DNA from: Lachnospiraceae bacterium
Lineage (GTDB): Bacteria > Bacillota > Clostridia > Lachnospirales > Lachnospiraceae
DNA length: 64,000 bases
Direction of reading: 5' to 3'
Assembly: GCA_910574865.1 (NCBI GenBank)
Contig: CAJTDN010000014.1
Coordinates: 1,264-65,263, forward strand
The notes beneath the pieces were generated by a model. That model saw nothing but the letters and a program-made list of their open reading frames with translations, was not told the origin of the DNA and did no database searches. The translations under genes were made by a program, and so were the position numbers. Below are positions 1-64,000 of the stretch, in pieces. The first letter of the stretch is position 1. Each line of letters opens with the position of its first letter.

Positions 1-2706
1 CGGCAGACGCTGGTGCGCCAGTACAACGAGGAAATGAACAGCATCCGCCCCCGCGAGTATGACGGGCAGCATATCCGGTTTGCGGGCATGAACCCGGAAA
101 TTACGTTACGGGAACACCAGAAAAACGCCATCGCCCATGTGCTGTACGGCGGGAACACCCTGCTGGCCCATGAGGTGGGCGCGGGCAAGACCTTTGAAAT
201 GGTAGCCGCCGCGATGGAATCCAAGCGGCTGGGCCTGTGCCAGAAATCCCTCTTTGTGGTGCCGAACCACCTGACCGAGCAGTGGGCCTCCGAGTTTTTA
301 CGGCTCTACCCTTCCGCGAATATCCTTGTCACCACCAAAAAGGATTTTGAAAGCCACAACCGCAAGAAATTCTGCGCCCGTATCGCCACCGGGGACTATG
401 ACGCGGTGATTATCGGACACTCCCAGTTTGAGCGTATTCCCATCAGCCGGGAACGGTAGGAGCGCCTGCTGCGGGAGCAGATCAATGAGATTACCGACGG
501 GATTGCCGAGGTGGAGGCCAGCGGCGGGGAACGCTTTACCGTCAAGCAGCTGGAACGCACCAAAAAATCGTTGGAGGCAAGGCTGGAAAAATTGCAGGCC
601 GAGGGCCGCAAGGACGATGTGATTACCTTTGAACAGCTGGGCGTGGACCGGCTGTTTGTGGACGAGAGCCACAATTATAAGAACCTCTTTTTATACACCA
701 AAATGCGGAATGTGGCGGGGCTTTCCACCACAGACGCGCAGAAATCCTCCGATATGTTTGCCAAATGCCGCTACATGGACGAGATCACCGGCAGCCGGGG
801 CGTTGTGTTCGCCACCGGAACGCCGGTCAGCAACAGTATGACCGAACTTTATACCATCCAACGCTACCTTCAGTATGAACGGCTCCAGGAATTGAACATG
901 ACCCATTTCGACTGCTGGGCCAGCCGGTTCGGTGAAACGGTGACAGCCCTGGAACTGGCCCCGGAAGGGACCGGCTACCGGGCGCGGACAAGATTTTCCA
1001 AGTTTTTCAACCTGCCGGAGCTGATGAACCTGTTCAAAGAGGTAGCGGACATCAAGACCGCCGACCAGCTGGACCTGCCCACCCCGGAGGTGGAATACCA
1101 CAACATCGTGGCAAAGCCCACCGAACACCAGCAGGATATGGTAAAGGCCCTCTCCGAGCGCGCTGCCAAAGTCCATTCGGGAACCGTTGACCCATCAACC
1201 GACAATATGCTGAAAATCACCTCGGATGGCCGCAAGCTGGGGCTGGACCAGCGCATCATCAACCCCATGCTGCCAGACGAACCCGGCACAAAAGTCAACC
1301 GGTGCGTGGACAATATCCTGCAAATCTGGCGGGACGGACAGCCGGAAAAGCTGACCCAGCTGGTGTTTTGCGACATTTCCACACCCCTGGCGGCTGGCTC
1401 CAAAAAGGTGGCCAAGACGCTGGATAACCCGATGCTTCATGCGCTGGAACAAGCAATTCCAGAGCCGGAGAAACCGCTGGCCTTTACGGTCTATGAGGAC
1501 ATCCGGCAGAAACTCATCGCACAGGGTATGCCCGCCAGCCAGATCGCTTTTATCCATGAAGCAAATACCGAAGTCCGCAAAAAGGAGCTGTTCTCCAAAG
1601 TCCGCTCCGGCCAGGTGCGCGTCCTGTTAGGCTCCACCCAGAAGATGGGGGCCGGGACCAACGTGCAGGATTTGCTGGTGGCCCTTCACGATCTGGACTG
1701 CCCCTGGAGGCCCGGAGATCTGGCCCAGCGAAAAGGTCGGATCGAGCGCCAGGGCAACCAGAACCCGCTGGTCCATGTTTACCGCTATGTGACCGAAGGG
1801 ACATTTGACGCATACCTCTGGCAGACGGTGGAGAACAAGCAGAAATTCATTTCGCAGATCATGACTTCAAAATCCCCGGTCCGCAGCTGTGACGATGTGG
1901 ACGAAACCGCCCTGTCCTTTGCGGAGATCAAGGCCCTATGCGCCGGGGACCCCCGCATCAAGGAGCGTATGGATTTGGATGTGGAGGTATCCCGCTTAAA
2001 GCTGATGAAGGCCGACCACCAGAGCAAGCAGTACCGGCTGGAAGATCAGCTGTTAAAGCACTTCCCGGAGGAGATCGAGAAACACAAAGGCTTTATCCAG
2101 GGCCTGGAAACGGATATGGAAACCCTGGCGGCACACCCCCACCCGACAGACGGATTTACCGGCATGGAAGTCCGGGGCGATACGCTCACCGACAAAGAGA
2201 ACGCCGGAGCCGCCCTTTTGGACGCCTGCAAGGAGGTTAAAGGCTCCGATCCGGTGCAGGTCGGCAGCTACCGGGGATTTGCTATGTTTGTAACCTTTGA
2301 CGCTTTTCAGAAGGAATATATGCTCCAACTGAAAGGCCGCATGACCCACCGTACCGCCCTGGGCGCGGACCCGCGCGGCAACCTGACCCGTATTGACAAC
2401 GCGCTTTCCCAGATGCCCCAGCGGTTGGAAAGCGTCAAAGTCCAGCTGGATAACCTTTACCAGCAGCAGGCCGCCGCGAAGGAGGAAGTGGGCAAAGCCT
2501 TCCCCTATGAGGAGGAATTGCGGGTCAAGAACGCCCGTCTGGTGGAGCTGGATATGGAGCTGAACATGGACAGCAAGGGGCAGTCCCGTCCAGAAGCGGC
2601 GATTTCCAAGCGCGCAAGGCCCTCGGTGCTGGAAGGGCTGAAACGCCCCCTCCCGCCCCGCAGCATGGAAAAGAAACCCAGACAACAGGAACAGGAGGCA
2701 AGATAA
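1..2706 (+). pseudogene. ICE-borne SNF2/DEAD-type helicase, 5' end outside window, broken by an in-frame amber codon
   Basis: This is the C-terminal part of the very large helicase (often fused to a DNA methylase upstream) carried by Tn1549-like conjugative elements. Reading frame 1 is open from base 1 to a TAG at 457-459 and then stays open in the same frame to 2706. Helicase landmarks lie on both sides of the stop: Walker A GAGKT (178-192), Walker B DESH (661-672), motif III-like ATGTPVSNS (about 810-835), and the C-terminal GAGTNVQ and QRKGRIERQGNQ motifs (about 1645-1760). The stop replaces what would read RER-Q-ERLLREQ, so CAG to TAG is the simplest change. A long helical region follows to the end. 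The next gene starts 2 bp downstream. The protein may be dead, reinitiated from an internal start, or rescued by suppression. Family is clear; activity is unknown. Confidence 0.85.
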
Positions 2707-2707
2707 T

Positions 2708-3514
2708 ATGAACAGCAACGAAAAGAATACGGCCCTTTATGAGAAGATGGCCGCTGAACAGGATACCTTCCGGGATTGGCTGAAAAGCCAGTCCCCGGAG
2801 GAGGTCTTAAACCATGCCTATGAGTACACCGTCCGGGAGGACATTGTGCTGGCGATGGAGGAACTGGAACTCTCCGATAACCAGGCACAGGCGCTTCTGG
2901 ATTCCCCCTCGCCGCTGGCTGATGTGTACCGCCATTTTGAAAAGCTGGAAACCGGCTATATGGATGTGATCCGGGACAGCATTGAGGAACGGGCAAATGA
3001 GATGCACAGGGCAAAAGAGGAACAGAGAGCCGCCCCGGTTTATCCCCACTCCGCCGCCTATGCGTCCGAGCATGGGGAGATGGCGCAGTACCGCGCCTCC
3101 CTGCAAGCCAGTCTTGCCTGCAAAGAAGCCATTGAGCAGGCCATTAACGCCCACTATGGGGATAACCGTCTGAATACCGAGGCCGCTGTCAAAGAGGTGC
3201 TGGAACAGTTCGGGCCGGAGCGTATGCAGGTTATCCTTGCCAATACGGTGCTGAAAAAGGAGCATGACGGGCGCATCTCCCGCGATAACAAAGCCTGGGC
3301 GAAAACAATCCCCATGCCGGAGGATGGCGGCGATCCCCGCCACAGTTATGTCCTGGTGGTGGATAAGGTCAACCCCGGCCTGACCGACCTGTTTTTGAAG
3401 CAGGCGCGGAAAGTCCTTCAAGCCCCGGAGAAAGGCTCCGTCCTGGAAAAACTCAAACAGGAGCCGCCGGAACGCAGATCCGCCGCCCCTAAGAAACGGG
3501 AACCGGAACGATGA
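2708..3514 (+). CDS. DUF3848/DUF3849 domain protein of the ICE
   Basis: The product has 268 residues. Residues about 5-95 resemble DUF3848 (start NTALYEKMAAEQ, then NHAYEYTVREDIVLAME) and about 110-215 resemble DUF3849 (VYPHSAAYASEHGEM, later SRDNKAWA). Both domains are known almost only from conjugative and integrative elements of Clostridia; no biochemical role is established. No signal peptide or membrane segment is visible and the tail is basic. The gene starts 2 bp after the helicase gene and overlaps mobC by 4 bp, so it is part of one mobile-element operon. Family call is from remembered conserved motifs. Confidence 0.75.
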   Translation: MNSNEKNTALYEKMAAEQDTFRDWLKSQSPEEVLNHAYEYTVREDIVLAMEELELSDNQAQALLDSPSPLADVYRHFEKLETGYMDVIRDSIEERANEMHRAKEEQRAAPVYPHSAAYASEHGEMAQYRASLQASLACKEAIEQAINAHYGDNRLNTEAAVKEVLEQFGPERMQVILANTVLKKEHDGRISRDNKAWAKTIPMPEDGGDPRHSYVLVVDKVNPGLTDLFLKQARKVLQAPEKGSVLEKLKQEPPERRSAAPKKREPER

Positions 3515-3855
3515 GCGCGGCAAAGCGGAAACGGGAGGTGCAGGTGAATTTCCGGGTTTCCCCGGAGGAGCTGGCCCTGATTGAGCAGAAAATGGCCCAG
3601 CTTGGAACCGTCAACCGGGAAGCCTATCTGCGGAAAATGGCGCTGGACGGGTATGTGGTAAAGCTGGATTTGCCGGAGCTGAAGGAGCTGGTGTCCCTGA
3701 TGCGCTATTCCAGCAACAACCTGAACCAGCTGACCCGTAAAGTGCATGAAACCGGGCGGATTTATGACGCTGACCTGGAGGATATATCCCAGCGGCAGGA
3801 ACAACTTTGGGACGGTGTGCAGAAGATACTGGCCCAGCTTTCCAAGCTCTCCTGA
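3511..3855 (+). CDS. mobC: Relaxosome accessory protein MobC
   Basis: A 114-residue protein matching the MobC family, which helps the relaxase bind and melt oriT. The N-terminus has the ribbon-helix-helix look (REVQVNFRVSPEELALIEQKM), followed by the family segment with MRYSSNNLNQLTRKVHETG near residue 70. It starts at an ATG overlapping the previous stop by 4 bp, suggesting translational coupling. The relaxase partner lies about 2 kb downstream at 5819, separated from it by a toxin-antitoxin operon. That split is unusual because mobC and the relaxase gene are normally adjacent, and suggests the toxin-antitoxin operon was inserted between them. Confidence 0.85.
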   Translation: MSAAKRKREVQVNFRVSPEELALIEQKMAQLGTVNREAYLRKMALDGYVVKLDLPELKELVSLMRYSSNNLNQLTRKVHETGRIYDADLEDISQRQEQLWDGVQKILAQLSKLS

Positions 3856-3934
3856 CCGGATAGTTTGCTCCATCTGCGGAGGGAGGAACGGCGTTCTTCG
3901 CCGCGCCTTCCTCCGCTTTTTCTTTTTGCCGCTA

Positions 3935-3976
3935 TTTACTTTCGTGCTACAATCATGTATAATAGTAGCACGAAAG
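3935..3976 (+). promoter_or_regulatory. AbiE operon promoter inside a perfect 12-bp inverted repeat
   Basis: CTTTCGTGCTAC (3939-3950) and GTAGCACGAAAG (3965-3976) are perfect inverted repeats 14 bp apart. A perfect -10 TATAAT (3958-3963) lies between them, with a possible -35 TTTACT (3935-3940) at 17-bp spacing. AbiEi antitoxins are known to repress their own promoter by binding inverted repeats, so this is the likely autoregulatory operator. The start codon follows 11 bp after the right arm. Confidence 0.8.
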
Positions 3977-3987
3977 GAAGTGAGGGC

Positions 3988-4581
3988 ATGACACAGTTTG
4001 AACAGCTGGACACGATTTTAGAGGGACAACACGGTATGCTCCAAACATCAGAGGTGGTGAAACGGGGAATTCCAAAATCCGTTTTTTACAACTATGTGAA
4101 GGAAAAAGAATTGGAACAGGCGGCACATGGGGTTTATGTATCGCCGGATGCCTGGGTCGATGGGATGTACCTGCTCCATTTACGATGCAGCCAGGGGATT
4201 TTTTCTCATGAAACGGCGCTGTTTTTCCATGATCTGACCGACCGGGAGCCTTCCCCCTATTCCATTACCGTCAGACGGGGATACAGCACGACCAGATTGA
4301 AAGCGGACGGGATTTTGGTCTACACCATAAAACCGGAGCTGCATGACGTCGGAAAGAGTACGGCTCGAACCCCTTTCGGGCATACGGTTCCGGCTTATGA
4401 TATTGAGCGGACCATCTGCGACCTGCTTCGCTGCCGGAGCAGCATTGAGATGCAGACATTTCAAGGGGCGCTCAAAATGTACGCCTGCAGGAAAGAGAAA
4501 AACCTGCGGAGGCTGATGCAGTATGCAGGGCTGTTCCGGGTTGAAAAAATTTTGCGGCAGTATTTGGAGGTGCTATTATGA
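3988..4581 (+). CDS. abiEi: Type IV toxin-antitoxin antitoxin AbiEi
   Basis: A 197-residue antitoxin/repressor of the AbiE system. The N-terminal winged helix spans about residues 1-60 (TILEGQHGMLQTSEVVKRGI, then FYNYVKEKELEQAAHGVY). The conserved FSHETALFFHDLTDREP follows, and the C-terminal domain ends KILRQYLEVLL. The start at 3988 places AAAGGAAG upstream and the palindromic operator immediately before it; a longer upstream reading has no good ribosome site. It overlaps abiEii by 4 bp, as is usual for the pair. AbiEi neutralises AbiEii without stable complex formation (type IV) and represses transcription. The likely role here is stabilising the element or blocking phages. Confidence 0.9.
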   Translation: MTQFEQLDTILEGQHGMLQTSEVVKRGIPKSVFYNYVKEKELEQAAHGVYVSPDAWVDGMYLLHLRCSQGIFSHETALFFHDLTDREPSPYSITVRRGYSTTRLKADGILVYTIKPELHDVGKSTARTPFGHTVPAYDIERTICDLLRCRSSIEMQTFQGALKMYACRKEKNLRRLMQYAGLFRVEKILRQYLEVLL

Positions 4582-5432
4582 TAAAGACAGCAAGGCAGCT
4601 GAAAGATTTGATCCGCAATCTCGCAAAGGAGAAATCGGCGGACGCACAGATTTTGATGCGGAACTATATGATGGAGCGTTTCCTGGAACGTATTTCCCTT
4701 TCTGAATATCGGGATAACTTTATTTTGAAAGGCGGGATGCTGGTTGCCGCAATGGTAGGGTTGGATGCCCGGTCTACAATGGATTTAGACGCAACCGTCA
4801 GAGGGGCCAGCGTGAATGTGGAGGACATTGAAAATCTGATGTCCTCTATCATAGCAGTCCCCATTGAGGACGGTGTGGAGTTCCAGGTGAAAAGCATTTC
4901 GGAAATCATGGACGAGGCCGAGTATCCGGGGATTCGGGTCAGCATGGCCACTGTCTTTGACGGGGTGGTGACGCCGCTGAAAATTGATATTTCTACCGGG
5001 GATGTGATTACGCCGAGGGCAGTCCGGTACAGGTTCCGGCTTATGCTGGAGGAACGCTCCATTGATATTTGGGCGTACAATCTGGAAACCGTACTTGCGG
5101 AAAAGCTGGAAACAATGATTGCCCGGACCATAACAAACACCCGTATGAGGGATTTTTATGACCTCTACATTCTGGAACAGCTTCATGGAAGATCGCTGGA
5201 TTCCGATATTCTCCGCCACGCGCTCCTTGCTACCGCCCGCAAGCGCGGGACCGAGAGGCGTTTGAAAGAAGCGAAGGAAGTGTTTTCCGAAGTAGAAAAC
5301 AGCCATGCGATGCAGGCGCTTTGGTCCGCTTACCGCAGGAAATTTTCCTATGCGGCTGATCTGGAATGGAACACCGTTATGGGGGCGGTCCACCGTTTGT
5401 ATGCTCTGACAGAGGACAGTGAATCGGAATGA
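4578..5432 (+). CDS. abiEii: Type IV toxin AbiEii, nucleotidyltransferase
   Basis: A 284-residue nucleotidyltransferase-fold toxin. The AbiEii/AbiGii hallmarks are present: FILKGGMLVAAM (about residue 48), the catalytic-type RSTMDLDAT segment (about 66), KIDISTGD (about 135) and LAEKLETMIAR followed by RMRDFYDLYIL (about 175-200). Homologous AbiE toxins are proposed to transfer nucleotides and cause bacteriostasis, and AbiE systems abort phage infection. The gene overlaps the antitoxin by 4 bp and the next small gene by 4 bp, so all three form one transcript. No lesion is visible. Confidence 0.9.
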   Translation: MIKTARQLKDLIRNLAKEKSADAQILMRNYMMERFLERISLSEYRDNFILKGGMLVAAMVGLDARSTMDLDATVRGASVNVEDIENLMSSIIAVPIEDGVEFQVKSISEIMDEAEYPGIRVSMATVFDGVVTPLKIDISTGDVITPRAVRYRFRLMLEERSIDIWAYNLETVLAEKLETMIARTITNTRMRDFYDLYILEQLHGRSLDSDILRHALLATARKRGTERRLKEAKEVFSEVENSHAMQALWSAYRRKFSYAADLEWNTVMGAVHRLYALTEDSESE

Positions 5433-5761
5433 AAAAGCGTGGGCATTACTGCAAAATCTGCGGTGAGTATAAATCAAACGAAAAGTTTTCGGGTAAAGGC
5501 CATGCGGCGCATATCTGCAAAACCTGCGCCTCCCTGCCGCCGGAAAAGAAATCTGAAATGGCGGCAATGAACCGCCTGCTGAATCTCCCCTGGCGGCTTT
5601 CAAAGGAGCAGATTTCTTGGCTGAAAAAGAGGATGCACGATAAACGCCCGGACATTCGGGCGCTCGCAAAGGAACAATATGAAATGCGCTTTTCGCCAGC
5701 CCGGTTCGAGGAGGATGAACCAAACGGAGATTTCACAGATTTTCCCTATGACATACTTTGA
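5429..5761 (+). CDS. Small zinc-ribbon-like protein in the AbiE operon, function unknown
   Basis: A 110-residue protein with two CxxC pairs near the N-terminus (YCKICGEYK and HICKTCASL), a likely zinc knuckle, followed by a basic helical region and an acidic tail. It overlaps abiEii by 4 bp and precedes a strong terminator, so it is the third gene of the toxin-antitoxin operon. I do not recognise a named family. It could be an accessory regulator or a passenger of the element. The spacing suggests co-translation with the toxin. Confidence 0.65.
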   Translation: MKKRGHYCKICGEYKSNEKFSGKGHAAHICKTCASLPPEKKSEMAAMNRLLNLPWRLSKEQISWLKKRMHDKRPDIRALAKEQYEMRFSPARFEEDEPNGDFTDFPYDIL

Positions 5762-5770
5762 ATAACCAGC

Positions 5771-5801
5771 AACGGCCTGTTCATCAGGCCGTTATTTTTT
5801 T
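5771..5801 (+). terminator. Rho-independent terminator after the AbiE operon
   Basis: A perfect 9-bp stem AACGGCCTG/CAGGCCGTT with a 5-base loop is followed by ATTTTTTTT. It ends 17 bp before the relaxase start, separating the toxin-antitoxin transcript from mobA. Confidence 0.85.
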
Positions 5802-5818
5802 GAGAGGAGGATTCCATC

Positions 5819-7237
5819 ATGGCAACCACACGCATCATGCCGCTGCACATTGGCAAAGGCCGCACCGAAAGTCAGGCAGTCAGTGACATCATCGACTATG
5901 TATCCAACCCACAAAAGACAGACAACGGCAGGCTCGTCACCGGCTTTGCGTGTGACAGCCGGGTAGCCGACGCCGAGTTTCTGCTGGCGAAACGGGAGTA
6001 CATTTCCACCACTGGCCGGGTACGGGGCGCGGACGATGTACTTGCCTACCATGTCCGGCAGTCCTTTGTCCCCGGCGAGATTACCCCGGAAGAAGCCAAC
6101 CGGCTGGGCGTGGAGTTTGCAAAGCGGTTCACCAAGGGCAATCATGCCTTTGTGGTCTGCACCCATATCGACAAATCCCATATCCATAACCACATCATCT
6201 GGAACGCGGTCAATCTGAACTGTGACCGGAAATTCCGAAACTTTTGGGGCAGTACCCGCGCGGTCCGGCGGCTCAACGATACCATCTGCGTTGAGAATGG
6301 CTATTCCATTGTAGAGGACCCAAAACCGCATGGAAAAAGCTACAACAAATGGCTGGGGGATCAGGCGAAGCCCTCCCACCGGGAACAGCTCCGCGTGATG
6401 ATTGACCAGGCATTAGAACAGAAACCGGCAGACTTTGACGGGCTGTTAAAACTGCTTACAGAAATGGGCTGTGAAGTGTCGCGCCGGGGACAGGCAATCC
6501 GGCTCAAAGCCCCCGGCTGGAAGAATGTTGCCCGCATGGATGAAAAACTGGGCGAGGGATATAGTGAAGATGAAATACGGGCGGTCCTTGCCGGAGAAAA
6601 GCAGCATACGCCCCGCAGAAAAGACGCGGTTTCAACTCCCACTCCCAAGGTCAATCTTCTGGTGGATATTCAGGCAAAATTGCAGGCCGGAAAAGGCGCT
6701 GGCTACGCGCGCTGGGCAAAGGTATTTAACCTCAAACAGATGGCGCAGACAATGAACTATCTCACTGAGCATGGCCTGCTGGAATACGCAGTCTTGGAAG
6801 AAAAAGCGGCGGCTGCTACTACCCGCCACAATGAGCTGTCGGCGCAGATCAAGGCGGCGGAAACCCGCATGGCGGAGATAGCCGTACTGCGGATCCACAT
6901 CATCAATTATGTGAAAACCCGCGAGGTCTATGCGGCCTACCGCAAGGCGGGATATTCCAAGAAATTTTTAGCGGAACATGAAGCGGATATTCTGCTCCAC
7001 AAGGCGGCAAAGCAGGCATTTGACGATTTGGGTATCAAGAAGCTGCCCACCGTCAAGAGCTTGCAGGCCGAGTATGCCCAGCTATTGGAAGGAAAGAAAA
7101 AAGACTATGCCGAGTACCGGCGCTCCCGCGAGGAAATGCAGGAACTGCTGGCCGCAAAAGCCAACGTAGACCGGCTAATGGGATACGGGGAGGAACGCCA
7201 GAATGACCGGGAAAAGGAACAGGGGCAGGACCGCTGA
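5819..7237 (+). CDS. mobA: MOBP-type relaxase
   Basis: A 472-residue relaxase that nicks oriT and stays bound to the 5' end during conjugative transfer. Tyr27 in IIDYVSNPQKT is the likely catalytic tyrosine. YHVRQSF (about residue 79) and the metal-binding cluster His116, His121, His123 and His125 (in HIDKSHIHNH) define the relaxase fold. The C-terminal half is helical and charged, typical of the partner-binding region. GAGAGGAGG lies just upstream of the ATG. Immediately downstream are hairpins and a sequence like an IncP nick site. Confidence 0.9.
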   Translation: MATTRIMPLHIGKGRTESQAVSDIIDYVSNPQKTDNGRLVTGFACDSRVADAEFLLAKREYISTTGRVRGADDVLAYHVRQSFVPGEITPEEANRLGVEFAKRFTKGNHAFVVCTHIDKSHIHNHIIWNAVNLNCDRKFRNFWGSTRAVRRLNDTICVENGYSIVEDPKPHGKSYNKWLGDQAKPSHREQLRVMIDQALEQKPADFDGLLKLLTEMGCEVSRRGQAIRLKAPGWKNVARMDEKLGEGYSEDEIRAVLAGEKQHTPRRKDAVSTPTPKVNLLVDIQAKLQAGKGAGYARWAKVFNLKQMAQTMNYLTEHGLLEYAVLEEKAAAATTRHNELSAQIKAAETRMAEIAVLRIHIINYVKTREVYAAYRKAGYSKKFLAEHEADILLHKAAKQAFDDLGIKKLPTVKSLQAEYAQLLEGKKKDYAEYRRSREEMQELLAAKANVDRLMGYGEERQNDREKEQGQDR

Positions 7238-7283
7238 CGCGCCTGTTTTTTCGCATTTTCTCACCGCCGCAGGCAGGTGAAAA

Positions 7284-7390
7284 GCGTTCCGCAGGAACGC
7301 GCAGCCACAGAATGAAATTCTGTGTTCAAAAGGGGCTTGGGGAATCCCCAACAAGCAGCGCCAGGAGCCGGATGGCTATCCTGGGGCATT
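7284..7390. other. Candidate origin of transfer (oriT) with three palindromes
   Basis: Three back-to-back palindromes follow the relaxase gene: GCGTTCC-GCA-GGAACGC (7284-7300), CACAGAAT-GAA-ATTCTGTG (7306-7324) and TTGGGGA-A-TCCCCAA (7337-7351). Then CTATCCTG (7376-7383) is identical to the core of the IncP/MOBP nick region, in which cutting follows the final G. Clustered repeats, a nick-like sequence and a neighbouring MOBP relaxase together support an oriT. The position downstream rather than upstream of the relaxase is a caveat. Confidence 0.5.
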
Positions 7391-7510
7391 GCTTGCCAGT
7401 CTTATCAGAAATATCTGACAATTAATTTCATCTTAATCCATAAGTACCGTATTCTTGCATCATTCGAGAGGAAGAAATATAATCGGTGAAAGTTGTGCGG
7501 AGATATTGAT

Positions 7511-7591
7511 ATGGACTATGTATCAAGATTACAGCCGAATGATATTAGGACCGCGCAACGGAAATTTGAAGTCTGTTGTGTGGTTTTGTAA
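7511..7591 (+). CDS. 26-codon ORF, possibly a gene remnant
   Basis: ATG at 7511 opens 26 codons (MDYVSRLQPNDIRTAQRKFE, then six more residues) before TAA. The first 20 residues look protein-like, while the last six (VCCVVL) do not. It lies between the relaxase gene and the cargo, as if the start of an element gene had been cut by insertion of the cargo. The ribosome site is weak. It may be non-coding. Confidence 0.3.
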   Translation: MDYVSRLQPNDIRTAQRKFEVCCVVL

Positions 7592-7600
7592 AAAATAACT

Positions 7601-7636
7601 TCTCTCCATCTCAACTCCATCTTTCTATGTTACACT
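7601..7636 (+). promoter_or_regulatory. Promoter of the two-component operon with 11-bp direct repeats
   Basis: Two tandem 11-mers, TCTCTCCATCT (7601-7611) and CAACTCCATCT (7612-7622), end 8 bp before a -10-like TACACT (7631-7636). The same repeat and the same distance occur before the transporter operon at 10764-10821. OmpR-family regulators bind tandem half-sites at about 11-bp spacing, so this is the probable autoregulatory site of the response regulator at 7655. Confidence 0.7.
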
Positions 7637-7654
7637 ACTCTTGGAGGTGTCATA

Positions 7655-8329
7655 ATGCCAAAAAAGATTTTAGTAATCGAGGATGAAGAATCCATTCGCA
7701 ATATAATCCGGGTCTTTTTGGAAGATGCCGGCTATACCGTATTTGTAGCCGGGGACGGTCTGGAAGGAGTCAACAAATTTCACGAAAAAAGTCCCGACCT
7801 GGTTCTGCTGGATCTGATGCTTCCTAAGATGAATGGCTTTACCGTATGCGATATTTTGCGGAAAGAAAGCCGAACTCCCATCATCATGCTCACCGCCTTG
7901 GATGATGATGACAGCCAGTTGAAGGGTTTTGATACCCTGGCCGATGACTATATTACCAAGCCTTTTTCTATGCCGGTGGTAATGAAACACATTGAAGCGG
8001 TATTACGCCGCACAGAACCGGCCGCGTCGGAACCTTCGGTCATCCGCTATAAAGCACTTGTTTTGGATGCAGATAGTTTTTCTGTCCAGGTAAATGGGTC
8101 GCCTGTGTCCCTCACGACCCGGGAATTTGAAATACTGAAATTTTTACTGGAAAATCAGGGGCGGGTCTTTACACGCGATAACCTCCTGGACAGGATATGG
8201 GACTACGATTATGTGGGCGATGAAAAAATAATTAACACACATATCAAGAACATCCGTAAAAAACTGGGTGTTGACTATATTGAAACCATCAGAGGGGTGG
8301 GATATAAGATTGAAAAAGAAAATCAGTGA
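7655..8329 (+). CDS. OmpR-family response regulator
   Basis: A 224-residue cytoplasmic DNA-binding regulator. The receiver domain (1-120) has the acidic pocket Glu9/Asp10, phospho-acceptor Asp53 in LLDLMLPKMNG and the conserved lysine in YITKPFS. The winged-helix effector domain (about 128-222) shows LTTREFEILKFLLENQGRVF, the signature of the OmpR/PhoB group. GGAGGTG precedes the ATG. The sensor kinase gene overlaps it by 20 bp. Likely targets are its own promoter and the ABC-transporter operon, judged by shared 11-bp repeats. The stimulus is unknown. Confidence 0.92.
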   Translation: MPKKILVIEDEESIRNIIRVFLEDAGYTVFVAGDGLEGVNKFHEKSPDLVLLDLMLPKMNGFTVCDILRKESRTPIIMLTALDDDDSQLKGFDTLADDYITKPFSMPVVMKHIEAVLRRTEPAASEPSVIRYKALVLDADSFSVQVNGSPVSLTTREFEILKFLLENQGRVFTRDNLLDRIWDYDYVGDEKIINTHIKNIRKKLGVDYIETIRGVGYKIEKENQ

Positions 8330-9704
8330 AAGTATTCAAATTAAGACTTTTCTCAGTATGCTTGCGCTGCTAATCGTGGGCTGCGTCCTTATTTATGGGT
8401 TGGTCATGTTCTTTTTGCCGAGAAATTACCATGCCGAACTGCAAAGCCAGGTCACAGCAGATTTCTACGAACTGGTCGACATCATCGAGCAAAATGGCTG
8501 GGAGTCAAGTACAAATTCAATCCTGGAATTTGCCTTAAAAAACAATGCTTCTGTCACGGTTACTGATGGAGCTGGGGAATCTGTATTTTCAGTGAATTCA
8601 GTCAATTTGGCAAGTACCGAAAATGTCGTGCCGGCAACTGATTCTACTCCCTCTATGAGCTGCTCTTCTACTTTCCAGGATAACGGGCAATCTTATCAAC
8701 TGTATGCCAATATCGCTTTGATAGCAGTATCGCAGTCCTATGGTATTCTTTTGCAGCTCCTCCCCCTCATTGTGGGAATCATTCTGGTGGTGTCCGTCCT
8801 TGGGGCGATGATTTGCTCCCGGTACTATTCCAAGCCGCTGGTCAGCATCAGCAATGTGGCAAAGCGGATGACCACCCTGGATATGACCTGGAAGTGTGAA
8901 GTCAACCGAAAAGACGAGATCGGTGTGCTGGCTGCCAGCTTAAATGAGATGTCTCAGCGTTTGAGCGATACGATGGACAGCTTGAAGGCGGCAAACTGGC
9001 AGTTAAAGAAAGATATTGAGCGGGAACGGGAACAGGAAAAGCAGCGCGTGGAATTTTTCACCGCTGTCTCCCATGAGCTGAAAACCCCCATCGCCATCAT
9101 CAAGGGGCAACTGGAGGGTATGATCTATCAGGTGGGCGAATACAAAGACCGGGATACCTACCTGCGCCGGTGCATGAAAACCACCAATGACATGGAGGCG
9201 CTGGTCAAGGAGATTTTATCGGCGGCCCGGATGGGCGGCAGCGACTTCCACCTGGAGCGTACCGACCTGGACATCAGCCAAATGCTGCGAAAGGTCTGTC
9301 AGCAGTTCCGTGGCCGGATGGAGGACAAGCAGATGGAGCTTCGCATGGATATCCGGCCGGAATACCACTATCAGGGGGACCGGCGGCTCATGGAGAAGGT
9401 GTTCACCAATGTGATCGGAAACGCCGTGGCTTATTCGCCGGTGGGCGCGGTGATTACTGTCACCCAAAAGGACGAGGTGTTTTCCGTGGAGAATACCGGC
9501 GTCCACATTGCCGAGGAAGATTTGGAGCGTATCTTCACGCCCTTCTACCGGGTGGACAAATCCCGGAACCGGAACAGCGGCGGCAGCGGCCTGGGGCTGT
9601 ATATCACCAAGACCATCCTGGATCACCACGAAATCGTCTACAAGATGGTGAATACGGAAAATGGTGTGCGGTTTACTGTTATCTTCCCGAAGGCAGCAAT
9701 GTAG
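8310..9704 (+). CDS. Membrane sensor histidine kinase
   Basis: A 464-residue kinase. TM1 is at about residues 10-37, an extracellular sensor of roughly 115 residues follows, and TM2 is at about 150-178, followed by a HAMP linker. The HisKA motif SHELKTPIAIIKGQLEGM contains the phosphorylated His255. The ATPase domain has the N box (EKVFTNVIGNAVAYS) and a GGSGLGLYI G box. A TTG start at 8310 is chosen because GGGGTGGGA lies upstream and the product then begins MKKKISES with a good TM1. It overlaps the regulator by 20 bp. The sizeable extracellular domain suggests it senses a ligand directly, unlike Bce-type kinases. Confidence 0.9.
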   Translation: MKKKISESIQIKTFLSMLALLIVGCVLIYGLVMFFLPRNYHAELQSQVTADFYELVDIIEQNGWESSTNSILEFALKNNASVTVTDGAGESVFSVNSVNLASTENVVPATDSTPSMSCSSTFQDNGQSYQLYANIALIAVSQSYGILLQLLPLIVGIILVVSVLGAMICSRYYSKPLVSISNVAKRMTTLDMTWKCEVNRKDEIGVLAASLNEMSQRLSDTMDSLKAANWQLKKDIEREREQEKQRVEFFTAVSHELKTPIAIIKGQLEGMIYQVGEYKDRDTYLRRCMKTTNDMEALVKEILSAARMGGSDFHLERTDLDISQMLRKVCQQFRGRMEDKQMELRMDIRPEYHYQGDRRLMEKVFTNVIGNAVAYSPVGAVITVTQKDEVFSVENTGVHIAEEDLERIFTPFYRVDKSRNRNSGGSGLGLYITKTILDHHEIVYKMVNTENGVRFTVIFPKAAM

Positions 9705-9864
9705 GAGCAACCCTCTGTTTGTGCGCTATCTGGCGGTAGGGAAATCTTAGCCTCAGACTGTTCGAAAAACAGCTTTGGTTTGGTATTAACATATTTGATA
9801 TAGAGCGAGAAATTTCATGGCCTGCTCTTAGAGATTTTAAACCTCTCTGGTAGAATTGGGAACT

Positions 9865-9885
9865 TTAATTTGGTATAATCAAAGA
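9865..9885 (+). promoter_or_regulatory. Extended -10 promoter before the hydrolase gene
   Basis: TGGTATAAT (9871-9879) is an extended -10 box in an AT-rich gap 41 bp before the hydrolase start. No good -35 is present, as is common for extended -10 promoters. The rest of 9705-9919 holds nothing else I can support. Confidence 0.5.
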
Positions 9886-9919
9886 GACAAATTGGAATTT
9901 TACAGCGAGGTGAAAAAGG

Positions 9920-10666
9920 TTGAACTATGCTGAATATGGGAAAGGAAATAGTAATGTAATTATCCTCCTACATGGAGGTGGTTTGTCATGGTGGAATTAC
10001 AAAGAAATTGCTGAAATGCTACAAACGAATTATCATATAATTATACCCATATTAGACGGTCATGCAGGAAGTGATAAACGATTTACGACGATAGAAAATA
10101 ACGCTTTAGAGATTATAGAATTTATAAATGATAAACTGGATGGTTCCGTTTTATTGATTGGAGGACTATCACTTGGAGGACAGATTTTACTTGAAATTTT
10201 ATCTCATCGTAAGGATATATGTAAGTATGCAATAGTGGAAAGCGCACTTGTAATACCTTCAAAATTCACATATTTTATGATTAAGCCTGCGTTTGGGAGT
10301 TGTTATGGTTTGATAAAGTATAAATGGTTTTCAAAATTACAATTCAAATCATTACGAATAAAGCAGCATTTGTTTGATAATTATTACAAAGATACTTGTG
10401 CAATAACAAAGGGCGATATGATTGCTTTTTTACAGGAAAACTCATTATATTCCTTAAAAGATGGGATTGAAGAGAGCGAAGCAATAGTTCATATTTTTGT
10501 CGGAGAAAAAGAAAATCACTCAATGAAAAAATCAGCAGAACTAATTCATAAAAAACTACAGAATAGTTCTATACAAGTTCTTCCTAATATGTATCATGGA
10601 GAGTTTTCAATAAACCATGCAGATGATTATGTAAGAAGACTATTAGAAATAATAGAACAAAAATAA
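9920..10666 (+). CDS. Alpha/beta hydrolase, AT-rich cargo gene
   Basis: A 248-residue soluble alpha/beta hydrolase. The oxyanion-hole motif LLHGGG is near residue 17, the nucleophile elbow GGLSLGG near residue 83, and the probable catalytic histidine lies in NMYHGEFSINHADD near the C-terminus. The start is a TTG after AGCGAGGTG. Base composition is strikingly AT-rich compared with the genes on either side, so it probably came from another source. It sits between the kinase and the transporter operon with its own promoter and terminator. The substrate cannot be told; resistance by hydrolysis of a small molecule is possible but unproven. Confidence 0.75.
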   Translation: MNYAEYGKGNSNVIILLHGGGLSWWNYKEIAEMLQTNYHIIIPILDGHAGSDKRFTTIENNALEIIEFINDKLDGSVLLIGGLSLGGQILLEILSHRKDICKYAIVESALVIPSKFTYFMIKPAFGSCYGLIKYKWFSKLQFKSLRIKQHLFDNYYKDTCAITKGDMIAFLQENSLYSLKDGIEESEAIVHIFVGEKENHSMKKSAELIHKKLQNSSIQVLPNMYHGEFSINHADDYVRRLLEIIEQK

Positions 10667-10711
10667 ATCCTAAGTTTTCGGGATAGATAATCGAATAAAT
10701 TTATTCTACAC

Positions 10712-10750
10712 AGCCGAGAGGTTTTCCATGTGAAAGCTCCTCGGCTTTTT
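10712..10750 (+). terminator. Terminator after the hydrolase gene
   Basis: AGCCGAG (10712-10718) pairs with CTCGGCT (10740-10746), and a run of T follows. Confidence 0.75.
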
Positions 10751-10763
10751 CGCGCTCTATCGC

Positions 10764-10821
10764 CAACTCCACCTAAAAAATATCTCAACTCCACCTCAAC
10801 TCCACCTTCGTAGTGTACTAT
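10764..10821 (+). promoter_or_regulatory. Transporter operon promoter with three 11-bp direct repeats
   Basis: CAACTCCACCT occurs exactly at 10764-10774, 10786-10796 and 10797-10807, that is, in an 11-bp register with one unit skipped. The last copy ends 8 bp before TACTAT (10816-10821), a -10-like box, and there is no proper -35. The geometry matches the promoter at 7601-7636. This is a likely activator site for the response regulator at 7655. Confidence 0.75.
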
Positions 10822-10899
10822 AAGGGTGTTCCCGGCAGACGGGACACCCACCGGAGCGGGAAACAGCCCCGGCGAAAAACTACGTTAGGAGGTACACAA

Positions 10900-10947
10900 G
10901 TGAACCAACTGGTTTTACGAAAAGGAAATGAGGTGGCTCAGACATGA
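10900..10947 (+). CDS. 15-residue leader ORF coupled to the permease gene
   Basis: GTG at 10900 follows a strong TTAGGAGGTACACAA ribosome site and encodes MNQLVLRKGNEVAQT. Its TGA overlaps the ATG of the permease gene (ATGA at 10944-10947). The ribosome site is better than that of the permease, so the leader probably feeds ribosomes to it by translational coupling. No function of the peptide itself is implied. Confidence 0.5.
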   Translation: MNQLVLRKGNEVAQT

Positions 10948-12281
10948 ACCTGTGCAAACGGGCCTGCCTGTATTCCATCCGCAAAAAGGGCAAGACCCTC
11001 ACACTGCTGGCGTTTCTGCTGGTCATGGCCACGCTGATGCTGACCTGCCTTTCCATCCAATCGGCCACAGAAACAGCCAACGCCAACATCAAAAAAGCCC
11101 TGCTGGGCTATTTCACCATCAACGCCAAGACCTTGGAGAGCGGTATCCCGGAGGATACGGTGAGCCAGATTCTTGATGTGGATGGTTTGAGCGGCAGATA
11201 CACCCTGCGCTCCTACACCTACGCTGCTTATTTTGACGCAGACGGGAACCTTCTGGAGATCAACACCGAAGGCGCTGCCCAGGTGCCTGAGGGCTACGAG
11301 AACGCCGGACGGGTGGTGGCAAACTCCAATTCCCAGGAGGATAGCTATTTCACCGATGGCGGCTTTGAGATGGTGGAGGGAAATCCCATCACCACCGAGG
11401 CCGGCAGCCAGGTGCTGATCCATGAGAAATTCGCCCAGCGCAACGGCCTGTCTGTGGGCGACACCATGCTGCTGGGGAATGTGGAGGACAAAGATAAGAC
11501 CATCCCTGTGACGGTGGCCGGGATCTTCACAAATACCGAGGAACAGGATTCCATCGGCATGGCCCCGTCCTATGACCTTTACGACAATATCGTGTTTACC
11601 GATCTCTCCACCGCCTCTTTCCTGCTCTACGGCACCGAGGGAACCACCAATGTCCAATACGGGGATTTTTATGTGAACGACCCGGACGAGCTGGAGCGCA
11701 TTATGACCGATGTGCAGGAACTGGATGGCGTGGATTGGGAGAACTGCACCCTGACCCGCTACGACAACGACTATCAGAATGCCAAGGAATCCTTGGAGGG
11801 CTTACAGAACATCGTCTTTATCGCCATTGCGGTGGTATCGGTGATTTGTTTCCTGGTGCTGGCCCTGTTCCTGACGCTGCGGCTCCGTGGGCGAATCCAT
11901 GAAACCGGCGTCTATCTGGCCATGGGCATTTCCAAAGGCTCGGTGCTGCTGCAATACCTGCTGGAAGTGATCCTCGTGGCGGCCATCGCCCTGTTCATTT
12001 CCTTCGGCACCAGCACAGCCATTTCCCATCAGATCGGGAGCAGTCTGCTCTCCCAGGTGACAAGCGAAACCTATGAGACGGTGGACTTGACCGGGGAAAA
12101 CGAAGCTGCCCAAGAACCCACCGAGGATTTGGGTCTTGCCGAGATCGAGGTGGCTGTTTCCGCCGAGGATTACGCACTGGTGTGGGCTTTCGGCATGGTG
12201 CTGTGTGTGGCCTCTACCGCACTGGCGGCCTACCCGATTATGAAGATGAAGCCCAAGAGTATCTTGTCGCAGATGAGTTAA
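10944..12281 (+). CDS. FtsX-type ABC transporter permease 1
   Basis: A 445-residue MacB/FtsX-type permease. TM1 is at about residues 15-40 (TLLAFLLVMATLMLTCLSIQ). A long extracytoplasmic domain spans about 45-285. Three C-terminal TM segments follow at about 290-315, 335-360 and 410-430, with the FtsX hallmark LRLRGRIHETGVYLAMGISK between the first two. The end MKMKPKSILSQMS is shared with the next permease, so the two are paralogues forming a heterodimer. It is preceded by a coupled leader ORF and the response-regulator sites. Such pairs export or sense peptides or lipids; the substrate is not evident. Confidence 0.87.
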   Translation: MNLCKRACLYSIRKKGKTLTLLAFLLVMATLMLTCLSIQSATETANANIKKALLGYFTINAKTLESGIPEDTVSQILDVDGLSGRYTLRSYTYAAYFDADGNLLEINTEGAAQVPEGYENAGRVVANSNSQEDSYFTDGGFEMVEGNPITTEAGSQVLIHEKFAQRNGLSVGDTMLLGNVEDKDKTIPVTVAGIFTNTEEQDSIGMAPSYDLYDNIVFTDLSTASFLLYGTEGTTNVQYGDFYVNDPDELERIMTDVQELDGVDWENCTLTRYDNDYQNAKESLEGLQNIVFIAIAVVSVICFLVLALFLTLRLRGRIHETGVYLAMGISKGSVLLQYLLEVILVAAIALFISFGTSTAISHQIGSSLLSQVTSETYETVDLTGENEAAQEPTEDLGLAEIEVAVSAEDYALVWAFGMVLCVASTALAAYPIMKMKPKSILSQMS

Positions 12282-12296
12282 GGAGGTGCAGGCGAT

Positions 12297-13574
12297 ATGA
12301 ATTTAGGAATACGGGCGATTTTATATAGCGCACGAAAGTGGAAAAAGACGCTGCTGGTGTTCTGTCTGCTCCTGGCCATTACCACTTTGGTGCTGTCCGG
12401 CCTTGCCATAGCTGACGCTCAGGAAGAACAGGCCGAGGAAGTCCGGGGGACCACCGGGGCCAGCTTTACCGTGGAACGAAACCTGTCCACAGGAGGCTGG
12501 GCCAGCGGCAATGGCGGTTCTTATAGCACGCAGGAATTTATAACCGAGGAAATGCTTCAAGAAATTGGCTCAGTAGACGGGATCGCTGGTTATGATGCAG
12601 CGGTTGTCTCTATGCCTTATTACTATACCCAATCAGGTGAAAGTATCGTTACAGAAGATGTTAACAACAGCTTTTATACTTATGGTTCTCTCAATTCAGA
12701 ATATAACGAGTTGTTCGTATCTGGGCGGTTTGAATTGGTAGAGGGAACTCATATTACGGAAGATATGCCGAATGGACTTATTCTCAGCAGGGATCGTGCC
12801 GAAAAGAATGGGCTAAAGTTAGGGGATAAAGTATCCGGTATCAACAATCCCTATGCAGATGATCCCGAAGTGGAGATGGAACTTGTGGGTATCTTTGACG
12901 TTCTGGCAGATAAAGATGATGAGGCAACCATGTATGATGCTGCTACACTATGGGATTACACCGATTATGCTTTTTGCAGCTACAATGCAATGAAAGAAAT
13001 GGCTGTTAATTATGAAGATGGGAGCAAACTCCAAGAGGCCCACTTTTTCGTAGAGGATGCAGCACAGTTGGATAACGTGATAGCCGAGGTACAGAACATA
13101 TCCTCGATTAACTGGGATAACTTTATCATCACCGCCAATGACGAGGTATATCAAAATATTTCCAGCGCTCTTTCCGACACCGGCACCCTGATTACCACCC
13201 TCATTGTTGTCATTACTGCTGTGAGTATGGTGCTGATTATCCTGATTCTATCCATGTCCATCCGCAGCCGGAAAAGAGAAACTGGGATTTTGCTGGCCGT
13301 TGGAATTGCCAAGCCTGCGGTGATTCTCCAATATGTGTTGGAAACCCTGCTGATTGCGGTGGTGGCCTTCCCGCTGGCCTACCTCTCCAGTAAGCAAGTG
13401 GCCGGCACCCTGGGTACGCTGTTCGGCAAGGCGGCGGAGAATGTCATCGTCACACCGGAGCATTTCATGCTGGTGGCTATCGTGGGAGGTATCCTGCTGG
13501 TGGCGGCGGTGCTGGTGTCCAGTATCTCGACTATGCGGTTGAAACCTAAGCAGATTTTGTCGCAGATGGAATAA
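12297..13574 (+). CDS. FtsX-type ABC transporter permease 2
   Basis: A 425-residue paralogue of the preceding permease with the same layout: TM1 near residues 17-38, a long extracytoplasmic domain (about 40-275), and three C-terminal TM segments around SIRSRKRETGILLAVGIAKP. The ending MRLKPKQILSQME mirrors that of permease 1. The start follows AAGGAGG. The segment coding the extracytoplasmic domain (about 12,580-13,100) is visibly more AT-rich than its flanks, which may mark domain replacement or faster divergence of the ligand-facing part. Confidence 0.87.
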   Translation: MNLGIRAILYSARKWKKTLLVFCLLLAITTLVLSGLAIADAQEEQAEEVRGTTGASFTVERNLSTGGWASGNGGSYSTQEFITEEMLQEIGSVDGIAGYDAAVVSMPYYYTQSGESIVTEDVNNSFYTYGSLNSEYNELFVSGRFELVEGTHITEDMPNGLILSRDRAEKNGLKLGDKVSGINNPYADDPEVEMELVGIFDVLADKDDEATMYDAATLWDYTDYAFCSYNAMKEMAVNYEDGSKLQEAHFFVEDAAQLDNVIAEVQNISSINWDNFIITANDEVYQNISSALSDTGTLITTLIVVITAVSMVLIILILSMSIRSRKRETGILLAVGIAKPAVILQYVLETLLIAVVAFPLAYLSSKQVAGTLGTLFGKAAENVIVTPEHFMLVAIVGGILLVAAVLVSSISTMRLKPKQILSQME

Positions 13575-13614
13575 GACCATCCACTCCCTAAAATAACGAA
13601 ATGAGGTAATCACT

Positions 13615-14319
13615 ATGAGTATCATGGAAATCAAACAAGTGGGATATTCCTACGATAATAAAAAGAAAGTCTTAAAAGGCGTCAACGCCGAAATGGAACA
13701 GGGCAAGCTCTACGCCATCCTGGGTCCTTCCGGCTGCGGCAAAACCACCCTGCTCTCCCTGATCGGCGGCCTGGACAGCCCCGGCAGCGGCCAGATTTAC
13801 TTCGATGGGCAGGACATTGCCAAGACTGGCCTTTCCGACCACCGGAAAAACCATGTGGCGTTTATTTTCCAGGCGTACAACCTGATCGACTACTTGACCC
13901 CCGCAGAGAATGTGTCGCTGACTTCCAAACTGCCGCCGCTGCCAATTCTGGAGCGTCTGGGGCTGACGAAAGAAGAAGCCAAGCGCAATGTGCTGAAGCT
14001 CTCCGGCGGCCAGCAGCAGCGGGTGGCCATCGCCCGTGCCCTGGCAAGCGAGGCTCCTGTGATCCTGGCGGACGAGCCTACGGGCAATCTGGACGAGGAC
14101 ACCGCCCAGGACATCACGGAAATTCTTAAAGAGAGCGCCCACAAGATGAACAAGTGTGTGGTGGTCGTTACTCACTCTAATGAGCTGGCGAAGCAGGCTG
14201 ATGTGGTATTTCGGCTGAAAAAGGGTGAGCTGCAGGTGCTGGAGCGCGTTCAAGATGGAGCCACCCAGCCCCAATCCCGCAGAAACAACGCTCCCCGCAG
14301 TGAAAGGAGGGCGCATTGA
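13615..14319 (+). CDS. ABC transporter ATPase subunit (MacB/LolD type)
   Basis: A 234-residue ATPase for the two FtsX permeases. It has Walker [10 protein letters not shown] (about residue 38), Q-loop [16 protein letters not shown], signature LSGGQQQR (about 129), Walker [13 protein letters not shown] and the H-loop [11 protein letters not shown] codons at 13615 and 13624 are possible; the first fits AATGAGG upstream. The C-terminal tail after [10 protein letters not shown] is a non-conserved extension. The stop overlaps the next start (TGATG). Order permease-permease-ATPase is reversed relative to many such operons. Confidence 0.92.
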
Positions 14320-14738
14320 TGGAGATAGACAGCAATCCGATCACGAAACCCTCGAAAAAGGGAACGATCCTTTCCGCAGTTTTTTATGCTCTTGCGGCGG
14401 TGCTGCTGATTACAGCCTTTGTCTCTCTGGTGGCCTGCCATCAAAATATCTCCCGGCAGCTTGAGCAGGGCGTTCCTGTGCAGGGAAATGAACTGGCCAT
14501 TGTGAATCTCTATCTTACAAGCTGTGTGCAGTATTTCGCCTTTGCCGCCGTCATGGTGTTTTGCGGCAAGGCAGCCCCCAAGGTGCTGGCGCTCAAGAAC
14601 GAGATGCCGGTGCAGGTCACGCCCTATATGCTCAACGCCCCGACAGAGGCCCCCGGTTCCGATTATGCCGAGGAAGTGGAGCCGGAGGAGGACGATACGG
14701 ATTTTGAGGCTTGGGGATTCCGGGAAAAGGAAGAATAA
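14319..14738 (+). CDS. Small two-TM membrane protein downstream of the ABC ATPase
   Basis: A 139-residue protein with hydrophobic segments at about residues 19-43 and 65-85, and a strongly acidic C-terminus (EEVEPEEDDTDFEAWGF). It is translationally coupled to the ATPase (TGATG) after AAAGGAGG, so it is probably an accessory part of the transporter or of its control. I do not recognise a named family. A hairpin with AAGACA/TGTCTT ends (14745-14792) follows but lacks a U-tract. Confidence 0.65.
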   Translation: MEIDSNPITKPSKKGTILSAVFYALAAVLLITAFVSLVACHQNISRQLEQGVPVQGNELAIVNLYLTSCVQYFAFAAVMVFCGKAAPKVLALKNEMPVQVTPYMLNAPTEAPGSDYAEEVEPEEDDTDFEAWGFREKEE

Positions 14739-14819
14739 ATAAAAAAGACACGCCGGCGGGCTTGCAAAGCAGCAAGTCCTCGGCCATGTCTTGAAAACAG
14801 GAGAATGGAGGTGATTCCC

Positions 14820-14993
14820 ATGCAGCAAACAGAGTGGGTTTATTGTCCCGTCTGCGGGAATAAAACCCGTGATCGAATCAGGGAGGACACGGTTTTAATC
14901 AATTATCCTCTCTACTGCCCGAAGTGCAAACGAGAGAGCTTGATTCAGGCCAAACAACTACATATCGTTGTCATCAAAGAGCCAGACGCATAG
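14820..14993 (+). CDS. Cysteine-rich KTR domain protein
   Basis: A 57-residue zinc-ribbon protein with YCPVCGNKTR and LYCPKCKRESLI, matching the Cys-rich KTR family often carried on conjugative elements of Firmicutes. The family's role is unknown; nucleic-acid or metal binding is an inference from the two CxxC pairs. The start at 14820 has GGAGGTG at the right distance; an in-frame ATG 15 bases upstream overlaps that ribosome site. A terminator follows directly. Confidence 0.8.
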   Translation: MQQTEWVYCPVCGNKTRDRIREDTVLINYPLYCPKCKRESLIQAKQLHIVVIKEPDA

Positions 14994-15000
14994 ACGCAGA

Positions 15001-15050
15001 GCCGATGAACCACACAAGACACTCTTACTTGTGGTTATCGGCTTCTTTTT
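15001..15050 (+). terminator. Terminator after the KTR gene
   Basis: GCCGAT-g-AACCACA pairs with TGTGGTTATCGGC (ending 15042), with one bulged base, then TTCTTTTT. A second GC-rich hairpin, GCCTGCCCCG/CGGGGCAGGC, spans 15071-15117. The stretch to 15248 holds no gene. Confidence 0.75.
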
Positions 15051-15248
15051 ATTCTTAATACACGACAACAGCCTGCCCCGCCCGACGGGGAAAGAAAAAA
15101 ACCGTTGCGGGGCAGGCAGCTTTGTGCGCCTATTTACATATACTTATGACTTTCGGCGGTTTTGAAAGATCAAGGCCGCCGTTTCCTACGCCTTTGACAA
15201 AGGAGTGACGACTATACGCTAACACGGCGGCTTTAGGAGGGAGCCGCC

Positions 15249-15335
15249 ATGAAGCAAAGAGGGTTTCGACATAATTCGGCAGGGATTTACCTGTCAAAAA
15301 AGCCTGGCCGTCAACCGGCCCCCATCTGCTTATGA
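15249..15335 (+). CDS. 28-residue basic peptide ORF of the ICE
   Basis: ATG at 15249 follows a strong AGGAGGGAG site and encodes MKQRGFRHNSAGIYLSKKPG plus eight residues, ending at TGA. The ribosome site supports translation. It is upstream of a hairpin with a T-run and the sigma-like gene, so it could be a leader peptide. No family is recognised. Confidence 0.4.
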   Translation: MKQRGFRHNSAGIYLSKKPGRQPAPICL

Positions 15336-15381
15336 ACAGGCACTATCGTGGCTGGTTCATAAGACCTATAAGACGCATATA

Positions 15382-15420
15382 AAAAGCGCCAGCCACCGTA
15401 CATCGGAAGCTGGCGCTTTT
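15382..15420 (+). terminator. Terminator upstream of the sigma-like gene
   Basis: AAAAGCGCCAGC (15382-15393) and GCTGGCGCTTTT (15409-15420) are perfect inverted repeats ending in T. A-tract and T-tract on both sides make it usable in both directions. Confidence 0.8.
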
Positions 15421-15515
15421 CCTTGTCGTTTTTTCGGGAATTTCCCCGAACGGTGTCGCCCGCCGCCTTCGTTTCGGTTCACCTGTCAACCAGTGAATTG
15501 AAACGGAGGTACATC

Positions 15516-15941
15516 ATGCAGAAGATCAACCTTCGGGACCTGTATCCCGATACATATAAAACCGATGTCTTTGTAGACGTGGCCGAGGAAGTCCTGGCCG
15601 CGATCCGGGGCCACCAGCAGGACGATGCCGCTTACGAGCGCCGGAAGTTCCGGCACAAGGCCCATTACTCTCTGAACCGGGAGGATGGCATTGAAAGCGA
15701 TGCCATCAACCGGCCGCTCACCCCGGAGGAAATTCTGGAACAGAAGCAGCTGCGGGAAGAAGTGTATGCCGCGCTGATGAAGCTGCCCGCCATCCAGGCC
15801 CGGCGCATCTACGCCCGGTTTTACTTGGGCATGACGGTGGCCGAGATCGCCCGGATTGAGGGCACCGACCGCCGCCGTGTGTGGGACAGCATCCGGCGCG
15901 GGCTGAAGAAGTTGGCGCGTCTGCTGGACACAGCCCGATAA
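15516..15941 (+). CDS. Sigma-70-like (region 4) factor of the ICE
   Basis: A 141-residue protein whose C-terminal part (about residues 75-135) is a sigma-70 region 4 helix-turn-helix: KLPAIQARRIYARFYLGMTV, then AEIARIEGTDRRRVWDSIRRG. The N-terminal part is charged and lacks region 2. Proteins of this type sit in the control module of Tn916/Tn1549-like elements. The start has ACGGAGGT upstream. It probably influences excision or transfer gene expression; whether it works as a true sigma factor is not shown. Confidence 0.8.
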   Translation: MQKINLRDLYPDTYKTDVFVDVAEEVLAAIRGHQQDDAAYERRKFRHKAHYSLNREDGIESDAINRPLTPEEILEQKQLREEVYAALMKLPAIQARRIYARFYLGMTVAEIARIEGTDRRRVWDSIRRGLKKLARLLDTAR

Positions 15942-15970
15942 CCTGACCGCCGAATAGCGGCAAAAAAAGA

Positions 15971-16006
15971 GCCGGTGGGGGATTTTTATTCCTCCACCGG
16001 CTTATT
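15971..16006. terminator. Bidirectional terminator between the convergent sigma-like and XRE genes
   Basis: GCCGGTGGGGG (15971-15981) pairs with CCTCCACCGGC (15991-16001); A-rich sequence on the left and TTATTTCT on the right suit both strands. Confidence 0.75.
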
Positions 16007-16376
16007 TCTCCTCTGCTTTTTTATCCTGGTCACATTCGTCTGCCTGCGTCATCTCTTTTAGTTCATCAGCCAGCGCACGGGCCGAGTTTAACAGCGCCTT
16101 TCTGGCCGCCGGAGGGCACGAAAGGTAGAGCTGCCGCATATCGTTGGCGGATTGTTCATCTTCGGGCAGATCAAGATTCATCAGGGAGTCCAAGGACAAA
16201 TTCAAAACTTTACCAAAAGCACGCAGAACCTCAAAAGAAGGGTTCTTTTCTCCTCTTTCACAACTTTGAACGTGCTTCAGCGAAACATGGCTCAAATCAG
16301 CGAGTTCCTGTTGTGTAAGTTTTTTCACCTTACGGGCTTTTTGAATACGCCGTCCCAGCTCTTTTAACATCTCCAT
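16002..16376 (-). CDS. XRE-family repressor of the ICE
   Basis: A 124-residue protein. Residues 8-65 are a classic XRE helix-turn-helix (RIQKARKVKKLTQQELADLS, then HVSLKHVQSCERGEKNPSFE). The remainder is an acidic, helical C-terminal part. AAGGAG is correctly placed before the ATG. A 14-bp operator-like sequence overlaps the start codon and is repeated inverted 67 bp upstream, implying autorepression. By position it is the element's regulator of excision and transfer functions. Confidence 0.85.
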   Translation of the reverse strand: MEMLKELGRRIQKARKVKKLTQQELADLSHVSLKHVQSCERGEKNPSFEVLRAFGKVLNLSLDSLMNLDLPEDEQSANDMRQLYLSCPPAARKALLNSARALADELKEMTQADECDQDKKAEEK

Positions 16377-16469
16377 AGGTACTATCGTCTCCTTAATGAT
16401 ATTTTATCGTTCCTATTCTCTGTCGAGAAGAACCTTTTAGGAGGCTCTTTTAGGCACGATAGTACCTAT
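16375..16469. promoter_or_regulatory. Paired 14-bp inverted operator of the XRE repressor
   Basis: ATAGGTACTATCGT (16375-16388) and its exact reverse complement ACGATAGTACCTAT (16456-16469) lie 67 bp apart. The first overlaps the start codon and ribosome site of the repressor gene; the second is placed to control divergent transcription toward xis. Exact 14-base identity makes chance unlikely. Confidence 0.75.
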
Positions 16470-17081
16470 TTTATTTTGTTTACCCGATGCTTGCTCTGTG
16501 TACAACCCCGGCCAGGCGGCAAGGCTAAAAATTTTTTCAAAAAATTTGCGTAACAGGCAGGACAAATCGCCTGTTTTTGTCATGGTTATCAAGAAGGGGA
16601 TTTTTCCTTCGCTGATCTTTGACAACCGAATACACGGCAGAACAGGTACATAACCCGCGTATGAGCGAGTGCAGGACGCCGCGAAGATGGAGCAGCCAGG
16701 AGGTGATGAACAAGCTGTTTCGGAGCGATCAACGGCCCTGTACCCCGGATGGTGGCAGATCCGGCGCGATGAGGACGCGGGGGCTTAAAGATACTTCCTC
16801 ACGGCCCGCCAAAGACTTGGGGGGAACCCTGCGGCGCACGCTATGAACGACGCTGCGGAGTTATGACAGCCGCGCCAGCGGAGACCTGTCCTGTCCCCAG
16901 CGTCAGGGGGCGTGGCAAATGTGGCGTAATATAAAAGACTTGAAGCAACCTTTGATGGCAGAAACTGTCAGGCAAATGCTTTTCTAAGTCAGATACCATG
17001 CGCTGGCGGCTTCGGCTGCCAGCGTATTCATGTGATTTTGAAAGCCACAACCATATCCTTGACAAAGAAGGGAGAGATTCT
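16470..17081 (+). other. Non-coding stretch before xis, with two hairpins
   Basis: No convincing gene is present. A weak terminator-like hairpin ACAGGC/GCCTGT followed by TTTTT lies at 16553-16579. A 10-bp stem with one G-U pair and a TTCG tetraloop lies at 17001-17024, 58 bp before the xis start. UUCG-capped stems are unusually stable, so the latter may control xis translation or transcription. A 75-codon open frame at 16619-16846 has no ribosome site and no protein-like features. Confidence 0.5.
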
Positions 17082-17312
17082 ATGGAAAAGTTATTTACAA
17101 GGAAAGAAGCTGCCAAAATCTTAGGGGTTAGCATTGCAACGCTGGACACAGCCCGCAATAATGGCCTGATTTCCTATGTGCAATATGTGCAAAACGGCTG
17201 TGTCTACTTTACGGATGCAAGCCTCCAAGAGTACATCGCAAAATTCACACATCGGGCAAAGCCGGTGGAAAAGTGCGCCACTTACCGTAAAGCGCGAAGC
17301 GCTGGAGCGTGA
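17082..17312 (+). CDS. xis: Excisionase / MerR-like helix-turn-helix protein
   Basis: A 76-residue protein starting at an ATG after AAGGGAGAG. LFTRKEAAKILGVSIATLDT is an HTH_17-type winged helix, as in Xis proteins of Tn916/Tn1549-type elements. NGCVYFTDASLQEYIAKF completes the fold and a basic tail follows. It lies 84 bp before the first integrase gene, the usual xis-int arrangement. It should bend the element ends to favour excision. Confidence 0.82.
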   Translation: MEKLFTRKEAAKILGVSIATLDTARNNGLISYVQYVQNGCVYFTDASLQEYIAKFTHRAKPVEKCATYRKARSAGA

Positions 17313-17396
17313 GCCGATCCGTATCCTTGCTTGGACAAAGGATGTCTGGTAAAACAAAGGTACAGCGCTGAATATGATTCTTGAGAGGTAACGGTA

Positions 17397-18617
17397 TTGG
17401 CAAAAAGAAAACGATTGATTCCAGAGTATAACACCGTCACGCTGAACGGTGTAGAGTATTACAGGACCCGGATAGAAGATGCCGATGGCAAGCGGGTTGC
17501 TCTTTATGCAAGGACCCCCGAAGAACTGTACGACAAAGAACAGGAGGCGTTGGCGCAGATCGGTCACGCCCGGTTCCATCGGAAATCGCCAACGGTAGCG
17601 GAATACTGTGAGAAATGGCTGCTGATGCAGTCAGTCCATGTTCGGCAGACTACCTTGACGGATTACACCTCCAAGGTACGGCGGCACATTATCAAGGAGC
17701 TGGGAGAGATGCGTATGGCAGATGTAACGCTGGATGACATCCAGCTCGCCCTCGTCCCTGTTTCCAAGAAGTCAGCATCGGTCTACAAGTCCGTGGTGAT
17801 TCTTTATAAATCCATCTTTCGGGCGGCTAAGGAAAGCCATGTGATTGAAGTGAACCCAACACTCCATCTGACTGCAAAAGGCGGCGGTGTTCCGCAAGAG
17901 GACCGCCAGGCGTTGACGGATGAACAGGTCGAGCAGCTTTTAGATGCGATCTGCGACTTGCCTCCCTACGTGTTTGTGATGATCGGCTTGTATGCCGGCC
18001 TGCGGCGAGAAGAAATCCTTGCACTGCAATGGGATTCGGTATATCTGGACACGGATGCACCGTATCTGACAGTGCGGCGGGCATGGCACACAGAACATAA
18101 TCGGCCGGTCATTCTCACCGAACTAAAAACGAAAGCGGCGGAGCGGAATATCCCGCTTCCGACCTGTCTGGCAGAATGTTTGAGGGAGGCAAAGAAAACA
18201 TCTACATCAGATTATGTGGTTGCTAATCGAGACGGTGGCCCACTGTCTTATACGCAGTTTAAGCGGCTGTGGCAATATATTGTGACACGAACCGCCAAGC
18301 CGAGAGTGACCCGCAAACTGGTAGACGGAAAATATGTAAAATACATCCTCTACCCGCAACTCGGAGAGAAAGCCCGAAACAACGGCCACTGCGTTTACAG
18401 CCTGGATTTCGAGGTCACGCCCCACCAACTCAGGCACACCTACATAACCAACCTGATTCATTCCTCGGTGGACCCCAAAACGGTGCAGTACCTGGCAGGT
18501 CACGAGAGCAGTAAAATCACAATGGATATTTACGCAAAAGTCAAATACAACCAACCAGATCAGGTTGTTAAAGCGATGGGCAGCGCATTTTCTCAATGGG
18601 ATGCCATGTGGGCATAG
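17397..18617 (+). CDS. int: Tyrosine recombinase (ICE integrase), copy 1
   Basis: A 406-residue Tn916-type integrase. The N-terminal arm-binding domain is at 1-65, SAM-like core-binding at about 70-160, and the catalytic domain at about 175-390. The catalytic set is visible: Arg in GLYAGLRREEIL, HQLRHTYITNL, the His of LAGHESSK, and the nucleophile Tyr in MDIYAKVKYNQ. The start is TTG after GAGAGG, which reads MAKRKRLIPEYN and parallels the second copy. It is followed by its own terminator and a second related integrase. Confidence 0.92.
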   Translation: MAKRKRLIPEYNTVTLNGVEYYRTRIEDADGKRVALYARTPEELYDKEQEALAQIGHARFHRKSPTVAEYCEKWLLMQSVHVRQTTLTDYTSKVRRHIIKELGEMRMADVTLDDIQLALVPVSKKSASVYKSVVILYKSIFRAAKESHVIEVNPTLHLTAKGGGVPQEDRQALTDEQVEQLLDAICDLPPYVFVMIGLYAGLRREEILALQWDSVYLDTDAPYLTVRRAWHTEHNRPVILTELKTKAAERNIPLPTCLAECLREAKKTSTSDYVVANRDGGPLSYTQFKRLWQYIVTRTAKPRVTRKLVDGKYVKYILYPQLGEKARNNGHCVYSLDFEVTPHQLRHTYITNLIHSSVDPKTVQYLAGHESSKITMDIYAKVKYNQPDQVVKAMGSAFSQWDAMWA

Positions 18618-18634
18618 AACAGAAAATACAGTAG

Positions 18635-18665
18635 GAGCGAGGCAGGAACGCCTCGCTCTTTGCTT
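18635..18665 (+). terminator. Terminator between the two integrase genes
   Basis: GAGCGAGGC (18635-18643) pairs perfectly with GCCTCGCTC (18650-18658), followed by TTTGCTTTT. This makes the two integrase genes separate transcripts. Confidence 0.8.
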
Positions 18666-18758
18666 TTCCTAATCCGTATCTTTGATTCAATCCGGCGTTT
18701 CTGATAAAAAAGGAGTGAAGGAACCAATTTGATTTGCGCATAAGAAAGGAAATTATCT

Positions 18759-19964
18759 ATGGCTAAGAAAAAAACAATTCCCCAGTACACCAGTGTGGAG
18801 CGGAAAGGCATCCAGTATTATAGGACACGGATTCTGGACGCCGATGGGAAGCAGGTCAGCCTGTACGCAACAACCTGTGAGGAGCTTTACGAGAAACAAT
18901 TAGCGGCAAGACGCCAAGTCCAGGAGATTCTTTTTCACCGGCAGCATCCGACCGTTGCAGAATATTGCGAGAAATGGCTGGTGATGCAGTCGGCAAAGGT
19001 TTCAGCAGCCACTTTGAAAGGATACGCCTCCAATATGAGGAATTACGTCATCAAACCGATGGGCGATATGTATATGGAGGAAGTGACGGCTGACGACATC
19101 CGCCTGGCGCTGGTGCCACTGTCAAAGAAATCAGAGGGCCTTTATAACAAAGTGAATATGCTCATCAAGTGCGTTTTTTATTCCGCAGAGCGCAGCCAGC
19201 TAATTGAAGATAACCCCTGTGCGGGAATATCAGGCAAAGGCGGGAAGCCAGCACAGAAGAAGGAGGCGCTAAGTGATGAGCAGGTAGCGGTACTCCTGGA
19301 AACCATAAAAGGTTTGCCGCCATACCTCTTTGTGATGATTGGCCTATACGCTGGCCTGCGCCGGGAAGAAGCCCTTGGCCTCCAATGGGACTGTGTATTC
19401 CTGGATGATCCAACCCCGTACCTTTCCGTGCGGCGGGCATGGCGGGCGGAACACAACCGGCCGGTAGTCTCTACGATCCTAAAGACCAAAGCGGCCCGGA
19501 GAGACATCCCTATCCCTAAGTGCTTAGCCGATTGCCTGCGGGACGCGAAGGCCGTCTCTAAGTCTGACTTTGTAATTGCCGACGGCAAAGGTCAGCCGCT
19601 GTCTTACTCGCAGTTCAAGCGGGTATGGCAGTACATTGTTGTCCGCTCCACCAAGGAGCGCACCTATTATAAATATGTGAACGGACAGAGCATCAAATAC
19701 ACGGTAAAGCCGACGCTGGGAACCAGCCAGAAAAACAACCCCAGGATCGTCTATACCCTGGATTTTGAAGTGACGCCCCACCAACTGCGGCATACCTATA
19801 TTACAAACTTAATCTATGCGGGAGTTGACCCCAAGACGGTGCAATATCTTGCCGGGCATGAAAATAGTAAAACAACTATGGACATTTATGCAAAAGTCAA
19901 GTATAATAAGCCCGAAGAACTTTTCGGTGTGGTGGAGCAAGCACTTCACCCATCTGGCACCTAA
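18759..19964 (+). CDS. int: Tyrosine recombinase (ICE integrase), copy 2
   Basis: A 401-residue paralogue of the integrase at 17397, clearly related along its whole length but diverged at many positions. The catalytic residues are intact: GLYAGLRREEAL, HQLRHTYITNL, LAGHENSK and Tyr in MDIYAKVKYNK. AAGAAAGGAAATTATCT precedes the ATG. No excisionase gene precedes this copy. It is the last gene before the sequence becomes AT-rich and non-conjugative, so the element end should lie within about 170 bp. The amount of divergence argues against a recent tandem duplication. Confidence 0.92.
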   Translation: MAKKKTIPQYTSVERKGIQYYRTRILDADGKQVSLYATTCEELYEKQLAARRQVQEILFHRQHPTVAEYCEKWLVMQSAKVSAATLKGYASNMRNYVIKPMGDMYMEEVTADDIRLALVPLSKKSEGLYNKVNMLIKCVFYSAERSQLIEDNPCAGISGKGGKPAQKKEALSDEQVAVLLETIKGLPPYLFVMIGLYAGLRREEALGLQWDCVFLDDPTPYLSVRRAWRAEHNRPVVSTILKTKAARRDIPIPKCLADCLRDAKAVSKSDFVIADGKGQPLSYSQFKRVWQYIVVRSTKERTYYKYVNGQSIKYTVKPTLGTSQKNNPRIVYTLDFEVTPHQLRHTYITNLIYAGVDPKTVQYLAGHENSKTTMDIYAKVKYNKPEELFGVVEQALHPSGT

Positions 19965-20131
19965 GTAAAGGTCTGCGATTGATTGGGTTAAGGGGTAGGA
20001 CAACCGAAGGTCGCCACCTCAAAAAAGCCCGTAAAATCAAGGGAAAACGGCGCTAAAACGATAGCAATACGGCCTCAAAGCGGCCCGTAGAGCACCTCAG
20101 TTTTCGAAGAGATGACAAGTGGAATATTTGG
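19965..20131. other. Probable ICE end region, attachment site not located
   Basis: After the last integrase the sequence has short repeated words (AAAATCAAGGGAAAAC, GGCCTCAAAGCGGCCC) that could be integrase arm sites, then changes to AT-rich DNA near 20,100. Only one end of the element is in view, so the direct repeats defining att cannot be identified. Confidence 0.4.
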
Positions 20132-20172
20132 ATCCCCAGAACATATATGTTTTGGGGATTTTGTTTGTTTTT
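20132..20172. terminator. Hairpin terminator at the chromosome/ICE boundary
   Basis: ATCCCCA (20132-20138) pairs with TGGGGAT (20153-20159); the interior AACATATATGTT is itself palindromic, giving one long stem. TTTGTTTGTTTTTT follows. Confidence 0.75.
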
Positions 20173-20209
20173 TGTATAAAATGCCAGTAGATATTTAGTA
20201 GAAAATGAG

Positions 20210-20375
20210 TATAATATAAGTAAGAAGTTCGGTTGAACCTCTTACTATTCTGCCGGGACTGCATATCGGCATTTATAGAAAAGGTGCAGATACAAATATT
20301 TTTCGCTACCCAGCAAGCGACTAATAAATGGCTAGGATACAAGTATTTGCGCCCCACTGTTTGGTGGGGCGCTTT
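20210..20375 (+). ncRNA. Candidate RNA antitoxin of a type III toxin-antitoxin locus
   Basis: A perfect -10 TATAAT (20210-20215) is followed by a short repeated, structured stretch. GATACAA-A/G-TATTT occurs at 20289 and 20336, 47 bp apart, each after a small stem-loop (TGCCG/CGGCA and TCGCT/AGCGA). The stretch ends in a strong hairpin GCGCCCCAC/GTGGGGCGC with TTTTGT (20350-20376), just before the toxin ribosome site. Promoter, tandem RNA repeats, leaky terminator and toxin is the layout of type III systems. The repeats are imperfect, so the call is tentative. Confidence 0.45.
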
Positions 20376-20392
20376 TGTACATAGGAGGCAGG

Positions 20393-21146
20393 TTGAATAC
20401 AGGTAATTTTTATTTATTAAAGATGAGTAGCGTCGGTGTACGGAGGGCAACACGCCTCAGCCCATGTGATTTCAAGGGTTTTCAGCGTCATCTTCAATCG
20501 GCGTACGTCCTTGTACGCCTCATTCATCTTCCTTGAAAACCCTTGAAATCCCTATGGGTGAGGTCGCAGAGTCGTGAAGAGGCATATTTCCCTCCTTTCA
20601 AGGCACTTGAGCGACGCGTACAAGGACGTACGCGGAGTGAAAGTAACGACGAAAGAGGGGAAATATGCCCTTCATCGACCGTGTTGCCTTCTGTACACCG
20701 ACGCTATTATAAGCATTTTCCAAATTGCGGGTTAATGGGAAATAAGGATAGCGATGAAGAGGGAGTACATGGAAGACCATGTTTCTACTGCTTCGAATTG
20801 GATGGATATTTTTGGATGGTTCCCATATCATCTAAAACAGAAAAATACAAGAGAATATATGAGGAGAAGAAAAAGAGATATAGAGAATATGACGGTCTGC
20901 GATTTGGATATGTAAACGGTCAATATAGAGCTTTTTTTGATTCAGAATGTTTGTCCGATGAGTGAAGAGTTTATTAACTGTCAATATATGATTGAAAATA
21001 ATACAGTTCCTGTGACTATAAATGATAAGCTGTCAGCAGAGATTAATGGAATCGTGAGAAAGGTAATCAGATTAAATAAAAGGGGAGTTAGGATTGTTTT
21101 GACAAATATAAATTATATTTTGAATGAGTTGAATAAGACAAAATGA
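20393..21146 (+). pseudogene. Broken type III (CptN/ToxN-like) toxin gene, split by a MITE-like element
   Basis: AGGAGG (20383-20388) precedes a TTG that reads MNTGNFYLLK and then runs into the inserted element at 20428. After the element the protein resumes as YKHFPNCGLMGNK, HGRPCFYCFELDGYFWMVPI and SSKTEKYKRIY. At 20932-20938 a run of seven T shifts the frame: six T would read RAFLIQNVCPMSEEFINCQY, which continues in the other frame to a stop at 21146. The VPISSK segment resembles the PLxSPK-type core of type III endoribonuclease toxins, and I relate it to the CptIN family. Removing the element with a 2-bp TA duplication leaves a 1-base shortage; removing all 279 bp keeps frame. Either way the T-run makes it non-functional. 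Confidence 0.6.
20428..20706. mobile_element. 279-bp MITE-like element, copy 1
   Basis: The ends are 27-bp inverted repeats with two mismatches (TAGCGTCGGTGTAC at the left, its complement at the right). Inside are two large hairpins: GATTTCAAGGGTTTTCA/TGAAAACCCTTGAAATC, and GGCATATTTCC/GGAAATATGCC extended by flanking pairs. Each hairpin holds a smaller GCGTAC-based stem at its tip. There is no coding capacity. A second copy of the same length lies at 45039-45317 with about seven differences. Both are bounded by TA, as for IS630/Tc1-type insertions. It interrupts a toxin gene here. Confidence 0.85.
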
Positions 21147-21307
21147 GAATATAAGAACATTTGGGGGTAAGTGACAGGTAACTAACAAAGTGCTTGAAAA
21201 TGCCGTATTTTGGGCGTTTGGGACTATGCAAGAGATAATTTGGAACAGAATAAGAGATTTTATAAAACCCTTGAAAATCCAGTATTTTCACGATGTCATT
21301 AACTTAA

Positions 21308-21347
21308 GGAATCTTTTACATTTTAGATTGTAAAAGGTTCCTTTTTT
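21308..21347. terminator. Terminator between the toxin remnant and the transposase remnant
   Basis: GGAATCTTTTACA (21308-21320) pairs with TGTAAAAGGTTCC (21329-21341), followed by TTTTTT. The remaining 21147-21410 holds no gene. Confidence 0.75.
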
Positions 21348-21410
21348 CTGTATCTTTACTGTATAATAAAAGCAGCTAACTGATGTTTTTCTCTAAAGGC
21401 AGGTGATTTT

Positions 21411-22300
21411 ATGAAAAATTCTCAAAAACGTACCTATTGTGATATCAGTTTAATCCATCAGGATGAATTCCATGATTTCTGCAGAAATGGGAATACGTCC
21501 TCTTTTATAAGAAACAGAAAAATGCCGCTGAAGGATTTTCTGTTTACCATGATCAACCGGAGGGGGATTACTTTGAGCCTGGAACTACGAAATTATATGA
21601 AGACGGCACATCCAGGAATGGAAATATCAAAACCTGGCTATCTGAAACAGCGTATGAAGCTGAACCCGCTGGCTTTTTATGAGCTCTACCGCCATCATAA
21701 CAGGAACTTTTATGCGGAACCCGGATTTTCTACCTTCCACGGATATCTAGTCCTTGCCGCGGACGGCTCAGGGATCAATATCCCTACTACAAAAGAAACT
21801 TTGGAAGAATTCGGGACATCTAGTAGAAAAGGGACAAAGCCCCAGGCATCCATAGGGCTTGGATGTCTGTATGATGTCATGAACTGGATGATTTTGGAGA
21901 GTGACTGTCGTAAATGTAAATTTGATGAAATGCGGCTTGCAGAAGAACAGATTGACCGTGTACCTGAAACAATCGACATATCACGGCCGTTTCTGGTCGT
22001 CATGGACAGGGGATACCCGTCTACCCCGGCCTTTGTCTGAATGATGGAAAAGAACATCCCATTCCTTGTGCGCCTCAAATCCAGTGATTATAAAAAAGAG
22101 CAGGCTGCTTTGTCGGCATCGGAAACTAAACCGGACAGTAAGCATTGGAATACTGAAAAATGACCTAATCTATATTCTGTTGGAAAGGGATGCGCAGAAA
22201 CAGGATAAACTGTTCCGGCAGATTTATGAGGGCATCAGCAAAAATCTGGTTCCAATAAGACCAGACCGCCATTACCACCGGACAAAGGGGCAGCTTGCGG
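21411..22300 (+). pseudogene. Degenerate IS4-type DDE transposase
   Basis: Residues 1-209 form the N-terminal half of an IS4-group transposase, with SFIRNRKMPLKDFLFTMINR, the first catalytic region LAADGSGINIPTTKE and the second FLVVMDRGYPSTPAF. An in-frame TGA at 22038-22040 interrupts it; the frame continues MMEKNIPFLVRLKSSDYKKE, and another shift is needed to reach KNDLIYILLERDAQKQDKL near 22150-22250. The end is lost against an opposite-strand transposase fragment near 22290. It is dead, with at least two lesions. The ATG at 21411 follows GCAGGTG. Confidence 0.8.
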
Positions 22301-22802
22301 GATAATATTCAAAATAATCCCCGTTTTGCCGGACGGTGGCGGATTTGGAGGCGGGATTTAAGAGCATCCCGAATATGATGGGTTTGGCAAAGCCGTAAAC
22401 ATCATACTGGATTTTGGTAAATCCTTTGTAAGATGAGAAAAAAGTGTTCAGGCCCAGTTCTTCCAGGATCCGTTCGAGAAGGACATGGGAGAAAAGTTTT
22501 GGATGGCCAAAACAATCCGGGCTGCCCTCGTTGATGGAAAGGTGGTATGTTTCAGCCGTTTTTCCAGAAGCACAGTATGGTTCCAGTGATGGAATCAGGG
22601 GGAAACCGGCCTTGAATGACTTTTTCAGGCGTGCGACATAGTCAGGCGGCCCGTCATCGAAGCAATCTAAAGGCCCGATGTTGGCCACGACCTGTTTCTG
22701 GGGGACTTTGTGTTCGGATTTGTTGGTGACCCGGACGGACTGGACCAGGCGGAGATAAGGTTTTCCGTTATTAGTGAAACATTCTACATACATAGTCAGC
22801 AC
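22272..22802 (-). pseudogene. IS1634-type transposase, N-terminal fragment
   Basis: The 176-residue fragment begins MLTMYVECFTNNGKPYLRLV and continues with VVANIGPLDCFDDG and LERILEELGLN, the N-terminal pattern of IS1634-family transposases, which are normally about 550 residues. It stops abruptly at the junction with the IS4-type remnant. The catalytic domain is missing, so this is a truncated insertion-sequence remnant. Confidence 0.75.
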
Positions 22803-22934
22803 CTCCGTAAATAGACCTATAGACCTACATGTATATTATAAGACAATAAAAAAAGCAAGGAAAATCTTGCAAAATAAGGAAATTTTTTATTTAAATGTGC
22901 TTAACATGTGGCAAACTCGGGACGGAAAAATTTC

Positions 22935-23065
22935 TTGAATTTATCCGGGGAGTATGCTATATTATAGATACAAAAGAGGAAACAACCGCCCACAAAGTGG
23001 TTGACCTCCAGATGACTATATAAGCCTACCTGTACCGCCAAGTAACAAGGTAGGCTTATTTATTT
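22935..23065 (+). ncRNA. Antisense RNA antitoxin of a type I toxin locus
   Basis: A good promoter, TTGAAT (22935-22940), 17-bp spacer, TATATT (22958-22963), faces a small membrane toxin gene on the other strand. The RNA would start near 22970 and end at the hairpin AAGCCTACC/GGTAGGCTT (22022+1000 to 23057), giving about 90 bases. It overlaps the 3' end of the toxin message through the shared terminator, as in TxpA/RatA-type pairs. The internal GTGGTTGACCTCC segment is a recurring feature of such loci in Firmicutes, from memory. Confidence 0.7.
23022..23060. terminator. Shared bidirectional terminator of toxin mRNA and antisense RNA
   Basis: TAAGCCTACC (23021-23030) pairs with GGTAGGCTTA (23049-23058); T-rich sequence follows on the plus strand. 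It sits at the overlap of the two convergent transcripts. Confidence 0.75.
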
Positions 23066-23176
23066 TCGCTTGTTCCTCTTATCGAGAAAGGCAAGCAACG
23101 CTATAACAAAACTACCAAAGGCAATTAGCAAAGCCAATATACCTATGAAAATCGAAATGATTTCAAAAGCTGTCAT
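23060..23176 (-). CDS. Type I toxin, 38-residue holin-like membrane peptide
   Basis: The peptide begins MTAFEIISIFIGILALLIAF, continues as one membrane helix to about residue 31 and ends in a basic tail (DKRNKRK). This matches the putative holin-like toxin group (TxpA/BsrG relatives). GGAGGTGG precedes the ATG. A promoter is seen upstream on the minus strand at 23267-23295. High-level expression of such peptides damages the membrane; the facing antisense RNA should block it. The locus looks intact. Confidence 0.8.
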   Translation of the reverse strand: MTAFEIISIFIGILALLIAFGSFVIALLAFLDKRNKRK

Positions 23177-23266
23177 TTGCGCCACCTCCCCTCTTATGTA
23201 CTCCGGCAAACCGGGCATGAAGTTTTGGGAGGCTACCACCTTGCAACACGATTGTTCCTCTTTGAT

Positions 23267-23295
23267 AGTCTACCATATTCTTTCTTTTGTGACAA
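23267..23295 (-). promoter_or_regulatory. Toxin promoter
   Basis: On the minus strand TTGTCA (23295-23290) and TAGACT (23272-23267) are separated by 17 bp. The implied untranslated leader of about 85 bases is typical for type I toxin messages, which are often kept translationally closed. Confidence 0.55.
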
Positions 23296-23424
23296 TTCCC
23301 TATTAAATTTTATCAATCGTTCTTTTGTGATGTGTAAACCGTCAAAAAATCTTTTCTTGTTATTGTTGTTATAAAAACTGTCAAAATATCTATAGTTTAT
23401 TTGACGAAAGAAGGTGGTATTGTT

Positions 23425-23754
23425 ATGTGTAATGTATATGGCTATATGAGAATAAGCACATCAGAGGAAAGAGATTTACAGAAGTTTATTCGTCAAGAAA
23501 GTGCATTGCAAAGATATGCAAGAGAAAATGATATTGAATATCTGTTAGAGTTTAGGGAAGATAAAAGCGGAAAGAACTTTACAGAGCGTAAGCAATGGCA
23601 AAAGTTAGAGAGCATAGTACAGCCGGGAGATATGATTATTTTTAAAGATATATGCAGATTTACGAGGGAAGCGGAGCAAGGATATGTGAAATACATGGAA
23701 CTATTAAATAAAGGCGTTGAATTGATTTTTATTGATAATCAGACAGTAGTATAA
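23425..23754 (+). pseudogene. Serine recombinase N-terminal fragment
   Basis: A 109-residue resolvase/invertase catalytic domain. YGYMRISTSEERDLQ carries the nucleophile-type serine context, and KDICRFTREAEQGYVKYMELL the downstream helix. It ends at IFIDNQTVV followed by TAA. Reading one base shifted past the stop gives SSISRNTLKKYIEIVKSENK to about 23,807, so a frameshift is likely, and the C-terminal DNA-binding part of a full recombinase is absent. AAGGTGG precedes the ATG. Confidence 0.65.
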
Positions 23755-23817
23755 GCAGAAATACTTTGAAGAAATATATTGAAATAGTCAAGAGCGAAAA
23801 TAAATAATGGTTCATAG

Positions 23818-23850
23818 AGGGTATGTGATGTGTTTATTGCGTACCCTTTT
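23818..23850 (+). terminator. Terminator after the recombinase fragment
   Basis: AGGGTA (23818-23823) pairs with TACCCT (23842-23847), followed by TTT. The loop is long (18 bases). Confidence 0.55.
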
Positions 23851-24453
23851 ATATTGCCTTAAATACCATGCCGTGGGGGTCTTATAGGAAAACGCCGCAT
23901 AGGGGTAATAAGTATGTCAAATTGCCGGGCATTTTCAAAAAGGCCTAGTCCTGCTGCCATTCTCAAATTTTTTTGATATATGCAAAAAGGCGGTTTTGTG
24001 ATATGATAAAAATATTATTTGTTGTAATTGGAAAAATTGAATGTTTTTAAAGGAGAAAATTAGGATGTTTGCATATGGATGCTTTGAAAGGTTGAAAGTG
24101 GTTTTACAGCCCCCTTCTTTGTTATGTGGCAAAGAAGGGGGCTTGTTTTATGTTACAATTCAGCCCCGTGCCGGCGCAGGGCTGAATTGTAACCGGCATC
24201 ACCCGCATTTTTAGTTTGCCTAAGGCAAAGCAGGTGATGCATTGGCCAGATTTACGCGCATCCTCCCGACCAATCAGCGTGGTGATTGGTCGGGGGCTGG
24301 ACTGTAACTGTTTTGGAACAAGTTTAATGAATCTTTTTCCTATAATTATTGAAAAATAAAGCGGATTTTAGTATACTTATACTCAGAAAAGCAAAGCCCG
24401 CCTTTCATAGTCGGCGGTCATTTGTTTTCAAGTGCGAAAAAGGAGAGAAGACA
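23851..24453 (+). other. Gap before pgi containing four consecutive hairpins
   Basis: No gene is supported. A terminator-type hairpin AGCCCCCTTCTTTG/CAAAGAAGGGGGCT with TTGTTTT lies at 24108-24150. It is followed by a perfect 15-bp stem GTTACAATTCAGCCC/GGGCTGAATTGTAAC (24152-24193), an 8-bp stem GCATCACC/GGTGATGC enclosing TTTGCC/GGCAAA (24196-24240), and a 12-bp stem CCCGACCAATCA/TGATTGGTCGGG (24265-24294). ATG at 24064 after AAAGGAG opens a frame of about 49 codons through these hairpins, which could be a leader peptide. The role is unknown. Confidence 0.6.
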
Positions 24454-26034
24454 ATGGAATGGAAGAATTTTGACCAATTAGAAACTTATGCGAAGCTGGA
24501 CGGCATGGCATCGGTCGACCTCAAAATGGCGATGGCCGGGGAAAACGGCGCAAAACGGGTAGAGGAGTATAAGGTGCCGATGGCGGGCGGCATGGTTTAT
24601 AGTTTTGCGGCGAAGTCCGTGGATGATGATGTACTGGAGGCGTTACAAGCGCTTGCCGACGAGGCGGCATTGACCGGGAAGTATGCCCGGCTTTACAACG
24701 GCGAGGTGATTAATACGGGTGAGAAAAGGTTGGTTCTTCACCAGCTGACCCGCGGACAGCTCGGGGAAGACGTCATCGCGGACGGCGTGAATAAGAGAGA
24801 ATTCTATGTGAGCCAGCAGACCAGGGCGGCAGAGTTCGCAAACAAGGTGCATGCCGGTGAGATCGTGAATGAGGCCGGCGAAAAGTTTACGACGGCGGTA
24901 CAGATTGGTATTGGAGGGAGCGACCTCGGTCCCCGCGCGTTGTATTTAAGCCTTGAAAACTGGGCGAGGGTGAACGGCACGTTGAAGATGGACGCGAAGT
25001 TCATCAGCAATGTTGACCCGGATGACGCGTCGGCGGTTCTGGCATCCGTTGACGTGGCGCATACGATTTTCGTGCTGGTATCTAAATCTGGGACGACGCT
25101 TGAGACTTTGACCAATGAGTCCTTCGTAAAGAATGCAATCGTTGCCGCGGGCTTGGAGCCGTCAAAGCACATGGTGGCGGTGACGAGCGAGACCTCGCCT
25201 TTGGCGGGCAACCCGGATTATCTGGATTCCTTCTATATGGACGACTATATTGGCGGAAGATATTCCTCCACGTCGGCGGTAGGAGGGGTGATTCTTTCCC
25301 TCGCTTTTGGGCCGGACGTGTTCGCACGCATTCTGGATGGCGCGGCGGCGGAGGACGAGCTGGCAAAGAACGCGGACATTCGAAAGAACCCGTCCATGCT
25401 GGACGCACTGATTGGCGTATACGAGCGCAATTTCCTCGGATATGGGGAAACCGCGGTACTGCCGTATTCTCAGGGGCTGAGCCGTTTCCCGGCACATTTG
25501 CAGCAGCTTGACATGGAGTCGAACGGCAAGAGCGTAAACCGTTTTGGCGAGCCGGTCTCCTATGCGACCGGGCCGGTTATTTTTGGGGAGCCGGGTACGA
25601 ACGGCCAGCATTCCTTCTATCAGTTGTTACACCAGGGAACCAACATTGTCCCGTTACAGTTTATCGGATTTAAGAAAAACCAGATGGAAAATGACGTGGT
25701 AATCCAGGACAGCACGAGCCAACAGAAACTTTGTGCCAATGTGGCGGCGCAGATTATGGCGTTTGCCTGCGGGAAAGAGGCGGAAGATCCGAATAAGTAT
25801 TTTGCCGGCGGAAGACCGTCGAGCATCATCGTTGGCGAACAGCTTACGCCGGAATCCCTGGGCGCGCTTCTCGCACATTTTGAGAATAAGGTTATGTACC
25901 AGGGATTCGTGTGGAACCTGAACAGCTTTGACCAGGAAGGCGTGCAATTGGGAAAGGTGCTTGCCAAGAAAGTGCTTGCAAAAGACACGGAAGGGGCGCT
26001 CACGGCATATAGCCAGTTGTTGGGGATTTTTTGA
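24454..26034 (+). CDS. pgi: Glucose-6-phosphate isomerase
   Basis: A 526-residue cytoplasmic enzyme that interconverts glucose-6-phosphate and fructose-6-phosphate in glycolysis. The active-site pieces are clear: IGIGGSDLGPRAL, VLVSKSGTTLETLTN, the sugar-phosphate-binding stretch, LQQLDMESNGKSV with the catalytic glutamate, GTNGQHSFYQLLHQG with the catalytic histidine, and LNSFDQEGVQLGK with the catalytic lysine. The start at 24454 has AAGGAGAG upstream; an in-frame extension further upstream is not conserved-looking. It is likely a single-gene unit after the hairpin cluster. Confidence 0.95.
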   Translation: MEWKNFDQLETYAKLDGMASVDLKMAMAGENGAKRVEEYKVPMAGGMVYSFAAKSVDDDVLEALQALADEAALTGKYARLYNGEVINTGEKRLVLHQLTRGQLGEDVIADGVNKREFYVSQQTRAAEFANKVHAGEIVNEAGEKFTTAVQIGIGGSDLGPRALYLSLENWARVNGTLKMDAKFISNVDPDDASAVLASVDVAHTIFVLVSKSGTTLETLTNESFVKNAIVAAGLEPSKHMVAVTSETSPLAGNPDYLDSFYMDDYIGGRYSSTSAVGGVILSLAFGPDVFARILDGAAAEDELAKNADIRKNPSMLDALIGVYERNFLGYGETAVLPYSQGLSRFPAHLQQLDMESNGKSVNRFGEPVSYATGPVIFGEPGTNGQHSFYQLLHQGTNIVPLQFIGFKKNQMENDVVIQDSTSQQKLCANVAAQIMAFACGKEAEDPNKYFAGGRPSSIIVGEQLTPESLGALLAHFENKVMYQGFVWNLNSFDQEGVQLGKVLAKKVLAKDTEGALTAYSQLLGIF

Positions 26035-26052
26035 GCGAAAATAGGTGGAATC

Positions 26053-26829
26053 ATGGCAACTCAAACAAAGGGATTTTGCAAATATTGTGGAAAAGAATAT
26101 GCAAAGAGCGGGATGGTGCGTCATTTGTCGTCCTGCAAGGCGAGAAAGGCAAAATTGGAAAAAGCGGCTGAAAAAACAAAGTGCGGTTATTTCCAGGTAA
26201 TTATTTCTGACAAATATAATAAAGACTATTGGTTAATTGTTGAAATAAATGAAAATGCCACGTTGATTGACTTGGATCAGTTTATCAGGGACATTTGGGT
26301 GGAATGCTGCGGACATCTCAGCGCGTTTGAGATTGACGGCATGAGTTATGAATCCATGCCAGGGGATTTCTTTTGGGGAGAACCTCCAGAGGATATGCAC
26401 CATCAATTAAAAAAAATATTTAAAGTTGGTCAGACCATAGGGTATGAGTATGATTTTGGCTCCACGACGAAGTTGGTGTTAAAGGTTCAGGACTATTATA
26501 TAGTAGGGCGGAAGAAGGAAAAGATTACGTTGTTATCCCGTAATAATCCGATAAAAATTCTTTGCAGTCAGTGCGGGAAAAATGAGGCAACGTGGGTGGA
26601 TTCACAAAGATTGTACGAGGAAGCTCCGTTTTGGTGTGAAGAATGTATGCGGGAAAGGGCGAAAGAGGGTATTGACCCAGAGGAATTAGATGATTGGGAT
26701 GAAGACTTGGTGAATGGCGATGAATTTTATGAGATGCTGTTACCAGTATGCAATTCACCAAGGATGGGCATCTGCGGGTATGAGGGAAGCGAGGAATATT
26801 CGAATCAGTTCGTGCCGGATGAAGGATGA
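26053..26829 (+). CDS. pRiA4b ORF-3-like protein with zinc motifs
   Basis: A 258-residue protein. It starts with a zinc-finger-like FCKYCGKEYAKSGMVRHLSS, followed by a plasmid pRiA4b ORF-3-type fold (about residues 50-160: FQVIISD, LDQFIRDIWVECCGHLSAF, VGQTIGYEYDFGSTTKL). The C-terminal half has CSQCGKNEAT and FWCEECMRE pairs and an acidic tail. The family's function is not established. The gene starts 18 bp after pgi with AGGTGG and may be cotranscribed; a terminator follows. Confidence 0.8.
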   Translation: MATQTKGFCKYCGKEYAKSGMVRHLSSCKARKAKLEKAAEKTKCGYFQVIISDKYNKDYWLIVEINENATLIDLDQFIRDIWVECCGHLSAFEIDGMSYESMPGDFFWGEPPEDMHHQLKKIFKVGQTIGYEYDFGSTTKLVLKVQDYYIVGRKKEKITLLSRNNPIKILCSQCGKNEATWVDSQRLYEEAPFWCEECMRERAKEGIDPEELDDWDEDLVNGDEFYEMLLPVCNSPRMGICGYEGSEEYSNQFVPDEG

Positions 26830-26852
26830 TAGGCAGTGGAAGATTTTAAATG

Positions 26853-26881
26853 CAGGGAGTGTGGAAATACTCCCTGTGTTT
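26853..26881 (+). terminator. Terminator after the pRiA4b-like gene
   Basis: CAGGGAGT (26853-26860) pairs with ACTCCCTG (26869-26876), followed by TGTTTTG. Confidence 0.7.
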
Positions 26882-26926
26882 TGTAAAGAATTTGGGATAA
26901 ATAGAGAATGACGGGAGGATACCGAT

Positions 26927-27274
26927 ATGTTACTAATTCATTATCCAAAGTGTTCCACTTGCCAAAGGGCAAAGAAGTGGTTGGATGAAAAGAAGATATT
27001 CTACGAGGAAAGAAATATCAAAGAACAAAATCCCACGAAGGAAGAGTTGGCGAAGTGGTATAAAGCGAGCGGCTTTCCCTTAAAGCGGTTTTTTAATACT
27101 AGCGGCATGCTCTATAAGGAAATGAAGTTGAAAGACCGTTTGCCCGGAATGAGCGAGGAGGAACAATTGGAGTTGCTTGCGACGGACGGGATGCTGGTGA
27201 AACGTCCGCTTGTCATTGCGGGTGACGTGGTGCTGACCGGATTCAAGGAAAAAGAATGGGAAAAACTTTTGTGA
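26927..27274 (+). CDS. ArsC/Spx-family thioredoxin-fold reductase
   Basis: A 115-residue protein with the CxxC redox motif YPKCSTCQRAKKWLDE near residue 10, EERNIKEQNPTKEEL, FNTSG and LVKRPLVIAGDVVLTGFKE, the standard ArsC-like fold. Family members are arsenate reductases, YffB-like proteins of unknown substrate, or Spx-type regulators. The two-cysteine CSTC motif fits either YffB or Spx. No arsenic genes are nearby, so arsenate reduction is not suggested by context. GGGAGG precedes the ATG. Confidence 0.82.
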   Translation: MLLIHYPKCSTCQRAKKWLDEKKIFYEERNIKEQNPTKEELAKWYKASGFPLKRFFNTSGMLYKEMKLKDRLPGMSEEEQLELLATDGMLVKRPLVIAGDVVLTGFKEKEWEKLL

Positions 27275-27427
27275 GTTCATTATAACTAACCAAATGGGAC
27301 AAATTTGCCAAAGAGTTTCAAAAAGAGACGATTTGACGAATTTGTTCCTTTTTTGTGGAAATATCATATGTTAGCATGGGCATTAAGAAGGTTTATGGTT
27401 AATAATGAACGAAAGAGAGGTGTGCGC

Positions 27428-28696
27428 ATGAAGGATTTAAAGCATTTGGAGTATTTTGAGAATCTCCTGCAGGAGTCGAACAACGACCTGGTGCGGGAGG
27501 CGAAAGAAGAGGGGCGCAAGGCCATCGGCTACACTTGTTACCAGATTCCCGAGCCGGTCTTGAACCTCCCGGGTTGTTTTTCGCTGCGGTTGTCGGCTCC
27601 GCGTGTTGGTGGTATCGAGATGGGAACGTACTATATGACGTCGATGACCTGCGAGTATTGCCGGGCGTTGGTGGAGCGGAACTTGGAGGGCGGCTACCAG
27701 TTTTTGGATGGCCTGATTGGGGCGGCCTCCTGTTCGCAGCTGGCGGACGCGCACGAGAACATGGAGAAGCATGGTATCACGGAAAGGGAAGGTTTTTTTA
27801 TCGAGCACGTGGACACGCCGATGAAATCGGACGAGAACGCGGTGAACCTGATTAAGACGATTTGCGAGAAGCGGATTTTGAAGCCCTTGCGGGAAAATTA
27901 TGGCATTGACACGGGCGACACGGCGCTTCGCAGGGCGGTCGAAGAACACAACGAGGTCTGCAAGCTGCTCAATGCCATCGGCGAGTATAGAAAGTTTGAC
28001 AACCCGCCGATTACCGGCTATGAGTTCGCCGTGCTGACACTGGCGACGTATACTTGTCCAAAGGATAAGTTGGTCAAAAAATTGAAAGAGACATTGAAGG
28101 AATTGAAAACAAGAGAGCCGGACACGGATTATAAGAAGAAATATCGGGCGCGTGTTTTGGTGGCCGGCTCCGAGATGGACGATCCGGAGTACATAAAGTG
28201 TATCGAGGAGGCCGGCGCACTGGTGGTCTGCGACCGTTATTGCTTCGGGCAAAATCCCGGACGCAATGAAATTATTTTGACAGAGGACGAGGACGCGCTG
28301 ACGCAGGTGTGCCGCCAGAACGTGATGGAAAACCAGTGCCCGCGCTACATGGGGCAGAAGAAGATCCAGTCGCGCAAGGATTACGTGGACAAATTGGCGA
28401 AGGAATATAAGGCGGACGGGCTTATTTACCAGCAGATGAAGTTTTGCAATTTCTGGGGCTATGAGCGGGCGGCGTGCTCCCACATCATGCGTGACGACTA
28501 CGGCTGGCCGGTGCTCTCGATTGACCGTCCATACGTGAATGCCAATTCGGGGCAGCTTCGCACCCGGGTGCAGGCCTTTGTCGAGAGTATCGAGATTAAG
28601 AAGATTCAAAGGACGCAGGATGCTTCGAGGGCGCAGGGGGCGGACAAGCTACATAGGACGCGGGAAGTTTCAAAGATGCAGGGAGGTGGCAGGTAA
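27428..28696 (+). CDS. 2-hydroxyacyl-CoA dehydratase-family subunit (HgdB/double-cubane-like)
   Basis: A 422-residue protein of the HgdB/BcrC superfamily. The C-terminal domain has MKFCNFWGYERAACSHIM and SGQLRTRVQAFVESIE, typical cluster-ligand and subunit-interface segments. Further conserved cysteines lie in MTSMTCEYCRAL, IGAASCSQLADAHEN and CDRYCFGQNPGRNE. Members hold [4Fe-4S] or double-cubane clusters and perform very low-potential reductions. The start follows GAGAGGTG. The last 30 residues are repetitive (RTQDASRAQGADKLHRTREV), apparently an added tail. It is adjacent to a second family member (start at the next base after the stop). No ATP-dependent activator gene is in the window. 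Confidence 0.82.
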   Translation: MKDLKHLEYFENLLQESNNDLVREAKEEGRKAIGYTCYQIPEPVLNLPGCFSLRLSAPRVGGIEMGTYYMTSMTCEYCRALVERNLEGGYQFLDGLIGAASCSQLADAHENMEKHGITEREGFFIEHVDTPMKSDENAVNLIKTICEKRILKPLRENYGIDTGDTALRRAVEEHNEVCKLLNAIGEYRKFDNPPITGYEFAVLTLATYTCPKDKLVKKLKETLKELKTREPDTDYKKKYRARVLVAGSEMDDPEYIKCIEEAGALVVCDRYCFGQNPGRNEIILTEDEDALTQVCRQNVMENQCPRYMGQKKIQSRKDYVDKLAKEYKADGLIYQQMKFCNFWGYERAACSHIMRDDYGWPVLSIDRPYVNANSGQLRTRVQAFVESIEIKKIQRTQDASRAQGADKLHRTREVSKMQGGGR

Positions 28697-30235
28697 ATGG
28701 GAAAGAAAATGAACAGCGAGCCCCTGGGAAAATTGTACAACGGCGGCGTGACGAAGCGTCGGCGGGAGTGGCGGGGGATTAAGGACACCTGGTACGATTA
28801 TACCAGATGGGTCGGCAATTGGGCGACGATGGCCAAGTTCATGTTAAACGTGCAAAATTTGAAAGGATTTTTCCGCTACCGTTGGATGTCGAACTTCCTT
28901 TCCGTGCCGGATTTCGTGGATCGCCACACGGAGGGCTTGCGCGGGCCGCAGCTTCGCATCGCGCACAAGGAGTTTGACTTCATCGTGGCGCACGCGACGG
29001 ACACGATTGCCAACCTCTTCCGGGGCGACGCCAATATCGGGGGCGACCCGAAGTGGAGCAAGAAGGTGGTCATTTTTGACGAGAACATGATGACGCACGT
29101 GATTAACGGGTTTCCGAACTTGACGGCGGTCACCCGTGAAATCCCGCCGATTTACATGGGTTCGGTGATGCGCCAGGACGGGATTTTGCATTATCTTGAC
29201 GCGGCCGAGGAGTACGGCGTGCCTTCCGACGTCTGCCCGATGCCGGCGGGGGAACTGGGGCTGGCCATCGAGGACGATTACCCGCAGGTCGGATGTTGTA
29301 TTATTCATTGTAATACGACGTGCGATGGTTCCCTGATGGGAAATGGCATCGAGGACAGACGGTTTGACGTGCCGACGTTCGAGCTGGCGGTGCCGATTCG
29401 TTATCTTGACGAGGAGACGAAGGATTATGCGGCGCAGGAGATAAAAAACTGCATCAAGTTCATCGAGGACACCACCGGGGAGAAATTTGACTGGGACGCG
29501 TATTTCAAGGCGATGCACACGTTTAACGAGGAGACGAGGCTGTTTTTGGAGTGGCTCGATGTCAGCAAGACGGATTATCCGCAGGTGGTGGGAAACAACG
29601 TGGCTCTCTACCGGGACGCCTATTACCAGGTGGCGGGCGGCCGTGACATCGGCTTTTTGAAAAATGAACAGGAAATCACGAGAATCATGCACGAGGCCTA
29701 CGAGGCGAAGACCCCAATCGTCTCCGAGGTGCGGCACCGGGCGATTCTCTGGGGCGTGCAGGCGCAATATTATTCGGCGTTTCCGGCGTGGCTGCAAAAC
29801 TGCTGGGGCATCCAGCCGCTGATTGACATGTTGTCGCTGACCTCGACGGAAATTTATTCGGAGGATGACAAAGAGCAGGCCTATTACGACATGGCGGACT
29901 TGTACGCGAAGGAGAACATGCGCAACCGCTCCGAGGGCGGCTACCAGGTAGGCGTGGAGGATTTGTGGCGTTTCTGCGAGGAGTTCAGGGCCGACGTCGT
30001 CATCATGTACGAGCACATTGCCTGCAAGGCGATGACGGGATACCATGGACTGTTCGAGGAGGAAGGGCGCAAGCACGGCGTGCACGTGATTTGGGTTCCG
30101 CACGACTTGATGGATCCGCGTACGGTCAGCCGCGAGGAAATGCGCCAGAGCGTGAACCAGTACATGCGCACGATTCTGCATGAGGAACCGCTGGATCCGA
30201 GCCTGGAGTCGATTGACGACGGGGAAGCATGGTAA
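28697..30235 (+). CDS. 2-hydroxyacyl-CoA dehydratase-family subunit, second partner
   Basis: A 512-residue member of the same superfamily and likely partner of the protein before it. Recognisable pieces are HATDTIANLFRGDANIGG, VCPMPAGELGLAIEDDYPQ with GCCIIHCNTTCDGS (a dense cysteine group), and a C-terminal domain with VVIMYEHIACKAMTGYHGLF. It lacks the final QLRTRxxAFxE segment, as expected for the non-identical subunit. GGGAGGTGG precedes the ATG and the gene directly abuts its neighbour, so the two are co-translated. The substrate is unknown; classic hydroxyglutaryl- or lactoyl-CoA dehydration is not supported by neighbours. Confidence 0.8.
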   Translation: MGKKMNSEPLGKLYNGGVTKRRREWRGIKDTWYDYTRWVGNWATMAKFMLNVQNLKGFFRYRWMSNFLSVPDFVDRHTEGLRGPQLRIAHKEFDFIVAHATDTIANLFRGDANIGGDPKWSKKVVIFDENMMTHVINGFPNLTAVTREIPPIYMGSVMRQDGILHYLDAAEEYGVPSDVCPMPAGELGLAIEDDYPQVGCCIIHCNTTCDGSLMGNGIEDRRFDVPTFELAVPIRYLDEETKDYAAQEIKNCIKFIEDTTGEKFDWDAYFKAMHTFNEETRLFLEWLDVSKTDYPQVVGNNVALYRDAYYQVAGGRDIGFLKNEQEITRIMHEAYEAKTPIVSEVRHRAILWGVQAQYYSAFPAWLQNCWGIQPLIDMLSLTSTEIYSEDDKEQAYYDMADLYAKENMRNRSEGGYQVGVEDLWRFCEEFRADVVIMYEHIACKAMTGYHGLFEEEGRKHGVHVIWVPHDLMDPRTVSREEMRQSVNQYMRTILHEEPLDPSLESIDDGEAW

Positions 30236-30318
30236 TCGCGGCGAGCCGCGCCGGCCTAAAAAGCGGATGCGGGTCGGACGGCGCACGGGGCGCTCATGAA
30301 AAAGGAAGGAGACGGACT

Positions 30319-30486
30319 ATGGGAAAATTCATTTCAATTATAAAGACGGTCTTGGCCGTGGCGCTGGCCTTGTTCATTTTAAGCTGGATCGTGTATTTCT
30401 TTAATTTGGACATGAAATTGTCGGCGGCTCTTTACAATCCGCTGCAAAAGATTTATGATATGAGAAAGAGGGACAAACGGTTATAG
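30319..30486 (+). CDS. 55-residue single-TM protein in the dehydratase-like operon
   Basis: The product begins MGKFISIIKTVLAVALALFI and has one membrane helix over about residues 7-28, then a short soluble tail with KLSAALYNPLQKIYDMRKRD. AAGGAAGGAGAC lies before the ATG. It sits between the dehydratase-like pair and the HypA-like gene on the same strand. No family is recognised. It could anchor a redox complex at the membrane, which is inference from position only. Confidence 0.6.
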   Translation: MGKFISIIKTVLAVALALFILSWIVYFFNLDMKLSAALYNPLQKIYDMRKRDKRL

Positions 30487-30570
30487 CGTGAGCACGAACG
30501 GCCGCACGGGTCACGGTCGAAATCCGCGTTTTGGCCAGAGAGAATGAAAAGCAAAGGAAGGCAGGACATC

Positions 30571-30981
30571 ATGCATGAGTTAGGGATTGTGTTTCACATC
30601 GCGGACAGCGTGGAGAAAATCGCGGAGGAAAACGGCGTTTCCAAGGTGCTTGGCGTCACGTTGGAGATTGGCGAGGTGTCCACCGTGATGGGGGATTATC
30701 TGACGGATTGCTGGAACTGGAACGCGAAAAAGTCGGAGGTCTTAAATGGCTGCGAGTTGAAGATTGAGACGGTCAAGGCCGTCACGCATTGTGACGGCTG
30801 TGGGCGGCGATACGAGACGGTGGCGCACGGGAAGATTTGTCCGCATTGCGGGAGCGAGAACACGTGGCTTCTGCAGGGAAACGAAGTCAGCATCAAGGAA
30901 ATTTGCGTGGAGGACGCGGAAATGGAGGTAAGTTATGCCAGAGATGAGCAAGGCGGTCATCCCGCCGAACAAAGGGGATAA
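30571..30981 (+). CDS. hypA: HypA-like nickel/zinc metallochaperone
   Basis: A 136-residue protein starting MHELGIVFHIADSVEKIAEE, with the HypA N-terminal Met-His-Glu nickel site. The zinc domain has CDGCGRRYE and CPHCGSENTWLLQGNEVSIKEI, as in HypA/HybF. HypA delivers nickel to [NiFe] hydrogenase. No hydrogenase or other hyp gene is visible here, and the neighbours are iron-sulfur and flavin enzymes, so a different client is possible. The start at 30571 is chosen because it gives the family's fixed N-terminus. It overlaps the flavoprotein gene by 47 bp. Confidence 0.85.
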   Translation: MHELGIVFHIADSVEKIAEENGVSKVLGVTLEIGEVSTVMGDYLTDCWNWNAKKSEVLNGCELKIETVKAVTHCDGCGRRYETVAHGKICPHCGSENTWLLQGNEVSIKEICVEDAEMEVSYARDEQGGHPAEQRG

Positions 30982-33730
30982 GCACCCGAGGGAGCGGATT
31001 TTGAAGCTCGGGCAGAAGATTACGGACGTGGCGGCGCACAAGATCAAGGGAATCACGTCCGACGACCCGGAGTATTGGGGATTGGCGTCTATCGTCACGA
31101 ACGAGATGGCGGACGTGGCGTTGAAGATGAAGGTGCGCCACCATTATACCTTTGCCGAAATGGTGAAGATGAACGACGTGAAAAAGGAAGACGAGGAAAG
31201 GTTCCAAAAGCTTCTTGACGAGATGTCTTACATCGGCCTTCTGGAGTACGATTATGGCAACCATTATGACCACAACGGGCGCACGGCCCCTCAGAGCGAG
31301 CGCAGATATTGTCTGCCGCTGTTCGTGCCGGGCAGCGCGGAGTTGTTTAACATGGAGGAAGGACCGAACGGCAACCAGCGTTTGAAGGATCATCCGGAAC
31401 TGGCCTCGTTCTTTGAGCGGATGACGTTCATCCCGCTGGACGGGCTGACGCACCTGGTGCCGCCGGGCGGCGCGGGGATTGGCATGCACGTCATTCCGGT
31501 GGAGAAGGCCATCCAGATGGAAAACCAGTCCGTCGATTTGGAACACATTTCCTATTGGCTGAAGAAGTACGAGGGACATATCGGCGTCGGCCAGTGTTCG
31601 TGCCGTGTCAGTCGCGCGGTGCTTGGCGAGGGCTGTGGTGACGACGAGATGAACTGGTGCATCGGCGTCGGTGATTTTGCGGATTATTGCCGTGAGACGG
31701 GCAAAGGGCACGACATTACATACGAGGAGGCGATGGAAATCCTCCAAAAGGCGGAGGACAACGGGTTCGTGCACCAGATTACGAATATCGACGGAGAGAA
31801 CAAGATTTTTGGAATCTGCAATTGTAACGTGAACATTTGTAACGGATTGCGCACATCGCAGTTGTTCAACACGCCGAACATGTCCCGCAGCGCCTACACG
31901 GCCAAGGTGGAGAAGGACAAGTGCGTGGCTTGTGGAAAATGTGTGGAATATTGTCCGGCGGGCGCGGTGAAATTGGGACAGAAGCTGTGCACGAAGCACG
32001 GGGAAGTCCAATATCCGAAGCATGAGCTGCCAAAGGGCCTGCGTTGGGGGCGTGACAAGTACGACGAGGATTACCGTGACAACAATCGGAAGAATTGTTA
32101 TGATACCGGTACGGCGCCGTGCAAGGTGGCATGTCCGGCCCATATCGCGGTGCAGGGATATATTCGGAAGGCTAAGGAAGGCAAGTACCAGGAGGCCCTG
32201 GCGTTGATTAAGAAGGACAATCCGTTCCCGGCGGTGTGCGGCCGCGTCTGCAACAAGCGGTGCGAGCTGGCTTGTACGCGCGGCACGATTGACGAGCCGG
32301 TGGCGATTGACTCCATCAAGAAGTTTATCGCGGAGCAGGATTTGCGGGCGGAGACGAGGTATGTTCCGCCGGTCGTGATCCCGTCTAGCGTGAAGAAACA
32401 GTGGGACGAAAAAATTGCCATCATCGGGGCGGGGCCGGCCGGACTTTCTTGTGCCTACTATTTGGCCACGAAGGGTTACAAGCCGACCGTGTTCGAGAAG
32501 AACGCGCGGCCGGGCGGCATGATGACCTACGGCATTCCTTCCTACAAGCTGGAGAAGGACGTCGTGGAGGCGGAGATTGACGTGATTCGTTCGCTTGGCG
32601 TGGACATCCGCTGCAACACGGAAGTGGGAAAGGACGTTACCCTGCAACAGTTAAGGGAGCAAGGCTACAAGGCGTTTTACGTGGCGATTGGTTGTCAGGG
32701 CGGCAAGATTCCGCCGATTCCGGGCAATGACGCGAAGGGCATCGACATCGCGGTCAGCTTCCTTAAGCGGGCGACGGAAGACCAGGGGCAGACGCTTGCT
32801 GGTGACGTGGTCGTGGTCGGCGGCGGCAACGTGGCGGTGGACTGTGTAAGGACCGCGTACCGCTTCGGGGCGACGAACCCGCAGATGTTCTGCCTGGAGT
32901 CGCGGGATACGATGCCTGCCTCCAACGAGGAGATTCGAGAATGTCTGGAAGAGGACATTACCATAAATAACGGCTGGGGACCGAAGGAAGTGCTCAAGGA
33001 TGCCGAGGGCAACGTGAGTGGAATCGTGTTCAAGAAGTGCACCTCCGTGTTTGACGGGGGCGGCAAGTTCAACCCGACGTATGATGAGAACGAGACGGTC
33101 ACGGTGCAGTGCAAAAATATCGTGTTCGCCATCGGCCAGGGCATCGAGTGGGGCGACCTGCTCGCGGGCGAGAAGGTGGAGTTCTGGCACGGCAATTACC
33201 CTGTGGCCGACGCGCTGACTTATCAGACCGCGCAGCCGGACGTCTTTGTGGGCGGCGACGTGTACAGCGGGCCGAAGTTCGCCATCGAGGCCATCGAGGC
33301 GGGCAAGTGCGCGGCAGATTCCCTGCACCGCTTCGTGCAGCCGGGAACGTCGATGACGATTGGCAAGAACCGCCGCGACTTCATCGAGCTGGACAAGGAC
33401 GGCGTGGTGGTTGACAGTTATGACACGGCGGGCAGGAACGAGCCGGGCATGGACGAGAGCATCGACTACCATCATTCGTTCCGAGACGCGCACAAGACGC
33501 TGACGGAGGAACAAGTGCTTTCGGAGACCTCGAGGTGCTTAGGCTGCGGCGCGTCCGTGGTGGACGAGAACAAGTGTATCGGCTGCGGCGTCTGCACGAC
33601 GAAGTGCGAGTTCGACGCCATCAAGTTGCACCGGACGCATCCGGAGTGCACGCACATGGTGAGGAGCGAGGACAAATTCAAGGAAATCGGCGCGTACGCG
33701 CTGAAGAAAGTGTTCAAGGGAAAGAAATAA
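30935..33730 (+). CDS. Multidomain iron-sulfur flavoprotein (GltD-like core with ferredoxin domains)
   Basis: A 931-residue cytoplasmic oxidoreductase. The N-terminal third has cysteine clusters GQCSCRVSRAV and FGICNCNVNICNG, then a 4Fe-4S ferredoxin CVACGKCVEYCPAGA at about residue 330. Next is a GltD/DPYD-type linker (CKVACPAHIAVQGYIRKAKE, later CGRVCNKRCELACTRG, about 390-450), an FAD fold (IAIIGAGPAGLSCAYYLATK, about 491) and an NAD(P) fold (VVVVGGGNVAVDCVRTAYR, about 625). It ends in another ferredoxin pair (CLGCGASV, CIGCGVCTTKCEFDA, about 868-900). It overlaps hypA by 47 bp with GGAGGT before its ATG. It probably carries electrons from NAD(P)H toward the iron-sulfur enzymes of this operon. 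Confidence 0.87.
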   Translation: MPEMSKAVIPPNKGDKHPRERILKLGQKITDVAAHKIKGITSDDPEYWGLASIVTNEMADVALKMKVRHHYTFAEMVKMNDVKKEDEERFQKLLDEMSYIGLLEYDYGNHYDHNGRTAPQSERRYCLPLFVPGSAELFNMEEGPNGNQRLKDHPELASFFERMTFIPLDGLTHLVPPGGAGIGMHVIPVEKAIQMENQSVDLEHISYWLKKYEGHIGVGQCSCRVSRAVLGEGCGDDEMNWCIGVGDFADYCRETGKGHDITYEEAMEILQKAEDNGFVHQITNIDGENKIFGICNCNVNICNGLRTSQLFNTPNMSRSAYTAKVEKDKCVACGKCVEYCPAGAVKLGQKLCTKHGEVQYPKHELPKGLRWGRDKYDEDYRDNNRKNCYDTGTAPCKVACPAHIAVQGYIRKAKEGKYQEALALIKKDNPFPAVCGRVCNKRCELACTRGTIDEPVAIDSIKKFIAEQDLRAETRYVPPVVIPSSVKKQWDEKIAIIGAGPAGLSCAYYLATKGYKPTVFEKNARPGGMMTYGIPSYKLEKDVVEAEIDVIRSLGVDIRCNTEVGKDVTLQQLREQGYKAFYVAIGCQGGKIPPIPGNDAKGIDIAVSFLKRATEDQGQTLAGDVVVVGGGNVAVDCVRTAYRFGATNPQMFCLESRDTMPASNEEIRECLEEDITINNGWGPKEVLKDAEGNVSGIVFKKCTSVFDGGGKFNPTYDENETVTVQCKNIVFAIGQGIEWGDLLAGEKVEFWHGNYPVADALTYQTAQPDVFVGGDVYSGPKFAIEAIEAGKCAADSLHRFVQPGTSMTIGKNRRDFIELDKDGVVVDSYDTAGRNEPGMDESIDYHHSFRDAHKTLTEEQVLSETSRCLGCGASVVDENKCIGCGVCTTKCEFDAIKLHRTHPECTHMVRSEDKFKEIGAYALKKVFKGKK

Positions 33731-33737
33731 AAGAATG

Positions 33738-33770
33738 GGCGATGTCTGCGTCAGCAGACATCGCCGTTTT
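33738..33770 (+). terminator. Terminator of the redox operon
   Basis: GGCGATGTCTGC (33738-33749) pairs perfectly with GCAGACATCGCC (33754-33765) around a 4-base loop, then GTTTT. Confidence 0.85.
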
Positions 33771-33822
33771 ACACACGGGGCAGAAGGGTATGTGCGGCTT
33801 TCGCAGCCTGCCCCGCCACGGC

Positions 33823-33847
33823 GAGTAGGGGAAAATCTTCCCTACTC
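33823..33847 (-). terminator. Hairpin at the end of the minus-strand membrane gene
   Basis: GAGTAGGG (33823-33830) pairs with CCCTACTC (33840-33847); it overlaps the stop codon of the minus-strand gene and likely ends its transcript. Confidence 0.55.
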
Positions 33848-35008
33848 GATTAATAAAACCCGTTTTGTCTTTTTGACCCGTCCTGCCTCGATGTTCCGAT
33901 AAACAGAATTTCCGGCCACGACGAGAAGGCTTATGATGAGCAGAAAGTAGAACGTGATGCCCCGCGTCACGTACAGTGAAGGCATCAGGTTCGCCGCGCT
34001 GAACACGCCCGCGAAGATGCGGCAGTACAAGAGCTCGGAGATGCCCTGCGCCCCGGGCAGCGGCAACATGTCCACGGCGATAATCACGGCGGCTTGTAAA
34101 AGCATGACCGTTAAAAACGACGTCCCGTCCTGCGAAAATCCTTTGTAGATGACGGCGGTCAGGAAGAACACGCTGCACCGTTGTAAAAACGTAAGCAAGA
34201 CCACGAAGGCGACCTTGCCCTTGTGGCGGATTAGAAATTGCACCGCATCCTGGTAGCCGTCGATAAAGCCGTTGATTTTTTCCCGCCTCTTCCCGGAGGA
34301 CTTGAAAATTCTCAATTTGACCAGGAGGGATTCGCCCTTGCTGACGATTCCCTTCATCCAACTCGGGGCAATCATGACCGCCAGAAGGATGACCACGAGA
34401 ATGACGTTCAAGGCCAGGCCGAGGAAAAACAGCCCGAAATATTTTTTCATATAATCCTGCAGGGGCTCGTACCAGAAAACCAGCATCAAGGTTCCGATCA
34501 CGGCCAGCACGAACTTGTAAATGATGGCCACCGTCATCAGCACCACGGAGCTGTCCGCGAGGGTGTTCTTGTCCTTGTTCATATAGTAAAGCTGCATCGG
34601 CTGTCCGCCGGTGGCCGACGGCGTGATTCCCGAATAGAAGAAGCCGATGAAGGAGTAGGAGATGCAACGAAACAGACCGCTTTTGCGGCGGCCGAGCGCC
34701 CCGAGCAGGTACCAGATCATGGCGCCTTCCATGCAGACGAAAAATAGTGCCAGCATGACGGCCAGAATCAGGTAAGGGGCGGAAAGCTTTTGCAGTGACG
34801 CCGCAATCTGGTCAAAATCTTGTTCACGAAACACCGCATAGAGGGTCAGCCCCATGATCGCCGCGAACAGAAGCAGGTTGCCGATGCTCAAATTCACCTT
34901 CTTTTTTTCGTGTCCGCCGTCACCGCCGGCATTCATGTCGGCGTTCGTATTCTGTCCTATGTCCGTCCTTGCCTTTGCGTCAAACTTTGTATCCGTATTA
35001 ATATCCAC
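33842..35008 (-). CDS. Flippase-like integral membrane protein (LPG synthase TM-region family)
   Basis: A 388-residue protein with about eight membrane helices after a charged, repetitive N-terminus. LLLFAAIMGLTLYAVF, SFIGFFYSGITPSATGGQPM and LPLPGAQGISELLY mark the lysylphosphatidylglycerol-synthase transmembrane/UPF0104 family. The catalytic LPG synthase domain is absent, so lipid or glycolipid flipping is more likely than aminoacylation. A GTG at 35008 is chosen: GGAGG sits 6 bases upstream and the start overlaps the previous stop (11-bp overlap), giving tight coupling. A longer frame upstream overlaps the neighbour by 128 bp and lacks support. Confidence 0.8.
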   Translation of the reverse strand: MDINTDTKFDAKARTDIGQNTNADMNAGGDGGHEKKKVNLSIGNLLLFAAIMGLTLYAVFREQDFDQIAASLQKLSAPYLILAVMLALFFVCMEGAMIWYLLGALGRRKSGLFRCISYSFIGFFYSGITPSATGGQPMQLYYMNKDKNTLADSSVVLMTVAIIYKFVLAVIGTLMLVFWYEPLQDYMKKYFGLFFLGLALNVILVVILLAVMIAPSWMKGIVSKGESLLVKLRIFKSSGKRREKINGFIDGYQDAVQFLIRHKGKVAFVVLLTFLQRCSVFFLTAVIYKGFSQDGTSFLTVMLLQAAVIIAVDMLPLPGAQGISELLYCRIFAGVFSAANLMPSLYVTRGITFYFLLIISLLVVAGNSVYRNIEAGRVKKTKRVLLIE

Positions 35009-35624
35009 AGGCGGCCTCCGTTCTCCTGAAACTCCAGTGTCTATGTTTCCCGTGGCGGCCGTATTCCGTATCCTCCACGCAATAATCGAAATTCTTGTCC
35101 CTTTCCACGATTTCCGAAAGGGCACCTTCGAATACCACCTTTTTGTCGGGGAATTCGTAAAAATCCTTCGGTGTCACAAGCGAAAAATGCTTTGGCGCGA
35201 TGGAAATGCCGCATTCCCCGAGCAACCTGGCGATATAGGACGAACAAGTGTAGTGGTTTTCCTGGTAAAACGCGTTCCCGAGGGCAATGAACGGGAGGCT
35301 TAATACCGCGTAATGGTATTGGTAGCGCATTTCCATGTCCATCAACAGTTTCTGCCGAATCTGTTCTTTTTGCTGCCTTGTGCATTCCACCTCACAGACC
35401 ATGTAGTCCGCCGAGGGGAAGGCGCGGAGTATCTTGCGCTTGTCTTCTTTTTCGAAACCGGCGATGAGCGGCACGGACGGGTTGCGCCGTCCGAAGCTGT
35501 ACGCTTCGTTCAAGTCGGGGTCGAGTGAAATTACGACGTGGATATATTTTTGCTTCAGGAAACATCGGATCAAAGATGCAAAAATTCCCGGTGTATCCAC
35601 AAATGCCAGATAAATATGTGCCAT
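34998..35624 (-). CDS. Conserved protein, possible permuted papain-like (YiiX-type) enzyme
   Basis: A 208-residue protein. YIHVVISLDPDLNEAYSFGR near residue 28 carries a histidine, and HYTCSSYIARLLGE near residue 123 carries a cysteine. Histidine-before-cysteine order with the CSSYIA context is what permuted NlpC/P60 or papain-like enzymes show. No signal peptide or membrane segment is seen. It lies between a GT2 glycosyltransferase and a flippase-like gene in one minus-strand operon, so a role in envelope or glycolipid handling is plausible. The family call is tentative. Confidence 0.6.
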   Translation of the reverse strand: MAHIYLAFVDTPGIFASLIRCFLKQKYIHVVISLDPDLNEAYSFGRRNPSVPLIAGFEKEDKRKILRAFPSADYMVCEVECTRQQKEQIRQKLLMDMEMRYQYHYAVLSLPFIALGNAFYQENHYTCSSYIARLLGECGISIAPKHFSLVTPKDFYEFPDKKVVFEGALSEIVERDKNFDYCVEDTEYGRHGKHRHWSFRRTEAACGY

Positions 35625-35640
35625 TTTTGTGTTTCCTTCC

Positions 35641-36756
35641 TTATTGAAATTGGTAAATTTTCTTCGCCAGCCGGTATCCGTTCACGGTGAGCTTCCCGCC
35701 AATCCTGCCGGGCAAGTAGGTCAGACCGCTGATGGTCTGGTATTTCAGGCGGAAATAGAGTTCCGGGTTCCCGGCCTTAATCCTTTCCCACAAGTCCTTC
35801 CTCTTTTGCCAGGCCGCCTCGGAATCGATTAGCAGCAAATGGATGGAAGAAATTGCCATCATGATGGAAATGTTGCGGCGCATGTAAACCGCCAGCTTCG
35901 GATATTCTTTTGCCACCTCGTCCAAATCCACGCAGTTCGCCACGATTTCCGTCACCTTGATTTGCTGGTCAATCCGTTTCATCAGCACCTTCTCGTTGAC
36001 GGACTGGTCATCGCGGCCAAGATAATAATGGTAAAGCGGAAGATCCATGTAATAGATGCGCTTCACGAGCGGCAATGGCTGGTAGGCGAAAATGTTGTCC
36101 ACGTAGAACGTGTGCTCCGGCAGCACGATGCCCGTTTCCCGGAGCACTTCCGTGCGATAAAACAGCGCGTGCATGATCAGGTACTGGGACGGTGAAAAAT
36201 GTCCGATTTCCTTCCAGGTACAAATTTGTTCCTTGGGAAATACGTTGCGGTAAGCCATTTCCTTCGAAGTCCCCTCGTCCAAGTGGTCGTAAAGGTAATT
36301 GCAGACGAAGAGATCCGGCAATTGATTTTCAGGTGCCGCGTCTGCCGCTTTCCCGGAAACGTCCGTAAGGTCGCTAGTGGAACCGGTACCCTGGCAGAGT
36401 TCTTTCACCTTGGCAAGGAACGTCTGGTAAGCGTCTTGGTCCAGCCAGTCGTCCGAATCCACGACCTTGTAATAAAGGCCGGTGGCCAGCTCCAATCCTT
36501 TGTTGACGCCGGAACCGTGCCCGCCGTTTTCCTTGTGGACGGCTTTCACGATGTTCGGGTACAAGGCTTCGTATTCGTCGGCAATTTCCCTGGTGGCGTC
36601 CGTGGAACCGTCGTTGATGATGAGGATTTCCACCTCGTCGCCGCCCGGCAGCAGGGAGTCGATGCACCTTTTCATGTAGTCCTGGGAATTATAACATGGA
36701 ACCGCGAAGGTAATGTATTTTGTATTTTTTTGTTTCGTTGCATTCATTTGATTCAT
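35641..36756 (-). CDS. Family 2 glycosyltransferase
   Basis: A 371-residue GT-A-fold enzyme. ITFAVPCYNSQDYMKRCIDS, EILIINDGSTDATREIAD, ENGGHGSGVNKGLELATG and the metal-binding KVVDSDDWLD (about residues 17-110) define GT2. A substrate-specific C-terminal half follows with no membrane segment. GAGGAG lies 8 bases before the ATG. It is the first gene of the minus-strand operon with the flippase-like membrane protein. The acceptor (a lipid or envelope polymer) cannot be told. Residues 125-145 (GTGSTSDLTDVSGKAADAAP) form a low-complexity insert. Confidence 0.9.
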   Translation of the reverse strand: MNQMNATKQKNTKYITFAVPCYNSQDYMKRCIDSLLPGGDEVEILIINDGSTDATREIADEYEALYPNIVKAVHKENGGHGSGVNKGLELATGLYYKVVDSDDWLDQDAYQTFLAKVKELCQGTGSTSDLTDVSGKAADAAPENQLPDLFVCNYLYDHLDEGTSKEMAYRNVFPKEQICTWKEIGHFSPSQYLIMHALFYRTEVLRETGIVLPEHTFYVDNIFAYQPLPLVKRIYYMDLPLYHYYLGRDDQSVNEKVLMKRIDQQIKVTEIVANCVDLDEVAKEYPKLAVYMRRNISIMMAISSIHLLLIDSEAAWQKRKDLWERIKAGNPELYFRLKYQTISGLTYLPGRIGGKLTVNGYRLAKKIYQFQ

Positions 36757-36908
36757 GTGTTTGTCTCCTCATTTCCTTCTTCCTTTATGACATTTTATAG
36801 GATAGAGGGGAAATCTTAAATGAGGAGACATAAAAATCGAAAAAATTTCTTAAGATAAGCTGTCAAAAACGTAAGGATTCTGGAATGGCGGGGAAGTTTG
36901 TAGGCGTT

Positions 36909-37916
36909 TTACACGGACTTCCGCTCAATCAACTGCGTGGAAATCTCAATTTTGATTGGTTGTGCCCCTTTTTCCATGATGAGCGTGATGAGCCGCTTCA
37001 CCGCCATCTCCCCCATGTATTGCTTCGGCACGTTGATGGTGGAAAGGGATGGTTCGATTAATCGGCTTAGGGGCACGTTGTCAAATCCGACGATGGCGAT
37101 ATCCTTCGGGATGGAGTAGCCATATTCTTTCAAGGCCTTCATGGCGCCGACGGCAATCAGGTCGTTGTCGGCAAAATAACACGGGGCCAGTTCTTCCTTG
37201 TTTTCCAGGATTTCCTTCATGTCCGCGTAAGCACCGTCGATGGACGGGGTCAGCATGTGGACGATGCTTTTTTGGGAAGACATCCCGTAAGCGCGTACCG
37301 CCTTGAAAAAACCGGAGTTGCGTTCGGCAAAATTACCGATGGGGTAAGAGGAACGCAAATATCCCGGTTGTTTTTTTGTCTTTTGAATCAGGTGGCTGGC
37401 GGCCAGGTATGCCCCCTGCACGTTGTTAATGAGGACGTAATTACAAGTGACCGTCTCAAAATAGGTGTCTAAAAGTACCAAGGGGAGCGGTAATTTTTGA
37501 AAATGTTTCACGTCCTCCGGGGTCATTTCCGTTCCTAACAAAATAATGCCGATACAATCCGAATAATGGATGTTTTTCAACTGCTCTTCGAAATCCGAAT
37601 CATTTCCATAAATATAACTGATGATGAGTTTGTAGCCTTCCTTTTTGCACGTGTCGGCCACGCCTTCCGACAATTGGGAGAAGAACGGCGTGTCGTCCAC
37701 GACCGCGCCGTGTTTTTTATAAATGACGAAATAAATGCTGCCCGTGGTCTGGTGCTTCTCGGAAATCCGGGTAAAGTCATAGCCGTACTGCTCGGCGGCT
37801 TCCCGCACCAGCTTGCGGGTCTCGGTGCTCACGCCGGGCTTGCCGTTTAAGGCCATGGAGACGGCGGCTGCGGAGAGGTTTAATTTTTTGGCCAGTTCCT
37901 TGGCGGTGATGGACAT
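36909..37916 (-). CDS. LacI-family transcriptional regulator
   Basis: A 335-residue repressor with the LacI helix-turn-helix MSITAKELAKKLNLSAAAVS followed by MALNGKPGVSTETRKLV, and a periplasmic-binding-protein-like ligand domain (about 60-330) ending LIERKSV. The ATG at 37916 is preferred over an in-frame GTG nine bases upstream, since AAGGAAGGAA then sits at a normal distance. It is divergent from the sugar operon at 38299, and an operator-like palindrome lies between them, so that operon is the likely target. The inducer is probably a pentose or deoxy sugar derivative. Confidence 0.9.
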   Translation of the reverse strand: MSITAKELAKKLNLSAAAVSMALNGKPGVSTETRKLVREAAEQYGYDFTRISEKHQTTGSIYFVIYKKHGAVVDDTPFFSQLSEGVADTCKKEGYKLIISYIYGNDSDFEEQLKNIHYSDCIGIILLGTEMTPEDVKHFQKLPLPLVLLDTYFETVTCNYVLINNVQGAYLAASHLIQKTKKQPGYLRSSYPIGNFAERNSGFFKAVRAYGMSSQKSIVHMLTPSIDGAYADMKEILENKEELAPCYFADNDLIAVGAMKALKEYGYSIPKDIAIVGFDNVPLSRLIEPSLSTINVPKQYMGEMAVKRLITLIMEKGAQPIKIEISTQLIERKSV

Positions 37917-38067
37917 GGGAGTCACTTCCTTCCTTTTACATTGTTGATTTGAGGTGTTTTAGAGTTGTGGGAGCACGTAGTGTGGAGCAACTCGTGGGTA
38001 TCATGGGGCCAAAATGTATTTTGATCCCAACATCATAGTATAAAGAAGGGTTTGTAAAAAAGCAAGT

Positions 38068-38081
38068 ATTAAGCGATTAAT
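38068..38081. promoter_or_regulatory. LacI-type operator candidate
   Basis: ATTAAGCGATTAAT has near-perfect dyad symmetry with a central CG, the typical form of LacI-family operators. It lies in the divergent gap between the regulator gene and the sugar operon. The surrounding AGTATT/AATACT adds a second, looser symmetry. Confidence 0.55.
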
Positions 38082-38162
38082 TAAGTGAAAAATACTTAAT
38101 AAATGAATGAAATTCAGGCAAAAAATGTATATGATTTAAGAAAAAGAAATGAACACGAAGAT

Positions 38163-38285
38163 AGGCATTAAGTGCTCGCAGTAGCGGAAACTCCGCACGG
38201 CTAGGCTCGAAAGAACCTCGCCAAGAGGTGCGGAGTACATTCGCACGTAAATGCCTGAAAGACAGGCATTAAGTGCTCATAGTAG
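38163..38285 (+). repeat. 22-bp direct repeat flanking a hairpin block in the sugar-operon leader
   Basis: AGGCATTAAGTGCTC followed by two variable bases and AGTAG occurs at 38163-38184 and at 38264-38285, a period of 101 bp. Between them CTCCGCAC pairs with GTGCGGAG around an inner GGCTAGGCTC/AACCTCGCC region, and ATGCCTG/CAGGCAT forms a second hairpin touching the second repeat. The second repeat runs directly into the GGGAGG ribosome site. The rest of 37917-38298 is AT-rich promoter-like sequence. Confidence 0.65.
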
Positions 38286-38298
38286 GGAGGTTATTAAG

Positions 38299-39705
38299 AT
38301 GGCAAGGACAGTTGTGAAATTGGGGTATGCCCCCACGAGGAGAAGTATTTTCAGCGCGCCGGACGCGATTAAGTTCCGGGGGCTGACGGCAAAGCGGCTT
38401 ACGGAAATGGGCGTGGAGTTCGTGGACATCACGGACATTAACGAGGAGGGCCTGCTTTACGATGACGGGGACGTGGAAAAAATCGCGGCCAAGTTCCAGG
38501 CGGCAGGCGTGGACGGTTTGTTGCTCGCGCATTGCAATTTCGGCACGGAGTATGTCTGCGCGAGGCTGGCAAAGCGCCTGGGCGTGCCGGTGCTTCTGTG
38601 GGGGCCGCTTGACGAGAGGCCCGAGGCCGACGGGACGCGGCTTCGTGACACCCAGTGCGGCTTGTTCGCGACCGGAAAGGTGCTGCGGCGGTTCCAGGTT
38701 CCATTTACCTATTTGACGAACTGTCGGTTGAACGACCCGGTGTTCGAGCGCGGCGTGAATGATTTCCTCGCCGTCTGCAACATCGTGAAGACGTTTCGAA
38801 ATATCCGCATCCTGCAAATTTCCACGCGGCCGTTTGACTTCTGGACGACGATGTGCAACGAGGGTGAATTGCTGGAGAAGTTCAATGTCCAGCTGGCACC
38901 GATTCCGATGACGGAACTGACCGGGGAAATCAAGAGCGTGAAGCAGGACGCGGCACGGATGTCGGAAATGCTCGATTATATTCATGCGAACATGGAAATT
39001 AAAATCAAGGACAACGAGGTGGAAAACGTGGCGGCATTGGCGGCGGCCATGAAGAACCTGGTCAGGAAATACGGTTGCCAGGCGGCGGCCATCCAGTGCT
39101 GGAACGCGTTGCAGACGGAGATTGGCATCATGCCGTGCGCGGCCAACGCCATTTTAAATGACGAGGGCATCCCGGTCGTCTGCGAGACGGACATTCACGG
39201 CGCGATTACCGCACTTTTGGTCGAGGCGGCGGGCATGGGCGAGAAACGGGGATTTTTCGCGGACTGGACGATTCGCCACCCGGATATCGAGAACGGGGAA
39301 TTGTTGCAGCATTGCGGCCCATGGCCGGTTTCCGTGGCCAGGGAAAAGCCGCGGCTTACGTATCCGCTGGCTTTTGACCATCCGGGAAGCCTGACGGCGG
39401 AGGCGAAGCATGGCGACGTGACCTTGTGCCGTTTTGACGGGGACAATGGCGAGTATTCCTTGTTGCTTGGCCGGGCCAGGGGCGTGGACGGGCCGAAAGG
39501 GATGGGAACTTACCTTTGGGTGGAAGTGGAAAATATCAAACGGCTGGAGGCCAAAATCGTGGAAGGGCCGTACATCCACCATTGCGTGGGAATCCATGCG
39601 GACGTGGTGCCGGTATTGTACGAGGCCTGCAAGTACATAGGCGTCAAGCCGGACTTGTATGACCCGATTGAAGAGGAAGTCAAGGCATATCTGCGCGGGG
39701 AATGA
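38299..39705 (+). CDS. L-fucose/L-arabinose isomerase-family protein
   Basis: A 468-residue enzyme of the sugar-isomerase superfamily, expected to convert an aldose to a ketose with a divalent metal. Segments such as LLLAHCNFGTEYVCARLAKR, PVLLWGPLDERPE, CQAAAIQCWNALQTEIGIMP and CETDIHGAITALLVEAAGMG (metal-ligand glutamate and aspartate region) match the family; HHCVGIH near the C-terminus supplies the histidine. GGGAGG precedes the ATG. It heads an operon with transketolase subunits and an FGGY kinase, so the product ketose is probably phosphorylated and passed to the pentose-phosphate pool. The exact sugar is unknown. Confidence 0.8.
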   Translation: MARTVVKLGYAPTRRSIFSAPDAIKFRGLTAKRLTEMGVEFVDITDINEEGLLYDDGDVEKIAAKFQAAGVDGLLLAHCNFGTEYVCARLAKRLGVPVLLWGPLDERPEADGTRLRDTQCGLFATGKVLRRFQVPFTYLTNCRLNDPVFERGVNDFLAVCNIVKTFRNIRILQISTRPFDFWTTMCNEGELLEKFNVQLAPIPMTELTGEIKSVKQDAARMSEMLDYIHANMEIKIKDNEVENVAALAAAMKNLVRKYGCQAAAIQCWNALQTEIGIMPCAANAILNDEGIPVVCETDIHGAITALLVEAAGMGEKRGFFADWTIRHPDIENGELLQHCGPWPVSVAREKPRLTYPLAFDHPGSLTAEAKHGDVTLCRFDGDNGEYSLLLGRARGVDGPKGMGTYLWVEVENIKRLEAKIVEGPYIHHCVGIHADVVPVLYEACKYIGVKPDLYDPIEEEVKAYLRGE

Positions 39706-39835
39706 GAATGGGAGATGGAAATGGGCGTACTCGTGCAGCAGGCGAGAATGAGGAACGTGACATATCTGTGTGGTAGGCCGGGCACGGGAAATGGGGCGTA
39801 TCCGCGTGATGGAAGATGGGAAGGAGTAGTGGAAA

Positions 39836-40873
39836 ATGAATTTACAAGCGTTGGCGTATGAGCTTAGGCGGGACACGGTGGATTTGATTCGCGCCGGGAA
39901 GGCGGGACACATTGGCGGGGACATGAGCGTGATGGACATTTTGGTGGAATTATATTTTCGGCAGATGAACATTTCCCCGGAAAACATGGACTCGTCCGAC
40001 CGCGACTTGTTCGTATTGAGCAAGGGGCATTCCGTGGAGGCGTACTATTCCGTGTTGGCGAGAAAGGGATTCTTTTCGAAGGAAAAATTGCAGGAGGAAT
40101 TTAGCAAGTATGGTTCCCAGTTTATCGGGCACCCGAACAACAAGCTGTCAGGAATCGAGATGAATTCTGGGTCGCTCGGGCACGGGCTGCCGGTTTGCGT
40201 CGGCATGGCGAAGGCCGGGAAAATGAATCACAAGTCGTACCGTGTCTATACCGTCATGGGAGACGGGGAGCTGGCCGAGGGGTCGGTCTGGGAAGGCGCG
40301 ATGGCGGCCAGCCACTACAAGCTGGACAATCTTTGCGCGGTCGTGGACCGGAACCGGCTGCAGATTTCCGGCGGCACGGAGGAAGTCATGGCGCATGAGG
40401 ATTTGCACGAGAGGTTCAAAAGTTTCGGCTGGCACGTGATTGACGTGGCGGATGGGAATGACGTCGGTCAGCTTCACGCCGCGTTCGAGGAGGCGAAGAC
40501 CGTTAAGGGAAGGCCGACGGTGCTGATTGCCAACACGGTCAAGGGCAAGGGGTCGCCCGTCATGGAAAATAAGGTCAATTGGCATCACAAGGTGCCGACG
40601 GACGAGGAATATGCGCAGATTTGCGAGGATTTGGAGCGGGCGCGGGAAGCGGCATTGACCGAAGGCTTGGAACATGTCGGCGGTGCGGCGGCTGCGGGAT
40701 GTAAGGAACATGTCGGCGGCGCGGCTGCTACGGGATGTAAGGAACATGTCGGCGGTGCGGCTGCTGCGGAATGCAAGGAAAATGTCGGTGGCGCGGCGGC
40801 TGGGGGATGCAAGGAAAATGGCGGTGCGGTTGTAGCGGGATGCAAGGAACATGGTGAGGAGGTGCGCGCGTGA
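39836..40873 (+). CDS. Transketolase N-terminal subunit with a tandem-repeat tail
   Basis: A 345-residue thiamine-diphosphate-binding half of a split transketolase. GHIGGDMSVMDILVELYF, SKGHSVEAYYSVL, SLGHGLPVCVGMAKAGK and the ThDP motif GDGELAEGSVWEGAMAASHY are intact. Related subunits are roughly 270-285 residues; here a tail of about 65 residues carries five near-identical 11-12-residue units (EHVGGAAAAGCK and variants). The next gene, the C-terminal half, overlaps by 4 bp. The tail is probably a recent expansion and may be neutral. Confidence 0.9.
   Translation: MNLQALAYELRRDTVDLIRAGKAGHIGGDMSVMDILVELYFRQMNISPENMDSSDRDLFVLSKGHSVEAYYSVLARKGFFSKEKLQEEFSKYGSQFIGHPNNKLSGIEMNSGSLGHGLPVCVGMAKAGKMNHKSYRVYTVMGDGELAEGSVWEGAMAASHYKLDNLCAVVDRNRLQISGGTEEVMAHEDLHERFKSFGWHVIDVADGNDVGQLHAAFEEAKTVKGRPTVLIANTVKGKGSPVMENKVNWHHKVPTDEEYAQICEDLERAREAALTEGLEHVGGAAAAGCKEHVGGAAATGCKEHVGGAAAAECKENVGGAAAGGCKENGGAVVAGCKEHGEEVRA
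40670..40846 (+). repeat. 36-bp tandem repeat in the transketolase gene
   Basis: Four 36-bp units (40670-40705, 40706-40741, 40742-40777, 40778-40813) and one 33-bp unit (40814-40846) encode (E/K)E(H/N)VGGAAAxxCK. Units differ by a few bases and stay in frame; a partial sixth follows. Confidence 0.9.
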
Positions 40874-41811
40874 TGGCGAAGACGGCGAACAAACAAATGA
40901 TTTGCGAGGTATTGATGGAGGCGGCGAAGACGGACAAGGACATCGTGGCGCTTTGCAGCGATTCCCGGGGGAGCGGTTCATTTACCCCGTTCGCGGAAAC
41001 GTATCCCGAGCAATTCGTGGAGACGGGAATCGCCGAGCAGAACCTGGTGAGTATTGCCGCCGGTCTGGCAAAATGTGGGAAAAAGGCTTACGCGGTCTCC
41101 CCGGCCTGTTTTTTGTCCACGAGGAGTTATGAGCAGTGCAAGATTGACGCGGCCTATTCGAACACGAACGTGAAGCTGATTGGCATCAGCGGCGGGGTCA
41201 GCTATGGCGCTTTGGGCATGAGCCATCATTCCGCGCAGGATATCGCGGCGATGAGCGCCATTCCTAACATGCGCGTGTACATTCCGAGCGACCATTTGCA
41301 GACGAGGGAGCTCACCAAGGCGTTGCTAAAGGACGAGAAGCCCGCTTATGTCCGTGTCGGGCGAAACGCGGTCAATCCGGTATACGAGGAAGGGAACGTG
41401 CCGTTCGAGCTGGACAAGGCGACGTTCGTTGCGAGGGGCGGGGACGCGGCCATCATTGCCTGCGGGGAAATGGTGGGGCCTGCCAAGGCGGCGGCCGCGC
41501 TTTTGGAAAAAGATGGAATCCGCGCGACGGTGCTTGACATGTATTGTTTAAAGCCGCTTGATACGGCGGCAATCGTGGAAGCGGCCACGCATGCGAAGGC
41601 CGTGGTGACGGTGGAGGAGCACGCGCCGTTTGGCGGGCTTGGATCCATGGTGGCGCAGGTGGTCGGCCGGGAGTGCCCGAGGCGGGTGCTTGCCATGTCC
41701 CTGCCGGACGCGCCGGTGGTGACGGGAACGTCGAGGGAAGTGTTTGACACGTATGGACTGAATGCCGAGGGAATCGCCGCCAAGGTGAAAGAGGCGTTGG
41801 AAACCGCGTGA
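40870..41811 (+). CDS. Transketolase C-terminal subunit
   Basis: A 313-residue pyrimidine-binding and C-terminal half of split transketolase. FVETGIAEQNLVSIAAGLAK holds the catalytic glutamate, GVSYGALGMSHHSAQDIAAM and RVGRNAVNPVYEEG follow, and VTVEEHAPFGGLGSMVAQVV marks the C-terminal domain. A GTG at 40870 or the ATG at 40873 can start it; AGGAGGT suits both. It overlaps the N-terminal subunit, so the halves are co-translated and should form an alpha2-beta2 enzyme exchanging two-carbon units. Confidence 0.92.
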   Translation: MMAKTANKQMICEVLMEAAKTDKDIVALCSDSRGSGSFTPFAETYPEQFVETGIAEQNLVSIAAGLAKCGKKAYAVSPACFLSTRSYEQCKIDAAYSNTNVKLIGISGGVSYGALGMSHHSAQDIAAMSAIPNMRVYIPSDHLQTRELTKALLKDEKPAYVRVGRNAVNPVYEEGNVPFELDKATFVARGGDAAIIACGEMVGPAKAAAALLEKDGIRATVLDMYCLKPLDTAAIVEAATHAKAVVTVEEHAPFGGLGSMVAQVVGRECPRRVLAMSLPDAPVVTGTSREVFDTYGLNAEGIAAKVKEALETA

Positions 41812-41832
41812 TAAGGAAAGGGGGCGGCGGAG

Positions 41833-43398
41833 ATGGCGGAAAACTATATAGTCAGCATTGACCAGAGTACGCAGGGGACGAAGGCGTTGTTGTTTGATTC
41901 TTCGGGGGCGGTCGTGAGGCGGGAGGATATTTTGCATCGGCAGATTGTCACTGAAAAGGGATGGGTTTCCCATGACGCGGAGGAAATTTACCGAAATACC
42001 ATCGCGGCCGTGAGGCGGCTGATGGAGAATTCCGGCGTGGAACCGGGGGCCGTGCGCGGGGTCGGCATCAGCAACCAGCGGGAAACGTGCCTGGCGTGGG
42101 ACAAGGTCACGGGGAAACCAGTCGCCAATGCCATCGTGTGGCAGTGCGCCCGCGCGGAAGGAATTTGTGCCCGGCTGGAACATGCGGGCGCGGCGACGGC
42201 GGTCGGTGCGGTGGAGTCCGGCGGCTCGAAAAAAAATGGCAGTGGCGCGGCGGGAGACGTCGGCCTCGGAGAGTGGATTCGCCAGCGAACCGGACTTACG
42301 TTGTCACCGTATTTTCCGGCGGCCAAGCTGGCGTGGCTTCTGGAAAATGTGGGGGGGACAAAAGAACTGCAGGAACAGGGACGGCTGTGCATGGGCACGA
42401 TGGACACTTGGCTTTTGTATTGCCTGACCAGGGGGGAGGCGTATAAGACGGATTATTCCAACGCTTCCCGCACGCAGCTTTTTAACATCCGCACGCTTTG
42501 CTGGGACGAGGAAATTTGCCGTCTGTTCGGCGTGGACGCGGGCGCGCTGGCGCAGGTGTGTGATTCCGATTCTTGTTTTGGGGAGAGCAACTTCGAGGGA
42601 ACGTTTCCAAGTCCAGTAAAAATACATAGCATGCTAGGAGATTCCCACGCGGCGTTGTTCGCACAAGGGTGTACGAGGCCCGGCATGGTGAAGGCCACTT
42701 ATGGCACCGGTTCCTCCATCATGATGAATACCGGGAGGAAAAATATTGACAGCAAGCATGGCGTTGTGACGTCCTTGGCGTGGAAACTGCAGGGAGAGGT
42801 CAATTACGTGTTGGAGGGGAACATCAATTACACGGGCGCGGTCATCAGCTGGCTCAAGGACGAGGTGCGGCTGATTGACTCGCCGGACGAGACGGAAGAG
42901 TTGTGCAGGGAAGCGTTGGCGGATGACGGGCTGTATCTGGTGCCGGCATTTTCCGGGCTGGGCGCGCCGTATTGGAACAGTCAGGCGAAGGGCATCCTAA
43001 GCGGAATTACCCGCACCACCGGGCGCAACGAAATCGTACGCGCCGCCGTGGAAAGCATCGCCTGGCAGATTGCCGACGTCGTGGAGGCATTCGTGCAGGA
43101 CGCGGACGTTCCGGCGCGGGAATTGGAACTGCGGGTGGACGGCGGTCCCACGAAAAACCGTTATCTGATGCAGTTTGAAAGCGACGTACTGGATGCGGGA
43201 GTCCTGGTTTCGCGGGCGGAGGAAATGTCGGCCGCCGGGGCGGCCTACGCGGCGGGAATCGCCATGGGCGTGTACGACGGGGACGTTTTGCAAAAAATGG
43301 GACGGACGCGCTATTTACCACAGATGGATGCAGAATTGAGGGAGAAAAAACGGAAAGGCTGGAAGACGGCCGTGGGACAATGTATGTATAAAGTATGA
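41833..43398 (+). CDS. FGGY-family carbohydrate kinase
   Basis: A 521-residue sugar kinase of the glycerol/xylulokinase superfamily. The phosphate-binding SIDQSTQGTKALLFD, ISNQRETCLAWD, GDSHAALFAQGC, ATYGTGSSIMMNTG and the adenosine motif LRVDGGPTKNRYLMQFESD are intact. A low-complexity insert (about residues 118-142, VGAVESGGSKKNGSGAAGDV) breaks an otherwise normal fold in a surface region. In this operon it most likely phosphorylates the ketose made by the isomerase at 38299. Sequence alone does not separate glycerol kinase from pentulose kinase; context favours the latter. Confidence 0.87.
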   Translation: MAENYIVSIDQSTQGTKALLFDSSGAVVRREDILHRQIVTEKGWVSHDAEEIYRNTIAAVRRLMENSGVEPGAVRGVGISNQRETCLAWDKVTGKPVANAIVWQCARAEGICARLEHAGAATAVGAVESGGSKKNGSGAAGDVGLGEWIRQRTGLTLSPYFPAAKLAWLLENVGGTKELQEQGRLCMGTMDTWLLYCLTRGEAYKTDYSNASRTQLFNIRTLCWDEEICRLFGVDAGALAQVCDSDSCFGESNFEGTFPSPVKIHSMLGDSHAALFAQGCTRPGMVKATYGTGSSIMMNTGRKNIDSKHGVVTSLAWKLQGEVNYVLEGNINYTGAVISWLKDEVRLIDSPDETEELCREALADDGLYLVPAFSGLGAPYWNSQAKGILSGITRTTGRNEIVRAAVESIAWQIADVVEAFVQDADVPARELELRVDGGPTKNRYLMQFESDVLDAGVLVSRAEEMSAAGAAYAAGIAMGVYDGDVLQKMGRTRYLPQMDAELREKKRKGWKTAVGQCMYKV

Positions 43399-43420
43399 GG
43401 GCGAAAGATGAAAAAATCTC

Positions 43421-43471
43421 TTGACAAAAGCGACATTCGTGTCGTATAATTCAAAAAAAGACAATAGTGTC
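43421..43471 (+). promoter_or_regulatory. Promoter with two TetR-type operator palindromes
   Basis: TTGACA (43421-43426) and TATAAT (43445-43450) are perfect boxes 18 bp apart. GACA-N4-TGTC occurs at 43432-43443, within the spacer, and again at 43460-43471, just after the start region; centres are 28 bp apart. A TetR-family gene is the second gene of this transcript, so autorepression is likely. Confidence 0.8.
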
Positions 43472-43494
43472 GCTTTTGAAAGGAGAAGACAAGT

Positions 43495-44049
43495 ATGAAG
43501 GAATTCGTGTTAAGGGGATGGAGGATTGAGGATGCAAAATCATTGGCGCGGGCGGCGGACAATCCGGCCATCGCGCAAAATTTGCGGAATACATTTCCCA
43601 ATCCGTATACGTTGGAGGATGCCGCGTGGTTTATCAATGATTGCATTTCAAATGACCACGTTTCCGGCGCGGGAAGGAAACAACTTAACTATGCCATCGA
43701 AGTGGATGGAAGGGCCGCCGGGGGCATCGGGGTGAACGTCAAGGAGGACGTGTATGAGAAGTCAGCGGAACTGGGATATTGGTTGGCCCAGGAGTATTGG
43801 CGGCAGAACATCATGTCAAGAGCCGTCGTGAGGATTTGCGAGGAGGCGTTTGAGACATTTGACATTGTCCGCATTTTCGCGGAACCGTTCGCGGACAACG
43901 CGGGCTCGCGGGGCGTGTTGGAAAAGGCCGGCTTCACGTACGAGGGAATGATGCGCGACGGCGTGTATAAAGGCGGGAAGATTCATTCTTATTGCATGTA
44001 TTCGGCTTTGCGGGGGGAGTGGAAGGAACGCCATGGGAAAAAAGTCTGA
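43495..44049 (+). CDS. GNAT-family N-acetyltransferase (RimJ/RimL-like)
   Basis: A 184-residue acetyl-CoA-dependent transferase. FVLRGWRIEDAKSLARAADN at the start, AELGYWLAQEYWRQNIMSRAV for the acetyl-CoA site, and NAGSRGVLEKAGFTYEGMMR near the end are the RimJ/RimL pattern. Targets range from ribosomal protein N-termini to small molecules. AAAGGAG precedes the ATG and a strong TetR-type regulated promoter drives it. It overlaps the regulator gene by 17 bp, so induction by a compound that this enzyme acetylates is plausible. Confidence 0.88.
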   Translation: MKEFVLRGWRIEDAKSLARAADNPAIAQNLRNTFPNPYTLEDAAWFINDCISNDHVSGAGRKQLNYAIEVDGRAAGGIGVNVKEDVYEKSAELGYWLAQEYWRQNIMSRAVVRICEEAFETFDIVRIFAEPFADNAGSRGVLEKAGFTYEGMMRDGVYKGGKIHSYCMYSALRGEWKERHGKKV

Positions 44050-44587
44050 AAACACGAAGGAAAAAATCCGTCGGCAGGCCTACCGGCTGTTTGCCGAAAA
44101 AGGATTTAAAGAGGTGACGATGACCGACATTTGCGAGAGGACGGGATTGAGCAGGGGCGGCCTTTACCGTTATTATTCCGGGACGGCGCAGATTTTTTCG
44201 GAAATTTTGTCCGAGGAATACGTGATAGCGGACCGCATCGAAAAAGGGGAAAGCGCGAGAGCCATTTTGGAGGACATGCTCGAGGCCATCCGCTCTGAAA
44301 TCATGGAGAAGGAACTGTCGTTAAGCCTTGCCATTTATGAATATGCGAATTTAGGAAACGAGGATTTTTTTGCCGACGTCAATGAACGGGCGAAAAGGCG
44401 CTGGATGAGCCTGTTAAATTACGGGATGGAGACGAAGGAATTTAAAAAGGTCGATGCCGGGCGGGTCTCGGATGTGATTTTGTATTATTACCAGGGACTT
44501 CGGATGTGGTCGCGGGTCATTTCCTTTGACGGGCAGGTGGCAGACCATTATGTGGAAACCGTGAAACAGATGGTGTTGGATTGCTAA
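44033..44587 (+). CDS. TetR-family transcriptional regulator
   Basis: A 184-residue repressor. The N-terminal helix-turn-helix IRRQAYRLFAEKGFKEVTMT then DICERTGLSRGGLYRYYSG is classic TetR; the ligand domain is helical with no recognised pocket motif. It overlaps the acetyltransferase gene by 17 bp and should bind the paired GACA-N4-TGTC sites at 43432-43471. Confidence 0.9.
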   Translation: MGKKSENTKEKIRRQAYRLFAEKGFKEVTMTDICERTGLSRGGLYRYYSGTAQIFSEILSEEYVIADRIEKGESARAILEDMLEAIRSEIMEKELSLSLAIYEYANLGNEDFFADVNERAKRRWMSLLNYGMETKEFKKVDAGRVSDVILYYYQGLRMWSRVISFDGQVADHYVETVKQMVLDC

Positions 44588-44634
44588 ATGAATAGAACGA
44601 TGAAAATCAACCATACTATCCACGAGGTGATGGT

Positions 44635-44826
44635 ATGATTCAAGACGATATAATTCATAATGAAGAGCTTCCGATTGGTTTTACCATGGAACTTGCCATG
44701 CATTCGGACGTTTTGAATCGGTTCGCGTCGCTTTCCAAGGAACGGCGGGACGCAATCGTGGAGGGTGCGAGGCAAGTGAAAAGCAAGGAAGAGATGAGAA
44801 GCTACGTGGAGAGCATCAAGGGGTAG
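44635..44826 (+). CDS. Small helical protein of unknown function
   Basis: A 63-residue protein beginning MIQDDIIHNEELPIGFTMEL and ending RQVKSKEEMRSYVESIKG, soluble and helical. GAGGTGATGGT precedes the ATG. The FASLSKERRDAIVEGARQVK stretch looks conserved-type, but I cannot name the family. A GC-rich hairpin with one G-U pair (44820-44841) follows the stop and may terminate the transcript. Confidence 0.6.
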   Translation: MIQDDIIHNEELPIGFTMELAMHSDVLNRFASLSKERRDAIVEGARQVKSKEEMRSYVESIKG

Positions 44827-44873
44827 GCAAACGGCCTGCCCCTTTCCATTTGGTATGAAAGTGAAGAGGGTTT

Positions 44874-45038
44874 TCATCCCACATGTAATTGACGTTTCAG
44901 TGCATCTTGTAAAACTTGAGAAAAATTAATTCCTTTTTCTAGTGCGGCAGTGTTTAGCCATGCAGGAATCGTGAGCGTTTTTTTGACGGATTTTTCAGAG
45001 CGGGCTTTTCCATTTTTTTGGGTTTCATTGGCATTTGA
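44874..45038 (-). pseudogene. hicB: HicB-type antitoxin, C-terminal remnant
   Basis: The last 40 codons read KSVKKTLTIPAWLNTAALEK and GINFSQVLQDALKRQLHVG, the ribbon-helix-helix C-terminus of HicB antitoxins. The expected N-terminal HicB domain is absent: the frame runs into the 279-bp MITE-like element at 45039. No hicA toxin gene is visible nearby. Sequence on the far side of the element does not resume a HicB-like protein, so more than the insertion has been lost. Confidence 0.65.
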
Positions 45039-45317
45039 TAGCGTCGGTGTGCGGAGGGCAACACGCCCGGGCCCATGTGATTTCAAGGGTTTTCAGCGTC
45101 ATCTTCAATCGGCGTACGTCCTTGTACGCCTCATTCATCTTCCTTGAAAACCCTTGAAATCCCTATGGGTGAGGTCGCAGAGTCGTGAAGAGGCATATTT
45201 CCCCTCTTTCAAGGCACTTGAGCGACGCGTACAAGGACGTACGCGGAGTGAAAGTAACGAAGAAAGAGGGGAAATATGCCCTTCATCGACCGTGTTGCCT
45301 TCTGTACACCGACGCTA
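45039..45317. mobile_element. 279-bp MITE-like element, copy 2
   Basis: Same length, orientation and hairpin plan as the copy at 20428-20706, with about seven base differences. It has the same TAGCGTCGGTGT.../...ACCGACGCTA ends. In this copy the second internal stem (GGCATATTTCCCCTCTTTC/GAAAGAGGGGAAATATGCC) is perfect. It lies between a HicB remnant and the clpB promoter. An open frame NNGLERNYSRFADAIVTAGY just to its right, ending at a TGA at 45435-45437, may be a gene fragment I cannot name. Confidence 0.85.
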
Positions 45318-45400
45318 AATAATGGGCTGGAACGTAATTATTCACGATTTGCGGACGCGATAGTAACGGCTGGATATCCACACGAAAAAAATAATTTAAT

Positions 45401-45450
45401 TTGGCACTCGAGGGTTGACTTGGCTAACAATTTGTGATAATGTTATAGAC
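45401..45450 (+). promoter_or_regulatory. clpB promoter with a degenerate CIRCE-like operator
   Basis: TTGGCACTC (45401-45409), exactly nine bases, then CTTGGCTAA (45419-45427) follows the CIRCE layout TTAGCACTC-N9-GAGTGCTAA; the left arm matches 8 of 9 and the right 5 of 9. A TTGACT -35-like box overlaps it and GATAAT lies 15 bp beyond. CIRCE is bound by HrcA to control heat-shock genes, which suits clpB about 100 bp downstream. Confidence 0.5.
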
Positions 45451-45553
45451 GAACTAGAACAAAGGCGGCAAATTGTTGTTGCCGTCAAGCCGTAAGTGAT
45501 GATAAGATAAGTAGTAATGAACAAGTAGTGATGAATAAAGGAGGGCGTGGCAC

Positions 45554-48154
45554 ATGAACATTCAGAAGTTTACACAGAATTCCATCCAGGCGGTGCAGTC
45601 TTGCGAGAAGATTGCCTATGAGTACGGCAACCAGGAAATCGCACAGGAGCATTTGCTCTACGCACTGGCGACGCAGGAGGACGGCCTGATTTTAAAACTG
45701 TTGGAGAAGATGGGAATCCAGGGGACGCTGTTTACGAACCGCGTGGAGGAGGCTCTCGCGAAGCGCACCAAGGTGCAGGGCGGGCAGGTGTATGTCGGGC
45801 AGGATTTGAACAATGTCTTGATTCATGCCGAGGACGAGGCAAAGCAGATGGGGGACGAGTACGTGTCCGTCGAGCATTTGTTCCTCGCGCTGTTGAAGTA
45901 TGCCAGCCGGGAAATAAAGACGCTGTTCAAGGAATTTGCCATTGACCGTGACGCGTTTTTGCAGGCATTGTCCACGGTGCGCGGCAACCAGCGCGTGACC
46001 AGCGACAATCCGGAGGTCACGTATGACACCTTGAACAAGTACGGGCAGGACCTGGTCGAGCGGGCCAGGGAGCAAAAACTTGACCCGGTTATCGGCCGCG
46101 ACGAGGAAATCCGCAACATTATCCGTATCTTGTCGCGGAAGACGAAGAACAATCCGGTGTTGATCGGCGAGCCGGGCGTGGGCAAGACGGCGGTCGTGGA
46201 AGGGCTGGCGCAGCGGATCGTGCGCGGCGACGTTCCGCAGGGCTTGAAGGACAAGACCGTGTTTTCCCTGGACATGGGGGCGCTGGTGGCCGGCGCGAAG
46301 TACCGGGGCGAGTTCGAGGAGCGGTTGAAGGCCGTTTTGGAGGACGTGAAAAACAGTGACGGGAAAATCATCCTCTTTATTGACGAACTGCACACGATTG
46401 TCGGCGCGGGCAAGTCGGACGGGGCCATGGACGCGGGCAACATGTTAAAGCCGATGCTGGCGCGGGGCGAATTACATTGTATCGGGGCGACGACGCTGGA
46501 CGAGTACCGGCAGTACATTGAGAAGGACGCGGCACTGGAGCGGCGGTTCCAGCCGGTATTGGTGGATGAGCCGACCGTGGAAGACGCGATTTCCATCCTG
46601 CGTGGCTTAAAGGAACGTTACGAGGTCTACCATGGCGTGAAGATTACCGACAGTGCGCTGGTGGCGGCGGCGACGTTGTCCCACCGTTACATTTCCGACC
46701 GTTTCCTGCCGGACAAGGCGATTGACCTGGTCGACGAGGCTTGTGCGCTAATCAAGACGGAACTGGATTCCATGCCGACCGAGCTGGACGAGTTGAGCCG
46801 GCGCATCATGCAGTTGGAAATCGAGGAAGAGGCGTTAAAGAAAGAAGAAGACCGCTTAAGCCGTGAGCGGCTCACGCATTTGCAGGAGGAACTGGCCGGG
46901 CTTCGGGAGGATTTCGCCGGGCGTAAGGCACAGTGGGACAATGAAAAGGCTTCCGTGGAACGCGTGCAGAAAATCCGCGAGGAAATCGAGCAGGTCAACA
47001 AGGACATCCAGATGGCGCAGCAGAAGTATGACCTGAACAAGGCCGCCGAGCTGCAGTATGGCCGTCTCCCGCAGCTTGTGAAGAAGTTGGACGAGGAAGA
47101 GGAACGCGTGCGGGAAAAGGAGATGTCCCTCGTGCACGAGGCCGTGACGGATGAGGAGATTGCCCGCATCGTTTCCCGCTGGACGGGAATTCCGGTGGCG
47201 AAGCTGAACGAGAGCGAGCGTAACAAGACGCTGCATCTGGCCGACGAGCTGCACAAGCGGGTCATTGGCCAGGACGAGGGCGTGGAGATGGTGACGGAGG
47301 CCATCATCCGCTCCAAGGCGGGCATCAAGGATCCGGATAAGCCGATTGGGTCGTTTTTGTTCATGGGGCCGACCGGCGTGGGCAAGACGGAGTTGGCCAA
47401 GGCCTTGGCGCAGAGCTTGTTTGACGACGAGGGCAACATGGTACGTATCGACATGAGCGAATACATGGAGAAGCATTCCGTGTCCCGCCTGATCGGGGCG
47501 CCTCCGGGATACGTCGGCTATGACGAGGGCGGGCAGCTGACCGAGGCGGTGCGCAGGAAGCCGTATTCGGTGGTGCTTTTCGACGAGGTGGAAAAGGCGC
47601 ACCCGGACGTGTTCAACGTGCTCTTGCAGGTGTTGGACGACGGGCGCATCACGGATTCACAAGGGCGCACCGTGGACTTTAAAAATACGATTTTGATCAT
47701 GACGTCCAACATCGGCGCACATTACCTGCTGGAGGGCATCAAGGACGACGGCTCCATCGCGCAGGAGAGCCAGGCACAAGTGATGAACGAGCTGCGGGCG
47801 CATTTCCGGCCGGAGTTTTTGAACCGCTTGGACGAAATTGTCATGTTTAAGCCATTGACGAAAAACAATATTTGTGGCATTATTGATTTGTTACTGAAGG
47901 ACGTCAACGCGCGCCTTTCGGAACGGGAGCTTTGCGTGGAACTTTCCGGGGAGGGAAAGCGTTACGTCGTCGAGGGCGGGTTCGACCCGATGTATGGGGC
48001 GCGGCCGCTCAAGCGGTATCTGCAGAAGCATGTGGAGACGCTGGCGGCGCGTCTGATCTTGGGGGGGAATGTCTCGCGGGGCGACACGATTCTGATTGAT
48101 GTGGCGGGCGGCGAGTTGAGAGCGGACGTGAAAAAATTGCCGCAGGGAGCATGA
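45554..48154 (+). CDS. clpB: ClpB disaggregase chaperone
   Basis: An 866-residue Hsp100 AAA+ ATPase that works with DnaK to resolve aggregates. The Clp N domain is at 1-145, NBD1 Walker [14 protein letters not shown] and Walker [16 protein letters not shown], the long coiled-coil middle domain at about 400-525, and NBD2 Walker [14 protein letters not shown] with the sensor regions intact. ELYFD-type ClpP-binding loops are absent, as expected for ClpB. AAAGGAGGG precedes the ATG. The last residues DVKKLPQGA lie in the first unit of a 40-bp tandem repeat. Confidence 0.95.
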
Positions 48155-48273
48155 TTTGCGCGTGGACGTGAAAAAATTGCCGCAGGGAGCGTGATTTGCG
48201 CGTGGACGTGAAAAAATTGCAGCAGGGAGCATGATTTGCGCGTGGACGTGAAAAAATTGCCGCAGGGAGCATA
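48125..48273 (+). repeat. 40-bp tandem repeat across the clpB stop codon
   Basis: GACGTGAAAAAATTGCCGCAGGGAGC begins at 48125, 48165, 48205 and 48245, nearly identical, with ATGATTTGCGCGTG linking the units. The first unit encodes the last residues of ClpB; the rest are downstream. Each unit carries its own in-frame-like end, so loss or gain of units would not change the protein. Confidence 0.9.
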
Positions 48274-48318
48274 ATCTCCGTGTGGAAAGTCGTTTTTGGC
48301 CAATGGGAGGAATAGTAT

Positions 48319-49548
48319 ATGCAGCCCATCATCTTCCACATTGACGTGAATTCCGCCTTCTTAAGCTGGACGGCGGTGGAGCAATTAAAAAACGGGGCGA
48401 AGACGGACATCCGCGAGATTCCGGCCATCATCGGCGGCGACCAGAAGTCGCGCCACGGGGTGGTCCTGGCGAAGTCCGTCCCCGCCAAAAAATATGGCAT
48501 TCGTACCGGGGAGCCGGTGGCGAATGCCTTTCGCAAGTGCCCGAATCTGATAATGGCGGCTCCAAGCCACAAGATGTACCGGGAAAAAAGTCATCAGCTG
48601 ATGGATTTTTTACGCACCTATACGACGGAAATCGAGCAGGTCAGCGTGGATGAGTGCTACATGGATTTCACGCAGATCTCCTCGCGGTTCGCGTCGCCGG
48701 TGGCGGCGGCCGTGGAGATGAAAAACGAGGTGAAGCGGCGTTTCGGGTTTACCGTCAACATCGGCATCTCCTCGAATAAATTGTTGGCCAAGATGGCCTC
48801 GGATTTTGAGAAGCCGGACAAGGTGCACACGTTGTTTTTGGAGGAAGTGCCGCTGAAAATGTGGCCGCTGCCGGTGGGCGACTTGTTCATGGCGGGGCGT
48901 TCGAGCGTGGAAACGCTGAATAAATTGGAGATTTACACGATAGGCGATTTGGCCAATGCGGACGTGGACCTGGTCACGCTACACTTGAAGAGCCACGGGC
49001 GCACCCTTTGGGAGTTTGCCAACGGCATCGGCAGCGAAACGGTGCATACCGAGCAGGAGGCGGCCAAGGGAATCGGCAACTCCACGACCTTGGCCGAGGA
49101 CGTTTCCACTTACGAGGGGGCGTGCAAGGTGTTGCGTGAACTGGCGGAAAGCGTGTCGCGGAGATTGAAAAAGGCCGGGCAAAAGGCGCGGATGGTCAAC
49201 GTGGAAATCAAGTACCATGACTTCCAGACGATGTCCCACCAGACGCAGGTGGACAAGGCGACAAACGAGTGCGGGATGATTCACGAGACGGCCTGCAAAC
49301 TGTTTTCGGAGGCATGGAGCGGCGAGCCGGTGCGGCTTTTGGGCATCCGCACGTCGAAGCTTATGGAGGCCGACGCGCCGCAGCAACTGACGTTGTTTGA
49401 CATCGAATTTCCGAAGGAACCGGACGAGAAACACAAGAAACTCAACGCGGCCATGGAGGCGATACGCAAAAAATATGGGGAGAAGGCCGTGGTCAAGGGG
49501 AGTGAGATGACTACGGTTCAGCCAAGGGTGAACCGTAACGTCGAATAA
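48319..49548 (+). CDS. dinB: Y-family DNA polymerase IV (DinB)
   Basis: A 409-residue error-prone translesion polymerase. FHIDVNSAFLSW has the first metal aspartate, SVDECYMDFTQISSRF the catalytic DE pair, and VNIGISSNKLLAKMASDFEK the palm motif; the helix-hairpin-helix and little-finger regions follow, and QQLTLFD near the C-terminus resembles a sliding-clamp-binding motif. The first-metal motif reads HIDVNSAF rather than the commoner HxDMDAFF, a variant frequent in Clostridia. GGGAGG precedes the ATG. Confidence 0.92.
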   Translation: MQPIIFHIDVNSAFLSWTAVEQLKNGAKTDIREIPAIIGGDQKSRHGVVLAKSVPAKKYGIRTGEPVANAFRKCPNLIMAAPSHKMYREKSHQLMDFLRTYTTEIEQVSVDECYMDFTQISSRFASPVAAAVEMKNEVKRRFGFTVNIGISSNKLLAKMASDFEKPDKVHTLFLEEVPLKMWPLPVGDLFMAGRSSVETLNKLEIYTIGDLANADVDLVTLHLKSHGRTLWEFANGIGSETVHTEQEAAKGIGNSTTLAEDVSTYEGACKVLRELAESVSRRLKKAGQKARMVNVEIKYHDFQTMSHQTQVDKATNECGMIHETACKLFSEAWSGEPVRLLGIRTSKLMEADAPQQLTLFDIEFPKEPDEKHKKLNAAMEAIRKKYGEKAVVKGSEMTTVQPRVNRNVE

Positions 49549-49556
49549 TCTTTAGA

Positions 49557-50066
49557 TTATCCAACCGCACGGCTGGAATTTATTTTTGAACTGTTCCTTA
49601 CCCATCCCCCGACCCGCGTGGCAATAAGGGCGCATGCGACTCCGATACTGTCGATGCCCACGTCAATAATCGACGCGCTGCGTTCCGACACGAAGTACTG
49701 GTGGAACTCGTCGGTGCAGGCGAATCCCACGCTAAGCAGGGCGGCGGCCACGAAAAGCGAGGCCCCGCGCCGCCCGTATACGTACAAGGGGAACAAGATG
49801 GTCAGCGTCAGCACGAAATATTCCGCCATGTGCGCCGTCTTGCGCAGGGGAACCTCGATGGCGTGCGCGTAATGTGAAAGCCCGTCTTCGTCCAGTTCCA
49901 AGTGAAACAATTCATTGCTTGTCTCGACAATCTGGTAACTGATGTGATAGCTTAAACTGCCCGAGGTCTCGCCCGTCTGTGCCGAAAATCCGAAAATGAC
50001 GGAAAGCATGAACAAGGCGGGCAGGATGGAAAGCGGCCGTATCCAAAATAAAATCTTGTGTTTCAT
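49557..50066 (-). CDS. VanZ-family membrane protein
   Basis: A 169-residue protein with four membrane helices. FIFGFSAQTG-like text (VIFGFSAQTGETS near the N-terminus), RKTAHMAEYFVLTL and ACTDEFHQYFVSERSASIID are the VanZ hallmarks. VanZ proteins lower susceptibility to teicoplanin in some settings; most homologues are uncharacterised. AAAGGA lies before the ATG. It is convergent with dinB, whose stop is 8 bp away, and divergent from murE. Confidence 0.88.
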   Translation of the reverse strand: MKHKILFWIRPLSILPALFMLSVIFGFSAQTGETSGSLSYHISYQIVETSNELFHLELDEDGLSHYAHAIEVPLRKTAHMAEYFVLTLTILFPLYVYGRRGASLFVAAALLSVGFACTDEFHQYFVSERSASIIDVGIDSIGVACALIATRVGGWVRNSSKINSSRAVG

Positions 50067-50280
50067 AAATGAAATCCTTTCGTTTGGCTTAAGGTAACAT
50101 ATGTTTGACCAGTATCATTATAAACTTTTTTTCAGGGTTTGCAAGTGCCGGTTATTTGTGGTATCCTATATAGAGTTACAAAAGTGGCGAGCCACGCATA
50201 TTTTATGCTATAGGAAATGAAACTCTTTGTTCTCTCATGCAAGACCGTGCGTGGAACATCGTGACAGCGGAGGTAGGATC

Positions 50281-51792
50281 ATGGTTTTAAAGCAATTGTT
50301 GGAGCGGTTGACATACGAGGTGGTGCAGGGGTCGGACGAACAGGAGGTCTCGACCCTGGTTTATGACTCGCGCAAGGTGGAGGCGGGGAGCGTGTTCGTC
50401 TGTATCAGCGGCGCGGCTTTTGACGGGCACCGGTTTATCGCAGACGTGGCGGCAAAAGGCGCGGCGGCGGTCGTGGTGGAGCGAAGCGTCGCGCAGTTGG
50501 AGGTCCCTGAGGAAGCCTTGCAAGGGCTTACGGTTATCCGGGTGAAGGACACACGTTACGCGCTGGCGTTGATGTCGGCGGCCTATTTCGGGTATCCGGC
50601 AGAAAAGCTGAAAGTCATCGGCATCACGGGCACGAAGGGCAAGACGACGACGACTTACATGATTAAGTCGATTCTGGACGACGTGGGTTACAAGGTCGGG
50701 CTGATTGGCACGATTGAGGCGATTATCGGGGAAAAGCATATTCCGGCGGCCAACACGACGCCGGAGTCGTACACGATTCACGAGTATTTCGCGGAAATGG
50801 CCGAGGCGGGCTGCGACTGCGTGGTGATGGAGGTGTCCTCGCAGGGGCTGATGCTCAACCGCACGGCGGGCATCCCGTTTGAAATCGGTATTTTCACCAA
50901 CCTGGGACGGGACCATATCGGGCCGAACGAGCATAAGGACTTCGAGGATTACATGCATTGCAAGGCGATATTGTTCCGGCAGTGCAAGCTGGGCATCGCC
51001 AACGTGGACGACATCCATTTTCAAGACATTTTCGCCAGGGCGACTTGCCGGGTGGAGACGTTCGGGTTTTCGAAAAAGGCGGACTTGCGCGCCGTGGACA
51101 CGCGCCTGGTCTCAAGGCCGGGATACTTGGGCGTTGCCTACCATGTGACGGGCAAGATGGACTTTGACGTGGAAATCGATATCCCGGGGATGTTCAGTGT
51201 ATACAATTCCCTGACGGCGATTGCCGTGTGCGGCCATTTCGGCGTGCCGGTGGAGGCGGTTAAAAAGGCGCTGGGGGCGGCGAAGGTCAAGGGGCGCGTG
51301 GAGCTGGTAAAGGTTTCGGACGAATTTACGCTGATGATTGATTACGCGCACAACGCCATGAGCCTGGAGAGCCTTTTGACGACGTTGCGTGAGTACGATC
51401 CGACCCGCCTGGTTTGCCTGTTTGGCTGCGGGGGCAACCGTTCCAAGGACAGGCGTTACGAGATGGGCGAGACGTCGGGCAGGCTGGCGGATCTGACAAT
51501 CATTACCTCGGACAATCCGCGTTTTGAGGAGCCGCAGGCCATTATCGAGGACATTAAGATTGGGATGGGGCTCACGGAAGGAAAATACGTGGAAATCTGT
51601 GACCGCAAGGAGGCCATCCGCTACGCCATCGAACATGGGCGGCGGGGGGACGTGATTGTCCTTGCCGGGAAGGGGCACGAGGATTACCAGGAAATCAAGG
51701 GCGTCAAGCATCCGATGGACGAGAGGGTATTGATTGCGGAAGTGGTGGAAGAATTGCGCAAGGAGGGCAAATTGCCGAATGCCGGCGCATGA
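50281..51792 (+). CDS. murE: UDP-N-acetylmuramoyl-tripeptide synthetase MurE
   Basis: A 503-residue cytoplasmic Mur ligase adding the third residue of the peptidoglycan stem peptide. The ATP site reads GITGTKGKTTTTYMIKSIL, with Lys instead of the usual Asn before GKTTT. The SDNPRFEEPQAI motif is the DNPR signature of meso-diaminopimelate-specific enzymes, and VLAGKGHEDYQE closes the C-terminal domain. The start at 50281 has GGAGGTAGG upstream. The next gene, priA, follows after 30 bp, so a joint transcript is likely. Confidence 0.9.
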   Translation: MVLKQLLERLTYEVVQGSDEQEVSTLVYDSRKVEAGSVFVCISGAAFDGHRFIADVAAKGAAAVVVERSVAQLEVPEEALQGLTVIRVKDTRYALALMSAAYFGYPAEKLKVIGITGTKGKTTTTYMIKSILDDVGYKVGLIGTIEAIIGEKHIPAANTTPESYTIHEYFAEMAEAGCDCVVMEVSSQGLMLNRTAGIPFEIGIFTNLGRDHIGPNEHKDFEDYMHCKAILFRQCKLGIANVDDIHFQDIFARATCRVETFGFSKKADLRAVDTRLVSRPGYLGVAYHVTGKMDFDVEIDIPGMFSVYNSLTAIAVCGHFGVPVEAVKKALGAAKVKGRVELVKVSDEFTLMIDYAHNAMSLESLLTTLREYDPTRLVCLFGCGGNRSKDRRYEMGETSGRLADLTIITSDNPRFEEPQAIIEDIKIGMGLTEGKYVEICDRKEAIRYAIEHGRRGDVIVLAGKGHEDYQEIKGVKHPMDERVLIAEVVEELRKEGKLPNAGA

Positions 51793-51822
51793 CGTGCACG
51801 TGCCGAGGGGAGAAAAGGGTTC

Positions 51823-54183
51823 ATGTTTGCAAACATTATCGTGGACATCACGCACGAAAAACTGGATAAAATATTTCAATACAAAGTCCCCTCCCGCCTG
51901 GAAGGGGAGCTTTGCGTCGGCATGGAAGTTTCCGTGCCGTTCGGGAGGGGGAACCGCCGCACCAAGGGGTACGTGATTGGGTTTTGCGAAACTTGTGATT
52001 ATGATTTGTCGAAGGTCAAGGAGGTCGGGGACATTTCCCGCAAGGGGATTGCCATCGAAGGAAAACTGGTGGCCCTGGCGGCATGGATGAAGGAGCATTA
52101 CGGGGGTACGATGATCCAGGCGTTGAAAACCGTGCTTCCCATCAAGCAGAAGGAGCGGGAGAAGGTACGCAAGAAAATCAGCCTTTTGCTAAGCGAGGAA
52201 GAGGGCAGGGAGAAGCTGTCCTTTTACTTGGGGAAAAACCAGCGGGCGCGGGCCAGGCTTTTGGCCGCGCTTTTGGACGACAGACTGCTTGATTACGAAT
52301 TGGTCAATAAGAAACTGAACATTCCCTTAAGTGTCGTGCGGGCCTTGGAGGAACAAGGGGTTGTCGCGCTGGAGTCCGAGCGGGTGTTTCGCAATCCCGT
52401 CCATTTGCAGGTGGAAAGGCACGGGCAGGGGGACACGGCGCAGGGCGGGAATCCGGAAGGAACGGCACAGGATAGGAATCTGGAAGAGACGGCGCAGGGC
52501 GAAAACCAGAGGGATGCGGCGTGGGGCGGCCAGAAAAGGGATTCTTTTCAATTTACGGAAGAACAGAGTATTGCGATTGAGACATTTTGGCAAGACTATG
52601 GAGAAGGGCGGTATGGTACGTATTTGCTGCATGGGGTGACCGGGAGCGGCAAGACGGAAGTCTACATCGAGATGATTCGCCGGGTCGTGGAGGGCGGGCG
52701 GCAGGCCGTCGTGCTGATACCGGAGATTGCCCTCACGTTCCAGACCGTGATGCGGTTTTACCGATGTTTCGGGGAGCGGGTGTCCATCATGCATTCGCGG
52801 CTCTCGGCCGGGGAACGTTATGACCAGATGATGCGGGCGAAGGAGGGCGAAATCGACGTGATGATCGGCCCGCGCTCCGCGTTGTTCACGCCGTTTCCAA
52901 ATCTTGGGCTGGCCGTCATTGACGAGGAGCATGAAAATACTTACAAAAGCGAGCAGGTGCCGCGCTACCATGCGCGTGAGACCGCCATCGCCAGGGCGCA
53001 AATGGAGCGCGCGAGCGTCGTCCTCGGGTCGGCGACCCCGTCCTTGGAGGCCATGTACCGGGCAAGGCGGGGAGAATACAAGCTGTTGGAGTTAAGGCAA
53101 CGTTCGATGCGGCAAAAAATGGCGGAAGTGCACGTCGTGGATTTGCGCGAGGAGTTAAAAAATGGCAACCGTTCGATTTTGAGCGGCGAGCTGGTAGAAC
53201 GGATGGACGATTGCCTGCAAAAAAAAGAGCAAATCATGTTGTTTTTGAATCGGCGCGGTTATGCCGGGTTTGTTTCCTGCAGGGAATGCGGGCATGTCAT
53301 CAAATGTCCGCATTGTGACGTTTCCCTCTCGTCCCACAAGGGGGGGAAGCTGGTGTGCCATTATTGTGGACATGAGGAGACGCGGCCGGCGGCCTGCCCG
53401 GAGTGCGGCTCTAAGCACGTCGGGGAGTTTCGGGCCGGCACCCAGCAAATCGAGGAAATCGTGAAGGCAAGGTTTCCGTCGGCGCGGGTGCTTCGCATGG
53501 ACATGGACACGACACGGGAAAAGGACGGGCATGAAAAAATCCTGGCGGCGTTTGCCAACGAGGAGGCGGATGTCTTGGTGGGGACGCAGATGATTGTCAA
53601 GGGACACGATTTTCCAAACGTTACCCTGGTCGGCATCCTGGCGGCGGACATGTCCCTCTATGGCGACGATTACCGCTGCGGGGAGCGGACGTTCCAGCTT
53701 CTTACGCAGGCGGCGGGGCGCGCCGGGAGGGGCGGCAAGCCGGGCGAGGCCGTGATACAGACCTACAGTCCCGAACACTATGCGATAGAGACCGCGGCCA
53801 GGCAGGATTACGCGGCATTTTACGAGGAAGAAATCCGCTACCGGACGCTGATGGGCTACCCGCCCGTGGAAAATTTGCTGGCGGTGCTCATAAGCTGCGG
53901 GGACGAGGCGCTTCTTTCGAAAGGGTGCCATTTTCTCAAGGAATACGCGCTGCGGATTTGTAAAAAGAAAGGCGGGAGCGACGCGAAAGTCGAGGTGATT
54001 GGCCCGGCCAGTCCGGGAATTGGAAAAATCAATGATATTTTTCGCAAAGTGCTCTACCTGAAATCGGAAAAATATGGTACACTGGTAGTCGTGAAAAATT
54101 GGTTGGAACAATATATTGAATTGAACCCTGGTTTTGGCAAGATGCGGATACAGTTTGATTTTAATCCGATGAATGTGTCATAA
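51823..54183 (+). CDS. priA: Primosomal protein N' (replication restart helicase PriA)
   Basis: A 786-residue superfamily 2 helicase that reloads the replisome at stalled forks. The N-terminal DNA-binding domain comes first, Walker A GVTGSGKTEVYIEM (about residue 270), DEEH in VIDEEHENTYKSEQV, eight zinc-binding cysteines between CRECGHVIKCPHCD and CPECGSKHVG, and the C-terminal helicase lobe GTQMIVKGHDFPNV. Residues about 196-241 are a glycine/glutamine-rich degenerate repeat (TAQGGNPEGTAQDRNLEETA) not seen in typical PriA, placed just before the helicase core. Confidence 0.93.
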   Translation: MFANIIVDITHEKLDKIFQYKVPSRLEGELCVGMEVSVPFGRGNRRTKGYVIGFCETCDYDLSKVKEVGDISRKGIAIEGKLVALAAWMKEHYGGTMIQALKTVLPIKQKEREKVRKKISLLLSEEEGREKLSFYLGKNQRARARLLAALLDDRLLDYELVNKKLNIPLSVVRALEEQGVVALESERVFRNPVHLQVERHGQGDTAQGGNPEGTAQDRNLEETAQGENQRDAAWGGQKRDSFQFTEEQSIAIETFWQDYGEGRYGTYLLHGVTGSGKTEVYIEMIRRVVEGGRQAVVLIPEIALTFQTVMRFYRCFGERVSIMHSRLSAGERYDQMMRAKEGEIDVMIGPRSALFTPFPNLGLAVIDEEHENTYKSEQVPRYHARETAIARAQMERASVVLGSATPSLEAMYRARRGEYKLLELRQRSMRQKMAEVHVVDLREELKNGNRSILSGELVERMDDCLQKKEQIMLFLNRRGYAGFVSCRECGHVIKCPHCDVSLSSHKGGKLVCHYCGHEETRPAACPECGSKHVGEFRAGTQQIEEIVKARFPSARVLRMDMDTTREKDGHEKILAAFANEEADVLVGTQMIVKGHDFPNVTLVGILAADMSLYGDDYRCGERTFQLLTQAAGRAGRGGKPGEAVIQTYSPEHYAIETAARQDYAAFYEEEIRYRTLMGYPPVENLLAVLISCGDEALLSKGCHFLKEYALRICKKKGGSDAKVEVIGPASPGIGKINDIFRKVLYLKSEKYGTLVVVKNWLEQYIELNPGFGKMRIQFDFNPMNVS

Positions 54184-54225
54184 TAAGAGGTTAGGGTCAA
54201 AACATAACAAAGGGAGAAGTGGAAA

Positions 54226-54702
54226 ATGGCAATCAGACAAGTTCGCGAAGTGGGAGACGACATTTTAAGGAAGCAGAGCAAGCCGTTGGCGAGAATGACG
54301 CTGCGCACGAAGATTTTGATTAAAGACATGCTGGACACGATGTACGAAGCGAACGGGGTCGGCCTGGCGGCGCCGCAGGTCGGCATCTTGAAGCAGGTCG
54401 TGGTGGTGGACATCGGGGAAGGCCCGTACGTGCTGATTAATCCGGAAATTATCGAGTCTTCCGGGGAACAGACCGGTGACGAGGGGTGTTTAAGCCTGCC
54501 TGGCAAGGCAGGAACGGTGACGCGCCCGAATTATGTGAAGGTGCGTTGTCTCAACGAGGACATGGAGGAAGTGACGTACGAGGGGGAGGAACTCCTGGCG
54601 CGCGCGTTCTGCCACGAGATTGACCATCTGAAGGGCATTTTGTATTCCGATTTGGCCGAAGGGCCGCTGCATGACGCGGCATATGAGGACGAGGAGAAAT
54701 AA
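54226..54702 (+). CDS. def: Peptide deformylase
   Basis: A 158-residue metalloenzyme removing the formyl group from new protein N-termini. The three active-site motifs are present: [18 protein letters not shown] with the metal-binding cysteine, and [10 protein letters not shown] with the two histidines and catalytic glutamate. GGGAGAAG precedes the ATG. It is followed after 2 bp by fmt, the formyltransferase gene acting at the other end of the same cycle. Confidence 0.96.
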
Positions 54703-54704
54703 GT

Positions 54705-55727
54705 ATGAAAATCATATTCATGGGAACCCCGGATTTTTCCGTGGGAACGTTGGAGGCGTTGGTCGCGGCCGGACACGAGGTGTGCCTGGCGGTGACGCAG
54801 CCGGACAAACCGAAGGGACGCGGAAAGGAAATGCAGTTTCCGCCAGTCAAGGAGGCCGCGCTTTCACATGGAATCGAGGTGTTCCAGCCGCGTCGGGTGC
54901 GCGAGCCGGAAAACGTGGAAAAACTAAGAAGTTATCAGGCGGACATCGTCGTCGTCGTGGCGTTTGGACAGATTTTGCCGAAGGAAATCCTGCAGATGAC
55001 CCCATATGGGTGCGTCAACGTACATGCCTCCCTTTTGCCGAAATATCGCGGCGCGGCTCCCATCCAGTGGGCGATTCTTGACGGGGAAAAGGTGACCGGG
55101 GTGACGACCATGCAGATGGACGAAGGGCTGGACACCGGGGACATGTTGAAAAAGGCCGAGGTGGAGATTTCGCCGCAGGAGACGGGAGAAAGCCTGCACG
55201 ACAAACTGGCCGCCGCCGGCGCCGGGCTTTGCGTGGAGACGCTTAAAGGGTTGGAAGAGGGAACAATCGTGCCTGAGAAACAAGGAGAAAGCCCGACCGC
55301 CTATGCAAAAATGTTGACGAAGCAGATGGGGAACATTGACTGGACACGGCCGGCGGTGGAAATCGAGCGGCTGGTGCGCGGGCTGAATTCCTGGCCCGGC
55401 GCGTACACGCATTGGGACGGCAAGGTGATGAAAATCTGGAAGTCGGCCGTGGCCGATACGGAAACGGTGGCCACGACACGGGACGGGTCGGCGCAGGTGA
55501 TGGCCGCGGGTGGGAATGAACCGGCGCGGTCGGCCGACGCGGTATGGTCCGTGTCGCCGGGGCGCGTGGTCTCGGTTGGGAAGGATTCGTTTCTTGTACA
55601 GACGGGCGACGGGCTTCTGAAAGTGGAAGAAGTGCAGGTTCCGGGAAAAAAGCGGATGGAGACGGGGGCGTTCCTGCGTGGCTGCGCATTGCCCGTGGGG
55701 ACGAAACTTGTTCAGGATGTCGAATGA
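54705..55727 (+). CDS. fmt: Methionyl-tRNA formyltransferase
   Basis: A 340-residue enzyme that formylates initiator Met-tRNA using 10-formyltetrahydrofolate. MKIIFMGTPDFSVGTLEALV, the catalytic VHASLLPKYRGAAPIQWAI and the DTGDM segment are intact, with a C-terminal OB-fold domain. Residues about 247-285 (TETVATTRDGSAQVMAAGGN) are a low-complexity insert inside that C-terminal domain. It starts 2 bp after def. Confidence 0.95.
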   Translation: MKIIFMGTPDFSVGTLEALVAAGHEVCLAVTQPDKPKGRGKEMQFPPVKEAALSHGIEVFQPRRVREPENVEKLRSYQADIVVVVAFGQILPKEILQMTPYGCVNVHASLLPKYRGAAPIQWAILDGEKVTGVTTMQMDEGLDTGDMLKKAEVEISPQETGESLHDKLAAAGAGLCVETLKGLEEGTIVPEKQGESPTAYAKMLTKQMGNIDWTRPAVEIERLVRGLNSWPGAYTHWDGKVMKIWKSAVADTETVATTRDGSAQVMAAGGNEPARSADAVWSVSPGRVVSVGKDSFLVQTGDGLLKVEEVQVPGKKRMETGAFLRGCALPVGTKLVQDVE

Positions 55728-55743
55728 ATGGAGGGATATTTGT

Positions 55744-56448
55744 ATGTTTCATTATTATTGGGATCCGACATATATTTTGGTGTTGATTGGAGTCGTGCTT
55801 TCCCTGGCGGCTTCGTCCCTGGTCAAGAATACGTATTATAAATACGCAAGGAACGTCAGTGTGTCGGGCATGACGGGAAGGGACGTGGCGGAGCGGATAT
55901 TGCGCATGAACGGCGTGCAGGGCGTGACCATACGCCGCGTGGCGGGGGAACTGACCGACCATTACGACCCACGCAACCAGACCGTGAACCTTTCGGAGGC
56001 GGTGTACGACTCTTGCTCGGTGGCGGCAATCGGCGTGGCGGCGCACGAGTGCGGGCATGTGCTACAACATGAAAATGGCTACGTGCCGATAAAGATTCGC
56101 GGGGCCCTGGTGCCGGTGGCCAATTTTGGTTCGCAAATTGCATGGCCGCTTATCTTGATTGGTTTTCTTATAAACGGCTATACGTCATCCATGTTTTTCG
56201 TGAATTTGGGAATCATCTTGTTTTCGGCGGCGGTCCTGTTCCAAATCGTGACGTTGCCGGTGGAATTTAACGCGTCCGCGCGGGCCCTTGGCGTGCTGGA
56301 ATCCGGCGGCATGCTTTACGGCGACGAGTTGAAGGGGGCGAGGCGGGTTCTTACCGCGGCGGCCATGACTTACGTGGCGGGCGCGGCCGCTGCCATCCTG
56401 CAGTTGATACGCGTCCTGGCAATTACGGGGAGAAGACGAAATGACTAA
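55744..56448 (+). CDS. YugP-type zinc metallopeptidase, membrane-bound
   Basis: A 234-residue protein with a membrane helix at about 9-27, the metal motif AAHECGHVLQHENGY at about residue 97, and two or three C-terminal membrane helices (WPLILIGFLINGYTSSMFFV onward). This is the neutral zinc metallopeptidase family, function unproven. The ATG at 55744 has ATGGAGGG upstream; a longer in-frame reading overlaps fmt and is unlikely. It overlaps rsmB by 8 bp, in the def-fmt-yugP-rsmB-rlmN order common in Clostridia. Confidence 0.9.
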   Translation: MFHYYWDPTYILVLIGVVLSLAASSLVKNTYYKYARNVSVSGMTGRDVAERILRMNGVQGVTIRRVAGELTDHYDPRNQTVNLSEAVYDSCSVAAIGVAAHECGHVLQHENGYVPIKIRGALVPVANFGSQIAWPLILIGFLINGYTSSMFFVNLGIILFSAAVLFQIVTLPVEFNASARALGVLESGGMLYGDELKGARRVLTAAAMTYVAGAAAAILQLIRVLAITGRRRND

Positions 56449-57856
56449 GGCGGTCGGCGAGCGGGAACTGGTATTGGAAATTTTGCTGGAAGTGTTGGAA
56501 AAGGGGGCGTATGCCCACGTCGTGCTGCGAAACGTCCTTTCCAAGTACCAGTACCTGGACAAGAGGGAACGCGCCTTCATCACCCGCGTAAGCGTTGGGA
56601 CGATAGAGCGCATGTTGGAACTGGATTATATTCTCGACCAGTTTTCCAAGGTGAAAGTGAGGAAAATGAAGCCGGTCATCCGTAATCTTTTACGCAGCGC
56701 GGTGTATCAGTTAAAATACATGGACACCGTGCCGGACGCAGCGGTCTGCAACGAGGCGGTCGGGTTGGCGGTCAGGAAAGGTTTTGGAAACCTGCGCGGT
56801 TTCGTGAACGGCGTGTTGCGAAACGTGGCGCGGGGGCTTGGAGATATAACATATCCGAAAGAGGAATTGCAGCGTTTGTCCGTTTCGTATTCCATGCCGG
56901 AATGGATTTTGCGGTCGTGGCTTGACGTGTACGATAAAGAAACGGTGGAAAAAATGCTGGTGGCGTTCCAGGAAGAACGGCCGCTTACGGTTCGTTGTAA
57001 TTTGAGAAAAAATTCCCCGGAGGAACTTCGGGAAAAATTGGAACGGGATGGCGTGAAGGTGGAGCGGCATCCTTATTTGCCATATGCGTTTTCGATTTCC
57101 GGTTATGATTACCTGGAGCGGCTTTCTTGTTTCGCGGACGGGGACTTTTACGTGCAGGACGTAAGTTCCATGCTGGTTGGCGAGGCGGCGCGTGTGCGGG
57201 CGGGCGATACGGTAATTGACGTGTGCGCCGCGCCGGGCGGGAAGAGCCTGCACCTGGCCGAGAAATTGGACGGGACGGGACACGTCGAGGCGCGGGATTT
57301 GACACCCTACAAGGTGGAATTGATAGAGGACAATGTTGCACGTGCGGGATTTGAGAATATCGACGTGAAGGTATGGGACGCGCTCGTCCTGGATGAATCC
57401 GCCGTGGGGACGGCCGATGTCGTGCTGGCGGATTTGCCTTGTTCGGGACTGGGCGTGCTTGGCAAGAAGGCGGATTTGAAGTACCGGGTGACGATGGAAA
57501 ACGTCGAAGAGCTGACAAAACTGCAGAGGAACATTCTAAAAAGCATAGGATGCTATGTAAAATGTGGCGGTACGCTCGTGTATAGCACTTGCACGATAAG
57601 CCCGATGGAAAATATCGGAAACGTGCGTTGGTTTTTGGAGAATTTCCCGGAGTTTGAGTTGGTGGACGTTTGGGAAAGGTTGTCGATGGAACTTGCGGAG
57701 AAATTACGGGAAGAGTCGGCGGTAGAGCGTGGCGAGTCGCGTGATGCTTTGATGGAGAAATGTTTGCAATTGCTTCCGGGCGTGCACGCGTGCGATGGAT
57801 TTTTCATCGCGGTCTTTGTAAAAAAAGTTTTGCGGCACGCAAGTGTCCGTGAATGA
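56441..57856 (+). CDS. rsmB: 16S rRNA m5C967 methyltransferase RsmB
   Basis: A 471-residue SAM-dependent methyltransferase. The N-terminal NusB-like domain (1-140) is followed by a Rossmann domain with VIDVCAAPGGKSLHLAEKLD for SAM binding, VVLADLPCSGLGVLGKKADL with the first catalytic cysteine, and LVYSTCTISPMENIGNV with the second. It modifies C967 of 16S rRNA. It overlaps the protease gene by 8 bp and precedes rlmN by 18 bp. Confidence 0.94.
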   Translation: MTKAVGERELVLEILLEVLEKGAYAHVVLRNVLSKYQYLDKRERAFITRVSVGTIERMLELDYILDQFSKVKVRKMKPVIRNLLRSAVYQLKYMDTVPDAAVCNEAVGLAVRKGFGNLRGFVNGVLRNVARGLGDITYPKEELQRLSVSYSMPEWILRSWLDVYDKETVEKMLVAFQEERPLTVRCNLRKNSPEELREKLERDGVKVERHPYLPYAFSISGYDYLERLSCFADGDFYVQDVSSMLVGEAARVRAGDTVIDVCAAPGGKSLHLAEKLDGTGHVEARDLTPYKVELIEDNVARAGFENIDVKVWDALVLDESAVGTADVVLADLPCSGLGVLGKKADLKYRVTMENVEELTKLQRNILKSIGCYVKCGGTLVYSTCTISPMENIGNVRWFLENFPEFELVDVWERLSMELAEKLREESAVERGESRDALMEKCLQLLPGVHACDGFFIAVFVKKVLRHASVRE

Positions 57857-57874
57857 AAATGAACGGGTGGGGGC

Positions 57875-58969
57875 ATGAAGAAGGACATTCTTTCTTATAC
57901 GTATGGGGAATTGCAGGATGAAATTGCGGCATTGGGCGAGAAACCCTTTCGGGCCGGGCAGGTTTATGAATGGCTCCACGTCAAGCATGTGGGCGATTTC
58001 GCGCGGATGAGCAATCTGTCCAAGGCATTGCGTGAAAAGCTGGCGGGGGAGTATGACATTTACACGGTGTCGCCGGTGGAGCGGCGGCAGTCCAAATTGG
58101 ACGGGACGAACAAGTTTTTATTCCGCCTGCATGACGGCAACACGGTGGAAAGCGTGTTGATGCGATACAAGCATGGGGCATCGGTCTGCATCTCCTCGCA
58201 GGTAGGGTGCCGCATGGGATGCAGGTTTTGCGCGTCCACGCTGGGGGGGCTGGAGCGAAACCTGGCACCGTCCGAAATGTTGTCGCAAGTTTACGCGGTC
58301 GGGGAAATCGTCGGTGAACGCATTTCACACGTGGTCGTGATGGGAATGGGGGAGCCGTTGGACAATTATGATAATTTCGTCAAGTTCGTGCGCATGCTTA
58401 CGGACGGGTACGGGCTGCATTTGAGCCAGCGCAACGTCACGGTCTCCACTTGCGGCATCGTGCCGGGGATTCTGGATTTGGCGGAGGAAAACCTGCAGAT
58501 TACCCTCGCGCTTTCCTTGCATGGTTCCACCCAGGAGAAGCGGAGGGAATTGATGCCGGTGGCGAACCGCTATGAATTGTCGGAGGTGCTGGCGGCATGT
58601 GACGCCTATTTTGAAAAAACGGGACGGCGCATCACGTTCGAGTACAGCCTGGTGGGCGGGGTGAACGACACGGACGAGGACGCAAGGAAATTGATTGCCG
58701 TCGCGCGGCCCCGCAATTGCCACGTCAACCTGATACCGGTCAATCCCGTTCGGGAGCGCGGGTTTAGGCGGCCGGGGAAAAAGGCGGCCCTGGACTTCAG
58801 GCAAAAGCTTATAAGAGCCGGGGTCAATGCCACGATACGGCGGGAGATGGGCACGGACATCGACGGGGCCTGCGGACAGTTGAGGCAAAGGCATGGGGTG
58901 GAAGCCGGGTTATCCACATCTTGTCCAGATGGAAAAGCTGGGATACAGACAAAAAAGCCGGAGTTTTGA
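57875..58969 (+). CDS. rlmN: 23S rRNA m2A2503 methyltransferase RlmN
   Basis: A 364-residue radical-SAM enzyme methylating A2503 of 23S rRNA and A37 of some tRNAs. The CxxxCxxC motif is in GCRMGCRFCASTLGG, the HVVVMGMGEPLDNYDN segment follows, and a C-terminal cysteine in DIDGACGQLRQRHG is the methyl-accepting or resolving residue. The last 20 residues (STSCPDGKAGIQTKKPEF) extend beyond the usual end. A TG-rich GGGTGGGGGC lies before the ATG. Confidence 0.95.
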   Translation: MKKDILSYTYGELQDEIAALGEKPFRAGQVYEWLHVKHVGDFARMSNLSKALREKLAGEYDIYTVSPVERRQSKLDGTNKFLFRLHDGNTVESVLMRYKHGASVCISSQVGCRMGCRFCASTLGGLERNLAPSEMLSQVYAVGEIVGERISHVVVMGMGEPLDNYDNFVKFVRMLTDGYGLHLSQRNVTVSTCGIVPGILDLAEENLQITLALSLHGSTQEKRRELMPVANRYELSEVLAACDAYFEKTGRRITFEYSLVGGVNDTDEDARKLIAVARPRNCHVNLIPVNPVRERGFRRPGKKAALDFRQKLIRAGVNATIRREMGTDIDGACGQLRQRHGVEAGLSTSCPDGKAGIQTKKPEF

Positions 58970-59119
58970 GACCCTGGATTTGTTACCTTTCCCACCCCGT
59001 GAAAAGATGACGGGAATTTGGCAAAATAATGAAAACGTCGTGATTTATCACTTGTCCTTTTCTTCCTATTGTGCTAAAATGTTTTATGATTGTGGAAGTG
59101 TGCATTAAAGGAGATTTTT

Positions 59120-59866
59120 ATGAAGACGTTTTCGATCACTGACGTGGGAATGGTAAGACAAGTAAATCAGGATTATGTGTATACGTCGGATGTCCCGATA
59201 GGGCCTTTGCCGAACTTGTTCGTGGTGGCGGACGGCATGGGCGGCCACCAGGCGGGGGATTTTGCTTCGAAGTATACGGTCGAGGTCGTGCGGCAGGAAT
59301 TGAAGCAGTGCGGCGAGACGGACGTGGAGAAAGCGTTGGTTCGGGCCATCAAGAAGGCGAACAAGGAGATTATCAAGAAGGCGTCGGAGGATGTCCATTT
59401 GAAAGGGATGGGGACGACCATCGTGGTGGCGACCATCGTGCGGCAGATGATGTATTTCGCCAACGTGGGAGACAGCCGGTTGTATTTGATTAACCAAGGC
59501 ATCACCCAGCTTACCAAGGACCATTCGCTGGTGGAGGAAATGGTGCGACTTGGCGGCATCAAGCCGGAGGAGGCCAAACACCATCCGGACAAGAACATCA
59601 TCACCCGGGCAATCGGGGCGAAAGACGCGGTGGAAGTGGACTTTTACGAGCACCGTCTGAAACGGGGAGACATCATATTGATGTGTACGGACGGGTTGAG
59701 CAACATGGTGGAGGACGAGGAGCTTTTCCATATCGTGCAGGGAGGCCGGGACATCGTGGAGGCGGGCACGGCACTTGTGGCCATGGCCAAGGAGAACGGC
59801 GGCACGGACAATATCGGGGTGGTTTTGGTAGAGCCATTTACTGACGAGGTGAGTATCGTATGTTAA
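59120..59866 (+). CDS. prpC: PP2C-type Ser/Thr phosphatase
   Basis: A 248-residue metal-dependent phosphatase opposing PrkC. VGMVRQVNQDYVY, VVADGMGGHQAGDFAS and MYFANVGDSRLYLI supply metal ligands, and GTDNIGVVLVE the last aspartate. The ATG at 59120 has AAAGGAG upstream, while an earlier in-frame start is less well placed. It overlaps prkC by 7 bp, the standard pair arrangement in Firmicutes. Confidence 0.94.
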   Translation: MKTFSITDVGMVRQVNQDYVYTSDVPIGPLPNLFVVADGMGGHQAGDFASKYTVEVVRQELKQCGETDVEKALVRAIKKANKEIIKKASEDVHLKGMGTTIVVATIVRQMMYFANVGDSRLYLINQGITQLTKDHSLVEEMVRLGGIKPEEAKHHPDKNIITRAIGAKDAVEVDFYEHRLKRGDIILMCTDGLSNMVEDEELFHIVQGGRDIVEAGTALVAMAKENGGTDNIGVVLVEPFTDEVSIVC

Positions 59867-62049
59867 AAGAGGGCATTTTTTTAGGAAAGCGTTATGAGAT
59901 TTTGGAGCGCGTCGGTGCGGGGGGCATGGCTGACGTATATAAAAGCAAGGACCATAAGTTGAACCGCTTTGTGGCGGTGAAGGTGTTGAAGAGTGATTAT
60001 CGTAATGACGAGGTGTTCATACAGAAGTTCGTGAGCGAAGCCCAGGCGGCGGCAGGGCTGATGCACCCGAACGTGGTCAACGTTTACGACGTAGGTCAGG
60101 ATCGGGGGCTCTACTACATGGTCATGGAGCTTGTCGAGGGCATCACGCTGAAGGATTATATTGAGAAGAAGGAGCGGTTGTCCGCGAAGGAGACGATCAG
60201 CATCGCGATTCAGATGATGACGGGTATCCAGGCGGCGCACAAGCACCATATCATCCACCGGGACATCAAGCCGCAAAACATCATCATTTCGCATGACGGC
60301 AAGGTCAAGGTGACGGATTTTGGCATTGCCCGGGCGACCACGTCGACGAGTACCATCAGCACGAACGTGATGGGGTCGGTGCATTACACGTCGCCGGAGC
60401 AGGCGCGTGGCAGCGCCGTGGACGAGAAGAGCGACATTTATTCCGCCGGCATCACGATGTACGAGATGGTTACCGGGCACGTTCCCTTCGACGGTGATTC
60501 CACGGTGACGGTGGCCGTCAAGCACTTGAAGGAGGCGATGCGTCCGCCTTCCGAGGAGGTGCCGGACGTTCCGCATAGCCTGGAATGCATTATTTTGAAA
60601 TGTACGCAGAAGAACACGGAGGACCGTTACCAGGATTGCCAGGAGGTCATTACCGACCTGAAGCATTCCCTCGTCGATCCGGACGGTGATTTCGTGGCCA
60701 TGGGGGCGGCAGTCAAGCGCCGTCCATTGCAGGACACGGAGACGGTGTTGATGTCTGAGGACGAGGTGGAGCGGCTCAAGAGGATGGGCGCGAAATCGCG
60801 GGACGATTATGAAGCGCCGCGCAGGAATCCGCGGGAGAGGGCGCGTGTCCGTGATTATGACGAGGATGATTACGGGGATGGGGATGAATACGACGAGGAC
60901 GATTATGACGGGGACGACGGCTACGGGGACGATTATGACGAAGATGCCCGCAGGCGGGAGAGGCGCAGGCAGGAAGAGCGAAGAAGGAATTCCCGCAGGA
61001 AACAGGAGGATGCCACCCAGAAGATTCTGGTGAGGACGGCCATCGGCGTGGGGGCCGCGGTCGTGGTGCTCGTCATGGTTTTGTTCGCGACACAGCTGTT
61101 TGGTGATTCCGGCGAGAAGGAGCCGCAGGCCAAGACCGAAGTGGATGAAAAGGTGCCGGTACCCGACCTCCTCGGCATGACAGAAGCACAGGCCAGGAAG
61201 GCCTTGAACGACAAGAACCTTGGTTATGACGTGTCCGAACGCAAGCCTTCCGACAGGTATAAGGAAGGCCAGATCATGGAGCAGAGCGTGGATGCTAACA
61301 AGAAGGTTGACAAGAACACGACGATTGAAGTGGTGGTAAGTACCGGGGAAGAAATCAAGATGGCGTTCGTCCCCAACGTGGTCGGGAAGACGGAGGAAGA
61401 GGCGGAAAAGCTCTTGAAGGAGAAAAACCTGAAAGTCGACGCGGAGGCGAAGTATGACGATTATGTCGAGGCCGGCAAGGTGATAGAGTCGGATCCGGTT
61501 GAGGGTACCAAGGTCAAGGAAGGCACGCTTGTAAAGATTTACGTCAGCCTTGGCACGGAAAACGTGGAGGTGCCATCCGTGGAGGGCAGGAGCCTGGATG
61601 ACGCGAGAAGAATTTTAGGCGATTCTGGCTTCAACGTCAGCACGAGGGAGGAAAACCATGACACGGTCGCGGAGGGCATGGTGATTAGGCAGTCTCCGGG
61701 AGCCGGTACGCGGATGGCGAAGGGCAGCACGGTCGAGTTGACCATAAGCTTGGGAAAGAAGACCGAGTATGCGGAAGTGCCTTCGCTTTACAAGATGACC
61801 GAAGACCAGGCGAGGCAGGCATTGGAAGCGCGCGGCCTGAAATTGGGGACGGTCACGTCCCAGCCGTCGGACAATGGCGAGGAGGCCGGCCTCGTGATTG
61901 AGCAGGAGTATGCGAGTGGGAGCCAGTTGGAGAAAGGCTCTTCCGTGTGGGTCATCCTTAGTTCGGGACCGAGGCCGGATGCGCCGCAGGAAGACCCGGG
62001 GAATTCGGATGATTCAGAAAAGACGGACGGGACGGATCCGAAAGAATAG
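59860..62049 (+). CDS. prkC: PASTA-domain Ser/Thr protein kinase PrkC
   Basis: A 729-residue membrane kinase that senses peptidoglycan fragments. The kinase domain (about 1-275) has GAGGMADVYKSKD, HRDIKPQNIIISHDGKVKVT and the DFGIA loop. A strongly charged juxtamembrane region (about 300-385) has long Asp/Glu/Tyr runs then Arg runs (YDEDDYGDGDEYDEDD). One TM helix is at about 392-413. Four extracellular PASTA domains start near residues 430, 501, 569 and 637, ending in an acidic tail. It likely controls cell division, wall synthesis and the downstream rsgA operon. Confidence 0.95.
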   Translation: MLKEGIFLGKRYEILERVGAGGMADVYKSKDHKLNRFVAVKVLKSDYRNDEVFIQKFVSEAQAAAGLMHPNVVNVYDVGQDRGLYYMVMELVEGITLKDYIEKKERLSAKETISIAIQMMTGIQAAHKHHIIHRDIKPQNIIISHDGKVKVTDFGIARATTSTSTISTNVMGSVHYTSPEQARGSAVDEKSDIYSAGITMYEMVTGHVPFDGDSTVTVAVKHLKEAMRPPSEEVPDVPHSLECIILKCTQKNTEDRYQDCQEVITDLKHSLVDPDGDFVAMGAAVKRRPLQDTETVLMSEDEVERLKRMGAKSRDDYEAPRRNPRERARVRDYDEDDYGDGDEYDEDDYDGDDGYGDDYDEDARRRERRRQEERRRNSRRKQEDATQKILVRTAIGVGAAVVVLVMVLFATQLFGDSGEKEPQAKTEVDEKVPVPDLLGMTEAQARKALNDKNLGYDVSERKPSDRYKEGQIMEQSVDANKKVDKNTTIEVVVSTGEEIKMAFVPNVVGKTEEEAEKLLKEKNLKVDAEAKYDDYVEAGKVIESDPVEGTKVKEGTLVKIYVSLGTENVEVPSVEGRSLDDARRILGDSGFNVSTREENHDTVAEGMVIRQSPGAGTRMAKGSTVELTISLGKKTEYAEVPSLYKMTEDQARQALEARGLKLGTVTSQPSDNGEEAGLVIEQEYASGSQLEKGSSVWVILSSGPRPDAPQEDPGNSDDSEKTDGTDPKE

Positions 62050-62114
62050 TTACAAACTGCCACGTTGGCGGGGTGGTTGGCCAGGTGATTTATGAAAACG
62101 GAGAGTAGGCTTTC

Positions 62115-62993
62115 ATGCGGGGAAAGATTATAAAGGGCATTGCCGGATTCTACTACGTGGATGTGGTGGAATCCGGTCTTTATGAATGTAAGGCGCGGGG
62201 AGTGTTCCGCAAGGAAAAGATGAAGCCGCTGGTGGGCGACGTGGTGGAGATGGAAGTCCTCGACGAGGCGGAAAAGACGGGAAACATCGTGGCGGTGCTG
62301 CCACGCAAAAACGAGCTGGTTCGCCCGGCCGTGGCCAACGTCGACCAGGCTTTGGTCGTGTTCGCGGTGACGGAGCCAAAGCCGCATTTTAATCTGCTTG
62401 ACCGTTTTCTCGTGATGATGGAACAAAAGGAAATTCCGGTGGTGCTCTGTTTTAATAAGGAGGACATCGCCACGGGGGCGCAGGCGGAAGAGCTGGCGAA
62501 GGTTTACCAGGCTTGTGGATACCCGCTTGTGTTTACCAGCGCAAAGCAGAAAGTGAACATAGAAAGTATAAAGTTGCTTTTGAAAGGAAAAACGACAGTG
62601 ATTGCCGGGCCTTCCGGCGTGGGGAAGTCTTCCTTGATTAATTTGCTGCAACCGGCCGTGCAGATGGAGACGGGCGACATCAGTAAAAAGATTGCCCGCG
62701 GGAAGCACACGACGCGGCATTCGGAACTGATTGCCATAGACGGGGAATCTTATATCATGGACACGCCGGGCTTTAGCTCCTTGTACACCCGGGAGATGGA
62801 AAAAGGGGAATTGAAACGCTATTTTCGCGAGTTTGCGGCCTTTGAGGGGCATTGCCGTTTCCAGGGGTGCGTGCATTTGAACGAACCGGGTTGTGCGGTG
62901 AAAGAGGCCGTGGGGGACGGGATGATTCACAAGATACGTTACCGTGATTATCAGGAAATATACGCGGAGCTACAAGACAGGAAAAAGTATTAA
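62115..62993 (+). CDS. rsgA: Ribosome small-subunit GTPase RsgA
   Basis: A 292-residue circularly permuted GTPase assisting 30S maturation. After an OB domain come the G4 motif NKEDIA, the P-loop GPSGVGKSSLIN, G2 HTTRHSELI and G3 DTPGF in permuted order. The C-terminal zinc site is GHCRFQGCVHLNEPGCAVKE. The prpC-prkC-rsgA-rpe-thiN order is the classic Firmicutes cluster. ACGGAGAG precedes the ATG. Confidence 0.95.
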   Translation: MRGKIIKGIAGFYYVDVVESGLYECKARGVFRKEKMKPLVGDVVEMEVLDEAEKTGNIVAVLPRKNELVRPAVANVDQALVVFAVTEPKPHFNLLDRFLVMMEQKEIPVVLCFNKEDIATGAQAEELAKVYQACGYPLVFTSAKQKVNIESIKLLLKGKTTVIAGPSGVGKSSLINLLQPAVQMETGDISKKIARGKHTTRHSELIAIDGESYIMDTPGFSSLYTREMEKGELKRYFREFAAFEGHCRFQGCVHLNEPGCAVKEAVGDGMIHKIRYRDYQEIYAELQDRKKY

Positions 62994-63071
62994 AAGCTGA
63001 AAGACGCGGGGCGGAAGCGGGGAAGAGGAACGTATGGGATGGACGAAGCAACTGGAAAGAGGGATTGGGAG

Positions 63072-63731
63072 ATGAAGAGAATCTTGTCACCGTCGATTTT
63101 GGCGGCAGATTTTAAGGTACTGGGGGAACAAATCAGGATTTGCGAGGAAAATGGCGCCGGGTATTTGCATTTTGACGTGATGGACGGCGTGTTCGTGCCG
63201 AGCATTTCTTTCGGGCTGCCCGTGCTGGAGTCGCTCAAGGGGGCGACGAATCTTACATTGGACGTGCACTTGATGATTGCGGAGCCGATTCGTTACGTCG
63301 AGGAATTTGCAAGGGCGGGGGCGGACATTTTGACGGTTCATTATGAGGCGTGTAAAAATTTGCAGGAGACGCTGGATATGATTCACGCTTGTGGCGTGAA
63401 GGCGGGCGTCGTCATCAATCCGGCGACCGGCGTGGAAGTGCTGCGGCCTTACCTACACCAGGCCGAGATGTTCCTCTTAATGTCGGTGGAGCCGGGGTTC
63501 GGCGGACAAGCGTTCATCCCGCATTCCTTTGATAAAATACGCACGTTGCGCGAGATGCTTGACGCGCGCGGGCTTGAGGCGGACATCGAGGTGGACGGCG
63601 GCATTTGCCATGCAAACGTGGGGGCGGTGCTCGGCGCGGGGGCAAACGTGATTGTCAGCGGGTCCACGATATTTCATGGGGACATCGCGAAGAACGTCTC
63701 GGGATACCTGGAACGGTTTCGGGAAGCGTGA
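63072..63731 (+). CDS. rpe: Ribulose-phosphate 3-epimerase
   Basis: A 219-residue TIM-barrel enzyme of the pentose-phosphate pathway. ILSPSILAADFKVLGEQIRI, HFDVMDGVFVPSISFGLPV, LDVHLMI, MSVEPGFGGQAFIPHSFDKI and VDGGICHANVGAVLGAGANV carry the metal ligands and catalytic aspartates. The ATG at 63072 gives the usual N-terminus; an in-frame ATG at 63039 would add 11 unrelated residues. It sits between rsgA and thiN. Confidence 0.93.
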   Translation: MKRILSPSILAADFKVLGEQIRICEENGAGYLHFDVMDGVFVPSISFGLPVLESLKGATNLTLDVHLMIAEPIRYVEEFARAGADILTVHYEACKNLQETLDMIHACGVKAGVVINPATGVEVLRPYLHQAEMFLLMSVEPGFGGQAFIPHSFDKIRTLREMLDARGLEADIEVDGGICHANVGAVLGAGANVIVSGSTIFHGDIAKNVSGYLERFREA

Positions 63732-63825
63732 GGGTCATTACGGTGTTTTTTGCAAGCGGCGAAGCGGGCGGGGCATGCCATGTGCACGTGTGCCGTGGGT
63801 AATAGAGCATGGGGGGGCTGCGGAG

Positions 63826-64000
63826 ATGGCAATGGACAAGTATACGGTGATAGTGAGCGGCGGGGCGCTTGACGAGGATTTTGCCCTGCGGGTTTTGGGT
63901 GACGGGCATACTGAATTTATCATTGCGGCGGACGGCGGGCTTTTGTTTTTGTATAATCATGGCATCAAGCCCGATTACATCGTCGGTGATTTTGACAGCG
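63826..64000 (+). CDS. thiN: Thiamine pyrophosphokinase, 5' part (runs off the window)
   Basis: The first 58 codons read YTVIVSGGALDEDFALRVL, then FIIAADGGLLFLYNHGIKPD and YIVGDFDS, the N-terminal substrate-binding domain of thiamine diphosphokinases, which convert thiamine to thiamine diphosphate. Thiamine diphosphate is the cofactor of the split transketolase at 39836-41811. ATG at 63826 or 63832 may start it. The 3' part is outside the window. Confidence 0.85.
   Translation, partial: MAMDKYTVIVSGGALDEDFALRVLGDGHTEFIIAADGGLLFLYNHGIKPDYIVGDFDS

Follow-up and report, generated by a model that had tools for sequence, protein, structure and literature searches.

Five genes on the forward strand of a 64,000-nucleotide stretch of Lachnospiraceae DNA (the window, in what follows) encode two proteins of the HGD-D family (subunits A and B), a one-helix membrane peptide (TM), a HypA-like metallochaperone, and a large flavoprotein resembling IsrA (Table 1). 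All five are present where the first-pass annotation had placed them, and the 47-bp overlap that it reported between the HypA and flavoprotein genes is exact. The first base of the B gene (28697) directly follows the stop codon of A, and the motif of the TM peptide is conserved in an alignment of 11 homologues adjoining A-B pairs. The downstream hairpin is the probable end of the transcript. No Rfam match and, with ARAGORN, no tRNA was found in the window. A Pfam scan of the ten neighbouring open reading frames (24.4–41.8 kb; two of the ten fall in no family) identified no CoA-transferase, activator, or hydrogenase, as had been claimed for the immediate surroundings of the genes.

Table 1. Genes and hairpin at the locus (window coordinates)
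Feature	Position	Strand	Family match or remark
Subunit A, HGD-D family, 422 aa	27428–28696	+	PF06050, E 1.2e-83
Subunit B, HGD-D family, N-terminal extension, 512 aa	28697–30235	+	PF06050, E 2.5e-39
One-helix membrane peptide (TM), 55 aa	30319–30486	+	No family match; conserved YFFNLDMK-like motif
HypA-like metallochaperone, 136 aa	30571–30981	+	PF01155, E 2e-30
IsrA-like flavoprotein, 931 aa	30935–33730	+	Pyr_redox_2, Fer4_20, Fer4 (Pfam)
Hairpin, 12-bp stem	33738–33765	Undefined (scan entry: −)	Just past the last stop codon

Predicted cluster-ligand cysteines of subunits A and B

The best PDB match of A is BzdN (8s02_B, E 6e-24). All six ligand positions, as listed for BzdN and BzdO in PMC11971306, are occupied by Cys in A: residues 37, 75, 102, 272, 304, and 340 align with BzdN Cys36, 73, 100, 263, 293, and 327, respectively, and are Cys in each of 17 aligned A proteins. 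These residues are predicted to ligate a double-cubane [8Fe-9S] cluster of the BzdN/DCCP-like kind. In B, a family profile aligns Cys180, Cys209, and Cys443—Cys in 18/18 aligned B proteins—with cysteines of BzdO and MbdO. For the third, the main alignment gives the pairing with MbdO, whereas that with BzdO comes just from a fragment below threshold; all three are predicted to bind one [4Fe-4S] cluster. Because A has the six cysteines of BzdN and B the three of BzdO, the architecture of the pair resembles that of a class I benzoyl-CoA reductase and not that of a plain 2-hydroxyacyl-CoA dehydratase.

Like BzdNO and MbdNO, the system thus comprises two HGD-D subunits, with six double-cubane cysteines and three cysteines, together with a BadF-type ATPase activator, which here belongs to a conserved cluster and, for the window's pair, would be supplied from a separate contig (C5). 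Unlike those enzymes, A and B score far under the family cut-offs (BzdN equivalog, 92.4 versus 453.8 bits for A; BzdO equivalog, 22.1 versus 448.6 bits for B), the window's B has an N-terminal extension, and CooC, an acetyl-CoA synthase (ACS)-like protein, the TM peptide, and IsrA-HypA are added. A six-Cys double-cubane site and an ATPase activator are also shared with DCCP and its reductase, but two different subunits are present here instead of one, and both A (150.6 bits) and B (39.6 bits) fall below the DCCP equivalog cut-off of 350 bits (NF040772).

The IsrA-like flavoprotein and its HypA neighbour

The N-terminal six-Cys site of the flavoprotein (Cys221, 223, 242, 295, 297, and 302) is kept in all 52 aligned homologues, and the sequence also points to ferredoxin-type clusters and to FAD and NAD(P)H domains. 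The CxC motifs at 221 and 295 and the first Cys of the ferredoxin domain, at 330, are separated by the same offsets (74 and 109) as in IsrA, where the three lie at 180, 254, and 289 (PMC10134865). In that paper, IsrA is placed in clade 9 of a putative isoprene reductase family, in Acetobacterium wieringae with HypA/HypB, and is induced by isoprene; the pairing of an IsrA-type flavoprotein with HypA is already published (PMC10134865). The window's protein resembles clade 9 in length (~900–930 aa), Cys spacing, six-Cys site, FAD/NAD(P)H domains, and HypA neighbour; unlike the published IsrA, it shares an operon with A-B and a membrane peptide.

The HypA-like protein matches PF01155, has an N-terminal MHE and two CxxC motifs, and scores 73.5 bits against TIGR00100, below the cut-off of 88.1. 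A role in serving a [NiFe]-hydrogenase was dropped, as no PF00374 match occurs in the source genome (a 96% complete draft). For IsrA genes away from A-B (n = 20), HypA adjoins 18 and HypB 15. Linkage of IsrA to A-B has been gained or lost at least five times on an IsrA tree that leaves out 6 of the 52 sequences and was built from a fetched set outside which the published IsrA falls; 17 linked IsrAs, the window's included, form one group (support 82/94). At the level of genomes, IsrA occurs in 11 of 14 family genomes with B and in 20 of 136 without it (p 1e-6, kinship ignored). The remaining three of the 14, which carry the core cluster described below, yield no IsrA at E ≤ 1e-150, so IsrA is not obligatory for that core.

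A conserved core cluster and its place in the source genome

Among the best 80 of 565 confirmed stretches, A and B belong to a core cluster that consists of a CooC-like ATPase, A, B, a BadF-type activator ATPase, the TM peptide, and a protein of ~240 aa (X), to which IsrA-HypA, at times with HypB, has repeatedly been added. Removal of 11 near-identical loci, and then of 28 of the remaining 69 with short flanks, left 41 of these best 80 loci. All 41 have A and B, 35 have CooC, 35 TM, 34 the activator, and 34 X, while IsrA, HypA, and HypB are found in 15, 13, and 6, respectively. The five families of the window occur together at 23 of the 80 loci and at 13 of the 41 non-redundant, well-flanked ones, an association that is therefore not due to chance. 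Most often the genes run A-B-TM-IsrA-HypA, interrupted by further core genes; the exact five-gene order, whose conservation the first-pass annotation had suggested examining, is confined within the best 80 of 565 to two near relatives. Carriers in the same 80, by record name, include Pseudobutyrivibrio, Faecalicatena, Clostridium gasigenes, Emergencia timonensis, and a Treponema MAG. In a sample of 150 family genomes, B, the activator, and X are found in an identical set of 14 (Fisher p 6e-20, kinship ignored). One extra match to X, in genome G030, is weak and lies inside a 729-aa frame, as expected for a true ACS.

A local activator is lacking at 20 of the best 80 loci, and in all 15 genomes checked (three near-identical pairs among them) one is encoded elsewhere: 12 beside another B, two in a CooC-activator-TM-X set, and one at a contig edge. 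Five of the 20 stand outside this count: L060, L063, L083, and L099, at which the contig stops shortly downstream of B, and L082, with 10 kb on either side. In some genomes, a single CooC, activator, and X set coexists with more than one A-B pair. The earlier proposal of a system devoid of an activator is not supported by these observations; its other element, a low-potential reductase linked to NAD(P)H, is plausible given the double-cubane type of A and the repeated occurrence of HypA and an NAD(P)H/FAD/FeS protein at the same loci.

The window itself lacks CooC, activator, and X. A search of the rest of the source genome for an activator, as had been recommended, located one of the A-B-linked family on C5 as part of such a core; the other PF01869 matches are a 1471-aa frame with two domains on C7 and a weak partial match on C16. 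Given this core on a separate contig, the genes of the window have the look of a satellite: an A-B pair accompanied by IsrA-HypA, which the C5 core would serve. The activator of the core shows similarity to the family of methanogenesis marker 15 (E 1e-31).

Two further core proteins recall the CODH/ACS system (CdhC/AcsB, CooC). The best PDB match of the CooC-like protein is CooC1, whose CxC is aligned and is present in 14/14 sequences. The source genome also has a CODH, and the surrounding 12 kb that were retrieved contain no CooC homologue, so the CooC on C5 could instead serve that enzyme. X shares homology with the middle domain of ACS (best E 7e-6 for the X-family profile against ACS structures); of three X members tested against PF03598, two exceed the cut-off of 24 (29.5 and 24.2 bits) and the third (20.2 bits) does not. 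The X of the source genome is itself below the PF03598 threshold (E 0.001), its tie to ACS running only through the family profile. Unlike acetyl-CoA synthase, X is truncated and has only three invariant cysteines, close to the C-terminus, short of the complete A-cluster ligand set of ACS. That X is a true ACS was rejected on its truncation and on the lack of any ACS match in the source genome.

The CooC-like ATPase, HypB, and the ACS-like protein in homologous clusters would be pointers to nickel beyond HypA. Judged by homology, a conserved system of which the five window genes form one branch joins, in certain anaerobes of the gut and rumen, an Fe-S reductase of the putatively ATP-powered type to relatives of nickel-handling proteins.

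Proposed working, alternative readings, and significance

We favour, with a probability of roughly 0.58, the explanation that the window contains an operon that is a satellite of a conserved, ATP-dependent reductase of low potential, acting with the C5 activator, IsrA, and nickel maturation. The A-B system is most likely an ATP-dependent reductase of very low potential that shares the activator and maturation factors of the core; for its electron path, substrate class, and use of nickel, we infer the following. As in BzdNO, the [8Fe-9S] double cubane would sit in A and a [4Fe-4S] cluster with an open site in B. Electrons driven into A, at the expense of ATP, by the activator ATPase of the C5 core would move on to B and there reduce a substrate that is hard to reduce. 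This is probably a compound with conjugated or aromatic C=C bonds, and the 55-aa helix possibly places the reaction at the membrane. IsrA would contribute the link to NAD(P)H, either as a source of electrons or by acting on the next C=C bond of the same substrate. A nickel or mixed-metal site, the most plausible candidates being X and the six-Cys site of IsrA, may be matured by HypA together with the CooC and X of the core. No pathway gene names a substrate; conjugated linoleic acid was considered because Pseudobutyrivibrio carries the system, but among the papers listed on it none linked these genes to it, and it is not claimed. A more specific version, which we regard as speculative, is a nickel-dependent, ATP-driven reductase of gut and rumen bacteria built from A-B, a truncated ACS relative, and IsrA, matured by CooC and HypA/HypB, with unactivated carbon bonds, conjugated or aromatic, as its targets for hydrogenation.

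Alternatively, catalysis could lie in a nickel enzyme, such as IsrA or a site based on X, which the activator, A-B, and X would together repair or activate by supplying it with low-potential electrons at the expense of ATP. The near-constant presence of CooC and ACS-like X in the cluster, their occurrence with the activator as a single set alongside more than one A-B pair, and the likeness of the activator to the marker 15 family all suit this reading; we nevertheless consider it unlikely, given that the core genomes without detectable IsrA argue against IsrA as a general target and that B keeps the three-Cys site which holds the substrate cluster in BzdO. It is also conceivable, if distinctly improbable, that the enzyme that matters is IsrA-HypA, acting as a perhaps nickel-dependent reductase of dienes or alkenes, and that A-B is an unrelated neighbour moved along with it. 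The existence of IsrA-HypA-HypB away from A-B and the published induction of IsrA by isoprene (PMC10134865) agree with such independence, whereas the recurrence of A-B linkage across separate IsrA clades and the enrichment of IsrA in genomes with B do not.

The least probable reading is that A-B is a classic 2-hydroxyacyl-CoA dehydratase (HadBC/HgdAB), or a close variant, recycled by the C5 activator, with IsrA and HypA as passengers. A and B do belong to the same Pfam family, and the source genome does have an activator, but the pair scores far below the HadB and HadC cut-offs (25.1 versus 750 bits and 80.3 versus 700 bits), A has all six double-cubane cysteines where HadC aligns Cys at only part of the positions, and no CoA-transferase lies among the ten neighbouring open reading frames; on these three grounds the classic assignment was dropped. 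It would also leave CooC and X without a role and sits poorly with the repeated linkage to IsrA.

In open-licence PubMed Central literature, covered mostly by titles and the starts of abstracts, we found no description of a system combining A-B with IsrA and ACS-like proteins, nor any system in which the ATP chemistry of a double-cubane enzyme is paired with a nickel site derived from ACS; were the nickel-reductase reading true, it would join those two. The set couples an A-B-type enzyme to nickel-handling relatives and to a putative diene reductase family. The core gives context to IsrA homologues, and X may be an offshoot of acetyl-CoA synthase. Conserved in a minority of Lachnospiraceae (14 of the 150 sampled), the set is a testable candidate for hard reductions in anaerobes.

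The operon and its subunits A and B

The five reading frames proposed by the first-pass annotation are all present at the positions it had assigned: the gene for subunit B starts at the base directly after the stop codon of subunit A, gaps of 83 nt and then 84 nt precede the single-helix membrane peptide (TM) and the HypA-like metallochaperone, respectively, the HypA gene overlaps that of the IsrA-like flavoprotein by the 47 bp reported earlier, and a hairpin with a 12-bp stem lies directly 3' of the last stop codon. Pfam assigns A and B to PF06050, HypA to PF01155, and the flavoprotein to Pyr_redox_2, Fer4_20, and Fer4; no Pfam family matched the membrane peptide. A scan of ten neighbouring ORFs with Pfam bore out the remark that no CoA-transferase, activator, or hydrogenase lies alongside. 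The assembly (5.33 Mb, 82 contigs, 96% complete) contains four PF06050 matches, namely the window pair and a pair on contig C5, and no [NiFe]-hydrogenase was found in it. Elsewhere, the window carries helicase, NikA/MobC-like, and relaxase ORFs that appear to belong to a mobilisable or conjugative element, and a tandem pair of phage-integrase-family ORFs.

The closest solved structure to A belongs to class I benzoyl-CoA reductase (BzdN, E = 6e-24), with DCCP and HadC next. PMC11971306 gives Cys36/73/100/263/293/327 as the double-cubane ligands of BzdN and Cys95/128/380 as the cluster ligands of BzdO. Cysteines 37, 75, 102, 272, 304, and 340 of A align with the six BzdN positions and are conserved in all 17 A proteins aligned. 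Three Cys are kept in all 18 aligned B proteins, and a B profile pairs them with Cys of MbdO and of BzdO; for the third, the pairing with BzdO comes only from a sub-threshold segment. Because these residues match the BzdN and BzdO/MbdO ligands, A-B looks, from its sequence, like a double-cubane subunit joined to an open [4Fe-4S] subunit. Classification of the pair as BzdNO, DCCP, or dehydratases was dropped, since A and B score far below every named equivalog. Relative to BzdO, B carries approximately 85 extra residues ahead of the first cluster Cys, several positions of which are invariant.

Coordinates of the window operon, the C5 core, and associated features
Feature	Location	Coordinates
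A	window	27428-28696
B	window	28697-30235
HypA	window	30571-30981
Flavoprotein	window	30935-33730
Helicase, NikA/MobC-like, relaxase ORFs	window	511-7234
Phage-integrase-family pair	window	17397-19964
CooC	L005 (C5)	7025-7786
A	L005 (C5)	7815-9017
B	L005 (C5)	9011-10750
Activator	L005 (C5)	10772-11569
X	L005 (C5)	from 11755
CODH	L175 (C2)	5415-7307
Third IsrA-like gene	L153 (C28)	5586-9527
Second A-B pair	L036	12904-15788
Second A-B pair	L132	1454-4336

A conserved core with CooC-like and ACS-like proteins

Comparison of the gene context of B relatives from this family and of 80 named loci (the best 80 of 565) delineated a conserved set: a CooC-like ATPase, A, B, a BadF-type activator ATPase, TM, and X, a protein of ~240 residues homologous to the middle domain of acetyl-CoA synthase (ACS). 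Among these best 80 of 565 loci, cut contigs included, A occurs in 79, TM in 66, the activator and X in 60 each, CooC in 59, IsrA in 29, HypA in 23, and HypB in 12. Once 11 near-duplicates and 28 short-flanked loci were set aside, 41 of the 80 remained, all with A and B, in which CooC and the peptide occur in 35 each, the activator and X in 34 each, IsrA in 15, HypA in 13, and HypB in 6. The five window families do recur together, in 23 of the best 80 of 565 loci; the window arrangement was found in two of the 23 (L038 and L039), and A-B-TM-IsrA-HypA is usual. Across 150 genomes of the family, B, the activator (E ≤ 1e-100), and X fall in the same 14; one additional weak X match (genome G030) lies in a 729-residue frame, a length that would suit a true ACS. 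In a sample drawn from across the class, 5 of 291 genomes carried X, each time with the activator and B alongside.

Three X members scored 29.5, 24.2, and 20.2 bits against PF03598 (CdhC; cut-off 24), and a profile of 11 X proteins retrieved structures of ACS, 3git and 1oao among them, with a best E of 7e-6; of the 16 sequences that it listed at E ≤ 1, 15 are ACS. A C-x2-C-x5-C motif near the C-terminus is invariant in all 11 and lies at roughly the position at which ACS has the start of its A-cluster; the X model has a mean pLDDT of 83, but 55–63 over the last 35 residues, which carry the three Cys. The best PDB match of the C5 CooC-like ATPase is CooC1 (3kje), whose CxC binds nickel and aligns with a CxC kept in 14 of 14 CooC-like proteins. 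The same genome encodes an anaerobic CODH (TIGR01702, 783 bits), next to which is a ferredoxin-like gene; because no CooC homologue turned up in the surrounding 12 kb that was retrieved, CooC may have this CODH as a second client.

Several loci show further genes at the core. A second, divergent A-B pair adjoins it on the opposite strand in two (L036 and L132). A 2-oxoacid:ferredoxin oxidoreductase gene set (identity checked with Pfam in L063) lies upstream of CooC in L063, L066, L067, L070, L072, and L082, with parts in L076 and L111, and could supply reduced ferredoxin. A divergent GntR-type regulator occurs in 10 of the best 80 of 565 loci (L048, L069, L084, L089, L090, L092, L094, L097, L101, and L102; Pfam check in L090).

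The window pair and the core on C5

An activator gene, which the first-pass annotation had proposed seeking elsewhere, lies in the core that this genome carries on C5, beside which the window pair with its IsrA-HypA genes looks like a satellite. Upstream of the C5 core is an old-yellow-enzyme-type reductase resembling BaiCD and bilirubin reductase, below both cut-offs. The other PF01869 proteins of the genome are a 1471-residue two-domain frame (C7) and a weak partial match (C16). The window and C5 pairs are 53% (A) and 44% (B) identical, and window B clusters with B of other activator-less, IsrA-linked pairs (L038 and L040). Of the best 80 of 565 loci, 20 lack a local activator; a single core can apparently support more than one such pair, because the genomes of all 15 checked carry an activator elsewhere. 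These activators are 77–99% identical to that of C5 and lie beside another B (12), in a CooC-activator-peptide-X set (2), or at a contig edge (1).

The IsrA-like flavoprotein and a proposed mechanism

Kronen et al. (PMC10134865) describe IsrA as a putative isoprene reductase of 901 residues that has two CxC motifs (at 180 and 254), a six-Cys site, and a ferredoxin site starting at 289; of 988 homologues, 73% have HypA nearby and 56% HypB. In the window flavoprotein, the CxC motifs are at 221 and 295 and the first ferredoxin Cys is at 330, at equal offsets, and all 52 aligned homologues keep its six N-terminal Cys; among 20 fetched IsrA genes away from A-B, HypA adjoins 18 and HypB 15, in agreement with the published frequencies. 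Since these offsets and adjacencies match published IsrA, the IsrA-HypA half of the system is already known. The genome has two additional IsrA genes, on C18 (with HypA) and C28; the latter, 66% identical to that of the window, adjoins a 370-residue ORF (apparently a membrane protein, judged by eye), and no HypA was found near it in the stretch fetched.

In a phylogeny of 46 IsrA-like proteins, 17 A-B-linked members, including that of the window, cluster together (support 82/94), and location within the A-B locus requires a minimum of five gains or losses; this recurrence argues for joint action of IsrA and A-B. IsrA occurs in 31 of the 150 family genomes, among them 11 of the 14 with the core (Fisher p = 1e-6, relatedness not corrected); its absence at the threshold used from 3 of the 14 and its presence in 20 of the 136 without the core count against an obligatory role. 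Of 99 loci searched, 6 contain an old-yellow-enzyme-type reductase, and no IsrA was seen in any of the 6.

Gene content, conservation, cysteine sites, and co-occurrence constitute the observed part of the system. No description of the combination was found in the portions of open-licence PubMed Central consulted, where IsrA-HypA and BzdNO/DCCP appear separately. By analogy with BzdNO and DCCP, the activator would hydrolyse ATP, the double cubane of A would receive electrons and hand them to B's open cluster, and A-B would reduce a hard substrate. Judging from gene context, IsrA may be an NAD(P)H-linked partner or the C=C reductase of the next step, and CooC and HypA/HypB would handle nickel; on a bold reading, the combined system would be a nickel-dependent version.
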